Origin: Membranipora membranacea
Lineage: Eukaryota; Bryozoa; Gymnolaemata; Cheilostomatida; Membraniporidae
Direction of reading: 5' to 3'
Assembly (NCBI GenBank): GCA_914767715.1
Contig: OU612071.1
Coordinates: forward strand, 5,084,001-5,148,000
Length of the DNA: 64,000 bases
The position numbers were made by a program, and so were the translations under genes. Positions 1 through 64,000 of this stretch are shown here, piece by piece (position 1 is the stretch's first letter; every line of letters starts with the position of its first letter). Below the pieces are notes generated by a model. That model was not told where the DNA came from, ran no database searches, and saw only the letters and a list, made by a program, of their open reading frames with translations.

Positions 1-3000
1 AAGGGTAACTCGCGCTCTATCACATCCTAAAATGGCTTTGACCTGCGACTTTTCATTCTCTGTCAGTCTTAGTTTTCAGGAAGCTCACTCCTGCATCAAA
101 AAATGAAATATTAAAAAATTCAAAATCTGACAGATTACTTCCAAACTGAAATAATTTCAAAGTCCAATTTACATCATGCAAAATCCTAAATATTGGCATC
201 CTGCCATTATTCGAAGGGAACTTATGGCAATTTGAAAATTCAAAATAATGTAACATTGGGCACGCTGGAATTGTTTCGGCTCAGACTAAATGTTTTGGTT
301 GCTTTTGACCCACCTCATTTCTCTTTTATCCTACTTAATATGGAAGGGTAACTCGCGCTCTATCACATCTTAAAATTGCTTTAATCTGCAACTATCCATT
401 CTCTGTCAGTCTCAGTTTTAAGGAGGCTCACACTTGCATCAAAAAATAAAATATTAAAAAATTCAAAGACTGTTAGATTACTTCCAAACTCATATAAATT
501 TAAGGCCCAATTTATGTCATGCAAATCCCTAAATATGGACATCCTGCCATTATTTGAATGGAACTTATGGCAATTTGAAATTTCAAAATATTTCAACATA
601 AGGCACGTTGGAATTTTTTCGGCCCAGATTAAATCTTTTATTCGCTTTTGATCCACCTCATTTCGCTTTACATCATGCAAAATCCTAAATATTGGCATCC
701 TGCCATTATTTGAAGGGAAATAATGGCAATGTGAAAATCCAAAATAATTTAACATGGGGCACGTTGGAATTTTTTCGGCTCAGACTAAATGTTTTAGTTG
801 CTTTTGACCCAACTCCTTTCGCTTTTATCCTACCTGATATGGAAGGGTAACTCGCGCTCTATCACATCTTAAAATGGCTTTGACCTGCGACGTTTCATTC
901 TCTGTCAGTCTTAGTTTTCAGGAAGGTCACTCCTGCATCAAAAAATGAAATATTAAAAAATTCAAAATCTGTTAGATTCCTTCCAAACTCATATAAATTT
1001 AAGGCCCAATTTACGTCATGCAAATTCCTAAATATGGACATCCTGCCATTATTTGAAGGGAACTTATGGCAATTTGGAATTTCAAAATAATTTAACATGG
1101 GGCACGTTGGAATTTTTTCGGCACAGACAAAATGTTTTAGTTGGTTTTGTCCCACCTCATTTCGCTTTTATCCTACTTTAAATGGAAGGTTAACTCGAGC
1201 TTTATCATATATTAAAATAGCTTTGATCTGCAACTTTTCATTCTCTGTCAGTCTTAGTTTTCAGGAAGCTCACTCCTGCATCAAAAAATGAAATATTAAA
1301 AAATTCAAAGACTGTCAGATTACTTCCAAACTCATATAAATTTAAGGCCCAATTTATGTCATGCAAATTCCTAAATATAGACATCCTGCCATTATTTGAA
1401 GGGAACTTATGGCAATTTGAAATTTCAAAATAATTTAACATGGGGCACGTTGGAATTTTTTCAGCACAGACTAAATGTTTTAGTTGGTTTTGTCCCACCT
1501 CATTTCGCTTATATCCTACTTCAAATGGAAGGTTAACTCGCGCTTTATCATATCTTAAAATGGCGTTGATCTGCGACTTTTCATTCTCTGTCAGTCTTAG
1601 TTTTTAGGAAGCTCACTCTTGCATAAAAAAATCAATTATTGAAAAATTCAAAATCTGACAGATTACTTCCAAAGCGAAAAAATTTCAAGGTCCAATTTAC
1701 ATCATGCGAAATCCTAAATATTGGCAGCATGCCATTATTTGGAGGGAAATTATGGCAATTTGAAATTTCAAAATAATTTAACATGGGGCACGTTGGAATT
1801 TTTTCGGCTCAGACTAATTGTTTTAGTTGCTTTTGACCCACCTCATTTCGCTTTTATCCTACTTAATATGGAAGGGTAACTCGCGCTTTATCATATCTTA
1901 AAATGGCTTTGACCTGCGACTTTTCATTCTCTGTCAGTCTTAGTTTTCAGGAAGCTCACTCCTGCATCAAAAAATGAAACATTAAAAAATTCAAAATCTG
2001 TTAGATTACTTCCAAACTCATATAAATTTAAGGCCCAATTTACGTCATGCAAATTCCTAAATATGGACATCCTGCCATTATTTGAAGAGAACTTATGGCA
2101 ATTTGAAATTTTAAAATAATTTAACATTGGGCACGTTGGAAGTTTTTCGGCACAGACTAAATGTTTTAGTTGGTTTTGTCCCACCCCATTTCGCTTTTAT
2201 CCTACTTCAAATGGAAGGTTAACTCGCGCTTTATCATATCTTAAAATGGCTTTGATCTGCGACTTTTCATTCTCTGTCAGTCTTAGTTTTTAGGAAGCTC
2301 ACTCTTGCATAAAAAAATGAAATATTAAAAAATTCAAAATCTGACGGATTACTTCCAAACTGAAATAATTTCAAAGTCCAATTTACATCATGCAAAATCC
2401 TAAATATTGGCATCCTGCCATTATTCGAAGGGAACTTATGGATGGCAATTTGAAATTTTAAAATAATTTAAAATGGGGCACGTTGGAATTTTTTCGGCAC
2501 GGACTAAATGTTTCAGTTGGTTTTGTCCCACCTCATTTCGCTTTTATCCTACCTCAAATGGAAGGGTAACTTGCGCTTTATCATATCTTAAAACGGCATT
2601 GATCTGCGACATTTCATTCTCTGTCAGTCTTAGCTTTAAGGAACCTCACTCTTGCTCAAAAAAATAAAATATTGAAAAATTCAAAGTCCGACAGATTACT
2701 TCCAAACTCAAATAAATTCAAGGTCCAAATTACATTATGCAAAATCCTAAATATTGGCATCCTGCCATTATTTGAAGGGAACTTATGGCAATTTGAAATT
2801 TCAAAATAATTTAACATGGGGCACGTTGGAATTTTTTTGGCATGGACTAAATGTTTTAGTTGGTTTTTGTCCCACCTCATTTCGCTTTTATCCTACCTCA
2901 AATGGAAGGGTAACTTGCGCTTTATCATATCTTAAAATGGCATTGATCTGCGACATTTCATTCTCTGTCAGTCTTAGTTTTAAGGAAGCTCACTCTTGCA

Positions 3001-6000
3001 TCAAAAAATGAAATATTGAAAAATTCAAAGTCTGACAGATTACTTTTAAACTCAAATAAATTCAAGGTCCAATTTACATCATGCAAAATCCTAAATATTG
3101 GCATCCTGCCATTATACGAAGGGAAATTATGGCAATTTGAAAATTCAAAATAATTTAACATGGGGCACGTTGGAATTTTTTCGGCACAGACTAAATGTTT
3201 TAGTTGCTATTGACCCACCTCATTTCGCTTTTATCCTACTTTATATGGAAGGGTAACTCGCGCTTTATCATATCTTAAAATGGCTTTGACCTGCGACTTT
3301 TCATTCTCTGTCAGTCTTAGTTTTCAGGAAGCTCACTCCTGCATCCAAAAATGAAATATTAAAAAATTCAAAATCTGTTAGATTACTTCCAAACTCATAT
3401 AAATTTAAGGCCCAATTTACGTCATGCAAATTCCCAAATATGGACATCCTGCCATTATTTGAAGGGAACTTATGGCAATTTGAAATTTCAAAATAATTTA
3501 ACATGGGGCACGTTGGAATTTTTTCGGCACAGACTAAATGTTTTAGTTGGTTTTGTTCCACCTCATTTCGCTTATATCCTACTTCAAATGGAAGGTTAAC
3601 TCGCGCTTGATCATATCTTAAAATGGTTTTGATCTGCGACTTTTCATTCTCTGTCAGTCTTAGTTTTCAGGAAGCTCACTCTTGCATCAAAAAATCAATT
3701 ATTGAAAAATTCAAAGTCCGACAGATTACTTCCAAACTCAAATAAATTCAAGGTCCAATTTACATCATGCAAGATCCTAAACATTGGCATCCTGCCATTA
3801 TTTGAAGGGAAATTATGGCAATTTGAGAATTCAAAATAATTTAACATGGGGTACGTTGGAATTTTTTCGGCTTAGACTAATTGTTTTAGTTGCTTTTGAC
3901 CCACCTCATTTCGCTTTTATCCTACTTAATATGGAAGGGTAACTTGCGCTTTATCATATCTTAAAATGGCTTTGACCTGCGACTTTTCATTCTCTGTCAG
4001 TCTTAGTTTTCAGGAAGCTCACTCCTGCATCAAAAAATGAAATATTAAAAAATTCAAAATCTATTAGATTACTTCCAAACTCATATAAATTTAAGGCCCA
4101 ATTTACGTCATAGAAATTCCTAAATATGGAATTCCTGCCATTATTTGAAGGGAACTTATGGCAATTTGAAATTTCAAAATAATTTAACATTGGGCACGTT
4201 GGAATTTTTTTGGCACAGACTAAATGTTTTAGTTGGTTTTGACCCACCTCATTTCGCTTTTATCCTACTTAATATGGAAGGGTAACTTGCGCTTTATCAT
4301 ATCTTAAAATGGCTTTGACCTGCGACTTTTCATTCTCTGTCAGTCTTAGTTTTCAGGAAGCTCACTCCTGCATCAAAAAATGAAATATTAAAAAAATTCA
4401 AAATCTGTTAGATTACTTCCAAACTCATATAAATTTAAGGCCCAATTTACGTCATACAAATTCCTAAATATGGAATTCCTGCCATTATTTGAAGGGAACT
4501 TATGGCAATTTGAAATTTCAAAATAATTTAACATTGGGCACGTTGGAATTTTTTCGGCACAGACTAAATGTTTTAGTTGGTTTTGTCCCACCTCATTTCG
4601 CTTTTATCCTACTTCAAATGGAAGGGTAACTCGCGCTTTATCATATCTTAAAATGGCTTTGATCTGCGACTTTTCATTCTCTGTCAGTCTTAGTTTTTAG
4701 GAAGCTCACTCCTGCATCAAAAAATGAAATATTAAAAAATTCAAAATCTGTTAGATTACTTCCAAACTCATATAAATTTAAGGCCCAATTTACGTCATAC
4801 AAATTCCTAAATATGGAATTCCTGCCATTATTTGAAGGGAACTTATGGCAATTTGAAATTTCAAAATAATTTAACATTGGGCACGTTGGAATTTTTTTGG
4901 CACAGACTAAATGTTTTAGTTGGTTTTGTCCCACCTCATTTCGCTTTTATCCTACTTCAAATGGAAGGTTAACTCGCGCTTTATCATATCTTAAAATGGC
5001 TTTGATCTGCGACTTTTCATTCTCTGTCAGTCTTAGTTTTTAGGAAGCTCACTCTTGCATCAAAAAATAAAATATTAAAAAATTCAAAGACTGTTAGATT
5101 ACTTCCAAACTCATATAAATTTGAGGCCCAATTTATGTCATGCAAATTCCTAAATATGGACATCCTGCCATTATTTGAAGGCAACTTATGGCAATTTGAA
5201 ATTTCAAAATATTTCAACATAAGGCACGTTGGAATTTTTTCGGCCCAGATTAACTCTTCTATTCGCTTTTGATCCACCTCATTTTGCTTTTATCCTACCT
5301 AATATGGAAGGGTAACTCGCGCTTTATCATATCTTAAAATGGCTTTGAAATGCGACTTTTCATTCTCTGTCAGTCTTAGTTTTCAGGAAGCTCACTCTTG
5401 CATCAAAAAATAAAATATTGAAAAATTCAAAGTCTGACTGATTACTTCCAAACTCAAATAAATTCAAGGTCCAATTTACATCATGCAAAGTCCTAAATAT
5501 TGGCATCCTGCCATTATTTGAAGGGAACTTATGGCAATTAGAAATTTCAAAATAATTTAACATGGGGCACGTTGGAATTTTTTCGGCTCAGAATAAATGT
5601 TTTAGTTGCTTTTGACCCAACTCCTTTCGCTTTTATCCTACTTCAAATGGAAGGGTAACTCGCGCTTTATCATATCGTAAAATGGCTTTGATCTGCGACT
5701 TTTCATTCTCTGTCAGTCTTAGTTTTAAGGAAGCTCACTCTTGCATCAAAAAATGAAATATTGAAAAATTCAAAGTCTGACAGATTATTTTTAAACTCAA
5801 ATAAATTCAAGGTCCAATTTACATCATGCAAAATCCTAAATATTGGCATCCTGCCATTATACGAAGGGAAATTATGGCAATTTGAAAATTCAAAATAATT
5901 TAACATGGGGCACGTTGGAATTTTTTCGGCACAGACTAAATGTTTTAGTTGCTTTTGACCCACCTCATTTCGCTTTTATCCTACTTTATATGGAAGGGTA

Positions 6001-9000
6001 ACTCGCGCTTTATCATATCTTAAAATGGCTTTGACCTGCGACTTTTCATTCTCTGTCAGTCTTAGTTTTCAGGAAGCTCACTCCTGCATCCAAAAATGAA
6101 ATATTAAAAAATTCAAAATCTGTTAGATTACTTCCAAACTCATATAAATTTAAGGCCCAATTTACGTCATGCAAATTCCCAAATATGGACATCCTGCCAT
6201 TATTTGAAGGGAACTTATGGCAATTTGAAATTTCAAAATAATTTAACATGGGGCACGTTGGAATTTTTTCGGCACAGACTAAATGTTTTAGTTGGTTTTG
6301 TCCCACCTCATTTCGCTTATATCCTACTTCAAATGGAAGGTTAACTCGCGCTTTATCATATCTTAAAATGGCTTTGATCTGCGACTTTTCATTCTCTGTC
6401 AGTCTTAGTTTTCAGGAAGCTCACTCTTGCATCAAAAAATCAATTATTGAAAAATTCAAAGTCCGACAGATTACTTCCAAACTCAAATAAATTCAAGGTC
6501 CAATTTACATCATGCAAGATCCTAAACATTGGCATCCTGCCATTATTTGAAGGGAAATTATGGCAATTTGAGAATTCAAAATAATTTAACATGGGGTACG
6601 TTGGAATTTTTTCGGCTCAGACTAATTGTTTTAGTTGCTTTTGACCCACCTCATTTCGCTTTTATCCTACTTAATATGGAAGGGTAACTTGCGCTTTATC
6701 ATATCTTAAAATGGCTTTGACCTGCGACTTTTCATTCTCTGTCAGTCTTAGTTTTCAGGAAGCTCACTCCTGCATCAAAAAATGAAATATTAAACAATTC
6801 AAAATCTGTTAGATTACTTCCAAACTCATATAAATTTAAGGCCCAATTTACGTCATACAAATTCCTAAATATGGAATTCCTGCCATTATTTGAAGGGAAC
6901 TTATGGCAATTTGAAATTTCAAAATAATTTAACATTGGGCACGTTGGAATTTTTTTGGCACAGACTAAATGTTTTAGTTGGTTTTGTCCCACCTCATTTC
7001 GCTTTTATCCTACTTCAAATGGAAGGTTAACTCGCGCTTTATCATATCTTAAAATGGCTTTGATCTGCGACTTTTCATTCTCTGTCAGTCTTAGTTTTTA
7101 GGAAGCTCACTCTTGCATCAAAAAATAAAATATTAAAAAATTCAAAGACTGTTAGATTACTTCCAAACTCATATAAATTTGAGGCCCAATTTATGTCATG
7201 CAAATTCCTAAATATGGACATCCTGCCATTATTTGAAGGCAACTTATGGCAATTTGAAATTTCAAAATATTTCAACATAAGGCACGTTGGAATTTTTTCG
7301 GCCCAGATTAAGTCTTTTATTCGCTTTTGATCCACCTCATTTTGCTTTTATCCTACCTAATATGGAAGGGTAACTCGCGCTTTATCATATCTTAAAATGG
7401 CTTTGAAATGCGACTTTTCATTCTCTGTCAGTCTTAGTTTTCAGGAAGCTCACTCTTGCATCAAAAAATAAAATATTGAAAAATTCAAAGTCTGACTGAT
7501 TACTTCCAAACTCAAATAAATTCAAGGTCCAATTTACATCATGCAAAATCCTAAATATTGGCATCCTGCCATTATTTGAAGGGAACTTATGGCAATTTGA
7601 AATTTCAAAATAATTTATTATGGGGCACGTTGGAATTCTTTCGGCACAGACTAAATGTTTTAGTTGGTTTTGTCCCACCTCCTTTCGCTTTTATCCTACT
7701 TCAAATGGAAGGTTAACTCGCGCTTTATCATATCTTAAAATGGCTTTGATCTGCGACTTTTCATTCTCTGTCAGTCTTAGTTTTTAGGAAGCTCACTCTT
7801 GCATCAAAAAATGAAGTATTGAAAAATTCAAAGTCTGACTGATTACTTCTAAACTCAACTAAATTCAAGGTCCAATTTACATCATGCAAAGTCCTAAATA
7901 TTGGCATCCTGCCATTATTTGAAGGGAACTTATGGCAATTTGAAATTTCAAAATAATTTAACATGGGGCACGTTGGAATTTTTTCGGCTCAGAATAAATG
8001 TTTCAGTTGCTTTTGACCCAACTCCTTTCGCTTTTATCCTACCTAATATGGAAGGGTAACTCACGCTTTATCATATCTTAAAATGGCTTTGATCTGATAC
8101 TTTTCATTCTCTGTCAGTCTTAGTTTTTAGGAAGCTCACTCTTGCATCAAAAAATCAATTATTGAAAAATTCAAAGTCTGACAGATTACTTCCAAACTCA
8201 AATCATTTCAAGGCCCAATGTACGTCATGCAAATTCCTAAATATTGGCATCCTGCCATTATTTGAAGGGAACTTATGGCAATTTGGAAATTCAAAATAAT
8301 TTAACATGGGGCACGTTGGAATTCTTCAAATGGAAGGTTAACTCGCGCTTTATCATATCTTAAAATGGCTTTGATCTGCGACTTTTCATTCTCTGTCAGT
8401 CTTAGCTTTTAGGAAGCTCACTCTTGCATCAAAAAATAAAATATTAAAAAATTCAAAGACTGTTAGATTACTTCCAAACTCATATAAATTTGAGGCCCAA
8501 TTTATGTCATGCAAATTCCTAAATATGGACATCCTGCCATTATTTGAAGGCAACTTATGGCAATTTGAAATTTCAAAATATTTCAACATAAGGCACGTTG
8601 GAATTTTTTCGGCCCAGATTAAATCTTTTATTCGCTTTTGATCCACCTCATTTTGCTTTTATCCTACCTAATATGGAAGGGTAACTCGCGCTTTATCATA
8701 TCTTAAAATGGCTTTGAAATGCGACTTTTCATTCTCTGTCAGTCTTAGTTTTCAGGAAGCTCACTCTTGCATCAAAAAATAAAATATTGAAAAATTCAAA
8801 GTCTGACTGATTACTTCCAAACTCAAATAAATTCAAGGTCCAATTTACATCATGCAAAATCCTAAATATTGGCATCCTGCCATTATTTGAAGGGAACTTA
8901 TGGCAATTTGAAATTTCAAAATAATTTATTATGGGGCACGTTGGAATTCTTTCGGCACAGACTAAATGTTTTAGTTGGTTTTGTCCCACCTCCTTTCGCT

Positions 9001-11225
9001 TTTATCCTACTTCAAATGGAAGGTTAACTCGCGCTTTATCATATCTTAAAATGGCTTTGATCTGCGACTTTTCATTCTCTGTCAGTCTTAGTTTTTAGGA
9101 AGCTCACTCTTGCATCAAAAAATGAAGTATTGAAAAATTCAAAGTCTGACTGATTACTTCTAAACTCAACTAAATTCAAGGTCCAATTTACATCATGCAA
9201 AGTCCTAAATATTGGCATCCTGCCATTATTTGAAGGGAACTTATGGCAATTTGAAATTTCAAAATAATTTAACATGGGGCACGTTGGAATTTTTTCGGCT
9301 CAGAATAAATGTTTCAGTTGCTTTTGACCCAACTCCTTTCGCTTTTATCCTACCTAATATGGAAGGGTAACTCACGCTTTATCATATCTTAAAATGGCTT
9401 TGATCTGATACTTTTCATTCTCTGTCAGTCTTAGTTTTTAGGAAGCTCACTCTTGCATCAAAAAATCAATTATTGAAAAATTCAAAGTCTGACAGATTAC
9501 TTCCAAACTCAAATCATTTCAAGGCCCAATGTACGTCATGCAAATTCCTAAATATTGGCATCCTGCCATTATTTGAAGGGAACTTATGGCAATTTGGAAA
9601 TTCAAAATAATTTAACATGGGGCACGTTGGAATTCTTCAAATGGAAGGTTAACTCGCGCTTTATCATATCTTAAAATGGCTTTGATCTGCGACTTTTCAT
9701 TCTCTGTCAGTCTTAGCTTTTAGGAAGCTCACTCTTGCATCAAAAAATAAAATATTAAAAAATTCAAAGACTGTTAGATTACTTCCAAACTCATATAAAT
9801 TTGAGGCCCAATTTATGTCATGCAAATTCCTAAATATGGACATCCTGCCATTATTTGAAGGCAACTTATGGCAATTTGAAATTTCAAAATATTTCAACAT
9901 AAGGCACGTTGGAATTTTTTCGGCCCAGATTAAATCTTTTATTCGCTTTTGATCCACCTCATTTTGCTTTTATCCTACCTAATATGGAAGGGTAACTCGC
10001 GCTTTATCATATCTTAAAATGGCTTTGAAATGCGACTTTTCATTCTCTGTCAGTCTTAGTTTTCAGGAAGCTCACTCTTGCATCAAAAAATAAAATATTG
10101 AAAAATTCAAAGTCTGACTGATTACTTCCAAACTCAAATAAATTCAAGGTCCAATTTACATCATGCAAAATCCTAAATATTGGCATCCTGCCATTATTTG
10201 AAGGGAACTTATGGCAATTTGAAATTTCAAAATAATTTATTATGGGGCACGTTGGAATTCTTTCGGCACAGACTAAATGTTTTAGTTGGTTTTGTCCCAC
10301 CTCCTTTCGCTTTTATCCTACTTCAAATGGAAGGTTAACTCGCGCTTTATCATATCTTAAAATGGCTTTGATCTGCGACTTTTCATTCTCTGTCAGTCTT
10401 AGTTTTTAGGAAGCTCACTCTTGCATCAAAAAATGAAGTATTGAAAAATTCAAAGTCTGACTGATTACTTCTAAACTCAACTAAATTCAAGGTCCAATTT
10501 ACATCATGCAAAGTCCTAAATATTGGCATCCTGCCATTATTTGAAGGGAACTTATGGCAATTTGAAATTTCAAAATAATTTAACATGGGGCACGTTGGAA
10601 TTTTTTCGGCTCAGAATAAATGTTTCAGTTGCTTTTGACCCAACTCCTTTCGCTTTTATCCTACCTAATATGGAAGGGTAACTCACGCTTTATCATATCT
10701 TAAAATGGCTTTGATCTGATACTTTTCATTCTCTGTCAGTCTTAGTTTTTAGGAAGCTCACTCTTGCATCAAAAAATCAATTATTGAAAAATTCAAAGTC
10801 TGACAGATTACTTCCAAACTCAAATCATTTCAAGGCCCAATTTACGTCATGCAAATTCCTAAATATTGGCATCCTGCCATTATTTGAAGGGAACTTATGG
10901 CAATTTGGAAATTCAAAATAATTTAACATGGGGCACGTTGGGATTTTTTCGACTCAGATTAAATGTTTTACTTGCTTTTGTCCCACGTCGTTTTGCCTTT
11001 ATGTGGAAGAGCAACTCATGCTCTATCATATCTTAAAATGGCTTTGATCAGCGACTATTCATTCTCTGCCAGTCTCAGTTATAAGGAGGCTCACTCTGGC
11101 ATCGAAAAATAAAGTACGAATAATTCAAAAGTCTGCAAGATTACTTCCAAACTCAAAACAACTTAAGGCCAAACTTACGTCATGCAAATTCCTAAATATG
11201 GGCATCCTGCCATTATTTGCAGGGA
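1..11225. repeat. Satellite array 1, about 343 bp monomer
   Basis: About 33 head-to-tail copies of a monomer near 343 bp fill the left end and run off the window edge. Marker phrases such as CATTCTCTGTCAGTCTTAG and GGGCACGTTGGAATTTTTTC recur every 343 bp. The array is AT-rich, and each monomer leaves a minus-strand frame of about 86 codons open. These frames are by-products of tandem similarity, since no splice signals or start context are seen. The last two monomers (10950-11225) are more diverged, as expected at an array edge. The array stops inside a monomer after a phrase like CCATTATTTGCAGGGA. A pericentromeric or other heterochromatic satellite is likely, but function is not shown. Confidence 0.97.
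7014..10947. repeat. Higher-order repeat, 1311 bp unit, three copies
   Basis: Within array 1 a block of four monomers, one carrying an internal deletion of about 61 bp, repeats at 1311 bp spacing. The deletion junction (GTTGGAATTCTTCAAATGG) is seen near 8325 and again near 9636. The third block ends on a monomer without that deletion. Private variants, such as a TTTATTATGGGG form of the usual TTTAACATGGGG, recur in step in each copy. The copies look nearly identical, unlike neighbouring monomers, so this is the youngest amplification in the array. Confidence 0.9.
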
Positions 11226-14087
11226 CACTAATGAATGCAGTATATATTATAATTGAAGCGGTGTGTTAATTCAAGGTCCATTGAGCACTTGTTGACCACG
11301 CTTGCAGATCATGCTAGATTGAGGCTAGTGCTTGTTACAGTACTGCCTATTATGCAAGACTGTCTAGTAGTGATAGTCATTCTAAAGTATTTAGGCTGGC
11401 AGCTCAGGGAAGACTCAAAATTGCTGCTGCAGCAACCACTGGGAACTGGATAGGGAAGTTGCTATAAATTTAGAGCGATTGTATTCTGACTTGCTGACAT
11501 AGATCGAATCGACTTTTACGAGCTAGGAAATATATATGTTCTCTTCTTGCTAAATAAATACACCACCAGGCAGTCATTTCGAGTCTCATGATGATATCAG
11601 TTCAGCGGAGGATGTACCGATTGCATGGTAAGTACGATGACAGTCGCAGGCCTACTCTTAAATTGTGTTTCTATGTAAAATCTGCCAGTTTTAAACCTTC
11701 ATTGAAAGTCATCATTTTTTTTACGCGAGCATTGACACCATATAATAATATGTATCCAACTGAGAAGTGAAGCTGTTGCTGCCAGACCGCCGTTTCGCTG
11801 CATGTATACAAAGAACAAACAAAAACAGGTTCTGATCCTTGGGATGGAGCCTGCCCTTTTCACAGTAGCACTCATTAGCTCTAAATACAAAGTTGCTGAA
11901 TGGATGCTTAGGCCTACCTATTTTATGAGCCTTAACAAATCAATTTGTTTATGGCGGCTATGGACTTTTAGCGGTAGTGTCCATAATGTTTTTGTTAAGG
12001 GCATTGACATCATTCGGGCATCCATGCTATGATGAACATATCGTTACTTTCTTCATGGTTAATTACGTTTTCTCACTTTTTTTCAATTTTTAACTGCTAT
12101 GAACGGTCTTTCATATATCTCTAGGCTGAGGACATGAGGCGCGGAAGAACTTCTGGCGCAGCTGCAATCACTATAAAGATTTACGAAACACTCAGCCTTA
12201 CATAGAGGTACATTCTCCTGCAACTTCTTTTCTCACATATTGAATGTGTGCCTATTATAGGAATATTTTAGTGTAACTTGTAACACCATAAGGCCACGTG
12301 ACTTTGACATAGCCTGTGATTTTTGTCAGTGGGTGGGTGTGGGAGATGAGTGAAAGAGATAGGGGGGAACCATCAATGTAATCTCATGATCCTTCTTCGA
12401 TGTGTTTTTTTACACAAATCACAATGCATTATAGTGACATCTATGTGGTAACCCGACTGAGACCATGTGGGGAAAAATAATGTATCATTAGAGATTAAAT
12501 CAGCAAATGTGGTAAAACAGTCAATTTTGCTTTCAACTTCATGTCAAAAAGTGAATCAAGTATACAAAAATGGTCGTTTCGGCTCTCTCAAGACTTTGAT
12601 AGTTTCACACATCACCCCCAATAACTGTAACAATAACTATTAGTATAGGTTTAGTCGTTATCACATTTCAATTGACATATTGCATCAACTGCAATTTTGC
12701 AATTACATGGCTGGGCATATTATTCAGTTTACTTTAATGTGATTAATCCAGTTGCTGTGAAAAAAACACATCGAAAAAGTATCATGAGATTACATTGATG
12801 GTTCCCCCCTATACTCATTCTTCTCTTCTTGCCCACCCCCACCCACTGACAAAAATCACAGGCTATATCAAAGTCCAGTGGCCTGATGTGTAACACAGTT
12901 CCCGGGATTTCATAGTGTGACCAGGTTAACGGGGACATTGCAATACAGATAATTTTAGAAAAAGTGGCATTGTCTGTATATTATTGACGACTCCTTTCCA
13001 ATTTAACTATTGTGATCAATCACATCTGTAGGATGCAGATGGCGGTGTTCTGTCAAGATTGCAACTTGGTCCCTGCTGCACATTGATGTTCTTAGCTCAA
13101 GTGAAAAAATTGGCTTTGCGTCGAATATTCCAGAAACAATTTTTGCCAATTTTTTTTTGTTTCTATCAGCGATAACAAAACTTTATTAACATTTCATGGA
13201 ACCCTGACAGCATTCTTAAACATGAATTGATTATCGCCTGCCTGCGGGGAGGAAAAAATCTAACATGACATATATAATCCACTGTAAATCCCGACTACAG
13301 CACCCTTATCAGATTATCAGCAATGTGTGGAACCGAGGAATTCAAAACAAATTTAGTTCAGTTTCTTTGGTATCATGAACAAAAGCCATGTAGCTCTATC
13401 TGTCACAGAGAAGAGAACATCACAATTATTTTTGAATGATAAACATAAATCAAAGAGCCTGCAGGTCCATTTTTGTTTATTAGGGAAGAGTTTGGTGGCA
13501 TCCTCTGTACTTCTTTACATGCTGGGCATAAAACTTAGTAACACCTCTCTGTCAATAGACACCACTGTCTAATACTTTTATTTGCAGCTACTAAGAATGA
13601 GTGAAGCTAGGCCGGGTATTATTTAACTTTGAGTGATTCACGTTATAAATAATTTAACGGGCTGCTGGAGAGATTTTTATCATGTGAAGGTGTTCCTTAC
13701 ATTTTCACTTTCATCTCACAGCCGAAGTAATCTCCGACAACAAAACTACACAATTATTTTCAAGTATTTCTATGCACAGTCTTTGACTGGGATGAAACTT
13801 ATATCAACTTGTAGCCCATCATCTAAGGATTTCCGTCATGAAAAACACGGGTTTATCACTCTCTGTGCTCAGAAGCTAAAATGAAAAATGCATTTGTAAC
13901 CCTCAAAATTATTCTAGGATTGCTAGCAAAACCTTATGATCTTAGCCTATTTCACAGTTATATTTTAAACCAATATTTGACTACAGCCATTCAAATTATG
14001 CCTAGTATGTGGTCAGTTCAATCAATTTCATAACAACAACAAGTGTACTTCTATCAATGAATCACCTCACAAGACCTTACAAGGTAT
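11226..14087. other. Intergenic stretch, no recognised gene
   Basis: Only short open frames with no recognisable motif, and no plausible chain of exons. The only structured item is the inverted repeat at 12281-12903. The sequence changes abruptly from satellite to unique DNA at about 11225. Confidence 0.6.
12281..12903. repeat. Long inverted repeat (fold-back element)
   Basis: Left arm about 12281-12413 and right arm about 12758-12903 are reverse complements over some 130 bp with scattered mismatches. Both include the phrase GGGGGGAACCATCAATGTAA, read on opposite strands. A loop of roughly 340 bp separates the arms. This is the shape of a fold-back or long-TIR non-autonomous DNA transposon. 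No clear target-site duplication was found and no ORF in the loop is recognised. Confidence 0.75.
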
Positions 14088-14173
14088 TAGACTGAAACAA
14101 CAGTCTCTATCTTTGTGCTCGACGACCCTTCGGTGCCCGTCGGGAGTGGTAGCAGGCCTGTTGTTTCAGTCTA
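14088..14173. repeat. Short hairpin element with perfect 16 bp terminal inverted repeats
   Basis: TAGACTGAAACAACAG at 14088-14103 is the exact reverse complement of 14158-14173. The 54 bp between the arms include a smaller GC-rich stem-loop. The terminal TA on each side could be a TA target duplication, which would make this a very small MITE. It directly abuts the left border of duplication copy A. Confidence 0.6.
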
Positions 14174-14754
14174 TGTACAGTGCAGGTTATCACTTTGTGT
14201 GTAGGGACAAGCAGGATTCCCTTTTCTATTTTAACATCATCTAAATAACATATTATTGTAACTGTCAGTGGGATTAGCGGAATGCACGTTTTTATCAAAT
14301 ATGTTATGCCAACCCCTGATAGCGTGTCGATAATTGACCACTGTGCTATGCTAATATGTGTGGCGACCACACATTTTTGTCAGGGGTGGGTGGGTGTCCT
14401 CCCCTACCTCGGACAGGCTACCCAGGCTAAACACACTTGGTGTTATTGCCTGACCACCTTGTAATTTATAATATAGACATGTGATGCGAGTTGATAATAT
14501 GGCATGCAACAAATCTAAGACCATCCAAACAGAGGAGTTAACACTTGTTGGGAAGAGCTTAGATTATAGCTAGTTTTAAGGTCACTTAATGCTAGCTGGC
14601 AACACATTCTAGCTAGGAATGGTGGAATTTATAAGTTATAAGGTTGATTAAGTCATAGATAGTCATACTTGTGGGAAAAGGTGAGCTGTTTCTCCTGTGA
14701 GTACTTTTACTCATCAAAGAATAACCAAACAACCTCCACACCTCTGTGCTGTAG

Positions 14755-14962
14755 CAGAGCCGTAGTTCTAGTTGAGGCAGGTAGGCACTGCTACAGGGCC
14801 TACAAGCACTGTTATTGAAGAATCCATAACAAAATCAGCTCCTCTGGGTTTTCCATTTGCTTATTATATGGCTTAAATTGCTCGGGGAGGAGGTTACAGG
14901 TTGTGCTTTGGAATCGCCCCGGACTTCTGTCTCCCCTAACATATATCTAAACTACACCTCTG
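14755..14962. mobile_element. hAT-type MITE with 8 bp target duplication
   Basis: A 208 bp element begins CAGAGCCGTAGTTCTAG and ends with the reverse complement of CAGAGGTGTAGTTTAG. It is flanked by the exact 8 bp duplication TGCTGTAG (14747-14754 and 14963-14970). An 8 bp duplication with CAG-starting termini is typical of hAT transposons. There is no coding capacity. Relatives lie at 24572-24809, 27354-29647 and, truncated, from 19695. Confidence 0.85.
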
Positions 14963-15954
14963 TGCTGTAGTGATGTTGACTACATGCTACACTCTGTAAT
15001 CTGATGATGTGGAATATCACCACTACATGGAGTTCACTTTGTAGTGCACTGTCGTGAGTTATTACTTCTGTTTGACAATGTTCAATTTCTTCCCTTTTCG
15101 ACTACCCTATTTCCGTGCCAGTAAAAGCATGATATGACATGACATCTCTTCACAAGATGTAGTATAGAACTTATATTGTTAGGCTCGCCTCTCCACTCCT
15201 CACCAATCCCGGCCTTTAATTTGAGATTTGCTCCAAGAGTAGTTTTGATTTTGAGGACTTGTATCAATCCGCACTTGTAAGGAAGGCAGATAACTCCAAA
15301 TTATTTTCACTTCAAAAATTTTCAAAGAACCAAATCAATCCTAAGCTTCTATGTAGCCACTATCAGCTTGCGCTACACTTCCTCCTCTTAGTCTGATGAT
15401 AAACCATTTGGGCTGGATGTTGGTGTTGAATCATACAAAGTTCCCTGCCCTAAACCACATAACAACTTTCCTCAACATATACCTTCATCAAAAACCAAAG
15501 GTACATTTTAACTGACATTGTGAAACATATTTTGCCTTCAGTGGATTGAGTTAATATTGTTAATCCCTTGATTTTTATTTTTAGTTCAATTTCTTTTTTG
15601 CACATCAGGAAGAACATTTTGGGACGGAGGCGTATGCAACTTGAAATTTGAGTAAAATACAACCTTTGACACAATGTCATATCTTTACGCTGTTTAGGTG
15701 ACACAGGTATAAATAAGCCCTAATAATATAGTACAAGCTGTTAATAAAAACCGACATAATCTGTTGGATTACTCATGAGCTAAGAACAAGCTAAGACTCA
15801 TTTTGTCATATGCAAGATTTTTCACATTATGAGGAACTAATTCCCTTGATGGATTGAAGAGGGAAATTGACAAAGATGAATCAAATCTAAGTTTAATTAT
15901 CCATTGGATGAATTCACTGTTATCACAAATTTTTCACAATGTATTCATACCACT

Positions 15955-16290
15955 ATGATGCAGTGGTTAGCGTGTCTGCCACATGACCAGCCGGTTGTGG
16001 GTTCGAACCCCGTCCCGGGACCGAAAGTCGTTTCGACATTGACTGATCGGACAGTCCCTTCGGATCAGGACTATAGATAATGGAGGTCTTCTGTATGTAC
16101 AACACCATCGTGCATGCAGATTAAAGAACCCTCCATACAGGAGGATGCTGTCATCAACCACTGCAGCTCCGGCCTTGTAGCGCTATGCTTCACTCTGGGT
16201 TAAAGCTGTCAGTGGTTGAAAAGTTGTCACTATAAACCTCTTCCTATGCCGCACCTTGGTGCAGTCATCGTCTACCTGGACCAGACAGCA
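15955..16290 (+). mobile_element. tRNA-derived SINE (intact copy)
   Basis: The head carries pol III-like boxes: an A box around GGTTAGCGTGTCTGCC and a B box GGTTCGAACCCC near 16001-16012. A conserved non-tRNA body follows (CCCTTCGGATCAGGACTATAG, ..., CATGCAGATTAAAGAACCC). Many animal SINEs contain a similar TTAAAGAACCC phrase. The other copy, in duplication copy B, is split by a hAT element. The exact 3' end is uncertain. Confidence 0.7.
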
Positions 16291-17832
16291 ACATTATACA
16301 TTATTATATATTATGACTCTACTCTACTGTTGTAAACTGCCGCATATTTCCTGTTAGAGATACTAATCTAGAACAACAACACATTACATCATTCAGTATA
16401 AATCGTTATATCAGGTATTTAGGTCAGAGGTGAATGAAGAATTGTTATAGAAGAGAGCAAAAACCTTTCACTGCTTAGATTGGCTGGATAACCAGTTTAT
16501 TAAGCTTCAAAATACACTAACAAAATCATCAGAAGAGTAATATAACCAAAACACATCAAACTATTAGCAGAAACCATAGCGTCATTCATTAATGTTTAGA
16601 TCAGCTTTCCCAGGAGCTTGGGGCAAAGACAGTTTTTTACGCCACCTTGTACATACTTTGAAAGATATTTTGTTTTAACCAAACCTACAGAGCTTTTTTT
16701 TCCATTTTTGCTCACGTCTTCGCCTTTCGCAAGTATTTACACCGAAATTCGCAACATGTAATAATGTCTGTGTTATGTAATACTTCAATCAATCAAGTAA
16801 AGCCGATAAATCAGGATCACACATTACCAGCAAAGCCTGAAAAAGAAGAAATCAGGGAAGATTATTAAGGATAATGTTAAATAGGAAAATACAATAAGTA
16901 ATATGAAAAACAAATCGAGGGGGAAAGATCTAGGGAGCAGATGTTTTTGAGAGATATTGTAGGTTGGTAGAAGCACGTAATATCAATGGGAACAACAATC
17001 GACTTTTAAATGACATCATGAGCCTATTTGCACAGATGTTTGTTGTCAAATCTATCTGAAGAGTTGAAGGATCATTGTGGCAAACACTTTGCTTGAAATT
17101 GAACAAAATGGAATAAAAACAAACAAAAACGTAAAATAAATTCATGTTCAACTAAGAATGAACCAGTTACGAAGTTTTCAAGTTGGCAAACAATAAATTG
17201 AATTAAATCTTTTAAAACAATTAAATGGCCTTCTTTTCCACTGATTTCTGTTGACCACGACCACTACAGAAGACAGTAATCTGCCATGAGAAACAATCCA
17301 TATCTGTTTGTGTCTGGTTCTATGTCTTGGGTGACTAGAGTTGTATTTATATCTATCTAATTGGTAACTACCTCGCACACTAAAGTCAGGAGAAATGTAT
17401 CTGTGCTGTGGGAGTGGTCTACTACACCATCCAGACGGCCAACATGATAGGCTCCTCACTAAACAAATAGGTGTAATCTGGAAAATATGTTGAAAGAGCG
17501 TAATTTGTAAAAGAAGATTTACATAAATTAGTCTTGTCAATGTTTTAGCTCATCTGAGATTTGCTGTTGACTGGGAAAGAGAGCCAATAAAAGTGACAAA
17601 AAGCACCTATTGAGAAATAATTAAAGTGAAACTAAAAATTCTCAACAGATTTATATACAGATAGGCACATTCATATAAGTACCCTCCTGTGCGTAGAGTT
17701 TCATTTCTACGGAAAGAAGGAACACAACTCCCATAACTGCTTAAATGATGAAAAATTTTGTGACGCTTTTTTTAGTTCCGTTCTATACAAGTGTTCACCT
17801 CAGGTCAATTTGAGCTAACTTATCTTGCTTAC

Positions 17833-19236
17833 CATGACAACAAAAGTTCCAGGAGCCACAGAGCTAAGGGTGTAGCTGATAGTTCTGTCTTCAGTTTTAC
17901 TTAAAACCTGGAAATCAACAGTTAGTGCTATAAACGTTCAGGTAACAGGTTAAAAAAATATTACCATCAATATTTACCCAAAATCAAACTATCGAAACAT
18001 CATGGTACAGCTATCCATCAGGGAATTGCTTGCAAATATGGTTAAATAGCTAAATTTTTGCATACGATGGTTGATTCATTACATATCTAGCTAATCTAAT
18101 AGTTACATGCACTGGCTAAGCAATCAAAATATTGCTCAAGAAATAAGATTCGGTCTATCTCATTGGTGAAAATTCATGAAATTTGCATTGTGGGATACCT
18201 GGAATTGCTAAAATTGCATTGTGGGTTACGTATTTGTTATTTCTTATCACACTGGACACTCCTAACATCTGCGTTGTGGAATACATACTGATATTTTCTC
18301 ATCTAGGTAGGAATACATAAACTTGCGTAACACTGAATTCATAACAGTGCATTGTGGGATACCATCTGATTTTGATTGCTTACCTTGGGGATGTTTATCG
18401 GGGCTATGTTCCTGCCAGTTGTCTGATTTACTGCTACTGTTAGTTTGTCTGTACTAGACACGATCTTCATCTCGTAGGAATTATGAATGTAGCGGTGGTC
18501 GTTATACCGAGCTCTCTCAAATCTTATCATGAGCGTGTTTGGACGTGAATTATCTACTAATACTATTCTGTTGAGAGCTAAAACAGAGAATAAGAAGTTA
18601 AGAAATCCTCAAATATCATATCTGGAAAAGAGAAGTTTTGATTTCATGGTTCCATCTGCTGGTACAGCTTGGTAGCCGAGTGATTGAGTGCACACGCATG
18701 GCAGCAAAGAATGTAGTTAGCATTTTGGTACTAAAAATTCACTCCGCCCTGTTGAGATGACATATTATTTGATATATCAAACTCCCCAGAGCTAATTTCA
18801 AATTTTTTCACACCCACTCAAAGGTCTACTGTGCAATTAAAATTTAGCATAGTTATGTTTGCATCCTATGAATTTTTTCATCAAAATTACAATTTTGAAA
18901 CTTCTGTTGATTTCAAACAATACAATCAGTTGTTTCGTTCTTCGAAGTGTCAGCTATCACATCTAGTACTACAAAAGCAATCAGTTGAAGTTCGTCTAGC
19001 AAGATATCATTAAATTATTATTATTATTATTATTATTATAAATTAAAATATCATTAAAAATTCAAAAGAGTCCTATAGAAACAAATTTTGCACCACCCAC
19101 AAATTCACTAAAATCTTCACTTACTTTTTGAATGATGTCTGCCTGGTCTTGGGAAATACACTGCCTGACTACTGTGCAGACTTAGAGAAGCAGAAACTAC
19201 CAGAAATACGATAACGAGAGACGAGACTGATTCCAT
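17833..19236 (-). CDS. Small secreted fibronectin-III-like protein, three exons (partial model)
   Basis: The exons on the minus strand are 19236-19125, 18577-18384 and 17907-17833. All have GT-AG borders, and their phases agree (112 + 194 nt = 102 codons, then phase 0). The first exon starts with ATG and encodes a signal peptide (MESVSSLVIVFLVVSASLSL), so the product should enter the secretory pathway. The second and third exons encode a beta-sandwich-like stretch (LNRIVLVDNSRPNTLMIRFE, later YTLSSVAPGTFVVMV) that fits one fibronectin type III domain, including the late Y-x-L-x-x-x-x-PGT pattern. Further exons are expected downstream. A candidate at 17477-17372 has a good acceptor and stays open, but is not fibronectin-like and lies inside duplication copy A. 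The gene's 3' end may therefore have been disturbed by the duplication. The function is unknown. Confidence 0.6.
19018..19042. repeat. (TTA)n microsatellite
   Basis: About eight TTA units inside the first intron of the fibronectin-III-like gene. Confidence 0.9.
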
Positions 19237-19239
19237 TAT

Positions 19240-20339
19240 CTTTTGAAGATCCTTGGATTCACATAAAACAACGCGGGATACCACTTCTAGTGATCTTTGA
19301 GTGCTGAAATTGATACCAACAGAGTGAAAAACTGTCTGTTATCAAGGCTCGTCCTGACAGGTAAATATTAATCAATCACATTTTAGACCGTATCATTTTA
19401 GTGCCCCTCAAAATTCTTGTTATGCAATGATGTGATGCGAAGCTTACCTGTCAATATTGCAGGCAACAGCCGTATAAAGAGTAAAGCCCTCAACTTCACT
19501 CTTTTATACAAGGAAATACGAAACTACATCCTATATTGAGTGAATCATATTCAAAGTAAATAATATTATCAACATTATTAGAAAGATATCAAAACAAGTA
19601 TTACCAGCAGGATATTATCCGTTTGTGAGATTAGCTGACCCGGATCCAGGTCGGGGATTGATATCCGTGATGTCAGCTGACTATTATTACATAACAGGGC
19701 TATTGTTTTAGGGGAGGCGGAAATGCACTGCCTCCCCAAAATGCTAGATAAAAGGGCCTAAAACACTATAAATGGGTAATTCACTCCCGAATATGGACCT
19801 CCATTTGCTACTCAGTAAACCTTCAAACGCTTTGGAGGCTGAGACTTTGCCCGGTCCCCTCAGGAGGAGCTTACTGCACTCCACCTCGTGCTTACCCTTA
19901 ACTTCCTCGTACTAAATGATGTTGAAGGCTGAATAGATTTGATTATTTTTAATCGCAGCAAGTACTCAAATTTATACAGCAATGCAACAAAGTGTTTGTG
20001 AATGCTAACTTTCTACAATAGAGCAAAACTTCCAAACCATCCTATTCTCAGAGAAAAAACATAAGCTCAGAAAATCAGACGATTCACAGCTGTCGAGTTA
20101 TCATCGTGAAGATTTCTATGCACCTTAGCAAGAGTAAGTATATTATTGTATGCACATACAGATAATCTTGTCTGAGATATTCCCTGGTAGTGCCTAAGAT
20201 TGACTCAGTGCACATCACAATCCAACATAGCTTTCACTCGATGTTTGGAAGTTCTCTCACACCACACTGGTAGAGTGTACATTTTATATACTTATTGCCA
20301 GAACAGGCACAGTTTCTCACCTCCCTGTATGGTAAGCTA
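19240..20339. other. Intergenic stretch with a truncated MITE
   Basis: No gene recognised. From about 19695 (CAGGGCTATTGTTTTAGGGG) to about 19900 the sequence resembles the hAT-type MITE at 24572-24809, including the GGGGAGGC and TGCCTCCCC phrases. Its right terminus cannot be identified. Confidence 0.5.
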
Positions 20340-23300
20340 GTAATTAGGTTGTTAGGTAGTAGTTGGTTGGGTCAGGTGCGGAAACCTGCTACTGGTAACA
20401 TATAATCCAGTATCACCTGTTTTATGGTCGGCCCTGCGACTAAACCAGAGCCCCCCATTGCCCTGTGAAGGGAATGAAGTGGGTGGATGAGCACCCGGAC
20501 AAGTCCAAAAACAAGACTTGTCAAAAGGGCGGAGGAACTCCATAAGGAGTCAACGGCCACTCATAAGGTGATGGAAGCCTCTATGGATTAGTCCCCTTAG
20601 GGGAATCTGTTCTGGCCTGATCGATATGGCTAGGCCTTAACCGGGAGCTGTGTTGATCACCCTGCTGCCTTGCAGGACTGGCACTGTCAATGCCAAAGGC
20701 TAGCGGAGGACAACCGTACACAAACTCACTGAAGGACATGGGAGGATCCCTGCTGGATTAGTAACCCAGTCAAGGGCGGATGAGTCTTACACAAACCAAC
20801 GGCCACTCCCTGCAACTGCCGACAGCTCCAGTCGTCAAGGTATCCTTGCCATTGGACCCAGTTATCAGCAGCCAAGCCAGTGCATCTTGGTTCCACTATA
20901 ATCCACGCACAGCTTATGCTTGCACCTGACGACAAAAGTCCTGCGGCGACTGGGGAATGGTGACGGGAACAGGGTTGTGAAGCCAGGGAGTTCTTAGCCA
21001 TGAACCGGCACGTAGGCGGTGAGGGTTTATTCAATAGCTCTGCTCTTGGATTGGATTGCTCTCATGACTGAGCAGTCCTGTTTAGGATCCACTCTGCTCA
21101 CCTCAATCAGAAGAAAAGGTGCCCTATACATAGTCTGTTCCCATTACCGCCCGACTGTAATACCGCATTCAGGGGGCTCACCATTCAGCGGTAGAAAACA
21201 TGAATTGATACTTGGAGCATGGAATGTACGCACGATGATGGACAATAAGCAAAGTGAACGCCCTGAAAGACGCACTGAATTTGTTGCCCGAGGGCTACGG
21301 CGGATCAACATAGACATTGCTGCTCTGCAGGAGACGAGAATCGCCGATGAAGGACAGTTGACAGAAGTGGGAGGTGGCTATACTTTCTTCTGGAAAAGAA
21401 AGAGTGCTGCTGATCAAAGGATTCACGGAGTCGGCTTTGCCATCAAGAATGAGATACTGAGAACTATGGACCATCTGCCGTTTGATATAAACGAACGTCT
21501 GATGAGTCTGCAGATTGAACTTGACAAGAACAGGAAAGCAACGCTGATTTGTGCATATGCCCTGACCCTTATGGCAGATAATGAACAGAAAGAAGAGTTC
21601 TACTCAGAGCTGGACACGCTGATCAGACACACACTGAAAAACAGTAAGCTTATACTGCTTGGAGATTTCAATGCAAGAGTTGGTAAGGATATTGACACTT
21701 TGTATGGGGTAATCGGGAAAGATGGAGTCGGAAATGCCAACCGAATTGGCCACATGCTTCTCACCAAATGTGCAGAACATCAGCTGGTGATCACCAACAC
21801 ACTTTTCATACAGAAGAACCGTAATAAGACATCATGGCGGCACCCATGCTCTGGACACTGGCACCTAATAGATTATGTCATTACTAGAAAAGATAGTGAT
21901 GTGAAGATGATCAAGGCCATGGCTTGCACATATATGTGTTGGACTGATCACAGGTTGATCAGGTCAATCATGTCATTCATGTTAAAGCCAAAATACAGAA
22001 AAACGAAACCAAATACCAGACCAAAGTAGATACTTGACCGCCTCGACCAGCCTGATGTTCTCTGTGATCTCCAGGAGAAAATACGGGACTCAATCCAAGC
22101 TACCGAAGAGACACAAGATGTTACAACGTACTGGCACAACCTGAAAGAAGCCATCACAACAAGTTGTGATGAAACACTTGGAAAAGCAAAAAGACATCAT
22201 GAAGATTGGTTTGATGAGAATGATGATGAAATAACTAGAGTAACAGAAGAAAAACGTGCTGCCTTCCAAACGTGGCAAGATGATTTTAGAAACAAGACAA
22301 AGAAAACAGACTACCATCAAATCAGATCTGCAGTTCAACGTCGTGTCAGAGAGCTGAAGAACAAATGGTGGACAGACAAAGCAAGCGAACTACATAAACT
22401 GGCTGATCAGAATAACAGTAGGGAGTTCTTTGCTGCGACAAGGAAACTGTATGGACCAACCACCCATGGAGTTGGACCCGTCACGGACAAGGAAGGTGTC
22501 CTGCACAAGGAAAAAGACAAGATCAGAAAATGCTGGAAAGATCACTTGGATAGCCTACTCAACCAAAAACCACATGTTGAGGATAACGCTCTTCGGAATA
22601 TGCAGAAATACCCCTGCCACAAGGAGCTATCAGATGACCCTACCATAGACGAAGTGATTGCTGCCATCAATGCTATGAAGAATGGGAAGGCAATAGGTCC
22701 TGATGGTATTCCCGCAGAGATATATAAGCATGCAGGCCTCGGCTATCTGATAAGCTCCTCCAACTATTTCAGAAGATATGGCAGACGGAAACCCTTCCTG
22801 CTGACCTATGTGATGCACTTATTGTGACTATTTTCAAAAAAAGAGACAAGTCTCTCTGCGGAAACTATAGAGGAATACCTCTGCTAGCGATTGCTGGAAA
22901 GATACTGGCCAGGATTCTGTCAACGAGGCTATCGTCTGTTGCTGAAGAAGTACTACCAGAGTCTCAATGTGGTTTCCGACCGGGCAGAGGTACAGTTGAC
23001 ATGATATTTGCAGCACGCCAAATACAAGAGAAGTGCCGTGAGCAATATCAAGAACTACACATGGCTTTTATAGACCTCACTTAGGCTTTCGACTCAGTGG
23101 ACCGAGAGTCACTCCGGAAAGTTCTCTCGCTAATAGGATGCCCTGAGAAGTTCATCAAAATAGTCCGGCTATTACGTGATGATATGTCAGTATCAGTATT
23201 AGTTGATGGGGAAGCATCAGAAAAGTTTGCTGTGAAAACTGGAGTCAAACAAGGCTGTGTGATTGCTCCGACACTATTTTCTATATTCCTACTGGCTGTC

Positions 23301-24430
23301 TTGCATCTCGTGTGTTAGAGGCTTCCACCTGGAGTCAGAATCCTTTACAGTATCGACAAACTATTTAATCTACGACGCCTGAAGGCCAAGACAATGACAA
23401 CGAAGATCACCGTAACAGAGTTGCAATATGCAGATGATAATGCAATTGTGGCCAATACTGAACACGATCTTCAGCTGGCTATGGATGCTTTTGATTTTGA
23501 ATACTCCACTCTTGGACTTCAGATGAACATCAAGAAAACTCAAGTTCTACATCAGCCCAAACCAGGGATACTGGCAGGCCAAGTCCAGAAGCCCGAAATA
23601 TTAGTGAAAGGTGAGCCACTGAATAATGTGGAAAACTTCACATATCTCAGAAGCTGCCGCTCAGCCAAACCCCACTTAGATAAAGACATAGAGCAGAGAC
23701 TTCAAGCCGCTAGTATTGCGTTTGGACGCCTTCAAAAAAGAGTGTTTGACAACAAAGATCTCTACTCAAGAACAAAGCTGAAAGTGTACAGAGCAGTTAT
23801 CATGCCTACACTCCTCTATGCCTCCGAAGCATGGGTAACCTACAGCAGAAACATAAAGAGTCTAGAAGAGTACCATCAAAGATGCCTTCGCATAATACTA
23901 AATATAAAGAGGACACACAAACGCACCAACAACAGTGTGCATGACCAGTCAGGTATTCCAAGCGTAGAATCTTATATAATATCTAACAAGCGCCGGTGGG
24001 CTGGACATGTGGTGCAAATGGATAGTGATAGGCTGCCCAAACAGATCATGTATGGTGAACTCTGCGACGCTAATAGGAAACAGGGAGGACAACGCAAACC
24101 GTTCAAAGACAATCTAAAACACAATCTTAAACAATGCCATATTAACCCAGATAGATGGGAAGACAACGCTCGAAATCGCCCACTATGGCGCTCCAAAATC
24201 AAAATGGGAGTAAAGATATTTGAAGATGACGGGAAAGAGCACCGTGAGGAGCTTCGTGCTGCTCGCAAACTGAGACAAGACAGCTCATCCATAGACGAGA
24301 GTGACGGCTTCAAATGCACCCATTGTGGAAAAATATGTAGATCAAGGATAGGACTACACAGTCACTCAAGGACCCACAAATAGCAAGCAGACATCAAACA
24401 GAGGGATTGCAAAGAGAGAGAGAGAGTAGT
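20340..24430 (+). mobile_element. Non-LTR retrotransposon (LINE), nearly full length
   Basis: The element has a GC-richer 5' untranslated region (about 20340-21200) with many stops and a near-repeat of the phrase ACGGCCACTC. An endonuclease-reverse transcriptase frame follows, then a short 3' tail ending in an AG-rich run (AAAGAGAGAGAGAGAG near 24410-24426). Its base composition clearly differs from the AT-rich flanks. Both ends are estimated, and no clear target-site duplication was found. The presence of a 5' region and full coding length suggests a recent full-length insertion. The clade is not assigned. Confidence 0.85.
21019..24383 (+). pseudogene. LINE endonuclease-reverse transcriptase, damaged
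   Basis: The N-terminal part is an APE-type endonuclease: AWNVRTM near 21219, LQETRI, GDFNARVG and WTDHRLIRS carry the expected Asn, Glu, Asp/Asn and Asp-His residues. It runs to a TAG at 22027-22029, and the same frame continues through a basic linker into the RT (NGKAIGPDGIPAE). A frameshift lies near 22735-22755. The next frame gives IFKKRDKSLCGNYRGIPLL, CGFRPGRGTVD, AFDSVDRESL, GVKQGCVIAPTLF and the catalytic YADD near 23430. TAG stops at 23082-23084 and 23316-23318 interrupt it. After the RT come a typical ASEAW segment and a C-terminal C2H2 finger (CTHCGKICRSRIGLHSHSRT) before the final TAG. The true start is unclear, since conserved sequence begins about 21208. The protein would copy the element by target-primed reverse transcription, but this copy cannot make it. 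Confidence 0.9.
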
Positions 24431-24571
24431 TAGGACATTGACATGTAAGTATAGTAGCTAATGTCTGTGTCCATGATATTATATATGGACCAGGAACCAG
24501 TGCACCAGTTATAGACTATATGTGCTACTAATTGAAACTTGAAAGCATCGTCATTCCATTGCGGTGATAAG

Positions 24572-24809
24572 CAGGCTCGTAGTTTTAGGGGAGGCAGAGA
24601 GCCATTGCCTCCCCTAGAAGGGTAAATACAGTGGCCTAAAAACACAATCATTTGATAATCCATGGCAGAATTAGCTTCTCTGGGGTTACCATTTGCTAAT
24701 TATATGCCTTAAACTGACTGGGAAGCAGCTTACAGCAACTCTCCTGGTGATGATTCGCACTCGCCTCAGACTTTTACCCCCCTATATTTTTTTCTAAACT
24801 ACGACCCTG
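24572..24809. mobile_element. hAT-type MITE, second copy
   Basis: It starts CAGGCTCGTAGTTTTAGG and ends with the reverse complement of CAGGGTCGTAGTTTAGA. It matches the MITE at 14755-14962 in its ends and in the middle (TTTGCTAATTATATGCC). The 8 bp duplication is no longer clear, so this copy is older. It lies just downstream of the LINE. Confidence 0.7.
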
Positions 24810-26759
24810 GATATGTCCAAATGTGATTACAGTTAATGTCAATAAGGAAGTAGAGAAGTTTATAGCCTGTCTTGACAAACATTGTGGGGGGGAAGAGGAA
24901 CCAACCCAACAAATGTCAGGACAGGCTAGTAAGATAAGTAGCTGACGAATCCTTAATCAGCTGATTATTTCAATCATGGAGTGACAAAATGTGTAACCAT
25001 ACCAACATCGTAGTAAATAACAACAGTCATAGAAAGTGTCTTACAAGGAAATAAAATAAAAACTTGGCACTACATTTATCTGAGTTTTTTTAACGTTAAC
25101 GTTGAAGGACATGCCCATGTAATGTTAACCCATATCTAGGGATTCAACTGCTATTGCATTATTGAACAATGTTAATGTAGTCGTTTTTCCTGGTTCAGAT
25201 CACAGCCAGCCCTTAAAAGCGTTCGGGATCTTGTACAAATTTGATTGAGACCGACAGTATGCAGCAATACAAAACCATGCATCGATCTTAGACATATATT
25301 TGTAGTCTCAGTGTCAGTATTAGAGCTTCCCTCCCACATGCTTATTCCCATGCTTTCGAATTACAGTCAAAGAAGCGGATAATAAATATATTTCAAGGGA
25401 TTTACTGTTCAATGAGAGGGCAAAGATATCTTGAAATTCTTGCCTGAAGAAAGTTTTACAGACTCATAGTGATACCAGGTGATCAAGCATGACATTTAAA
25501 GTAAGATTGAAACTTTTATTATAATTACTTTTGAAAAGCTGGTGTCGGTATAGTTATGGATGCCGCAGTTTACCAGCCTGATTTGTAGCGTCAGGATTAT
25601 GATACTACCATGATTACCCTACTTAGTAACAGAAATCTGAATCTCAAGGCATCATCTGAGGACGATGTCATGGTGAGACTCAAACTTTAGTCAAGTGGCA
25701 CAAAATAGAAGGGGTCCACACCCATGTCATCAGATGGATTAAAAATCTAGACCCATTTACCTTTGATCAATATCGATGATTTTGTACGACGCAGCCAGAA
25801 TTAGTACTGAGCGGCATCCAACCATAAAACAATGGCGGCCTTCAATCACCTTGACTGGCTAGCTTACTACTAGAAGTTCTCAGTAGCCACTCCTGATATC
25901 ACACTGAACCGCCTCGTCAAAAGTAACTTCCCTTTCCAACAAACAATCCGATAAACTCACTCAAACTCCGACACAATGTAATCTAAAACTAAGGGTTTTA
26001 GTAGCGACCAGGAAGTCTGTTTTGTTTACATAAGGTGATCAGGTGTATATCTATACTACTTAAGTCCTGCCCAACATTGTCAAATTCTTCCATTATGTCT
26101 ACACCTTTCATTGGCCTGCTAATGAAGTCGCCTGCCACCTACCTGAACAAAACGGCATTCGATGGAGAGGGAGGTAGTTCAGCTTATAATCAGTCAGTGT
26201 TACCTCACATTAAAACTCTGATCCCCATGCCAGTCACACAGCTGTGTTATCTGCAGGCAAGTTTTATCAGGGATTGTACCAAGCGTTATCTGTCCTGTCA
26301 TATGTTCTATCATGTGAATCATTGTGAAATCATTTTGAATGGACTACTATCTGCTAGAGCTGCTTTCATTCATTTATCAGTTGCTTGCTATGATTACTAT
26401 GAATAGAGACAAAGGTCCAGAAATAACACATCCTGGTTGTGAATGCTTGACATTGAAGTTTCAAGTACATTCAGTTTGTGACCAAAATAGACACTTTGGT
26501 AGCTGCACCTTATGTGATGCAGAATATTATTTCCTGTCACCAAATCTAAACTTCTCGATTACTTAACATACTTAAGTTGTGTAAGTTAAGCCAAGGTAGC
26601 TGGAAGCTAATCAAGTTGAACCTATTTGCACTTGTTCCTGATGTTACAGAATTGTATCTAGGATAGATGAATGATTAATGCTCCTAGTTTGATTAACTGC
26701 CTTTACTGGTAATGACCTCATATGAAAATATGAGGAAGTAACCCTGGCGGCCTATATAG
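24810..26759. other. Intergenic stretch, no recognised gene
   Basis: Only short open frames without motifs (for example 26035-26406 on the plus strand). A perfect 8 bp-stem hairpin (CCTCATATGAAAATATGAGG) lies near 26716-26735. Nothing else is supported. Confidence 0.55.
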
Positions 26760-27353
26760 GTACAGTGCAGGTTATCACTTTGTGTGTAGGGACAAGCAGG
26801 ATTTCCTTTTCTATTTTAAGATCATCTAAATAACATATTTGTAACTGCAGGTGGGATTAATGGAATGCACAAGTTTTGATCAAATATGTTATGGCAACCC
26901 CTGATAGCTGACAATAATTGATCACTGTGCTATGGTATTATATGTGGCGACCACACATTTCAGCTTGGGCAGGCTGGCAGTGGTGGGTTTGTGTCCTCCC
27001 CCACCTCTGACATGCTGCCCAGGCTACACACTTGGTGTTATTTCCTGACCACCTTGTAATTTATATAGACATGTGATGAGAGTTGATAATATGGCATGCA
27101 ACAAATTTAAGACCAATCAACCAGAGGAGTTAACACTTCTTGGGAAGAGCTTAGATTATATTTTAGCTAGTTTTGGGGTGAATGAATATTAGCTAGCAAC
27201 AAATACTAGCTAGGAATGGTGGAATTTATAAGTTATAAGGTTGAGTAACTCATACATAGTCACACTTGTGGGTAAAGGTGGAGCTGTTTCTCCTGTGAGT
27301 ACTTTTACTCATCAAAGAATAACCAAACGACCTCCACACCTCTGGCGCTGTAG

Positions 27354-29647
27354 CAGGGCCATAGTTCTAGGTGAGGCAGGGCACTGCTACCTCTAGAAAG
27401 CTAAATACAGGGCCTACAAGCACTGTAGTTGAAGAATCCATCACAAAATCAGCTCCTCTTGGATTTCCATTTGCTTATTATATGGCTTTAATTGCTCGGG
27501 GAGGAGGTTACAGGTTGTGCTTTTGATTCGCCCCCGGACTTCTCAGTTATTTAAAGTAAAAAATGCTCAGTTGTAGTTATCTCCTCCTTAATTTTCCAAA
27601 AGCTATCTCCTTCCTCTCCTGCAAAAAAACTCCAAATGTGACAAAAAATCTCCAAGTTCGTGTTTTTCTGTTTGGGCAGAGAATCAGGTTTTTTTTGGAG
27701 CATCAGTTCATCACATTATCTAAATGAGCTTTTGAGGGCATGTTTGACATATTTTTTTAACATATTTACAATTGCGATTTACTTTTTCATTATGGTGTTT
27801 AATTCATCCATCAGTGCAGTGGCAATGTTGCGCAAGGCAGTGCAAAGAGCCTATATATTTGTAGTTTCTATGCCATTGTGTACAGTTTCAAACAAATTCT
27901 AATTGCCTTTCATCAAAGGAGTGGAGCAATTTACAAATGACAATGGAGATGCTATACTGAACTTAAACAAAAGAATATTTCTGTTTGTTGATATAAGTTT
28001 TCAGTATAGATCATGGTGACCCATCAGTCACCCATCAAATTCTATCAGAATGACTATAGACCTCAAAATAATTAATATTATTAATATTCCGAAACACGGT
28101 TTGGATTTGGCTTTTTCAGTGGATACTGTTCAATGATAGCATTTTCAAACTACACCCAAATGTTTGAACATAAATTTTACTCGAATGTCATCCCAATATT
28201 TTTATTATTGAAAAACACTAATGTAACTATGCTGGATGCGTATAGGATTATGATAACTGTGTGTCTGGAGGGCTCACCCTCAATAGCACACATGATATTC
28301 TATGTGAAATATTCTGCTGCATTTTCAGTGAGCTGGTTTCTGTATGTTCGACCTTGGTGTATTTATCACCATTAAGGAATTGCAGTCCTGAAATAACCAT
28401 TGACAGCATTCATGTTACGGTTGAATTTGTACATTTTTTCAAAAACCGTGCCCTGGGACTGCATCTATACTGCAACAAGTTATAATGTTGTTACTTTTGA
28501 GGATTCGGTTAGCCAAACAACAAATCTGAGATGGCCTTCAAACAAAATTGGAAGCAATTCTTCACGCAGTGCATTGAAACTATCCAAGTACAATTGATAC
28601 CTCTGCTGGATGAAGATATCAGTTAGAGCAATTACAGACATTGTTTTCTCAAAGTAAATTTTCTAATCCCTCAAGAAAATCTTATTTGTAAACAACCAGT
28701 GTATTGCAGTCTCTGTGTTTCATTACAGGGAAAGAATTTGTTACTGTTGTGCCTTGTTTATCTTTTCCTAATGATTTAAAGGCAATGTAATAATTATTAG
28801 AATATCAAAGCCTGAGGATAACGTTTGTGTCTCAAGACTGATTAAAATTGAAAGTTGATTTAAATCAGATTTCTTGTCACAAGCCACATCCCGGAGCATA
28901 GGTGGCGAAATTCGTTGCCCTAGTGGCCAGGCCACAATATCTGTGCCAGGTTGCTCTCTGTTTCAGGCAGGTCAGAGCACACCTGGGTGCCAACCAAAGC
29001 CCAGTAGACGATGGACCGCAGATACATTTGATATGAGGCCCTTTCGATAAATTTAAGGTTCAATGATTGCACAGACCAAGGGTATATTGTGGCAGCATCA
29101 TTCAAGGATTGTAATAGTTAATCCTATTGTAAAAACTGCCACAATACTGCCTTCCTAGCTATATACACCGTATAAATTTATCTAGGATAGTTAGGTGTAA
29201 TTTAAGCATAAAACTTCATGTCTAATTGTGGAGTAAGGCTGTACAAAGAGAAATTTTTACGGGAGAGCCTGCATATTCCATTCTTTACTGTAATCAAAAA
29301 CTTTGAATTCAGTTCATTCTCCAGAACACTATAATTGTGACAAATAGATGAAAGGAGTTTTTGGCATCAAAGCTTGCAGGTACCTTGACCAAGGAGTAAA
29401 AAACTCTTTCCTTGACTATTGTTAAAAAATTTACTCTGTATCCCTTTACTCTGTGAAGCAGTCTATCCACATAAAAACTAAAATGTTTTACACAGATAGA
29501 TAGATTGGGTGATAACTCTATACTGCAAATGAGCCACCAAATTTCAACAATAAGAGAAGACAACTTCTTAGCCTAAGATTTGCCCAAATTGACTTTAATG
29601 AACTGAGTTCTGTCTCCCCTAACATTTTTTTCTGAACTACACCTCTG
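27354..29647. mobile_element. hAT-type MITE in copy B, split by a 2.06 kb insert
   Basis: Orthologous to the MITE at 14755-14962. The left flank is CGCTGTAG and the right flank TGCTGTAG, the same target duplication with one mismatch. The MITE was therefore present before the segmental duplication, and the insert at 27544-29605 came later. Confidence 0.8.
27544..29605 (-). mobile_element. 2.06 kb DNA-transposon-like insertion, coding remnants only
   Basis: It is absent from copy A, where the site reads GGACTTCTGTCTCCCC. The ends are imperfect inverted repeats: CAGTTATTTAAAGTAAA at the left, and the reverse complement of CAGTTCATTAAAGTCAA at the right. The flanks (ACTTCT and AGTTCT) suggest a short imperfect target duplication. 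The minus strand has broken coding-like patches, for example ALMDELNTIMKK near 27820-27780 and LREELLPILFEGHLRFVVWL near 28570-28510. No intact frame exists and the family is not identified. A decayed hAT-like or domesticated-type transposase is possible. Confidence 0.55.
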
Positions 29648-30594
29648 TGCTGTAGTGATGTTGATTACCTGCAACACTCTGTAATCTGATGATGTGGAAT
29701 ATCACCACTACATGGAGTTTACTTTGTACTGCACTGTTGTGAGTTAACAATTCCGTTTGACAATGTTCAATTTCTTCTCTTTTCGACTACCCCATTTCCG
29801 TGCCAGTAAAAGCATGATATGACATTACATCTCTTCACTAGACATAGTATATAACTTATATTTTTAGGTTCGCCTTTCCACTCTTCACCTGTCCCGGTGT
29901 TTACTTTGAGATTTGCTCCAAGAGTCATTTTGATTTTGAGGACTTGTATCAATCCACACTTGTAGGGAAGGCAGACAACTCAAAATTCTTTTCACTACAA
30001 AAATTTCCGCCACTATCCGCTCACGCTACACTTCCTCCTCTTAGTCTGATGATAAACTATTTGGCTTGATGTTGGTGTTGAATCACACAATATTTCCTGC
30101 CACATAACAAGTTTCCTCAACATATACCTTCATCAAAAACCAGACGTACATTTTAACTGGCATTGTGAAACATATTTTGCCTTCAGTGGATTGAGTTAAT
30201 ATTGTTAATCCCTTGATTTTTATTTTAAGTTCATTTTCTTTTTTGCACATCAGGAAGAACATTTTGGGACGGAGGCGTATGCAACTTGAAATTTGAGTAA
30301 AATACAACCTTTGACACAATGTTATATCTTTTCGCTGTTTAGGTGACACAGGTATAAATAAGCCGTAATAATATAGTACAAGCTGTTAATACAAACCGAC
30401 ACAATCTGTTGGATTACTCGTGAGCTAAGAACAAGCTAAGGCTCATTCTGTCATATGCAAGATTTTTCACATTATGAGGAACTAATTTCCTTGTTGGATT
30501 GAAGAGGGAAATTGACAAAGACGAATCAAATCTAAATTTAATTATCCATTGGATGAATCCACTTTTATCACAAATTTTTCACAATGTATTCATA

Positions 30595-30653
30595 CCACTA
30601 TGATGCAGTCGTTAGCGTGTCTGCCACATGACCAGCCGGTTGTGGGTTCGAAC
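30595..30653 (+). mobile_element. SINE of copy B, 5' part (interrupted)
   Basis: Corresponds to the tRNA-like head at 15955 and following. It is cut in the B box by the hAT element and resumes at 35685. The A box is intact apart from one change (CAGTCGTTAGC for CAGTGGTTAGC). Confidence 0.8.
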
Positions 30654-31639
30654 TAGTGCTGGGCGATTAAACGATATATAACGATGAGGCTCGATGTTGC
30701 ACTTGATCGATTTGATTTTCATTGTCTGTGTGCAACGATGTGTGTATCGAAATAATTGGTCCATTGAAATAGTTATCGATATATTGATATTAATCGGTTC
30801 TTTGAATAACAAGATAATAAGCCAATGAAATCCTCCCAAGGCACGCAAGGAAGATCTAATTGGCTGAAATCTTGAAAATATTCTTGATCTGCCAATCAAA
30901 TCTTCATTGCATGCCCCTTTGCTTCCTGTTTTGCATGGTAAATTCAATAGAGAAGAAATGGAAACTTCTGGGAGCCCTGGTAAGTACATTATATCCTCAT
31001 CGATCCTCTTCCTATATTGCAATACATCCAAGGTGTGTTTGATAAAGGATTCACAAGCAGTGAACAAACATTTTGCAGTTATGAGATTGGCCTGGCCTGT
31101 AATAGCGAGCATTTAATTTGTTCATCTGCAATCTGTTTTTTATCCATCAATGAATTTCCAAACTGACATGACAATGAACTAGACTGAGAGATATATTTTA
31201 TTGCCCCAACTGGCTGTGCGTTGTTATAGTTGAGTAAGAAGTAGTTCTGACTGATAGTCATTCTACCTGGGATATATCTGTCGGCAGTACTACCTACCTA
31301 CAAATAGCTACAAACTTTTCAAAGGTTAACTAAATCAATAACTATCATCTAGAACTAGTAACTTAACTACCCAGCCAGTGAGCATGTGTGCATGTACTGC
31401 AGACAGATCCCATAGGTGACCATGATCATACAGAGTATAGTCGTATGGCAAGTAGTACTTCTGGGCTGGAGTAGGAGGAAGGTTGACAGTTCAGTTCCTG
31501 AGGCTGATGATCAATTACAATAAAAAATACACAAATTCAATTGAAATTATAACTCTAATATTATTTATAAATATATATAATGTATGTATATTTATGTTTG
31601 TTATAATAATAAACAATTACTTTTCTTGTGTTATTTAGA

Positions 31640-34600
31640 AACTGTAGACTTGCTGGGAGACAGCAGTGGCCCTGAGCCTGACGATGCTACAGGAACAAGT
31701 ACTGACGCGGATGTAAGTGTAGCATCAACGAGCTCAGTTTTATCAACTGTTTTCTCTGAATACTGATGTCAAGTCAGGAGTGATTCATAAGGTACTGATG
31801 GGCTCACTCACTTTCATCGTCTGCAATCTGTTTGTTAAAAGTCATGGCCACATAAATCGAGATAGCCCTCCTAGCCACTACTCTTTTTACGAGATTAGAT
31901 GAAGATCTCTCAACAAATTTGGCATATTTTATTGGAAACACTGCGGATAATAGGTGAATGAAGTCAAAATATTATATATTTCAGCCGAAAGCGCTCAGCC
32001 GTCTGGGGTTTCTTCACTATACCAGATAATGCCAATCGGAACTGAGTGAAGTGTGATCTGTATGATGCGCAGGTCAAGGTCAAACCAGGAAGCACTACTA
32101 ATCTTTTTACCACCTTAAGACACATCACCCATCTAACTACGCAGAGATCGCCCATGTTGGCTTGGGAAGCAAAGGCCCCAGTGTAAACTTGTCTAAGCCG
32201 AAGAAACCGAGTAACCATCCTACAATAACTGATGCCTTGATGAGTGCTAAGCCATACCACCAGGAATCAGATAGATACAAGGCATGCCTGAACAGTGTCA
32301 CACGTTATCTGGTGTCAGGTAAGACTGGTGTAGTACTCAAAGTCTCAACTTAAGTTCTTACTAAATGATTCCATCTCGTTATTAAGTGAAATCAGGAGGG
32401 CAAATTCTCTACTCGATATTGATTCTAATTTAGACACACCACTCATCGATTGACACAACATTCGGAGAGCATTAATTGCTAGCTCATAGTGACTTGGAAA
32501 TATACATGCATTCATTATGTCATATATTCTGATCTAATACTCTACAGCTTGAGCAAATGTTATTTGATATTATGCAGGTCTTGTCCCAATATACACAGCG
32601 GATCATGACAGCTTTAGGGAGATGCTAAGAACACTGGATTCGAGATTTAAATGTCCACATAGGCAGCATTTCTCCCGAACCGCTATCCCCGACTCTACAC
32701 GAAGCTGAGAGATCAATTAGGGCAAGCTCCAGCACGCTCATTGGTATGTGAGGTTTTCTTACTTTGGGTCATAGTTATGTCACGAGTTGGTATGCATCTT
32801 TACATCAGACAGTGTGTCCTCCCCCCCCCCCCCCCCCCGTTTGCTATAAACAAGACATCAAGCTATCATATTTTGATACTGTATACATACTTGCATACTC
32901 AGTAGCTTACTTACTAGCATGCTTACTTGCTAGCTAATTTACTTCCTGGTTTATTTCCTTACTTAAATAGCTCAAATACTTACTAGCTTCTTTACTTACT
33001 TACATGCTGACATACTTACAGGTTTATTTACTTACTAGCTTGCTTACTTACATGAATAGCTCAATTACTTACTAGCTTACTTCAATAGCTCACTTACTTA
33101 CACACACATACTTACTTACATACACACATATTTACATACAAACACCATCATTGAAACAAAGTTAAGTATGACATGGACACATTTTCTCCTTCAGATTGTT
33201 TTTTTTCTGGTTCATGATGAGGGTGCAGTCAGTCTAATTAAACATGACTTGGTTTTAGGCTGAGTATTACCACAGATGGTTGGAGTTCTGTCAACAAAGC
33301 TCCTTACATGAGCCTGACCGCACACTACATTGATGACAACAACTCGCTGCCTCAAAACTGAGTATTATCCAGAGTCGCACACGGCTGTTAATGTGTCGGA
33401 GTTCCTAAGAGCTGGTCTTCAGGAGTATGGGATGAGACTGGGGAATGTCGCTGCTGTCACAGCGGACAAAGCTGCCAATATGTGCGCAGCTGTACGTCTA
33501 ACTGGTGAGTTGGATGAAAACCGTTGTTTAATGACAACCGTAACTCTCCTTTCTCTGACCTATATTCCATACCGTCTCGACAAAAACACCTGCTCGAACT
33601 GATTCTGTAAACTTTTGCTTTAATCTGCATTCGTGCATATTCCCCGAATCACCATGACATTGTTTAGTAGAATGCCACTTTGAAGATGAGAATATGGTGT
33701 TAAAAAAGTTGCCCCGGAGAGCTGTAGAGATCCGTTGACCTAACACACAAAGGCATTCTTTTAATACCAACTCCAATTTACTATTCATCCATGTATCATA
33801 TCTAATACTCGGTTTGTGATTTTGTTAAAGGCTGTCTGAGAATTCCGTGTAGTGGCCACTTGTTGCACAATGCTGTAACCCATGCTCTTAACACTGCTGA
33901 AGTGAAGAAGCTGCTAGCCCTATGCCGTAGAATTGTCGCGTTATTCCATGCATCTCACATATACAGATCCAAGCTGAAGAAGACTCTAAAAGATATGAAG
34001 TTGCCAGACAAGCAACACCTCAATGATGTAGTCACCCGATGGGGCTCCAAGCATAAAATGATGGAGAGAGTTAAAGAGCTGCTGCCAGCAACTTGAATCA
34101 AATCTTCTTAAATGATAAGAAATACAGGGATCTTAGTATAAACTGGCAGGATGCCAGCATCATGGACTCCATACTCAAGGCCCTAGACGGTTTTTAGTGT
34201 TTGACAGATGTACTTTCGGGTGACACTGAAGTCACGGTGTCCAGCTTCATATCTCTACTACGTCACATCTTTGCGCTCACAAATATTACTGCTGATGATG
34301 ATGATACATCTACTGGAATCAAAACTGTCATACGTGAATACTTTGCAAAGAAGTTGGCGACTCAGGATGGGGCGAATGATGTCAAGCTCCTGATGTTTCT
34401 CAGAATTGCAGAAGTTCTGGACCCAAGATACCTCCACATTACCACAGCAACAGAAGAGGATGAGGTGCAAACATGGATAAATTGGCCTATACTAGATGAG
34501 GTGAAGACTGAGATCATGACAAATACTAGGCATATTATGGATGGTCGGGAGGAACCCTGCACACCCGCTGAAACCACTCCGGATGCTCCACTGCCCAAGA

Positions 34601-34959
34601 AGAAAAATCACTTGTGGGTCTTCTTCTCTCGCCGGCTGCTAGAGATCGCCTTCGGGTGATTCAGAAATCAGTCGTACAACAGACCATGCCGACCTTGTTC
34701 GTAGGGAGTTGGAGTTCTACCTAAGACTTAATGCTGATGAAAGTGTGGACATTCTGCTGTGGTGGAAGATGCTGCTGAGCTACCGTTGCTAAGTAAGCTA
34801 GCTAGATATGTCTTTACGGCATGTTCAACGTCCGTCACTAGTGAACGACTCTTCAGTTTATCTGGTAACATTGTAACAAAAAAGAGTAACGCACTGAAAC
34901 CTCATCTTGTAAATCAGCTTGTATTCCTAAGTTTTAATAAAGAAATGCTTCCACATTGA
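31640..34959 (+). pseudogene. Degenerate hAT transposase (BED finger to hATC domain)
   Basis: Domains appear in order across several frames and likely introns. The first is an acidic start (ETVDLLGDSSGPEPDD, 31640). A BED zinc finger follows near 32000-32130 (SAVWGFFTIPDNANR, then VKCDLYDAQ) with one cysteine replaced and a stop. Next come a ZBED-like stretch near 32225-32270 and 32585-32740, and the RNase H core start TTDGWSSVNKAPYMSL (33269) with its first Asp. The second-Asp region is AAVTADKAANMCAAV (33450), then VVTRWGSKHKMMERV (34028), and LMFLRIAEVLDPRYLH (34390). The C-terminal hATC dimerisation domain (SERLFSLSGNIVTKKSNAL) is at 34840. Frameshifts near 32150, 32690, 33360 and 34095, a stop near 34196 and another frameshift near 34650 disable it. 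The intact enzyme would bind the ends and move the element by cut-and-paste. Confidence 0.88.
32821..33140. repeat. Poly-C run followed by TTAC-rich simple sequence
   Basis: Eighteen consecutive C at 32821-32838. About 250 bp rich in CTTAC/TTAC words follow from 32880, irregular in spacing. Both lie between decayed transposase segments inside the hAT element. Confidence 0.85.
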
Positions 34960-35684
34960 CCTTGACCTGGCCACACATGTGACAGTCACTAGCTCCGTGC
35001 GACTCAAAAACACCAGTGAACTTACTTTTTTAATTCTGTAAATCTATGTGTAAGTGTGAGACTGGATGTTTATTGTACGCCCTTGTTTGTCATAATTATT
35101 GAAATATAAATAAGAAGAAAACATGCCTTGATATGAGCAACTGGACAAAAAATATATTTCGACTAATTCTGTCTTCGTTCAACTCACATGTTTTTACATT
35201 GTGTACAGATTTCATCGAAAGTATTGAATTTATTAAGTAAACATGCCTAGACTAGACAGAGAACATGTTTTACTATCTGTTTCAACTTTGATGCATGTGA
35301 TGCGAATGCTACTTATGATGAAACCCAAGGATTTAACCCCCTTCTTCTTCGATGGTTTAAATCGTTAGTGAAAGTGATATTACTGCTCAACTCCATGGAT
35401 GGCCGTTCCCTCCAAGTGTACCAAGCAAACCTTGAGACTTTATCATTCTTAGGTCACCTTCATTGTTTGGCTACTGATTGTTTCATTTGTAGTTTTATGG
35501 AGTTGTTTCCTCATTTTTCTGCAATATACTGCGATATCGATTACTAGTTGGCTACATCGGTAGTTTTGCTATGTAGAACTGATAATCGAGAGAAGACAAC
35601 TCTAATTTTAGATTAATTTCGATAGCCTTCCTCATGCATACCAATATATCTTTTGATCATGGTAACTGACATCGCCCAGCACTA

Positions 35685-36040
35685 GTTCGAACCCCGTCCG
35701 GGACAGAAAGTTGTTTCGACTTTGACTGATCAGACAGTCCCTTCGGATCAGGACTATAGATAATGGAGGTCTTCTGCATGTACAACACCATCGTGCATGC
35801 AGATTAAAGAACCCTCCTGTATGGTATAGCTCTATACAGGAGGATGCTGTCATCAACCACTGCAGCTCCGGCCTTGCAGCTCTATGCTTCACTCTGGGTT
35901 AAAGCTGTCAGTGGTTGAAAAGTTGTCACTATAAACCTCTTCCTATGCCGCACCTCGGTGCAGTCATCGTCTACCTGGACCAGACAGCAACATTATACAT
36001 TATGATATTTATTATGACTCTACTCTACTGTTGTAAACTG
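35685..36040 (+). mobile_element. SINE of copy B, 3' part
   Basis: Resumes at the duplicated GTTCGAAC and continues with the same body as copy A. It retains a 10 bp-stem palindrome (CCTCCTGTAT ... ATACAGGAGG, 35816-35846) of which copy A has lost the left arm. Confidence 0.75.
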
Positions 36041-37285
36041 CCGCATATTTCCTGTTAGAGATACTAATCTAGAACAACAACATATTACACCATTCAGTAT
36101 AAATCGTAATATCAGGTATTTAGGTCAGAGGTGAATGAAGAATTGCTATAGAAGAAAGCAAAAACCTTTCACTGCTTAGATTGGCTGGATAACCAGTTTA
36201 TTAAGCTTCAAAATACACTAACAAAATCATCAGAAGAGTAATATAACCAAAACACATCATAGTATTAGCAGAAACCATAGCGTCATTCATTAATGTTTAG
36301 ATCAGCTTTCCTAGGAGCTTAAGGCAAAGACAGTTTTTTACGCCACCTTGTACATACTTTGAATGATATTTTGTTTTAACCAATGATACAGAGCTTTTTT
36401 TCCATTTTTGCTCACGTCTTCTTTCAAGGCCAGTATTTACACCGAATTTCGCAACATGTAATGTTGTCTGTGATATGTAATACTTCAATCAATCAAGTAA
36501 AGCCGATAAATCAGGATCACACATTACCAGCAAAGCCTGAAAGGGAAGAAATCAGGAGAGATTATAAAGAAATGTTATATAGGAAAATACAATAAGGAAT
36601 ATGAAAAGCAAATCGAGGGGGAAAGATCTTGGGAGCAGATGTTTTGAGAAATATTGTAGGTTGGTAGAAGCAGTAATATCAATGGGAGCAACAATCGACT
36701 TTTAAATGAGATCATGAGCCTATTTGCACAGATGTTTGTTGTGAAATCTATCTGAAGAGTTGAAGGATCATTGTGGCAACGCTTTGCTTAAAATTGAACA
36801 AAATGGAATAAAAAAAAAAAAAAAACGTAAAATAAATTCATGTTCCACTAAGAATGTACCAGTTACGAAGTTTTCAAGTAGGCAAACAATAAATTGAATT
36901 AAATCTTTTAAAACAATTAAATGGCCTTCTTTTCCACTGATTTCTGTTGACCTCGACCACTACGGAAGACAGTAATCTGCCATGTGAAACAATCAATATC
37001 TGTTTGTGTCTGGTTTGATGTCTTGGGTGACTAGAGTTGTATTTATATCTATCTAATTGGTAACTACCTCGCACACTAAAGTCAGGAGAAATGTATCTCT
37101 GCTGAGGGACTGGTTAACGACACAATGCAGTCGGCCAACATGATAGGCTCCTCACTAAACAAATAGGTGTAATCTGGAAAATATATTGTAAGAGCGTAAT
37201 TTGTAAAAAAACGATTTACATAAATTAGTCTTGTCATTGTTTTAGCTCATTTGAAATTTGCTGTTGACTGGGAAAGAGACCCAAT

Positions 37286-40200
37286 GGAAGTTTTTCGGCT
37301 CAGATTAAAATTTTTATTTGCTTTTCCCACCTCATTTCGCTTTTCTTCACTTCATATGGAAGGGCAACTTGCGCTCTATCATATCTTAATATGGCTTTGA
37401 TCTGCGACTATTCATTCTCTGTCAGTTTCACTATTATGGAGGCTCACTCTTGCATCAAAAAATAAAATATTGAAAATTCAAATTTTTTTAGATAACTTCC
37501 AAACTCAATTCATTTCAAGGTGCAATTTACGTCATGCAAACTCCTAGATGTGGGCATCCTACCATTATTTGAAGGGAACTTATGGCAATTTAAAACTTCA
37601 AAATAATTTAACATTGGGCACGTTTGAATTTTTTCGGCTCAAATTAAATGTTTTATTTGCTTTTGTCCCAATTCATTTCGCTTTTATCCTACTTCATATG
37701 GAAGGGCAACTCGTGCTCTAGCGTATCTTAAAGTTGCTTTGATCTGCGACTATTCATTCCCTGCCAGTCCCAGTTTTAAGGAGGCTCACTGTTGCATCAA
37801 AAAATGAAATATTGAAAAATACAAAGTTTTTCAGATTACTCTCAAACTCAAATCAATTCAAGGCCCAAATTACTTCATGCAAATTCCTAAATATGGGCAT
37901 CCTGCCATTAGTTGAAGGGAACTTATGGCAATTTGGAATTTAAAAAATTTAACATCGGGCACGTAGGGATTTTTACGGCTCTGATTAAATGTTTTATTTG
38001 CTTTTGTCCCACCTCATCTCGCTTTTATCCTACTTCATATGGAAGGAAAACTCGAGCTCTATCATATCCTAAAATGGCTTGGATCTGCGACTATTCGTTC
38101 GCTGCCAATTTCAGTTGTAAGGAGGCTCGCTCTTGCATCAAAAAATAAAATATTGAAAAATTCAAAGTCTGCTAGATTACTTCCAAACTCAGTTCATTTC
38201 AAGGCGCGATTTACGTCGTGCAAACTACTAGTTATTGGCATCCTGTCATTATTTGAAGGGAACTTATGGCAATTTGAAAATTAAAAAATTTTACATGGGG
38301 CACGTTGGGATTTTTGCGGCTCTGATTAAATGTTTTATTTGTTTTTCTCCCACCTCATCTCGCTTTTATCCTACTTCATATGGAAGGGAAACTCGAGCTC
38401 TATCATATCCTAAAATGGCTTGGATCTGCGACTATTCGTTCGCTGCCAATTTCAGTTGTAAGGAGGCTCGCTCTTGCATCAAAAAATAAAATATTGAAAA
38501 ATTCAAAGTCTGCTAGATTTCTTCCAAACTAAAATCAATTCCAGGCCCAATTTACGGCATGGAAATTCTCAAATATGGGCATCCCGCCATTAGTTGAAGG
38601 GAACTTATGGCAATTTGAAAATTAAAAAATTTAACATGGGGCACGTTTGGATTTTTGCGGCTCTGATTAAATGTTTTATTTGTTTTTCTCCCACCTCATT
38701 ACGCTTTTATCCTACTTCATATGGAAGGGCAACTCATGCTCTATCATATCTTAAAGTTGCTTTGATCTGCGACTATTCATTCCCTGCCAGTCCCAGTTTT
38801 AAGGAGGCTCACTCTTGCATCAAAAAAATGAAATAATGAAAAATACAAAGTTTGTTAGATTACTCTCAAACTCAAATCAATTCAAGGCCCAATTTACGTC
38901 GTGCAAATTCCTAAATATGGGCATCCTGTTAGAATTTCACTGGACCTTATGGCAATTTGTAAATTAAAAAATTTAACAGGGGGCATGTTGGGATTTTTAC
39001 GGCTCTGATTAAATGTTTTGTTTGCTTTTTCCCACCTCGTCTTGCTTTTATCCTACTGCATATGGAAGGGCAACTCACGCTCAATCATATCTTAAAGTGG
39101 CTTTGATCTGCGCCTATTCATTCTCTGCAAGTCTCAGTTGTAAGGAGGCTCACTCTTGCATCAAAAAATAAAATATTGAAAAATTCTTAAATATGGGCAT
39201 CCTGCCATTAGTTGAAGGGAACTTATGGCAATTTGGTATATAGAAAATTTAACATGGGGCACGTTCGGATTCTTACGGCTTTGATTAAATGTTTTATTTG
39301 CTTTTGTCCGACCTCATCTCGCTTTTGTCCTACTGCATATGGAAGGGCAACTCGCGCTCTATCATATCTTAAATTGGTATGGATCTGCGACTATCCATTC
39401 CCTGCCAGTCCCAGTTTTAAGGAGGCTCACTCTTGCATCAAAAAATGAAATAATGAAAAATAGAAAGTTTGTTAGATTACTCTCAAACTCAAATCAATCC
39501 AAGGCCCAATTTACGTCATGCAAATTCCTAAAAATGGGCATCCTGTTAGTATTTTACGGGAACTTATGGCAATTTGAATATTCATTCCCTGCCAGTCCCA
39601 GTTTTAAGGAGGCTCACTCTTGCATCAAAAAGTAAAATATTGAAAAATTCAAAGCTTGTTAGATAACTTCCAAACTCAAATCAATTCAAGGCCCAATGTA
39701 CGTCATGCAAATTCCTAAATATGGACATCCTGTTATTATTTCAAGGGAACATATGGCAATTTGAAATTTCAAAATAATTTAACATGGGCACGTTGGAATT
39801 TTTTCTGCTCAGATTGAACGTTTTATTTGCTTTTGTCCCACCTCATTTCACTTTTATCATAGTTCATATGGAGAAGCAACTCGTGCTCTATCATATCTTA
39901 AAATGGCTTTGATCTGCGACTATTCATTCTCTGTCAGTCTCACTTTTAAGGATGCTCACTCTTGCAACAAAAAATAAAATATTGAAAGAGTCAAAATTTG
40001 TTAGATTACTTCAAAACTCAAATCAATTCAAGGCCCAATTTTCGTCCCGCAAACTCCCAGATATGGGCATCCTGCGATTATTTTAAGGGAACTTATGGCA
40101 ATTTGAAACTTCAAAATGAATTAGCATTGGGCACGTTTGAATTTTTTCGGCTCAGATTAAATTTTTTATTTGCTTTTGTCCCACCTCATTTCACTTTTAT

Positions 40201-43200
40201 CATACTTCATATGGAAGGGCAACTTGCGCTCTATCATATCTTAAAATGGTATGGATATGCGACTATCCATACTTTGCCAGTCCCAGTTTTAAGGAGGCTC
40301 ACTCTTGCATCGAAAAATGAAATATTGAAAAATTCAAAGTTTGCTAGATTTCTTCCAAACTAAAATCAATCCAAGGCCCAACTTATGTCATGCAAATTCT
40401 TAAATATGGGCATCCTGCCATTAGTTGAAGGGAACTCAGGGCAATTTGAATCTCAAAATAATTTAACAATTGGGCACGTTGGGATTTTCATGGCTCAGAT
40501 TAAATGTTTTATTTGCTTTTGTCCCACCTCATTTCGCTTTTATCCTACTTCATATGGAAGGGCAACTCGAGCTTTATCATATCCTAAAATGGCTTGGATC
40601 TGCGACTATTCGTTCGCTGCCAATTTCAGTTGTAAGGAGGCTCGCTCTTGCATCAAAAAATAAAATATTGAAAAATTCTAAGTCTGTTAGATTACTTCCA
40701 AACTCAGTTCATTCCAAGGCGCGATTTACATCATGCAAACTACTAGATATGGGCATCCTGGCATTATTTGAAGGGAACTTATGGCAATTTGAAAATTAAA
40801 TAGTTTAACATGGGGCACGTTGGGATTTTCACGGCTCTGATTAAATGTTTTATTTGCTTTTCTCCCACCTCATTTCGCTTTTACCCTACTTCATATGGAA
40901 GGGCAACTCGTGCTCTATCATATCTTAAAGTTGCTTTGATCTGCGACTATTCATTCCCTGCCAGTCCAAGTTTTAAGGAGGCTCACTCTTGCATCAAAAA
41001 TTTAAATATTGAAAAAATTCAAAGTCTGCTAGATTCATTCCAAACTCAAATCAATTCAAGGCCCAATTTACGTCATGCAAATTCCTAAATATGGACATCC
41101 TGTTAGTATTTCAAGGGAACTTATGGCAATTTGAAAATTAAAAAATTTAACAAGGGGCACGTTGGAATTTTTACGGCTCTGATTAAATGTTTTGTTTGCT
41201 TTTCTCCCACCTCGTCTCGCTTGTATCCTACTGCATATGGAAGGGCAACTCACACTCTATCATATCTTGAAATGGTATGGATCTGCGACTATGCATTCTT
41301 TGCAAGTCCCAGTTTTAAGGAGGCTCACTCTTGCATCAAAAAATGAAATATTGAAAAATTCAAAGTCTGCTAGATTTCTTCCAAACTAAAATCAATTCAA
41401 GGCCCAATTTACGTCATGCAAATTCTTAAATATGGACATCCTGCCATTAGTTGAAGGGAACTTATGGCAATTTGAAAATTAAAAAATTTAACAAGGGGCA
41501 CGTTGGGATTTTTACGGCTCTGATTAAATGTTTTGTTTGCTTTTCTCCCACCTCGTCTCGCTTTTAACCTACTGCTAATGGAAGGGCAACTCGCGCTCTA
41601 TCATATCTTAAAATGGTATGGATATGCGACTATCCATACTTTGCCAGTCCCAGTTTTAAGGAGGCTCACTCTTGCATCGAAAAATGAAATATTGAAAAAT
41701 TCAAAGTTTGCTAGATTTCTTCCAAACTAAAATCAATCCAAGACCCAATTTATGTCATGAAAATTCTTAAAAATGGGCATCCTGTTAGTATTTTACGGGA
41801 ACTTATGGCAATTTGAAAATTAAAAAATTTAACAATTGGGCACGTTGGGATTCTTACGGCTTTGATTAAATGTTTTATTTGCTTTTGTCCCACCTCATCT
41901 CGCTTTTATCCTACTGCATATTGAAGGGCAACTCGCGCTCTATCATATCCTAAATTGGTATGGATCTGCGACTATCCATACTTTGCCAGTGCCAGTTGAA
42001 AGGAGGCTCGCTCTTGCATCAAAAAATAAAATATTGAAAAATTCAAAGTCTGTTAGATTACTTCCATACTCAAATGATTTCAAGGCCCCATTTACGTCAT
42101 GCAAATTCTCAAATATGGACATCCTGCTATTAGTTGAAGGGAACTTATAGCAATTTGAAAATTAAAAAATTTAACATGGGGCACGCTGGGATTTTTGCGG
42201 CTCTGGTTAAATCTTTTATTTGTTTTTCTCCCACCTCATAACGCTTTTATCCTACTTCATATGGAAGGGCAACTTGCGCTCTATCATATCTTAAAATGGT
42301 TTGGATCTGCGACTGTTCGTTCGCTGCCAATTTCAGTTGTAAGGAGGCTCGCTCTTGCATAAAAAAATAAAATATTGAAAAATTCAAAGTCTGCTAGATT
42401 ACTTCCAAACTCAGTGCAATTCAAGGCCCCATTTACGTCATGCAAATTCTCAAATATGGGCATTCTGTCATTATTTGAAGGGAACTTATGGCAAATTGAA
42501 AATTAAAAAATTTAACATGGGGCACATAGGGATTTTTACGGCTCTGATTAAATGTTATATTTGCTTTTCTCCCACCTCATTTCGCTTTTACCCTACTTCA
42601 TATGGAAGGGCAACTCACGCTCAATCATATCTTAAAGTGGCTTTGATCTGCGCCTATTCATTCTCTGCAAGTCTCAGTTGTAAGGAGGCTCACTCTTGCA
42701 TCAAAAAATAAAATATTGAAAATTCAAAGTCTGTTAGATTTCTTCCAAACTCAAATCAATTCAAGGCCCAAATTACTTCATGCAAATTCCTAAATATGGG
42801 CATCCCGCCATTAGTTGAAGGGAACTTATGGCAATTTGAAAATTAAAAAATTTAACATGGGGCACGTTGGGATTTTTGCGGCTCTGGTTAAATCTTTTAT
42901 TTGTTTTTCTCCCACCTCATAACGCTTTTATCCTACTTCATATGGAAGGGCAACTTGCGCTCTATCATATCTTAAAATGGTATGGATATGCGACTATCCA
43001 TACTTTGCCAGTCCCAGTTTTAAGGAGGCTCACTCTTGCATCGAAAAATGAAATATTGAAAAATTCAAAGTTTGCTAGATTTCTTCCAAACTAAAATCAA
43101 TCCAAGTCCCAACTTACGTCATGCAAATTCTTAAATATGGGCATCCTGCCATAAGTTGAAGGGAACTCAGGGCAATTTGAATCTCAAAATAATTTAACAA

Positions 43201-46200
43201 TTGGGCACGTTGGGATTTTCATGGCTCAGATTAAATGTTTTATTTGCTTTTGTCCCACCTCATTTCGCTTTTATCCTACTTCATATGGAAGGGCAACTCG
43301 AGCTCTATCATATCCTAAAATGGCTTGGATATGCGACTATTCGTTCGCTGCCAATTTCAGTTGTAAGGAGGCTCGCTCTTGCATCAAAAAATAAAATATT
43401 GAAAAAGTCTAAGTCTGTTAGATTACTTCCAAACTCAGTTCATTCCAAGGCGCGATTTACATCATGCGAACTACTAGATATGGGCATCCTGGCATTATTT
43501 GAAGGGAACTTATGGCAATTTGAAAATTAAAAAGTTTAACATGGGGGACGTTGGGATTTTTATGGCTCTGATTAAATGTTTTATTTGCTTTTGTCCCACC
43601 TCATCTCGCTTTTATCCTACTGCATATTGAAGGGCAACTCGCGCTCTATCATATCTTAAATTGGTATGGATCTGCGACTATCCATACTTTGCCAGTGCCA
43701 GTTGAAAGGAGGCTCGCTCTTGCATCAAACAATAAAATATTGAAAAATTCAAAGTCTGTTAGATTACTTCCATACTCAAATGAATTCAAGGCCCCATTTA
43801 CGTCATGCAAATTCTCAAATATGGACATCCTGCTATTAGTTGAAGGGAACTTATAGCAATTTGAAAATAAAAAAAAATTTAACATGGGGCACGCTGGGAT
43901 TTTTGCGGCTCTGGTTAAATCTTTTATTTGTTTTTCTCCCACCTCATAACGCTTTTATCCTACTTCATATGGAAGGGCAACTTGCGCTCTATCATATCTT
44001 AAAATGGTTTGGATCTGCGACTATTCGTTCGCTGCCAATTTCAGTTGTAAGGAGGCTCGCTCTTGCATAAAAAAATAAAATATTGAAAAATTCAAAGTCT
44101 GCTAGATTACTTCCAAACTCAGTGCAATTCAAGGCCCCATTTACGTCATGCAAATTCTCAAATATGGGCATTCTGTCATTATTTGAAGGGAACTTATGGC
44201 AAATTGAAAATTAAAAAATTTAACATGGGGCACGTTGGGATTTTTACGGCTCTGATTAAATGTTTTGTTTGCTTTTTCCCACCTCGTGTTGCTTTTATCC
44301 TACTGCATATGGAAGGGCAACTCACGCTCAATCATATCTTAAAGTGGCTTTGATCTGCGCCTATTCATTCTCTGCAAGTCTCAGTTGTAAGGAGGCTTAC
44401 TTACTGTTGCATCAAAAAATAAAATATTGAAAATTCAAAGTCTGTTAGATTTCTTCCAAACTAAAATCAATTCAAGGCCCAACTTTTGTCATGCATATTC
44501 TTAAATATGGGCATCCTGCCATTAGTTGAAGGGAACTTATGGCAATTTGGTATATAGAAAAATTAACATGGGGCACGTTGGGATTCTTACGGCTTTGATT
44601 AAATGTTTTATTTGCTTTTGTCCCACCTCATCTCGCTTTTATCCTACTGCATATTGAAGGGCCACTCGCGCTCTATCATATCTTAAATTGGTATGGATCT
44701 GCGACTATCCATACTTTGCCAGTGCCAGTTGAAAGGAGGCTCACTCTTGTATCAAAAAATAAAATATTGAAAAATTCAAAGTCTGTTAGATTACTTCCAA
44801 ACTCAAATCAATTCAAGGCCCCATTTACGTCATGCAAATTCTTAAATATGGACATCCTGCTATTAGTTGAAGGGAACTTATGGCAATTTGAAAATTAAAA
44901 AATTTTACATGGGGCACGTTGGGATTTTTGCGGCTCTGGTTAAATCTTTTATATGTTTTTCTCCCACCTCTTAACGCTTTTATCCTACTTCATATGGAAG
45001 GGCAACTTGCGCTCTATCATATCTTAAAATGGTATGGATATGCGACTATCCATACTTTGCCAGTCCCAGTTTTAAGGAGGCTCACTCTTGCATCGAAAAA
45101 TGAAATATTGAAAAATTCAAAGTTTGCTAGATTTCTTCCAAACTAAAATCAATCCAAGGCCCAACTTACGTCATGCAAATTCTTAAATATGGGCATCCTG
45201 CCATTAGTTGAAGGGAACTCAGGGCAATTTGAATCTCAAAATAATATAACAATTGGGCACATTGGGATTTTCATGGCCCAGATTAAATGTTTTATTTGCT
45301 TTTGTCCCACCTCATTTCGCTTTTATCCTACTTCATATGGAAGGGCAACTCGAGCTCTATCATATCCTAAAATGGCTTGGATCTGCGACTATTCGTTCGC
45401 TGCCAATTTCAGTTGTAAGGAGGCTCGCTCTTGCATCAAAAAATAAAATATTGAAAAATTCTAAGTCTGTTAGATTACTTCCAAACTCAGTTCATTCCAA
45501 GGCGCGATTTACATCATGCAAACTACTAGATATGGGCATCCTGGCATTATTTGAAGGGAACTTATGGCAATTTGAAAATTAAAAAGTTTAACATGGGGCA
45601 CGTTGGGATTTTTACGGCTCTGATTAAATGTTTTATTTGCTTTTCTCCCACCTCATTTCGCTTTTACCCTACTTCATATGGAAGGGCAACTCGTACTCTA
45701 TCATATCTTAAAGTTGCTTTGATCTGCGACTATTCAATGCCTGCCAGTTCAAGTTTTAAGGAGGCTCACTCTTGCATCAAAAATTTAAATATTGAAAAAA
45801 TTCAAAGACTGCTAGATTCATTCCAAACTCAAATCAATTCAAGGCCCAATTTACGTCATGCAAATTCCTAAATATGGGCATCCTGTTAGTATTTCAAGGG
45901 AACTTATGGTAATTTGAAAATTAAAAAATTTAACAAGGGGCACGTTGGGATTTTTACGGCTCTGATTAAATGTTTTGTTTGCTTTTCTCCCACCTCATCT
46001 CGCTTGTATCCTACTGCATATGGAAGGGCAACTCACACTCTATCATATCTTAAAATGGTATGGATCTGCGACATTGAATTCTTTGCCAGTCCCAGTTTTA
46101 AGGAGGCTCACTCTTGCATCAAAAAATGAAATATTGAAAAATTCAAAGTCTGCTAGATTTCTTCCAAACTAAAATCAATTCAAGGCCCAATTTACGTCAT

Positions 46201-47955
46201 GCAAATTCTTAAATAAGGGCATCCTGCCATTAGTTGAAAGGAACTCATGACAATTTGAAATTTCAAAATAATTTAACAAGGGGCATGTTGGGATTTTTAC
46301 GGCTCTGATTAAATGTTTTGTTTGCTTTTTCCCACCTCGTCTTGCTTTTATCCTACTGCATATGGAAGGGCAACTCACGCTCAATCATATCTTAAAGTGG
46401 CTTTGATCTGCGCCTATTCATTCTCTGCAAGTCTCAGTTGTAAGGAGGCTCACTCTTGCATAAAAAAAAAAAATATTGAAAAATTCAAAGTCTGTTAGAT
46501 TTCTTCCAAACTAAAATCAATTCCAGGCCCAATTTACGTCATGCAAATTCTCAAATATGGGCATCCCGCCATTAGTTGAAGGGAACTTATGGCAATTTGA
46601 AAATTAAAAAATTTAACATGGGGCACGTTGGGATTTTTTGCGGCGCTGATTAAATGTTTTATTTGTTTTTCTCCCACCTCATTACGCTTTTTTCCTACTT
46701 CATATGGAAGGGCAACTCATGCTCTAACATATCCTAAAATGGCTTGGATCTGCGACTATTCGTTCGCTGCCAATTTCAGTTGTAAGGAGGCTCGCTCTTG
46801 CATCAAAAAATAAAATATTGAAAAATTCAAAGTCTGCTAGATTACTTCCAAACTCAGTTCATTTCAAGGCGCGATTTACGTCGTGCAAACTACTAGTTAT
46901 TGGCATCCTGTCATTATTTGAAGGGAACTTATGGCAATTTGAAAATTAAAAAATTTAACATGGGGCACGTTGGGATTTTTGCGGCTCTGATTAAATGTCT
47001 TATTTGTTTTTCTCCCACCTCATCTCGCTTTTATCCTACTTCATATGGAAGGGAAACTCGAGCTCTATCATATCCTAAAATGGCTTGGATCTGCGACTAT
47101 TCGTTCGCTGCCAATTTCAGTTGTAAGGAGGCTCGCTCTTGCATCAAAAAATAAAATATTGAAAAATTCTAAGTCTGTTAGATTACTTCCAAACTCAGTT
47201 CATTCCAAGGCGCGATTTACATCATGCAAACTACTAGATATGGGCATCCTGGCATTATTTGAAGGGAACTTATGGCAATTTGAAAATTAAAAAGTTTAAC
47301 ATGGGGCACGTTGGGATTTTTACGGCTCTGATTAAATGTTTTATTTGCTTTTCTCCCACCTCATTTCGCTTTTACCCTACTTCATATGGAAGGGCAACTC
47401 GTGCTCTATCATATCTTAAAGTTGCTTTGATCTGCGACTATTCATTCCCTGCCAGTCCAAGTTTTAAGGAGGCTCACTCTTGCATCAAAAATTTAAATAT
47501 TGAAAAAATTCAAAGTCTGCTAGATTCATTCCAACCTCAAATCAATTCAAGGCCCAATTTACGTCATGCAAATTCCTAAATATGGGCATCCTGTTAGTAT
47601 TTCAAGGGAACTTATGGCAATTTGAAAATTAAAAAATTTAACAAGGGGCACGTTGGAATTTTTACGGCTCTGATTAAATGTTTTGTTTGCTTTTCTCCCA
47701 CCTCGTCTCGCTTGTATCCTACTTCATATGGAAGGGCAACTTGCGCTCTATCATATCTTAATATGGCTTGGATCTGCGCCTATTCATTTTCTGCCAATCT
47801 CAGTTGTAAGGAGGCTCACTCTTGCATCAAAAAATAAAATATTGAAAAATTCAAAGTCTGTTAGATTACTTCCAAACTCAAATCAATTCGAGGCCTAATT
47901 TACGTCATGCAATTTCCTAGATATGGGCATCCTGCCATTATTTTGAAGGGAACTT
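37286..47955. repeat. Satellite array 2, 341 bp monomer
   Basis: About 31 tandem monomers belong to the same family and orientation as array 1 but to a distinct subfamily (CTGCCAGTCCCAGTTTTAAG against CTGTCAGTCTTAGTTTTCAG in array 1). The spacing is 341 bp (GGAAGG markers at 38041, 38382, 38723 and 39064). One monomer near 39187 has lost about 64 bp. Blocks recur at about 2.73 kb (40470 and 43201) and 2.05 kb (43201 and 45253), that is eight and six monomers. The array stops at CCATTATTTTGAAGGGAACT, then unique sequence starts. Plus-strand frames of 65-109 codons are repeat by-products. Confidence 0.97.
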
Positions 47956-48242
47956 AAAGGAAAAAGACACCTTTGATACATGTTAATCTCAAAATTCAAG
48001 TTGTCTTCTCCTTTCTTGAATTCTGCTAGTGAATAGACCTGTACAGAGCTGTAAAGCATAGTTTTTGGGTTCACCTTCAAACAACCACAGGTTGACCAGG
48101 GAGCAGCCATTACACCAGGCTGGGCCAGTTTGCCATTGCGCATGCTCAGAGGATGCATTGTGGGTAATATTTCATTTTGGAAAGGGAAGCAGCCATACTT
48201 ACTAGAAAGCTCATTCATTGTCTTCAATATTTGCTGCTAAAC
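47956..48242. promoter_or_regulatory. Probable 5' flank of the THAP gene
   Basis: Unique sequence between the satellite edge and the THAP start codon. It contains CATTGCGCATGCTCAG near 48133 (an NRF1-like GCGCATGC word) and GCATTGTGGGTAAT, similar to ZNF143-type ACTACA/TTGTGG words. These suggest a housekeeping-type promoter, by motif only. Confidence 0.3.
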
Positions 48243-51107
48243 ATGTCATGTTGTATTTACAACTGCACTTGGCATCACAGAAAGCACCCAAAAAGGTCCT
48301 TTTTCCAAATACCTAAAAATGATGCTGCTAAGTACTGGAAACTCACCAAAGCAAGGATGTTTGAAGATATGTCAAAATGAAAATTTTTAGAAGAGGGTTA
48401 CAAGACACTCAGAGTCTGTGACCATCACTTTTTACCAGATGATATCAACAGGTATGAAGGAAGGAGAAAGCCTACTCTGAGGCCAATGGCCAAACCATAC
48501 TTCAATCCACCGGTATGTACAGTATGTAGTGCATCTTATGCCTATCATTACTAGCCCACTTGAATTGATTTGGCCTACAACAGTGCTGCATTATTATGCA
48601 TCATGTAATAAAACTTGGAGTGCATAAATTTTGAACTGTAAGAACAAACCCATTGCACCTATTTCATTTTTACTACTGACCTGTTCAAACTGACCTGATC
48701 ACCATGTGATCAGGGAGAATGATCCCTGATCCCATTCTCCCTGATGTGATTGAGCCAAAATGATTCTCTTGTTTGCAAACAAAACATATGAAGGCCAGGC
48801 ATTGGCATTACAAGTAAAGTTGACCTACAAGGTTGATCACTTTTTCAGAAATAGTTTTCTCTAAAGGTAAGCAAAAATGTGAAAACAGCTGTAATAATTA
48901 TGAAGTAGAAATTTCAATCGTAGTAACATAACTAGATATTGCATTCAAATTATTTTTATTACAGGGGATTCCTACTGCAACAACCCCTCGTGACTTTGAC
49001 ACTGGTATCACGTCCTCTGGTCAGATTGGACAGGTGAGTCTGATGGTCTGAAATGTCAAGTAGCATGATAAACTTTGATTTGTACCATTAATCCGTATTG
49101 TGGATACATTGTATGTCAGTAGGGCCTATCATTATCATGTGTAGCAAACTTGCTCATGGCAAAACAAAGCTTCTCCCTTACTGTAAGACATACTGTGCTA
49201 TGATGCTGTGTAGCTAGCTGAAATATCACTGTTTGTTATGTATGTCAAATAGCTCAATCGCAACATGTTGAACTGTTTGTTTTGTTACAGGGATTTACCA
49301 CTACACCCACACCTCAATATCTAGGCGCTAGTCACAATATTTGTACACCGGCAACTTTAACCTCAGGTCAATCTATATCTGTAAGTCAAGTTAACCAAAT
49401 TTATCATTACAAACAAAAAAGGTTTATCTGCAAATTTAACTACTGAGTATGCTTGTTGTGGTGAAATCAACAATTCCAGTTTGCTGATAGGTTGTCGCGG
49501 AAGTGCGACAACTTGGCCCGAGCCAAACTTGGCCTGAGCCAAACTTGGCCCGAGCCAAACTTGGCCCGAGCCAAACTTGGCCCGAGCCAAACTTGACCCG
49601 AGCCAAACTTGGCCCGGGCCAAACCTGGCCCAGGCCAAACTTGGCCCGAGCCAAACTTGGCCCGAGCCAAACTTGGCCCGAGCCAAACTTGGCCCGAGCC
49701 AAACTTGGCCTCAATTAGTAAAACTTGGCCCCATGCAAGAAAACTTGGCCCCAAATATAAAACATGGCCCCAATTAGTGAAACCTAGCCCCAAGTACTGG
49801 AACTTGGCCCCAATTAGTAAAACCTGGCCCCAAGTACTGGAACTTGGCCCCAAATAGTAAAACTTGGCCCCAAATATGAAACTTGGCCCCAAATATGAAA
49901 CTTGGCCCCATATACTGAAATTTGGCCCCAATTAGTAAAACTTGGCCCAAATATGAAACTTGGCCCCAAATATGAAACTTGGCCCCATATACTGAAACAT
50001 GGCCCCAAGTAGTAAAACTTGGCCCTCAGTTCTGAAACTTGGCCCCAGTTAGTAAAACTTGGCCCCATGCAATGAAACTTGGCCCCAAGTAGTAAAACTT
50101 GGCCCCAAATATAAAACTTGGCCCCAAATAGTAAAACTTGGCCCCAAATATGAAACTTGGCCCCATATACTGAAACTTGGCCCCAAGTAGTAAAACTTGG
50201 CCCTCAGTACTGAAACTTGGCCTCAATTAGTAAAAATTGGCCCCGTGTAATGGAACTTGGCCCAAAGTAGTAAAACTTGGCCCTCAGTACTGAAACTTGG
50301 CCTCAATTAGTAAAAATTGGCCCCGTGCAATGGAACTTGGCCCCAAGTAGTAAAACTTGGCCCCAAATATAAAACTCGGCCCCAAGTAGTAAAACTTGGC
50401 CCCATATACTGAAACTTGGCCCCAAGTAGTAAAAATTGGCCCTCAGTACTGAAACTTGGCCTCAATTAGTAAAACTTGGCCCCATGCAATGAAACTTGGC
50501 CCCAAATATAAAACTCGGCCCCAAGTACTGAGACTTGGCCCCAATTAGTAAAACTAGGCCCCAAATATAAAACTTGGCCCCATGTACTGAAACTTGGCCC
50601 CAATTAGTAAAACTTGGCCCCTCATATAAAACTTGGCCCCATGGAATGAAACTTGGCCCCAATTAGTAAAGCTTGGCCCCGGTTAGTAAAACTTGGCCCC
50701 AAATATGAAACTTGGCCCAATTAGTAAAACTAGGCCCCAAATATAAAACTTGGCCCCATGTACTGAAATTTGGCCCCAATTAGTAAAACTTGGCCCCTCA
50801 TATAAAACTTGGCTCCACGGAATGAAACTTGGTCTCAATTATGAAATCTTGGCCCCAAATATAAGACTTGGCCCCATGAAATGAAACTTGGCACCAAATA
50901 GTTAAACTTGGCCCATAATATAAAACCTAGCCCAAGGTGTTGTACTTTCAATTAAAAAGAACAAACATAACAATGTTTCATTACAATTTCACATCGAGAC
51001 AACAAAATGTTATAATATAATAAATGAATATAATAAGCACTATTTTAATATGTAATATCAAACTCTGTTTACAGGCCCGGGACTTCTTTGTTCCTCTTTC
51101 ACAGTGA
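48243..51107 (+). CDS. THAP zinc-finger protein, four exons, with an in-frame TGA
   Basis: The exons are 48243-48512, 48965-49033, 49291-49380 and 51075-51107, all phase 0 with GT-AG borders. The first encodes a C2CH THAP DNA-binding domain: MSCCIYNC gives the first cysteines, then FFQIP and YW, and after a 50-residue spacer VCDHHF supplies the last Cys and His. Spacing fits the family. A TGA at 48378-48380 sits inside the finger (after FEDMSK), with the frame open on both sides. This is either a disabling mutation (CGA or TGG to TGA are single changes) or a sequence error. The second and third exons are Thr/Pro/Ser-rich and start alike (GIPTATTP, GFTTTPTP). The last adds ARDFFVPLSQ and stops; alternatively its pyrimidine-rich start is an acceptor at 51104. 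THAP proteins bind DNA and occur in P-element and other transposases and in host regulators. The gene lies upstream of the USP-FLYWCH-MULE gene on the same strand. Confidence 0.65.
49510..50935. repeat. Intronic minisatellite, TTGGCC-rich, two zones
   Basis: The first zone (49510-49710) has about 12 units of 16 bp, ACTTGGCCCGAGCCAA. Each contains a short palindrome (TTGGC...GCCAA). The second (49711-50935) has longer variable units of about 18-25 bp, in which AACTTGGCCCC alternates with spacers such as AAATATGA, CATACTGA, AATTAGTA and AAGTAGTA. Because 16 is not a multiple of 3, all frames stay open for some distance on both strands. The predicted peptides (for example ARAKFGSGQVWLGPSL) are artefacts of that. 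It lies wholly within the last intron of the THAP gene. Confidence 0.95.
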
Positions 51108-53112
51108 GAAGAGATGGAAACACTTTATAAAACCAGGATTCAACCAAAGTAAATTACGTTGACATCATATGTGCGCAGCAATTCCATTTTACATCTTGCA
51201 TGAGATCACGGAGACGTGACGGTAACTCCACCTGTTTGTGAGTGATAACTCTGGGTAATGAAGAATGGGCTGATCTTTTATATATCCGATATCAAAATAT
51301 ATGTTACCTCTCATGTTGTACGAAGACTAGGGAAATTGATCTGCAAATCTGTTATAATATGACAGTGCATTATCATCCACTATTTAGGCTGTATTTAGTG
51401 ATTGGTCATCCAAATCTGATATATGCTCTACTGGATACTTAATATCTTCCACTCCTGAGGTTGGATAGAGAACACTCAGTCCTGACAGACTATGAGCCAA
51501 ATTGCTATGAATGACACATTGCAACAGTTATGGGGATCTGACTAGCTATCAGCTTATCAGCTATATGTGATACCATAGTATCTTCCAATCACATAGGGTG
51601 ATATCCAGATTGATGGATGTAGATCCTCGGTAAGCCAATCTGCAATATGTGATACCGCAGTATCTTCTACTCACATAGGGTTGTACAGCGATTGCTGGGT
51701 GCCAATCTGTTGAAGATTGTCTTGCTGCAAGTGGACTATAGTGTAGGAGTTTCTTGAACAAATTTTCACCTGCCCAGTTCCTATTATGAAAGACTGTTCT
51801 ACAATATGACCTGGCGATGCAGCTAATTAGTCACGTCATTGACACTATATTTTATATTTCTATTTCTATATTTTCATCTTGATAAAATGAGCTTCAATGT
51901 GGCATATATTAAGTATTACAGACAAAATCAACCTAAATAAATAGTCCATATAATAAGCTGCAATAAACATGAACATGCTAATTGTTTACGCATTTCTGGT
52001 CTGCTTACTGTATGTATATTTCTGGAGTTATCTGTGTTATGCTTATAAGAAGGCAATTCTGAATTCAAACAACAGCCACAGTATTTTGGTTTGTGATAAT
52101 TGCATCATACAATTTTTTGCAAACCTGTGAACTTGCCATGCCAACAAGGGTTACATATTGCTCATGTTTGCATGCTTACTCAGGAATGAAAGCTAAATGT
52201 GTTCTAACCAAGAGTTATTTACGGTTGATGGTGAAATGCAAATTTTTAAAATAAATGATCATGATGGTGATTTGTAAACAACACAAGGAATGATGAAAGT
52301 GATTTGTAGCTTAAAGTTTGGTTATTCATAGATCTACGCATTCTGATTGTAATGGCATGTTTCATTTCACCTTACATTATAAATGGAAAGTTGGCTGGAC
52401 TCCATATATTATAGTGCGTAGAGGCCTAACTCTGCAACCTAGCCACATCAGCATTTCAAGCCCTTTGAGAAATTTGTAGAGTATTATTATGTCAAAAAGT
52501 TATGTAAAGTTAAAACACACTCCATCTTGTTCTCACTGTCGACCTGGTACAGAAAATAAATGGAAAATATCAAACAGTTTATACGCGCAAAGTGTTGCTA
52601 GGGTTATCTGGTACCAAATGTTAACACCCAACTACTTGATGTAGTCAGTAGGATGCTTTCATTTTTCTTGTTATTCTATTCATTACTTGGGCAACATCCA
52701 CTTCAGTAAACAAACTATAATTATTCTTACTGGATTATATGCTTTGATTGTGTTATTTGGAGTTTTCATCTCATCTCCGAAAATATGACTTCTCCATTGG
52801 CTATCAGTTTCTATGAAATTTGGCCTTATAAGCTCCCCTATAATATTTAGCTAATCCATGAGAAAAAAAAACAGAAATTTGATAGTAGGGAGTTAATCAT
52901 CTGACAGATTATTGCATTTCTTATCAACAATTGACACACTGAGAAAGAGGAGGTGAACTCTGGCTAGAGAGCAATATGGCAACCCTTAGGTGCCCTCGGA
53001 GAGGAATTAAGGTATGTATATTGAGACATTTCATTGTTAATATTATAGTATATTATTCAATGACTATCGTATGTTTGATGAGCATTGTTTTAAAGTGTTC
53101 AAACTTGTCAAC
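51108..53112. other. Intergenic or intronic stretch, no gene proven
   Basis: Mostly AT-rich unique sequence. A direct repeat of about 35 bp (ATATGTGATACC...AGTATCTTC...TCACATAGGG) occurs at 51563 and 51645. A short possible first exon, ATGGCAACCCTTAGG to AATTAAG then GTATGT (52977-53015), encodes MATLRCPRRGIK. It could start the USP gene but is too short to prove. Confidence 0.4.
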
Positions 53113-53570
53113 TCATCTGATATGGTAAGGTAAGCCATTGAGTTTGCTTGCAACTACATGATTTAGGTTGTCAAAAGGTACTTTTTTAAGTTTATCATCC
53201 CGTTTAGGAAATCTATTATCTACATTTACAAAGAAATCAGAAATGTATTGAGGTGACAAATTATACATAACTTTGAATATGTAAAGGTAGGTAAAGTGAT
53301 TATTTAAGAGTGGTAACGGTAATATTTTTAAATGCGAACACATTTCGTTTGTTGATATTAAATGATATGGTGTATGGTGAATATTGGCAATAATAGGCAA
53401 TGCTCTTTTTTGTTGCAAAATAATGCGATCTGTGTATGTTGAGGGTGAAAGATTGTAGTAAATATGTATTCCGTATGTTAAATAGCAATGTATAAACAGA
53501 TAATAGAAATGTTTGGCAGAGTAGGGGGTCAGATAGGGTGTGCATAATTATAAAAGATTAGGGTTTTTTA
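53113..53570 (-). mobile_element. LINE fragment, C-terminal RT end
   Basis: The minus strand from about 53560 to 53113 encodes the conserved tail of a non-LTR reverse transcriptase: HFYYLFIHCYLTYGIHIYYN, LQQKRALPIIANIHH and LPYHIR, with one or two frame changes. Only the 3' end is present, as usual for 5'-truncated LINE copies. The family differs from the LINE at 20340-24430. It lies within the presumed 5' part of the USP-FLYWCH-MULE gene. Confidence 0.75.
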
Positions 53571-53636
53571 AACTTTCTCAAATACACTATCACAGTGTAT
53601 GGACCAGGAAAAATTGTCTGTTACATTGAATCCTAA

Positions 53637-53706
53637 AATGAATTAAATAAATAAAGTATCAAATAAATAAATGAATTGAATAAATAAATAAATAAATTAA
53701 ATAAAT
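53637..53706. repeat. (AAAT)n microsatellite
   Basis: Imperfect AAAT/AATA tetranucleotide run of about 70 bp, upstream of the LINE fragment in that fragment's own orientation. Confidence 0.85.
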
Positions 53707-54173
53707 GAAGTAAACAAGATCTGAAACCTCTATGAGTATTTTGGATTTCTTGAATGGTTAATCCAGAATGTGAGTGACTTTTGTAAATTGATCATGATGT
53801 AATGGATTGTTTCTTGAAAGTAATGATTTTGCTGACTTTTAAGAAATAAACATGTATTTTACAGACCATTACCGCTCAATACAATTGATTTACATACGCT
53901 ATTCCATTCAAGAGTTACAATGAACAATTATAAAATATCATAACGAACATCCACTTAACTCCGACCAGATAAAGCCTGCACTCCAAAAAGGACGAAGAGT
54001 TTTGTTTCAGTTTGTTTATGAGAGTTTCTAACAACAGAAATATTTATATATAATAAAGAGTGTAATTTGTATCTTTCAATAGATCATCCGATTTTATCTA
54101 CATTTTTGAATGGGTGATTGTGTGAGAGTAAATATAGTAAAACTCTATGGTTCTCATCATAATCTCTTTTCAG

Positions 54174-56004
54174 TGCGCACATATATAACTTGTTTGATAC
54201 AGTTATGCAGAGCTCTGTGAGATGTTGTGCCTGCAATCACACTAATGTTTTTACAGAAAAATTTTTGTCTCTTCCGTTGAATGTCAAGGTGAGTTATGAG
54301 CGTGGAGCATTTCGTCGTTCATTGTATAAAAGGTATCATCAGAGAAATTTCAATGGGTTTTTCTGGACAGACACTGTCAATTACAGTTATTGTTTTGACC
54401 TTCTGTTAAGTGCCACAGGTTTGGTTGGCCTACCCAGTAGACAGTTAGTGCACTGCAACAAGTCTGAATTCATGTACCTTCAATAGGTGCATAACGAGAG
54501 GCAAGTGATCTACAGATTGGATCCACCTCTTACATCCAATACTGTGCTTACACAATGCCTACAAATGATACTATTGCAATTTCAAGACACTGAGTATTGT
54601 TTATCAATACTGGTGTGATTGACTTCAGTCAGTGCTGCTGCACAATATCTGATAGTGTTGAGAAAATGAATAGAACAACAGTTTCCTGATTGCAACTCAA
54701 AATGTGTTTTGTGTACATTCATATTAACTTTTCAAAGGGGAGAGTTGACAGCACTAGCAATGCACTGAAGAGATTCTGTTCATCATCGATAAGGGATTAC
54801 GATTGCCCGAAGTAAGTGAATCTGAGCCTTGAAAAAAATTTTTGTAAACTGGATATGTCAATCTTATATCTGTGGGGTGTTCCAATAAATGATAAATAAC
54901 AATAAAAAATTTGTGTTGGTCATATGCATTGAATGAAAATTCAAACTACCTTAACCCTCCAGCAAATAAACATTTTTCCAGTACAGTTCATCTAATGCTG
55001 ATTGCTGCTGACAAATATGATACTTTCTCATCCACTCTAGCCATTTTTGGAGCGACGCTGAGCAGATAAATATAATTTAACATTTCAGGCTCTAATTGTA
55101 AGGAGCGATATGTAATCTCAGACAATTTTGAATCATCAGAATATGATAAAGGGTTGAGTCCCAAGTGCATTTACTACCTGCCGTGCCAAGTTAAGATTAT
55201 AACTCACAAAAAACCCATTGCTTTTGCAGCTGTCCACTAAACACTACAGCAGAAAAGATATCAAGTTTTCTGAATTTACCAGACATTCTCGCAGTGACTT
55301 TCAACATCTGTGGCGCAAGTGAGAAAAAGAAGACCTTGATATCAATGCAGCTGAGGATTCAGATAACCGATGTATGTTATTCATTCAATTATGTTGAATA
55401 TTATTCATAGACTACATTTATATACCAGGAATTTCATGAGATACGATCAAAAGTTCCATCTCTCCAAATCACAATTTAAATGAAGCACAATGCACATCTA
55501 CGTACTGTGTAACTAGTTAATGAGCCATACACCGACACACTTATAATTTCAGAGACATGGTCATAGCAGAGGTTACACTCTTTATGCAGCAGTTGTACAC
55601 AAGGGAGCTGATCTGCATTCCGGGCACTACTACTCTATAGTCAAGCATAAGGGCCAATGGTTTGAGATAAATGATGAGAAGGTAAAAATACACTGCACTT
55701 TAAGCGCAGTTTTCAGATCTACGCTGCATGTTACATTTGGAATCAGACTGCACTTTATATATTAATACCCATTAATACCCATATATTAATACCCATTCAA
55801 TGCATAAACAGCATAAATAACCTGCTGGTGATATGATAATTCTGATATGCTAGCAAGGGAAAATCTTCAATCTCCTCATATAATTTTACCGAAGAGAACT
55901 TTTACTCAATATTATTTGTGTGTTTGCAGGTGTCAAGGATATCAGAGCTATCTCTGAAGCGCTCACATCCGTATATGCTCTTTTATGCACCAAACGACAC
56001 ACAG
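54174..56004 (+). CDS. USP (peptidase C19) region of the fusion gene
   Basis: Five exons with matching phases encode the later half of a ubiquitin-specific protease, which cuts ubiquitin from proteins. Seen in order: FDTVMQSSVRCCACNHTNVF with the first CxxC of the zinc ribbon; TSNALKRF; YDCPNCPLN with the second CxxC, split across 54811/55230; LPDILAVTFNICG; YTLYAAVVHKG; SGHYYSIVKHKGQWFEINDE with the catalytic His and the following Asn/Asp; and YMLFYAPNDT, the usual C-terminal strand. The N-terminal Cys box (family pattern GLxNxGNTC) was not found between 51 and 54 kb. It could be on an exon I missed, or lost when the LINE fragment inserted. Without it the enzyme would be inactive. Domain identity is secure from several motifs in the correct order. 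Confidence 0.85.
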
Positions 56005-59000
56005 GTACCCAAAGATGATTGTTAAAAAAATCTTTCTTTACTTTCGGCCGATATCTTGTTAATTGAATTATGTACATGGATATGGAAAGCAATTCATTGT
56101 CGGTGTTAGTGGAATAACTGCCGCTTACACTTCTTATAAGTACACATCCAACACTGAGATAATGTGCATAAAAAATTCATTAGCTCACTTTATTGGTTGG
56201 TGAGCAAGAGCATCAAAAATAAACGTTTAATTATGTGACACCTTTTTGCTTTACATTTTTTCTGTCCATGACGTTTGAAATTGTTAATGAAAGAAGCCAG
56301 ATAGATGAGATCTTGGTGCAAAACTGAAAAGTAATACAACAGTTACAATCATAGGATTTAAGTAACTCCATAGATCATAATTATTTGTAAATTTTTAGAA
56401 CATTTCTTAAAGGTCGCACAGCTAGGAAGGCCACTAAGTGTTCAAACAGAAGAAATAGCAAGCAATCTAGAGCCCAAGAATGATTGACAAAGCTGACCAT
56501 TTCTAGAGTCACAGGGAGTAGTCTCAGGAAGGAAATCTGCCAAAGCACAAACTCAAACACAGCTTTCAAGAGAATCAGCACATCCTAAAGTCGATCATGC
56601 ACAAGAAATGGGAATTATTGGAGACAGGCAAATACATCAGCCAAGCATAACAGAGACCAGCCAAAATCTCATGGTCGCCACCCAGCAACACGGCTCACAG
56701 GTCAAGGTTCCCAGAGATAAGACGTTCAAGGCAAAGAGACACTTGGATGAAACCATGGGCAACTGCTTTCAAGTTCTTGCTCCTCCGATTGAAGCAAAGA
56801 AACAGAAACATGACAATCAAAACATTACAGCTGCAGAGGATGCTCAGAGGAAACAAGACAAGGTTGGGCCAACTAGCGTGGGAAAAAAACAACTTCCAAC
56901 ACTACCATCAGAGACAACTGGCAACAATAGCAGCATTAGCATGTTTTTAGAAGATGACGAAAGCCAGAGAGAGGATCAATATGTATTTTTTGAAAACAGT
57001 CTTGAAGACAGTCAGATTCATACAGATTCGGACAACCTGCTTCTACAGATTCAGAGAGCTGCAGGTAATTCACAAATATACCCAATGCCTTCACAGAGTG
57101 AATTTGAAAGGGAGAGCACTGAGGAGCATGCGCTCCTAGAATCAGGATACAGCCTATATAACAGGTGTCTGCCTACTACCTCAAGTAAACCTGCACCAGT
57201 AGAACCAGCAAAAAACCAGCCAATATCGTCACAGGGAACTATATTACAGAGAGTTGACCAAGTATCAGAAACTAATGACATGCATGCTCGGACTCATTCT
57301 GGGGATCCCAAGTCAGGCAACTTAGTGTTCAAATCAGCGCTGATATCACAGATATATGACAACAACATGATCAGGAGGGGCAGGGAGGGGCAGTCAATAG
57401 GAGGTGAAGATTATCCTAGCTTAATCAATCAGGTAGCCTCAGCCGGAAAGCTTGCAATCAAACACTGCAAACCAACAGTAAAGTCAGCCTTGAGCGTAAT
57501 TTGCCGCCCATACAAATATGCTGTACGATCTACAACTACAGCACTGTAAGCAAATTTTGAATCAATCATTGATGCTTCAATTTTAATACTTTTCAATGGA
57601 CAAGGAAGTTATGTTCATATTACAGTCAGAGGCGTATATTCTAAAAAATTTCACTCACTGACTTTTCAGAGATGAGCATAATAATCGGGCGCAGCCCGAT
57701 CCACACGCCGTAGCCGTAGGCGTTTCTGTACCCCAACACCACAGAAATTTTTGCATATCGGTAGCAAAATAGTGCAAGCAGAGAGGTATTTCAATAGCTC
57801 ACTGAGCTGTTGGGTACTTTCAGGAAACAACTCAATAGCAGTAGAAGATTACGGTAAAAATGCTCCAGTTATAAAGCATCCAATTGAAAAAAAAACTGAC
57901 CTTGATGGGATTCGAACCCACAACAATCTTATTCCAGTGATTATAAGGCAGACGCTCTACACACTGAGCTTTTCAGCCACTCACGGAAATCCGTGGGCCG
58001 TGAGTGCTAATATACGCCACTGATTACAGTAGCTGAGTGTCTAGTGATAAAATTAATTCTATAAATGTTCTATTATTTAGTAAATGCAAATACAATAATC
58101 CATACATAATGCATATACATAGCTATGTACCTTAATTCAACAGCAGTTCAGGATGTCCTAAATATTGTCATTGATGTTATGGAAGTTCAAGAAAAATCTT
58201 ACACAATTTGAAAGTTATGCTTCTTTTTCACAAGGTATAGGAAAACCCATACACTCATACCAACTGGTACAATGACTGAAATACAGGATGACACCGGTAA
58301 GTAACCAATTAATTGATTTAATAGTAGGATGCAAAATTTACCATTAATGAATTTTGATTCATACTTTGCAGAATCATTTTCTGTTGACGGTGAATAATAT
58401 GTTTAACTGTACTGCTTACTGCCTCTTTGCCTACTAGCTGTTCATCTGAATATCTTATTCTGTCCTTTCAATAGGAAAAGAAAAGAAACACGAATTTGAT
58501 AATCAACACGTCATTGCAAATCTTCATGATGCAAACACTGATCTGGAAATTTGGCGTTATCAAGATTCATCACCCTACTCAGATTTACATGAAACAGACG
58601 AAACAATGTAAGTGCATAATCTGCTATTGATTGTATTGAAATTTTAAAAGAAAATAAACAACCTTCAGAATAGGATCATTAGTTGTAATTATTCGCTTTG
58701 CTGTGAGATGCTTGTTCATCTAAATTAAGGATATTATTTTATAGGTTAGCCGAGACCAACAGTTTCTCAGGATACAGCTCAGAAGCAACTGGAGGTATTT
58801 CTCTTAGCAAACCGCAGTTACTCATGATTCGGTTATTCTATCCTCCTATCCATCTTGATTTTCAACCAAACTATGAGCATAAAATAAAGCAACATGAGCG
58901 GTTGTCACAGCACTTCTTTTTAGGGTCATTATAAGAGTCAAAACTATGAAAGTTACTTGAAGAACTGAAGTCATCTGAACAACTGTATTGAAAATGTTTG

Positions 59001-62000
59001 CCATGTAGATGCAGGACAGGATGGTTTTTAATTCGTATCAGCAAGAACTAAGGTGAAACAAGACCAATCTCCAAATATTCCTAAACACAAGGAACTGTCT
59101 GGTACGTTCAATGACTGGTGGAAGAAGGAAACTTTATTGTAATAAAAGATTAGACCATAACTGCAATGACCTCATCTTTTTGCACAGTTTTCAATAGATA
59201 TTAAAACTTACATGATGTTTGGTTTTATTTATAACATTGATATGTATCATTACATTATCGTAACTGTATATAAGTCAATGACATTGGCTCATTGATCAAT
59301 TTATAACTTTCTACAAATAGGTTTGGCTGCAAAGACAGGTTCTTTTGTTGAAGCGACAAGTCACAGACAAATCAAAGCAACAACTAGACAACGTGGAGGT
59401 ATTAAATTTGTTATTTTGTTTATCACAGATAAAAAAGCTCTTTGGATCACGGGCTCTGTCAAGTGAACAGTATGGGTAGACCTGTCTGATGAGCAAGTCA
59501 GTTTCTAAGACATGATATTGTTTTATGTAAATCTTTCAATTTGTCCTGTTTTATTCTTTTTTCCAATATTGTCAATTGCACCAGAATCTCTTTCATAGAA
59601 AAAGAAAAAGATGCAATGCAACTATCGGAGGAGGCCAGACTTGACGATGATAGGTAAAAATGTTGAGAAACATCATATTCTAAATGTCTGTAACATATAT
59701 TATAATCGCTGACAAGAAGATTCAACAAGGATTCAGCATCAGGATCTAGCTTTAGTAATACTTTAATACCTCATTTATAAGGCACCGGCCTTATAAGTGA
59801 AGCACCTTCCTTGGAAAATTTAAAAATGCTTCAGTTATGTGGCACCCCACAGCTACAAGGCATCCCTTTGGAAAAAAAACTGACCTCGATCGGATCCAAA
59901 CCCACAACATTGTGTTCACAAGGTAGGCGCTCTGTCTACTGAGCTATGCAGCTTTCCTTTTCAAACCAAAGTTTTGGTCTAAGTCAAATATAAAGATGCT
60001 TCAAATAGGTGCTATAGATGCTATAATATAGGCGCATATTATGCTCCACTCTCTAAGGCGCCTTCATCTATAAGGCACGGGCCTTATAGGTGAGGTATAG
60101 CGGTAATATTGTCACTATTCTCGGGTCAGAGCAGTTGCTCACAGGCAAAACACAAAAGTGTTGCAGAATCTTCATACTTTGTCAGAATGGAAAATTAATT
60201 ATCTTTATCATAGCTTCATAAATACAAAAAATGATTAAACAGCTAAATCCTACGCACATACATACTGCATAACATATATCATAATGCACATTTCAGGCAA
60301 TGTATAGATATAGTTATCGATGGTCCGAGATTTGCGTTAGTGAGAGCAGCGACCCAGCGCAAAGGGGATTGCTTAATCGATCGACATCTAGGACATCGCT
60401 ATGTTAAGAAGAACAGGGATTGTGAGGTACTTCAGCAACATCCAACTACCGAACATAAACATATTTTCCTGATTTTGGAATAAGCTGCCAATAAAATGCA
60501 ACTGACAAATTTAATAATAAAACCATGAATTGTACTGAAATTGTCTGTTGGCTTGACATGACTACTGTATACTTTCCTGATCTCTTGATAGGAAGTGGTA
60601 GTTTCATGGCGTTGTGCGAGGTATGGCAAGCCAACAAAGTGTAAAGCAATGGTGAAAGAGTCGAATGGAGCATTCAATATAAGTAGAGGGGATCACAATC
60701 ATCCTGCCTATAGGAAACCACTAGAAGGTGCTCGCATCGCTAGAGAGGTATGGTAGTTGACACTATAGGCAAACTATAAAGTTTGTCTGCTCTCTGACAT
60801 TAATAATCTATGAATGTTACAGATTACTTGCATTGAAACAGATGTGTTTATCTGATAGTGTGATGTTTGTTTATTGATTCTACCAGGCAGAAAAGTTAGT
60901 AAATGAGGATACGTTTGCCCCGACATCAACAATTGTTGATAGGGCTGTTAAGAACCTTTATGAAGAAACTGCAGTTATACCCCAAGCCGCAAATCGCAGA
61001 AACTTGCGCCGTTTGATACAAAGGAGAAGGGCCAACACAGTACAGTCACAGCCAGCCAACTTAAGTTTTAAGGTATATGGCTCATCAAAAGAATTGGTAT
61101 AGAATTATGCATGTTACACTTACTCAGGATGAAATGTGTCAGTCAATAGAGGTGTCATATTATGTGCATAGTTGCTCTTGCTTTGCAGAGAGACTGTTTT
61201 GAAATTGAATTGTTTACCAAACTTGAGCATTGCTGTGTCTGTAGGTCTTAACAAGCTGATCAACAATGTTTGAAAATCCTTTTCCCAACGATTTATAACA
61301 GGCGGCTCACAAACCACAAGTTTATGTTCAACTTGGTTTCCATCAACATTAAAAAGATTTATATCTAATTCTGCACAGTTACTCATTTGACAATGTTTTA
61401 TCTTTAAGATGCCTAACTCCCCCGGATTCCTGGTTGGAGATGTGAGAGGGCCATCAGGGGGCAGAGCACTCATTTTTGCCACGAATAGGCAGCTCAGACT
61501 TCTTACAAACTCGGAAATATGGTAGTTTGAGTGTTACTGCAAAGTAACAATGCAGATATATTTTATAGTCAGATCTCATAATACCGAACGTTATAATACC
61601 GAAATACCGATGGTGTATCTTGCTATGCAAATCAACCAGACCGAGGGCAGGAAGCACCAAAGTTTGAAATGGCAATAATTGAAGGAACCATTGCCACCGA
61701 ACCTGAGTCTAGGAATTCAAGTGGTTCACTGTTGTCTGTAGAAGAGAATCACTACATTGTATGGGATGCGTGGGCCTTGGTAATTTAGAAAGTCATCCTG
61801 TCTCAACAAACAGCATCTATCGATGCAGCCGGCCAAATATTGAATTTGCATGTTTGCAGGTCTTCTTCCTTTTGTCACCCCTTTTCATAATATTGTTGTA
61901 TTTTCAATATATTAGTTTCTTTCTTCAGCATGACTAATTTCAATTGTAGGGGTATAGATGGAACCTTCAAGACAGTTGTCAAACCTTTCCAACAACTTCT

Positions 62001-64000
62001 GACAATAAACTGCTTTGTTAGAACAGCCAATGGGGGAAAGCAACTACCCTCCGTATATGTCCTTATGTCTTCAAAGCAGCAGGCAGACTATTTGATGGTT
62101 AGATATCCTGATTAATTAGCGACAGGTCACCCACTGATCAGACTATCTCGTTTAAGATCACGCCATTATTAATTGCAAACCAGTTAATATGTTAAAGTTG
62201 AACTAAAATTATTCAGAAATTTCTCCTGTGCAGGTCGTCAAGTGGTTACCTGATCCTATTCTTAACTACTTTCCTCGGATTAGGCAATTGAAGAGCCTCA
62301 CTTTAATGACCATGCTAATTATTCTCTATAGCAGGATTGATCGCTTGCGTGTAAGACACTTTGGTCTGTGGCTGACTTTCAGATTTAATGCAGAGGAAGT
62401 AGGATTTTTGTGCAATTGTTGACATTTTTTTTTCCTTTAACGATTAACCACTCCAAACTAGTAGCTTGGTATCAAATAATTCTTGACATCTTCTAATATA
62501 ATTACTATACTATTCCACTGTATTTATTTGAGACTGTGTGTTTAAATTCGGGTTTGGTGTATTTTAAAGAATGCCTGACTGCTTTCCAATTATATTTTCC
62601 ATTATGCCTTCTTGTAGGTGTTCAATGAGTTAAAGAAAATCGCCAATCTCAATGTTCAAACCATCATCATCGATTTTGAGAAAGGTACACAATTAAATTG
62701 TTCGTGAAAGAATATCATAACACACCTGACTGAGCTGTAAATCTCATTTGTCTGTTTAGGGATCTGGACTGCTGCTTCAGCAGCGTTTCAAGGAGTACAT
62801 ATAGTCGGATGTAATTTCCATTTCCAGAAATGCATCTGGCGCAGGGTGCAAAAGCTTGGTAAGAAGTCAACGTTATGCATAAATAACTATGACAATGATT
62901 AATAATAATATTATGATTATAAATATGCAATAAACCGATATATTAATAATATATTAAATATCGAATTTTAACTTCTTATGAAGTTATTTAGTCATAATTG
63001 AGAAAGCACAAAAAGTCATCGCCGAGTTTCTCTACAAGGTTAGTAACCACGAAAAAAGAAAAACTTTATACTAGCATAACTTCTCACATCAGCTCAACCT
63101 CAAAAACTTGATAGTGCATGGTTAATGTTACAGGTCTCGCATCAGGCTATCGCCATCACCACAACACTCGTCGTGTTTGTGGGTTTCTGTGGGGGCTCTC
63201 CTACCTACCAGTCCACTTGATTCAGGAAGCTTATCGCTATGTGGTCGCGGAGAACAACGAGCCTCACTTTAGGCAGTTGTTTGAGTATTTTGAGATTACA
63301 TGGCTCAATGGAAGATTTGAGCCAAAATTCTGGAGTGTGTATCGACAGGCGATAAGGACAAATAACTCTCTGGAAGGTAACTGCCATTCAATTTCACAAT
63401 TCGTTTAAGGTTGTTCATATTTGAACAAAAAACCTTGTAAAGCAATGTTCACTTGATCAGAAAGGTTCATCACTCAGTATGCAATGAGCAACAACCAACA
63501 TTTTGTTTCTGTGTTACAAAAATCTATGCTTTAAATCATAAAGTTAAAACTATAGTAGCGCCTTTTGGTATATGACATATTGCTTAGGTAGTAGAAGAAT
63601 TGCTAATAGCATGACAATGGAAATTTACTTGAATGAAGCTCATCGGTACAACTGAATTCATAGGCTATCTAAAATATTGCCACAAGTCCTATTGGAGGTA
63701 TCTGGTTAATCAAGAGACAGTGCTCTTGATTAGCCCAAGACATCCAATATGATACCAAATATTGGGAGGCGTTACTATAGCTTGAAAGTAAATAATAATC
63801 ACAGGCTTCTTTAAAACAGGAGCTATGTGTGCCTATTGAATAATATTGTTTCCGTTTTCAGGCTGGCATAACAAGTTTAATCGCCAGGTGAGAGTCGATA
63901 AGCCCCCAACATTTATGTTGATTGAAGAGTTACGGAAGGAGTCATCTTCTGTAGAACTGGAGCTGAAAGAGATTTCAGCAGGCTTTAGCAGTCTAAATAA
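54174..64000 (+). CDS. USP-FLYWCH-MULE fusion gene, about 20 exons, runs off the window
   Basis: The exons are 54174-54288, 54738-54811, 55230-55371, 55553-55681, 55930-56004, 56413 or 56515-57545, 58235-58296, 58475-58607, 58745-58794, 59042-59101, 59321-59398, 59599-59653, 60297-60426, 60592-60747, 60887-61072, about 61930-62097, 62618-62684, 62760-62858, 63134-63376 and 63862 onward. Nearly all borders are GT-AG, and split codons match at every listed junction except the one across 61073-61929. In order the product has the C-terminal half of a USP, a polar Q/S-rich linker, charged small exons, a FLYWCH finger and a MULE DDE domain. The 57545 to 58235 join (split Leu codon) links the linker to the transposase side. 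The 5' end and the end of the transposase are missing. It could be an active transposon, a relic or a domesticated gene. Two adjacent genes remain possible. Confidence 0.7.
56413..57545 (+). CDS. Low-complexity linker exon of the fusion gene
   Basis: A single large exon rich in Gln, Ser, Glu and Lys with no recognised domain (for example SAKAQTQTQL, EAKKQKHDNQ, PSETTGNNSSISMFLEDDE). Starting at the acceptor before 56413 gives two TGA codons at 56485-56487 and 56494-56496. Starting at the acceptor before 56515 (AGAGTCACAG) keeps phase 0 and avoids both. The frame then runs to TAA at 57547-57549, but GTAAGC at 57546 is a good donor and the next exon completes the split codon. The linker could connect the protease and transposase modules. 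If the donor is not used, this is a separate gene ending at 57549. Confidence 0.6.
57546..58234. other. Intron with a hAT-type MITE
   Basis: Apart from the MITE at 57627-58022 this intron holds only AT-rich sequence. A GC-rich stretch near 57688-57725 includes the stem-loop TCGGGCGCAGCCCGA. Confidence 0.6.
57627..58022. mobile_element. hAT-type MITE with 8 bp duplication and a tRNA-like core
   Basis: 396 bp. The ends are CAGAGGCGTATATT (57627-57640) and the complement of CAGTGGCGTATATT (58009-58022). The exact 8 bp duplication ATTACAGT lies at 57619-57626 and 58023-58030. CAGxGGCG termini with 8 bp duplications are typical of hAT. The minus strand of 57897-57975 reads like a tRNA: GCTCAGTGTGTAGAGC (A-box region), then GGGTTCGAATCCC (B box). 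The arms do not fold as a real tRNA. Confidence 0.88.
58235..61072 (+). CDS. FLYWCH zinc-finger region of the fusion gene
   Basis: Nine exons in consistent phase. The first six are short and encode charged, low-complexity sequence (KEKKHEFDNQHVIANLHD, KVKQDQSPNIPKHKELSG, EKEKDAMQLSEEARLDDD). Exons 60297-60426 and 60592-60747 encode the finger: LGHRYVKKNRDCE, VVVSWRCARYGKPTKCKAMV, GDHNHPAYRKP, that is W-R-C, C-K-A and the H-N-H ligands expected of FLYWCH/WRKY-like domains. Exon 60887-61072 gives the basic helix-rich stretch that follows FLYWCH in MULE transposases (IPQAANRRNLRRLIQRRRAN). FLYWCH fingers bind DNA, and in transposases they recognise the element ends. FLYWCH next to MULE is a known pairing. 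Confidence 0.85.
59769..60095. mobile_element. MITE with TA duplication and a tRNA-like core
   Basis: 327 bp, in an intron of the fusion gene. The ends begin CCTCATTTATAAGGCACCGG, and the right end reads CCTCACCTATAAGGCCCGTG on the other strand. TA flanks both sides (59767-59768, 60096-60097), as for Tc1/mariner-type elements. The minus strand of 59878-59958 has a tRNA-like A box (TAGCTCAGTAGACAGAGC) and a degenerate B box (GGGTTTGGATCC). About 120 bp of the core resembles the hAT-type MITE at 57627-58022. Confidence 0.75.
61073..61929. other. Gap in the fusion gene model, possible inserted sequence
   Basis: The exon encoding the start of the transposase core, expected before DGTFK, was not found here. 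A minus-strand frame of 120 codons (61482-61120) has a plausible composition but no motif I recognise. A plus-strand frame at 61594-61797 (FEMAIIEGTIATEPESRNSS) is also unidentified. These may be parts of an unrelated insertion that displaced or replaced the missing exon. Confidence 0.4.
61930..64000 (+). CDS. MULE transposase domain of the fusion gene (C-terminus beyond window)
   Basis: Exons about 61930-62097, 62618-62684, 62760-62858, 63134-63376 and 63862 onward. The motifs are in the order of the MULE domain: GIDGTFKTVVKPFQQL with the first catalytic Asp; LPSVYVLMSSKQQADYLM; VFNELKKI then TIIIDFEKG with the second Asp; GCNFHFQKCIWRRVQKLG, the conserved C-x-FH block; FLWGLSYLPVHLIQEAY; and NNSLEGWHNKFNRQV with the Glu expected of the DDE triad. 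All three acidic residues are visible, so this part looks functional. The donor after 62097 (ATG then GTTAGA) is weak. The exon start at 61930 or 61951 is uncertain. The enzyme would cut and join element ends if active. Confidence 0.88.

Follow-up and report, generated by a model that had tools for sequence, protein, structure and literature searches.

A ubiquitin-specific protease half beside a FLYWCH-MULE transposase in Membranipora membranacea: probably two neighbouring coding units

Introduction

Do the exons of a ubiquitin-specific protease (USP) that precede those of a FLYWCH-MULE transposase in the genome of Membranipora membranacea belong to one fused gene or to two adjoining ones? The stretch of DNA analysed here (the window) comprises 64,000 nucleotides of contig OU612071.1, positions 5,084,001 to 5,148,000, and is rich in repeats and transposon pieces; an Rfam search gave no match. 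A sequence-only reading had proposed that an animal MULE had captured a deconjugating enzyme, or that the fused gene had been domesticated. Our analysis favours two adjacent coding units that share a strand, a FLYWCH-MULE gene and a separate USP C-terminal half, with a probability of about 0.58 (Table 1).

Table 1. Positions within the window of the coding features discussed in the text.
Feature	Positions	Strand	Evidence or remarks
USP (peptidase C19) C-terminal half	54174-54288, 54738-54811, 55230-55371, 55553-55681, 55930-56004	+	PF00443
USP exon 5 read-through, VPKDDC, stop at 56023	56005..56025	+	
Long ORF (modelled exon 56515-57545)	56497..57549	+	stop 57547, earliest in-frame ATG 56608; few known domains
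Candidate FLYWCH-MULE start ATG 58272 (A at -3), in-frame stop 58209	58209..58274	+	
Short exons	58235-58296, 58475-58607, 58745-58794, 59321-59398, 59599-59653	+	
FLYWCH zinc finger	60297-60426, 60592-60747	+	PF04500 E 2.3e-5
MULE transposase	60887-61072, 61409-61521, 61950-62097, 62618-62684, 62760-62858, 63134-63376, 63862-64000	+	PF10551 E 1.9e-12

Results and Discussion

The motifs, the single strand and the order described by the sequence-only reading were borne out, with HMM matches to PF00443, PF04500 and PF10551: USP zinc-ribbon, His box and C-terminal motif, then a linker, then FLYWCH and MULE with its DDE residues. The PF00443 match in the five USP exons (E 6.9e-23) covers profile positions 120-254 of 254, and the closest solved relative of this half is named USP36 (E 5.1e-13); several of the 10 USP protein matches are named USP36-like or plant USPs. 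A 9-row alignment revealed that C17, C20 and C61 of the zinc-ribbon (CxxC ... CxxC) are invariant, C64 being read from the sequence, and that G134, H135 and Y136 of the His box (SGHYY) and D151 are likewise invariant. The C-terminal motif YMLFY is present. The USP strand motif known as LKRF, which most alignment rows keep, is absent, and TFNIC stands in its place.

The USP consists of a C-terminal half only, which the sequence-only reading did not mention, and neither motif scans nor an HMM nor tblastn recognised a catalytic-Cys (N-terminal) half in the window. Two Cys-box motif scans gave two regex matches on the minus strand and six loose ones on the plus strand, all judged by eye to be noise, and a 7-sequence HMM run against the 2744 ORFs of the window, together with tblastn, gave only noise for the Cys half among the matches listed, in searches that exons as diverged as USP exons 2-3 could escape. 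A weak HMM match at 22030-22824 (E 1.1) was considered as a Cys half and rejected; the ORFs on either side of it, for an endonuclease and a reverse transcriptase, belong to a non-LTR retrotransposon. The half that is present could not cleave ubiquitin alone, and the proposal of a working protease carried by a transposase is not supported, as the Cys half was not found within the window. An in-frame stop at 54160 lies immediately 5' of the acceptor at which USP exon 1 begins, so that at least one further upstream exon is needed; none preceding it was found in the window.

Nine exons running from 60297 to the window edge encode the FLYWCH and MULE domains, and the MULE part continues beyond that edge at 64000. 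PF04500 scores 24.9 bits, or 26.2 bits when the N-terminal region is included (E 8.9e-6), the cut-off being 23.6. In a 10-row alignment, D199, D264, E381, C285 and H288 of the MULE part are invariant; we take the first three to be the MULE DDE residues, and C285 and H288 to be its C/H insertion. Such a protein would bind the ends of the element through its FLYWCH finger and cut DNA with its RNase H-like DDE domain. Terminal inverted repeats, which the sequence-only reading had suggested seeking around the locus, were not found at 22 nt or longer (seed 11) in 51000-64000, a range that the element runs past at 64000.

A 20-exon chain, its exons chosen by eye, can be drawn across 54174-64000 with 1074 codons free of stops. 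The claim of one chain with matching split codons stood insofar as all 19 junctions are in phase (19/19); however, the two junctions that join the USP to the transposase, 56004/56515 and 57545/58235, are the weakest of the 19. With splice matrices built on 12 introns only, they reach 4.6 and 2.5, whereas the 12 homology-supported introns all lie higher (7.6-19.2, leave-one-out); random GT+AG pairs score as high in about 17% and 28% of cases. Linker junctions 7-8 to 11-12 score 7.8-17.5, inside the range of the supported introns, although the by-eye choice of linker exons favours these scores; both the small basis of the matrices and this favourable scoring count against two units. We rejected in-phase splicing as proof of fusion, because 17 of the 44 donor-acceptor pairs from exon 5 to exon 6, the first disputed junction, are in phase. 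Exons 7, 9 and 12 are all compatible with two of the seven late donors that exon 6 offers, and donor 57545 is in phase with each of the three exons.

The idea of a single fused gene is weakened on three points: the MULE has a candidate start codon of its own behind an in-frame stop, the USP reads to a stop at 56023 ahead of a poly(A) signal (AATAAA at 56218), and the splice sites that would join the two score poorly. Together with the unrecognised Cys half, the lack of fused proteins among the relatives found and the repeat-crowded window, these points argue for two units. The FLYWCH-MULE gene, Phantom-like and intron-rich, would start at about 58272 and run past the window edge, and the short exons between 58235 and 59653 are most likely the N-terminal region of its protein. 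The USP half, with fingers, palm, His and Asp but no catalytic Cys, would end at 56023, or at 57547 with a disordered tail. We infer separate transcription units, the USP piece being a captured or broken gene. It is most likely either a host USP fragment stranded or carried beside the MULE, or a host USP tail broken by upstream repeats; such capture of gene pieces is known from MULEs.

Several observations run against this division into two units. The whole chain is readable as one open frame, the USP and MULE blocks both keep intact frames, and the upstream exon that USP exon 1 needs is missing from the window. Between the USP and FLYWCH exons, one 1031-bp open exon is followed by five short exons. 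In 200 simulations of 10.5 kb under a first-order Markov model the longest ORF had 183 codons, against 343 in the open exon, which is therefore not due to chance. Codon preference favours the model frame of this long ORF, also 5' of ATG 56608, where 37 codons average 0.17 per codon, similar to the rest of the exon (0.136); this coding-like preference hints that the exon is spliced in from upstream, contrary to two units. Codon preference ranks the model frame first of the three in 5/6 linker exons (not exon 9) and in 4/5 short exons, which supports coding linker exons and does not assign them to either gene. The linker exon also has a weak BLASTP match to USP8 (P0017) outside the USP domain of that protein (E 8e-4, 23%), which counts against two units and is probably compositional. 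Neither AATAAA nor ATTAAA occurs between 56218 and 58653, so that a gene ending at 57547 would do so without a canonical signal, a further point against.

The same arrangement was not recovered in other sequences. A full-chain protein search returned 0 hits from 3597 candidates, and the precomputed Pfam column gave no USP for 10 MULE relatives and no MULE for 10 USP relatives, in protein searches of limited sensitivity. The MULE relatives share 24-34% identity, and those bearing a FLYWCH domain are 400-481 aa long, except P0001 (649 aa). Viral and prokaryote genome contigs searched with the MULE, and viral contigs searched with the USP, yielded no relative, a result of little weight because few animal sequences are expected in these collections. 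The USP-MULE combination was likewise absent from our literature searches.

A single gene encoding a USP-linker-FLYWCH-MULE fusion, transposon-borne or domesticated, is the foremost alternative, possible but unlikely. The shared strand and order, the stop-free frame with every junction in phase, the codon preference 5' of ATG 56608 and published DUB-bearing transposons (available parts of PMC2836005, PMC6446971 and PMC9741609) speak for it, whereas the weakest splice sites sit at both joining junctions, in-phase pairs are easily found there, no fused relative emerged and no Cys box was recognised within the window. The USP part of such a fusion would serve to bind ubiquitin or, should a Cys-box exon lie outside the window or have gone unrecognised inside it, to cleave it, and might thereby protect the transposase or act on chromatin or repair factors that carry ubiquitin. 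We regard as doubtful the specific form in which a long disordered linker joins the Cys-lacking USP half to FLYWCH-MULE and this half serves as a ubiquitin-recognition module, not a protease, in a transposon or a domesticated protein. If fused, the USP would be the third protease family, after Ulp1 and OTU, in MULE transposons within the literature searched, as far as the available text of those papers goes, and would support repeated recruitment of ubiquitin/SUMO pathway domains by transposons.

It is improbable that coding in the MULE gene instead begins at ATG 56608, in exon 56515-57545, with only the USP half separate. This ATG has G at both -3 and +4, donor 57545 has the required phase and AATAAA 56218 would terminate the USP unit first, but no junction scores lower than 6-7 (2.5), coding-like codon preference begins before the ATG and, P0001 excepted, the FLYWCH-bearing relatives found measure 400-481 aa. 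Chance proximity of an old MULE and an unrelated, degenerate USP pseudogene, both non-functional, would fit the missing USP half, the lost LKRF motif and the abundant repeats, but is very improbable given that the frames of all homology-defined exons are intact, that their splice sites are usable and that the MULE catalytic residues are kept in the alignment. Two neighbouring units thus remain our preferred reading; the locus would then be a possible instance of an animal MULE carrying a gene fragment, and an example of how easily a frame-compatible exon chain is drawn across two adjoining genes.

Comparison with known systems

The idea is less novel than the sequence-only reading suggested. 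The available parts of PMC2836005 describe Ulp1 in Hydra and lancelet Mutator elements, a C-terminal OTU or Ulp1 in Ginger1, and Trichomonas XP_001314237.1, reported as one protein that combines transposase_11 with Peptidase C19; those of PMC6446971 describe OTU in the cnidarian MULE group MuDR-6_HM, and those of PMC9741609 describe DUB-bearing transposons. As in the Hydra and lancelet Mutators, Ginger1 and MuDR-6_HM, a ubiquitin/SUMO-type cysteine protease domain is here associated with an animal DDE transposase; unlike in those systems as so described, the domain belongs to the C19 family, only half of it is seen and its joining is unproven. The Trichomonas protein likewise pairs a USP-family domain with a DNA transposase, but its transposase is of a non-MULE family, its host is a protist and the two domains lie in one protein.

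Plant Pack-MULE and Kaonashi (KIU) elements, in the available parts of PMC13317346, have captured pieces of host genes, including a Ulp1 domain, and resemble this locus as MULEs with a host-gene piece; they differ in being from plants and Ulp1-type, and here the element ends fall outside view. The USP half is like USP36-type deubiquitinases in that its best solved matches are named USP36, but the N-terminal Cys half and LKRF motif of that type were not found here. Several MULE relatives have almost no intron room (P0001, 649 aa, comes from a 2154-bp contig), in contrast to the at least nine FLYWCH-MULE exons of this locus. The transposase itself resembles Phantom-type animal FLYWCH-MULEs such as Tm1-A of root-knot nematodes, described in the available parts of PMC3169594, in that a FLYWCH finger at the N-terminus precedes the MULE DDE domain.

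Results and Discussion

A chain of 20 exons, drawn by eye, spans 54174 to the window edge on the forward strand, with all 19 junctions in frame and no stop over 1074 codons. The USP, FLYWCH and MULE domains that the sequence-only reading had placed on one strand were recovered by hmmscan. Exons 1-5 encode the C-terminal half of a USP family domain (PF00443, E 6.9e-23, profile positions 120-254 of 254), while exons 12-20 encode a FLYWCH domain barely over the cut-off (PF04500, E 2.3e-5) and a MULE transposase (PF10551, E 1.9e-12); the linker, exons 6-11, gave no domain match. Reading frames are intact in both the USP and MULE blocks. We regard the locus as an intron-rich, apparently intact FLYWCH-MULE gene lying beside a USP half, itself most likely a piece of a host gene that was captured or broken (probability about 0.58). 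A true USP-FLYWCH-MULE fusion, that is, one gene, as first proposed, is permitted by the in-frame chain but appears doubtful, given the junctions that would join the halves.

Donor and acceptor matrices were trained on the 12 introns fixed by homology on both sides (four USP, eight FLYWCH-MULE) and used to score the remaining seven junctions. The supported introns score 7.6-19.2 (leave-one-out), and the five linker junctions from 7-8 to 11-12 score 7.8-17.5, values favoured by the by-eye choice of exons; the short linker exons therefore most likely belong with the MULE. Against a fusion, joining junctions 5-6 and 6-7 score 4.6 and 2.5, lower than all others, and random GT+AG pairs do at least as well in about 17% and 28% of cases. 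Their being in phase argues little for a fusion, since in-phase pairs are common there: 17 of 44 donor-acceptor pairs at junction 5-6 and, among seven GT donors within the final 150 nt of exon 6, two that suit exons 7, 9 and 12. For the MULE block, ATG 58272 (A at -3, in-frame stop upstream at 58209) is a candidate start of its own, and the USP block reads through to its own stop at 56023, followed by AATAAA at 56218. Counting against two separate genes, no canonical poly(A) signal was found between 56218 and 58653.

Protein searches returned no fused relative: the full chain matched none of 3597 candidates, a USP-focused search with length bounds from the full chain gave 10 matches among 225 candidates, with the MULE domain absent from all 10, and scans of viral contigs and prokaryote genomes, where few animal sequences are expected, yielded no relative. 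One USP relative, P0020, is a 1739-aa single ORF on a 7-kb contig with the USP domain mid-ORF (profile 2-254 of 254) and no other domain in a Pfam scan at E 0.5; it is possibly the ORF of another mobile element.

Also weighing against two separate genes, the long linker exon is almost surely coding, with 343 codons against 183 for the longest simulated ORF (200 sequences, 10.5 kb), and codon preference ranks the model frame best of three in five of the six linker exons. In the long exon this preference continues 5' of the first ATG, hinting at splicing from upstream, that is, a USP with a tail ending at 57547. BLASTP also pairs the long exon weakly (E 8e-4, 23%) with part of a USP8 (P0017) lying outside the USP domain of that protein, a match that is probably compositional.

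Among solved chains, the best relatives of the USP half bear the names USP36, USP21 and ubiquitin hydrolase 8. This half retains the cysteines of the zinc ribbon, the His box and the Asp after it, and the LKRF motif is replaced. A splice acceptor marks the start of exon 1 and an in-frame stop lies just upstream of it (54160), so further 5' sequence is required. Within the window, the search for the N-terminal half bearing the catalytic Cys used one motif on both strands, a looser one on the forward strand, tblastn, and an HMM built from seven USP catalytic domains and run against 2744 stop-to-stop ORFs, each of at least 15 residues; no candidate was accepted. Two minus-strand matches of the first motif scan were judged noise, as were, by eye, six forward-strand matches of the looser one. 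The same HMM detected accepted exons 4, 1 and 5 (E 5.5e-12, 0.0024 and 0.0063), but exon 3 only at noise level, and exon 2 was not among the best 30 matches listed; a strongly diverged Cys exon could thus be missed. As seen, the visible USP half could not be a working protease, and the suggestion that the transposase carries one was not borne out. If the halves are fused, ubiquitin recognition would be a likelier role than cleavage, because the visible protein lacks the catalytic Cys.

The MULE search gave ten relatives, nine of which align with the window protein at 24-34% identity; P0003, equal to P0002 in length and scores, was omitted without comparison. Residues D199, D264, E381, C285 and H288 show no variation among the ten aligned rows, and the core of the transposase therefore appears intact as far as the window edge. 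A Pfam scan of six relatives placed FLYWCH-MULE over the cut-offs in P0002, P0004, P0006 and P0007, and FLYWCH under it in P0008; the best relative, P0001, has a PHD finger and FLYWCH ahead of the MULE, both under the cut-offs. Several relatives occupy short contigs (649 aa/2154 bp, 461 aa/1752 bp, 460 aa/1555 bp) with no room for sizeable introns, whereas the window region has nine exons. Either a long history as a (domesticated) host gene or an intron-rich element family would fit this.

The window is rich in repeats (Table) and has the look of eukaryotic, probably invertebrate, DNA. The THAP zinc finger lies downstream of the satellite arrays and upstream of the USP half. The open frames just 5' of the hAT region are probably part of the same transposase, and the intronic 60-bp repeats are perhaps SINE remnants.

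Table. Exon blocks, repeats and other elements in the window
Feature	Position	Strand	Evidence or remark
Tandem-repeat arrays (two, large)	1-11233; 37291-47956		unit about 341-343 bp
Non-LTR retrotransposon	21016-24383	+	endonuclease PF03372, E 1.8e-10; reverse transcriptase pieces PF00078, E 1.5e-5, under cut-off; C2H2-like motif at C-terminus (by eye); broken by a few stops
Three open frames	33318-34656		no Pfam match
hAT dimerisation region	34741-34956	+	PF05699, E 4.4e-11
THAP zinc finger	48249-48500	+	PF05485, E 1.9e-8; one in-frame stop
Minisatellites, 16-bp and 20-bp	49510-50914		dense; several frames open
USP half, exons 1-5	54174-56004	+	
Long linker exon, exon 6	56515-57545	+	
60-bp direct repeats	57866-57925; 59850-59909		83% identical; tRNA-like B-box on minus strand (by eye)
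Short linker exons 7-11	58235-59653	+	
FLYWCH-MULE, exons 12-20	60297-64000	+	

Comparison with known elements

The literature searched, whose coverage leaves out most subscription journals, yielded no USP-MULE fusion, and the main text of a study of animal FLYWCH co-options has no occurrence of 'ubiquitin' (PMC10027918). The domain order FLYWCH-MULE is reported for Tm1-A (PMC3169594), and FLYWCH is listed for some Phantom elements (PMC6446971). If fused, the locus would add a new variant to an already-known class, the protease-bearing DNA transposons. Ulp1 is reported in Hydra and lancelet Mutator elements, OTU or Ulp1 in Ginger1, and a transposase_11 joined to Peptidase C19 in a Trichomonas protein (PMC2836005); OTU is listed for MuDR-6_HM, a cnidarian MULE group (PMC6446971), and is carried by Helentrons according to work on giant transposons (PMC6431247). 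Helitrons are described with tegument-like deubiquitinases, some of them domesticated (PMC9741609), and the Kaonashi group of plant MULEs has captured Ulp1 (PMC13317346).
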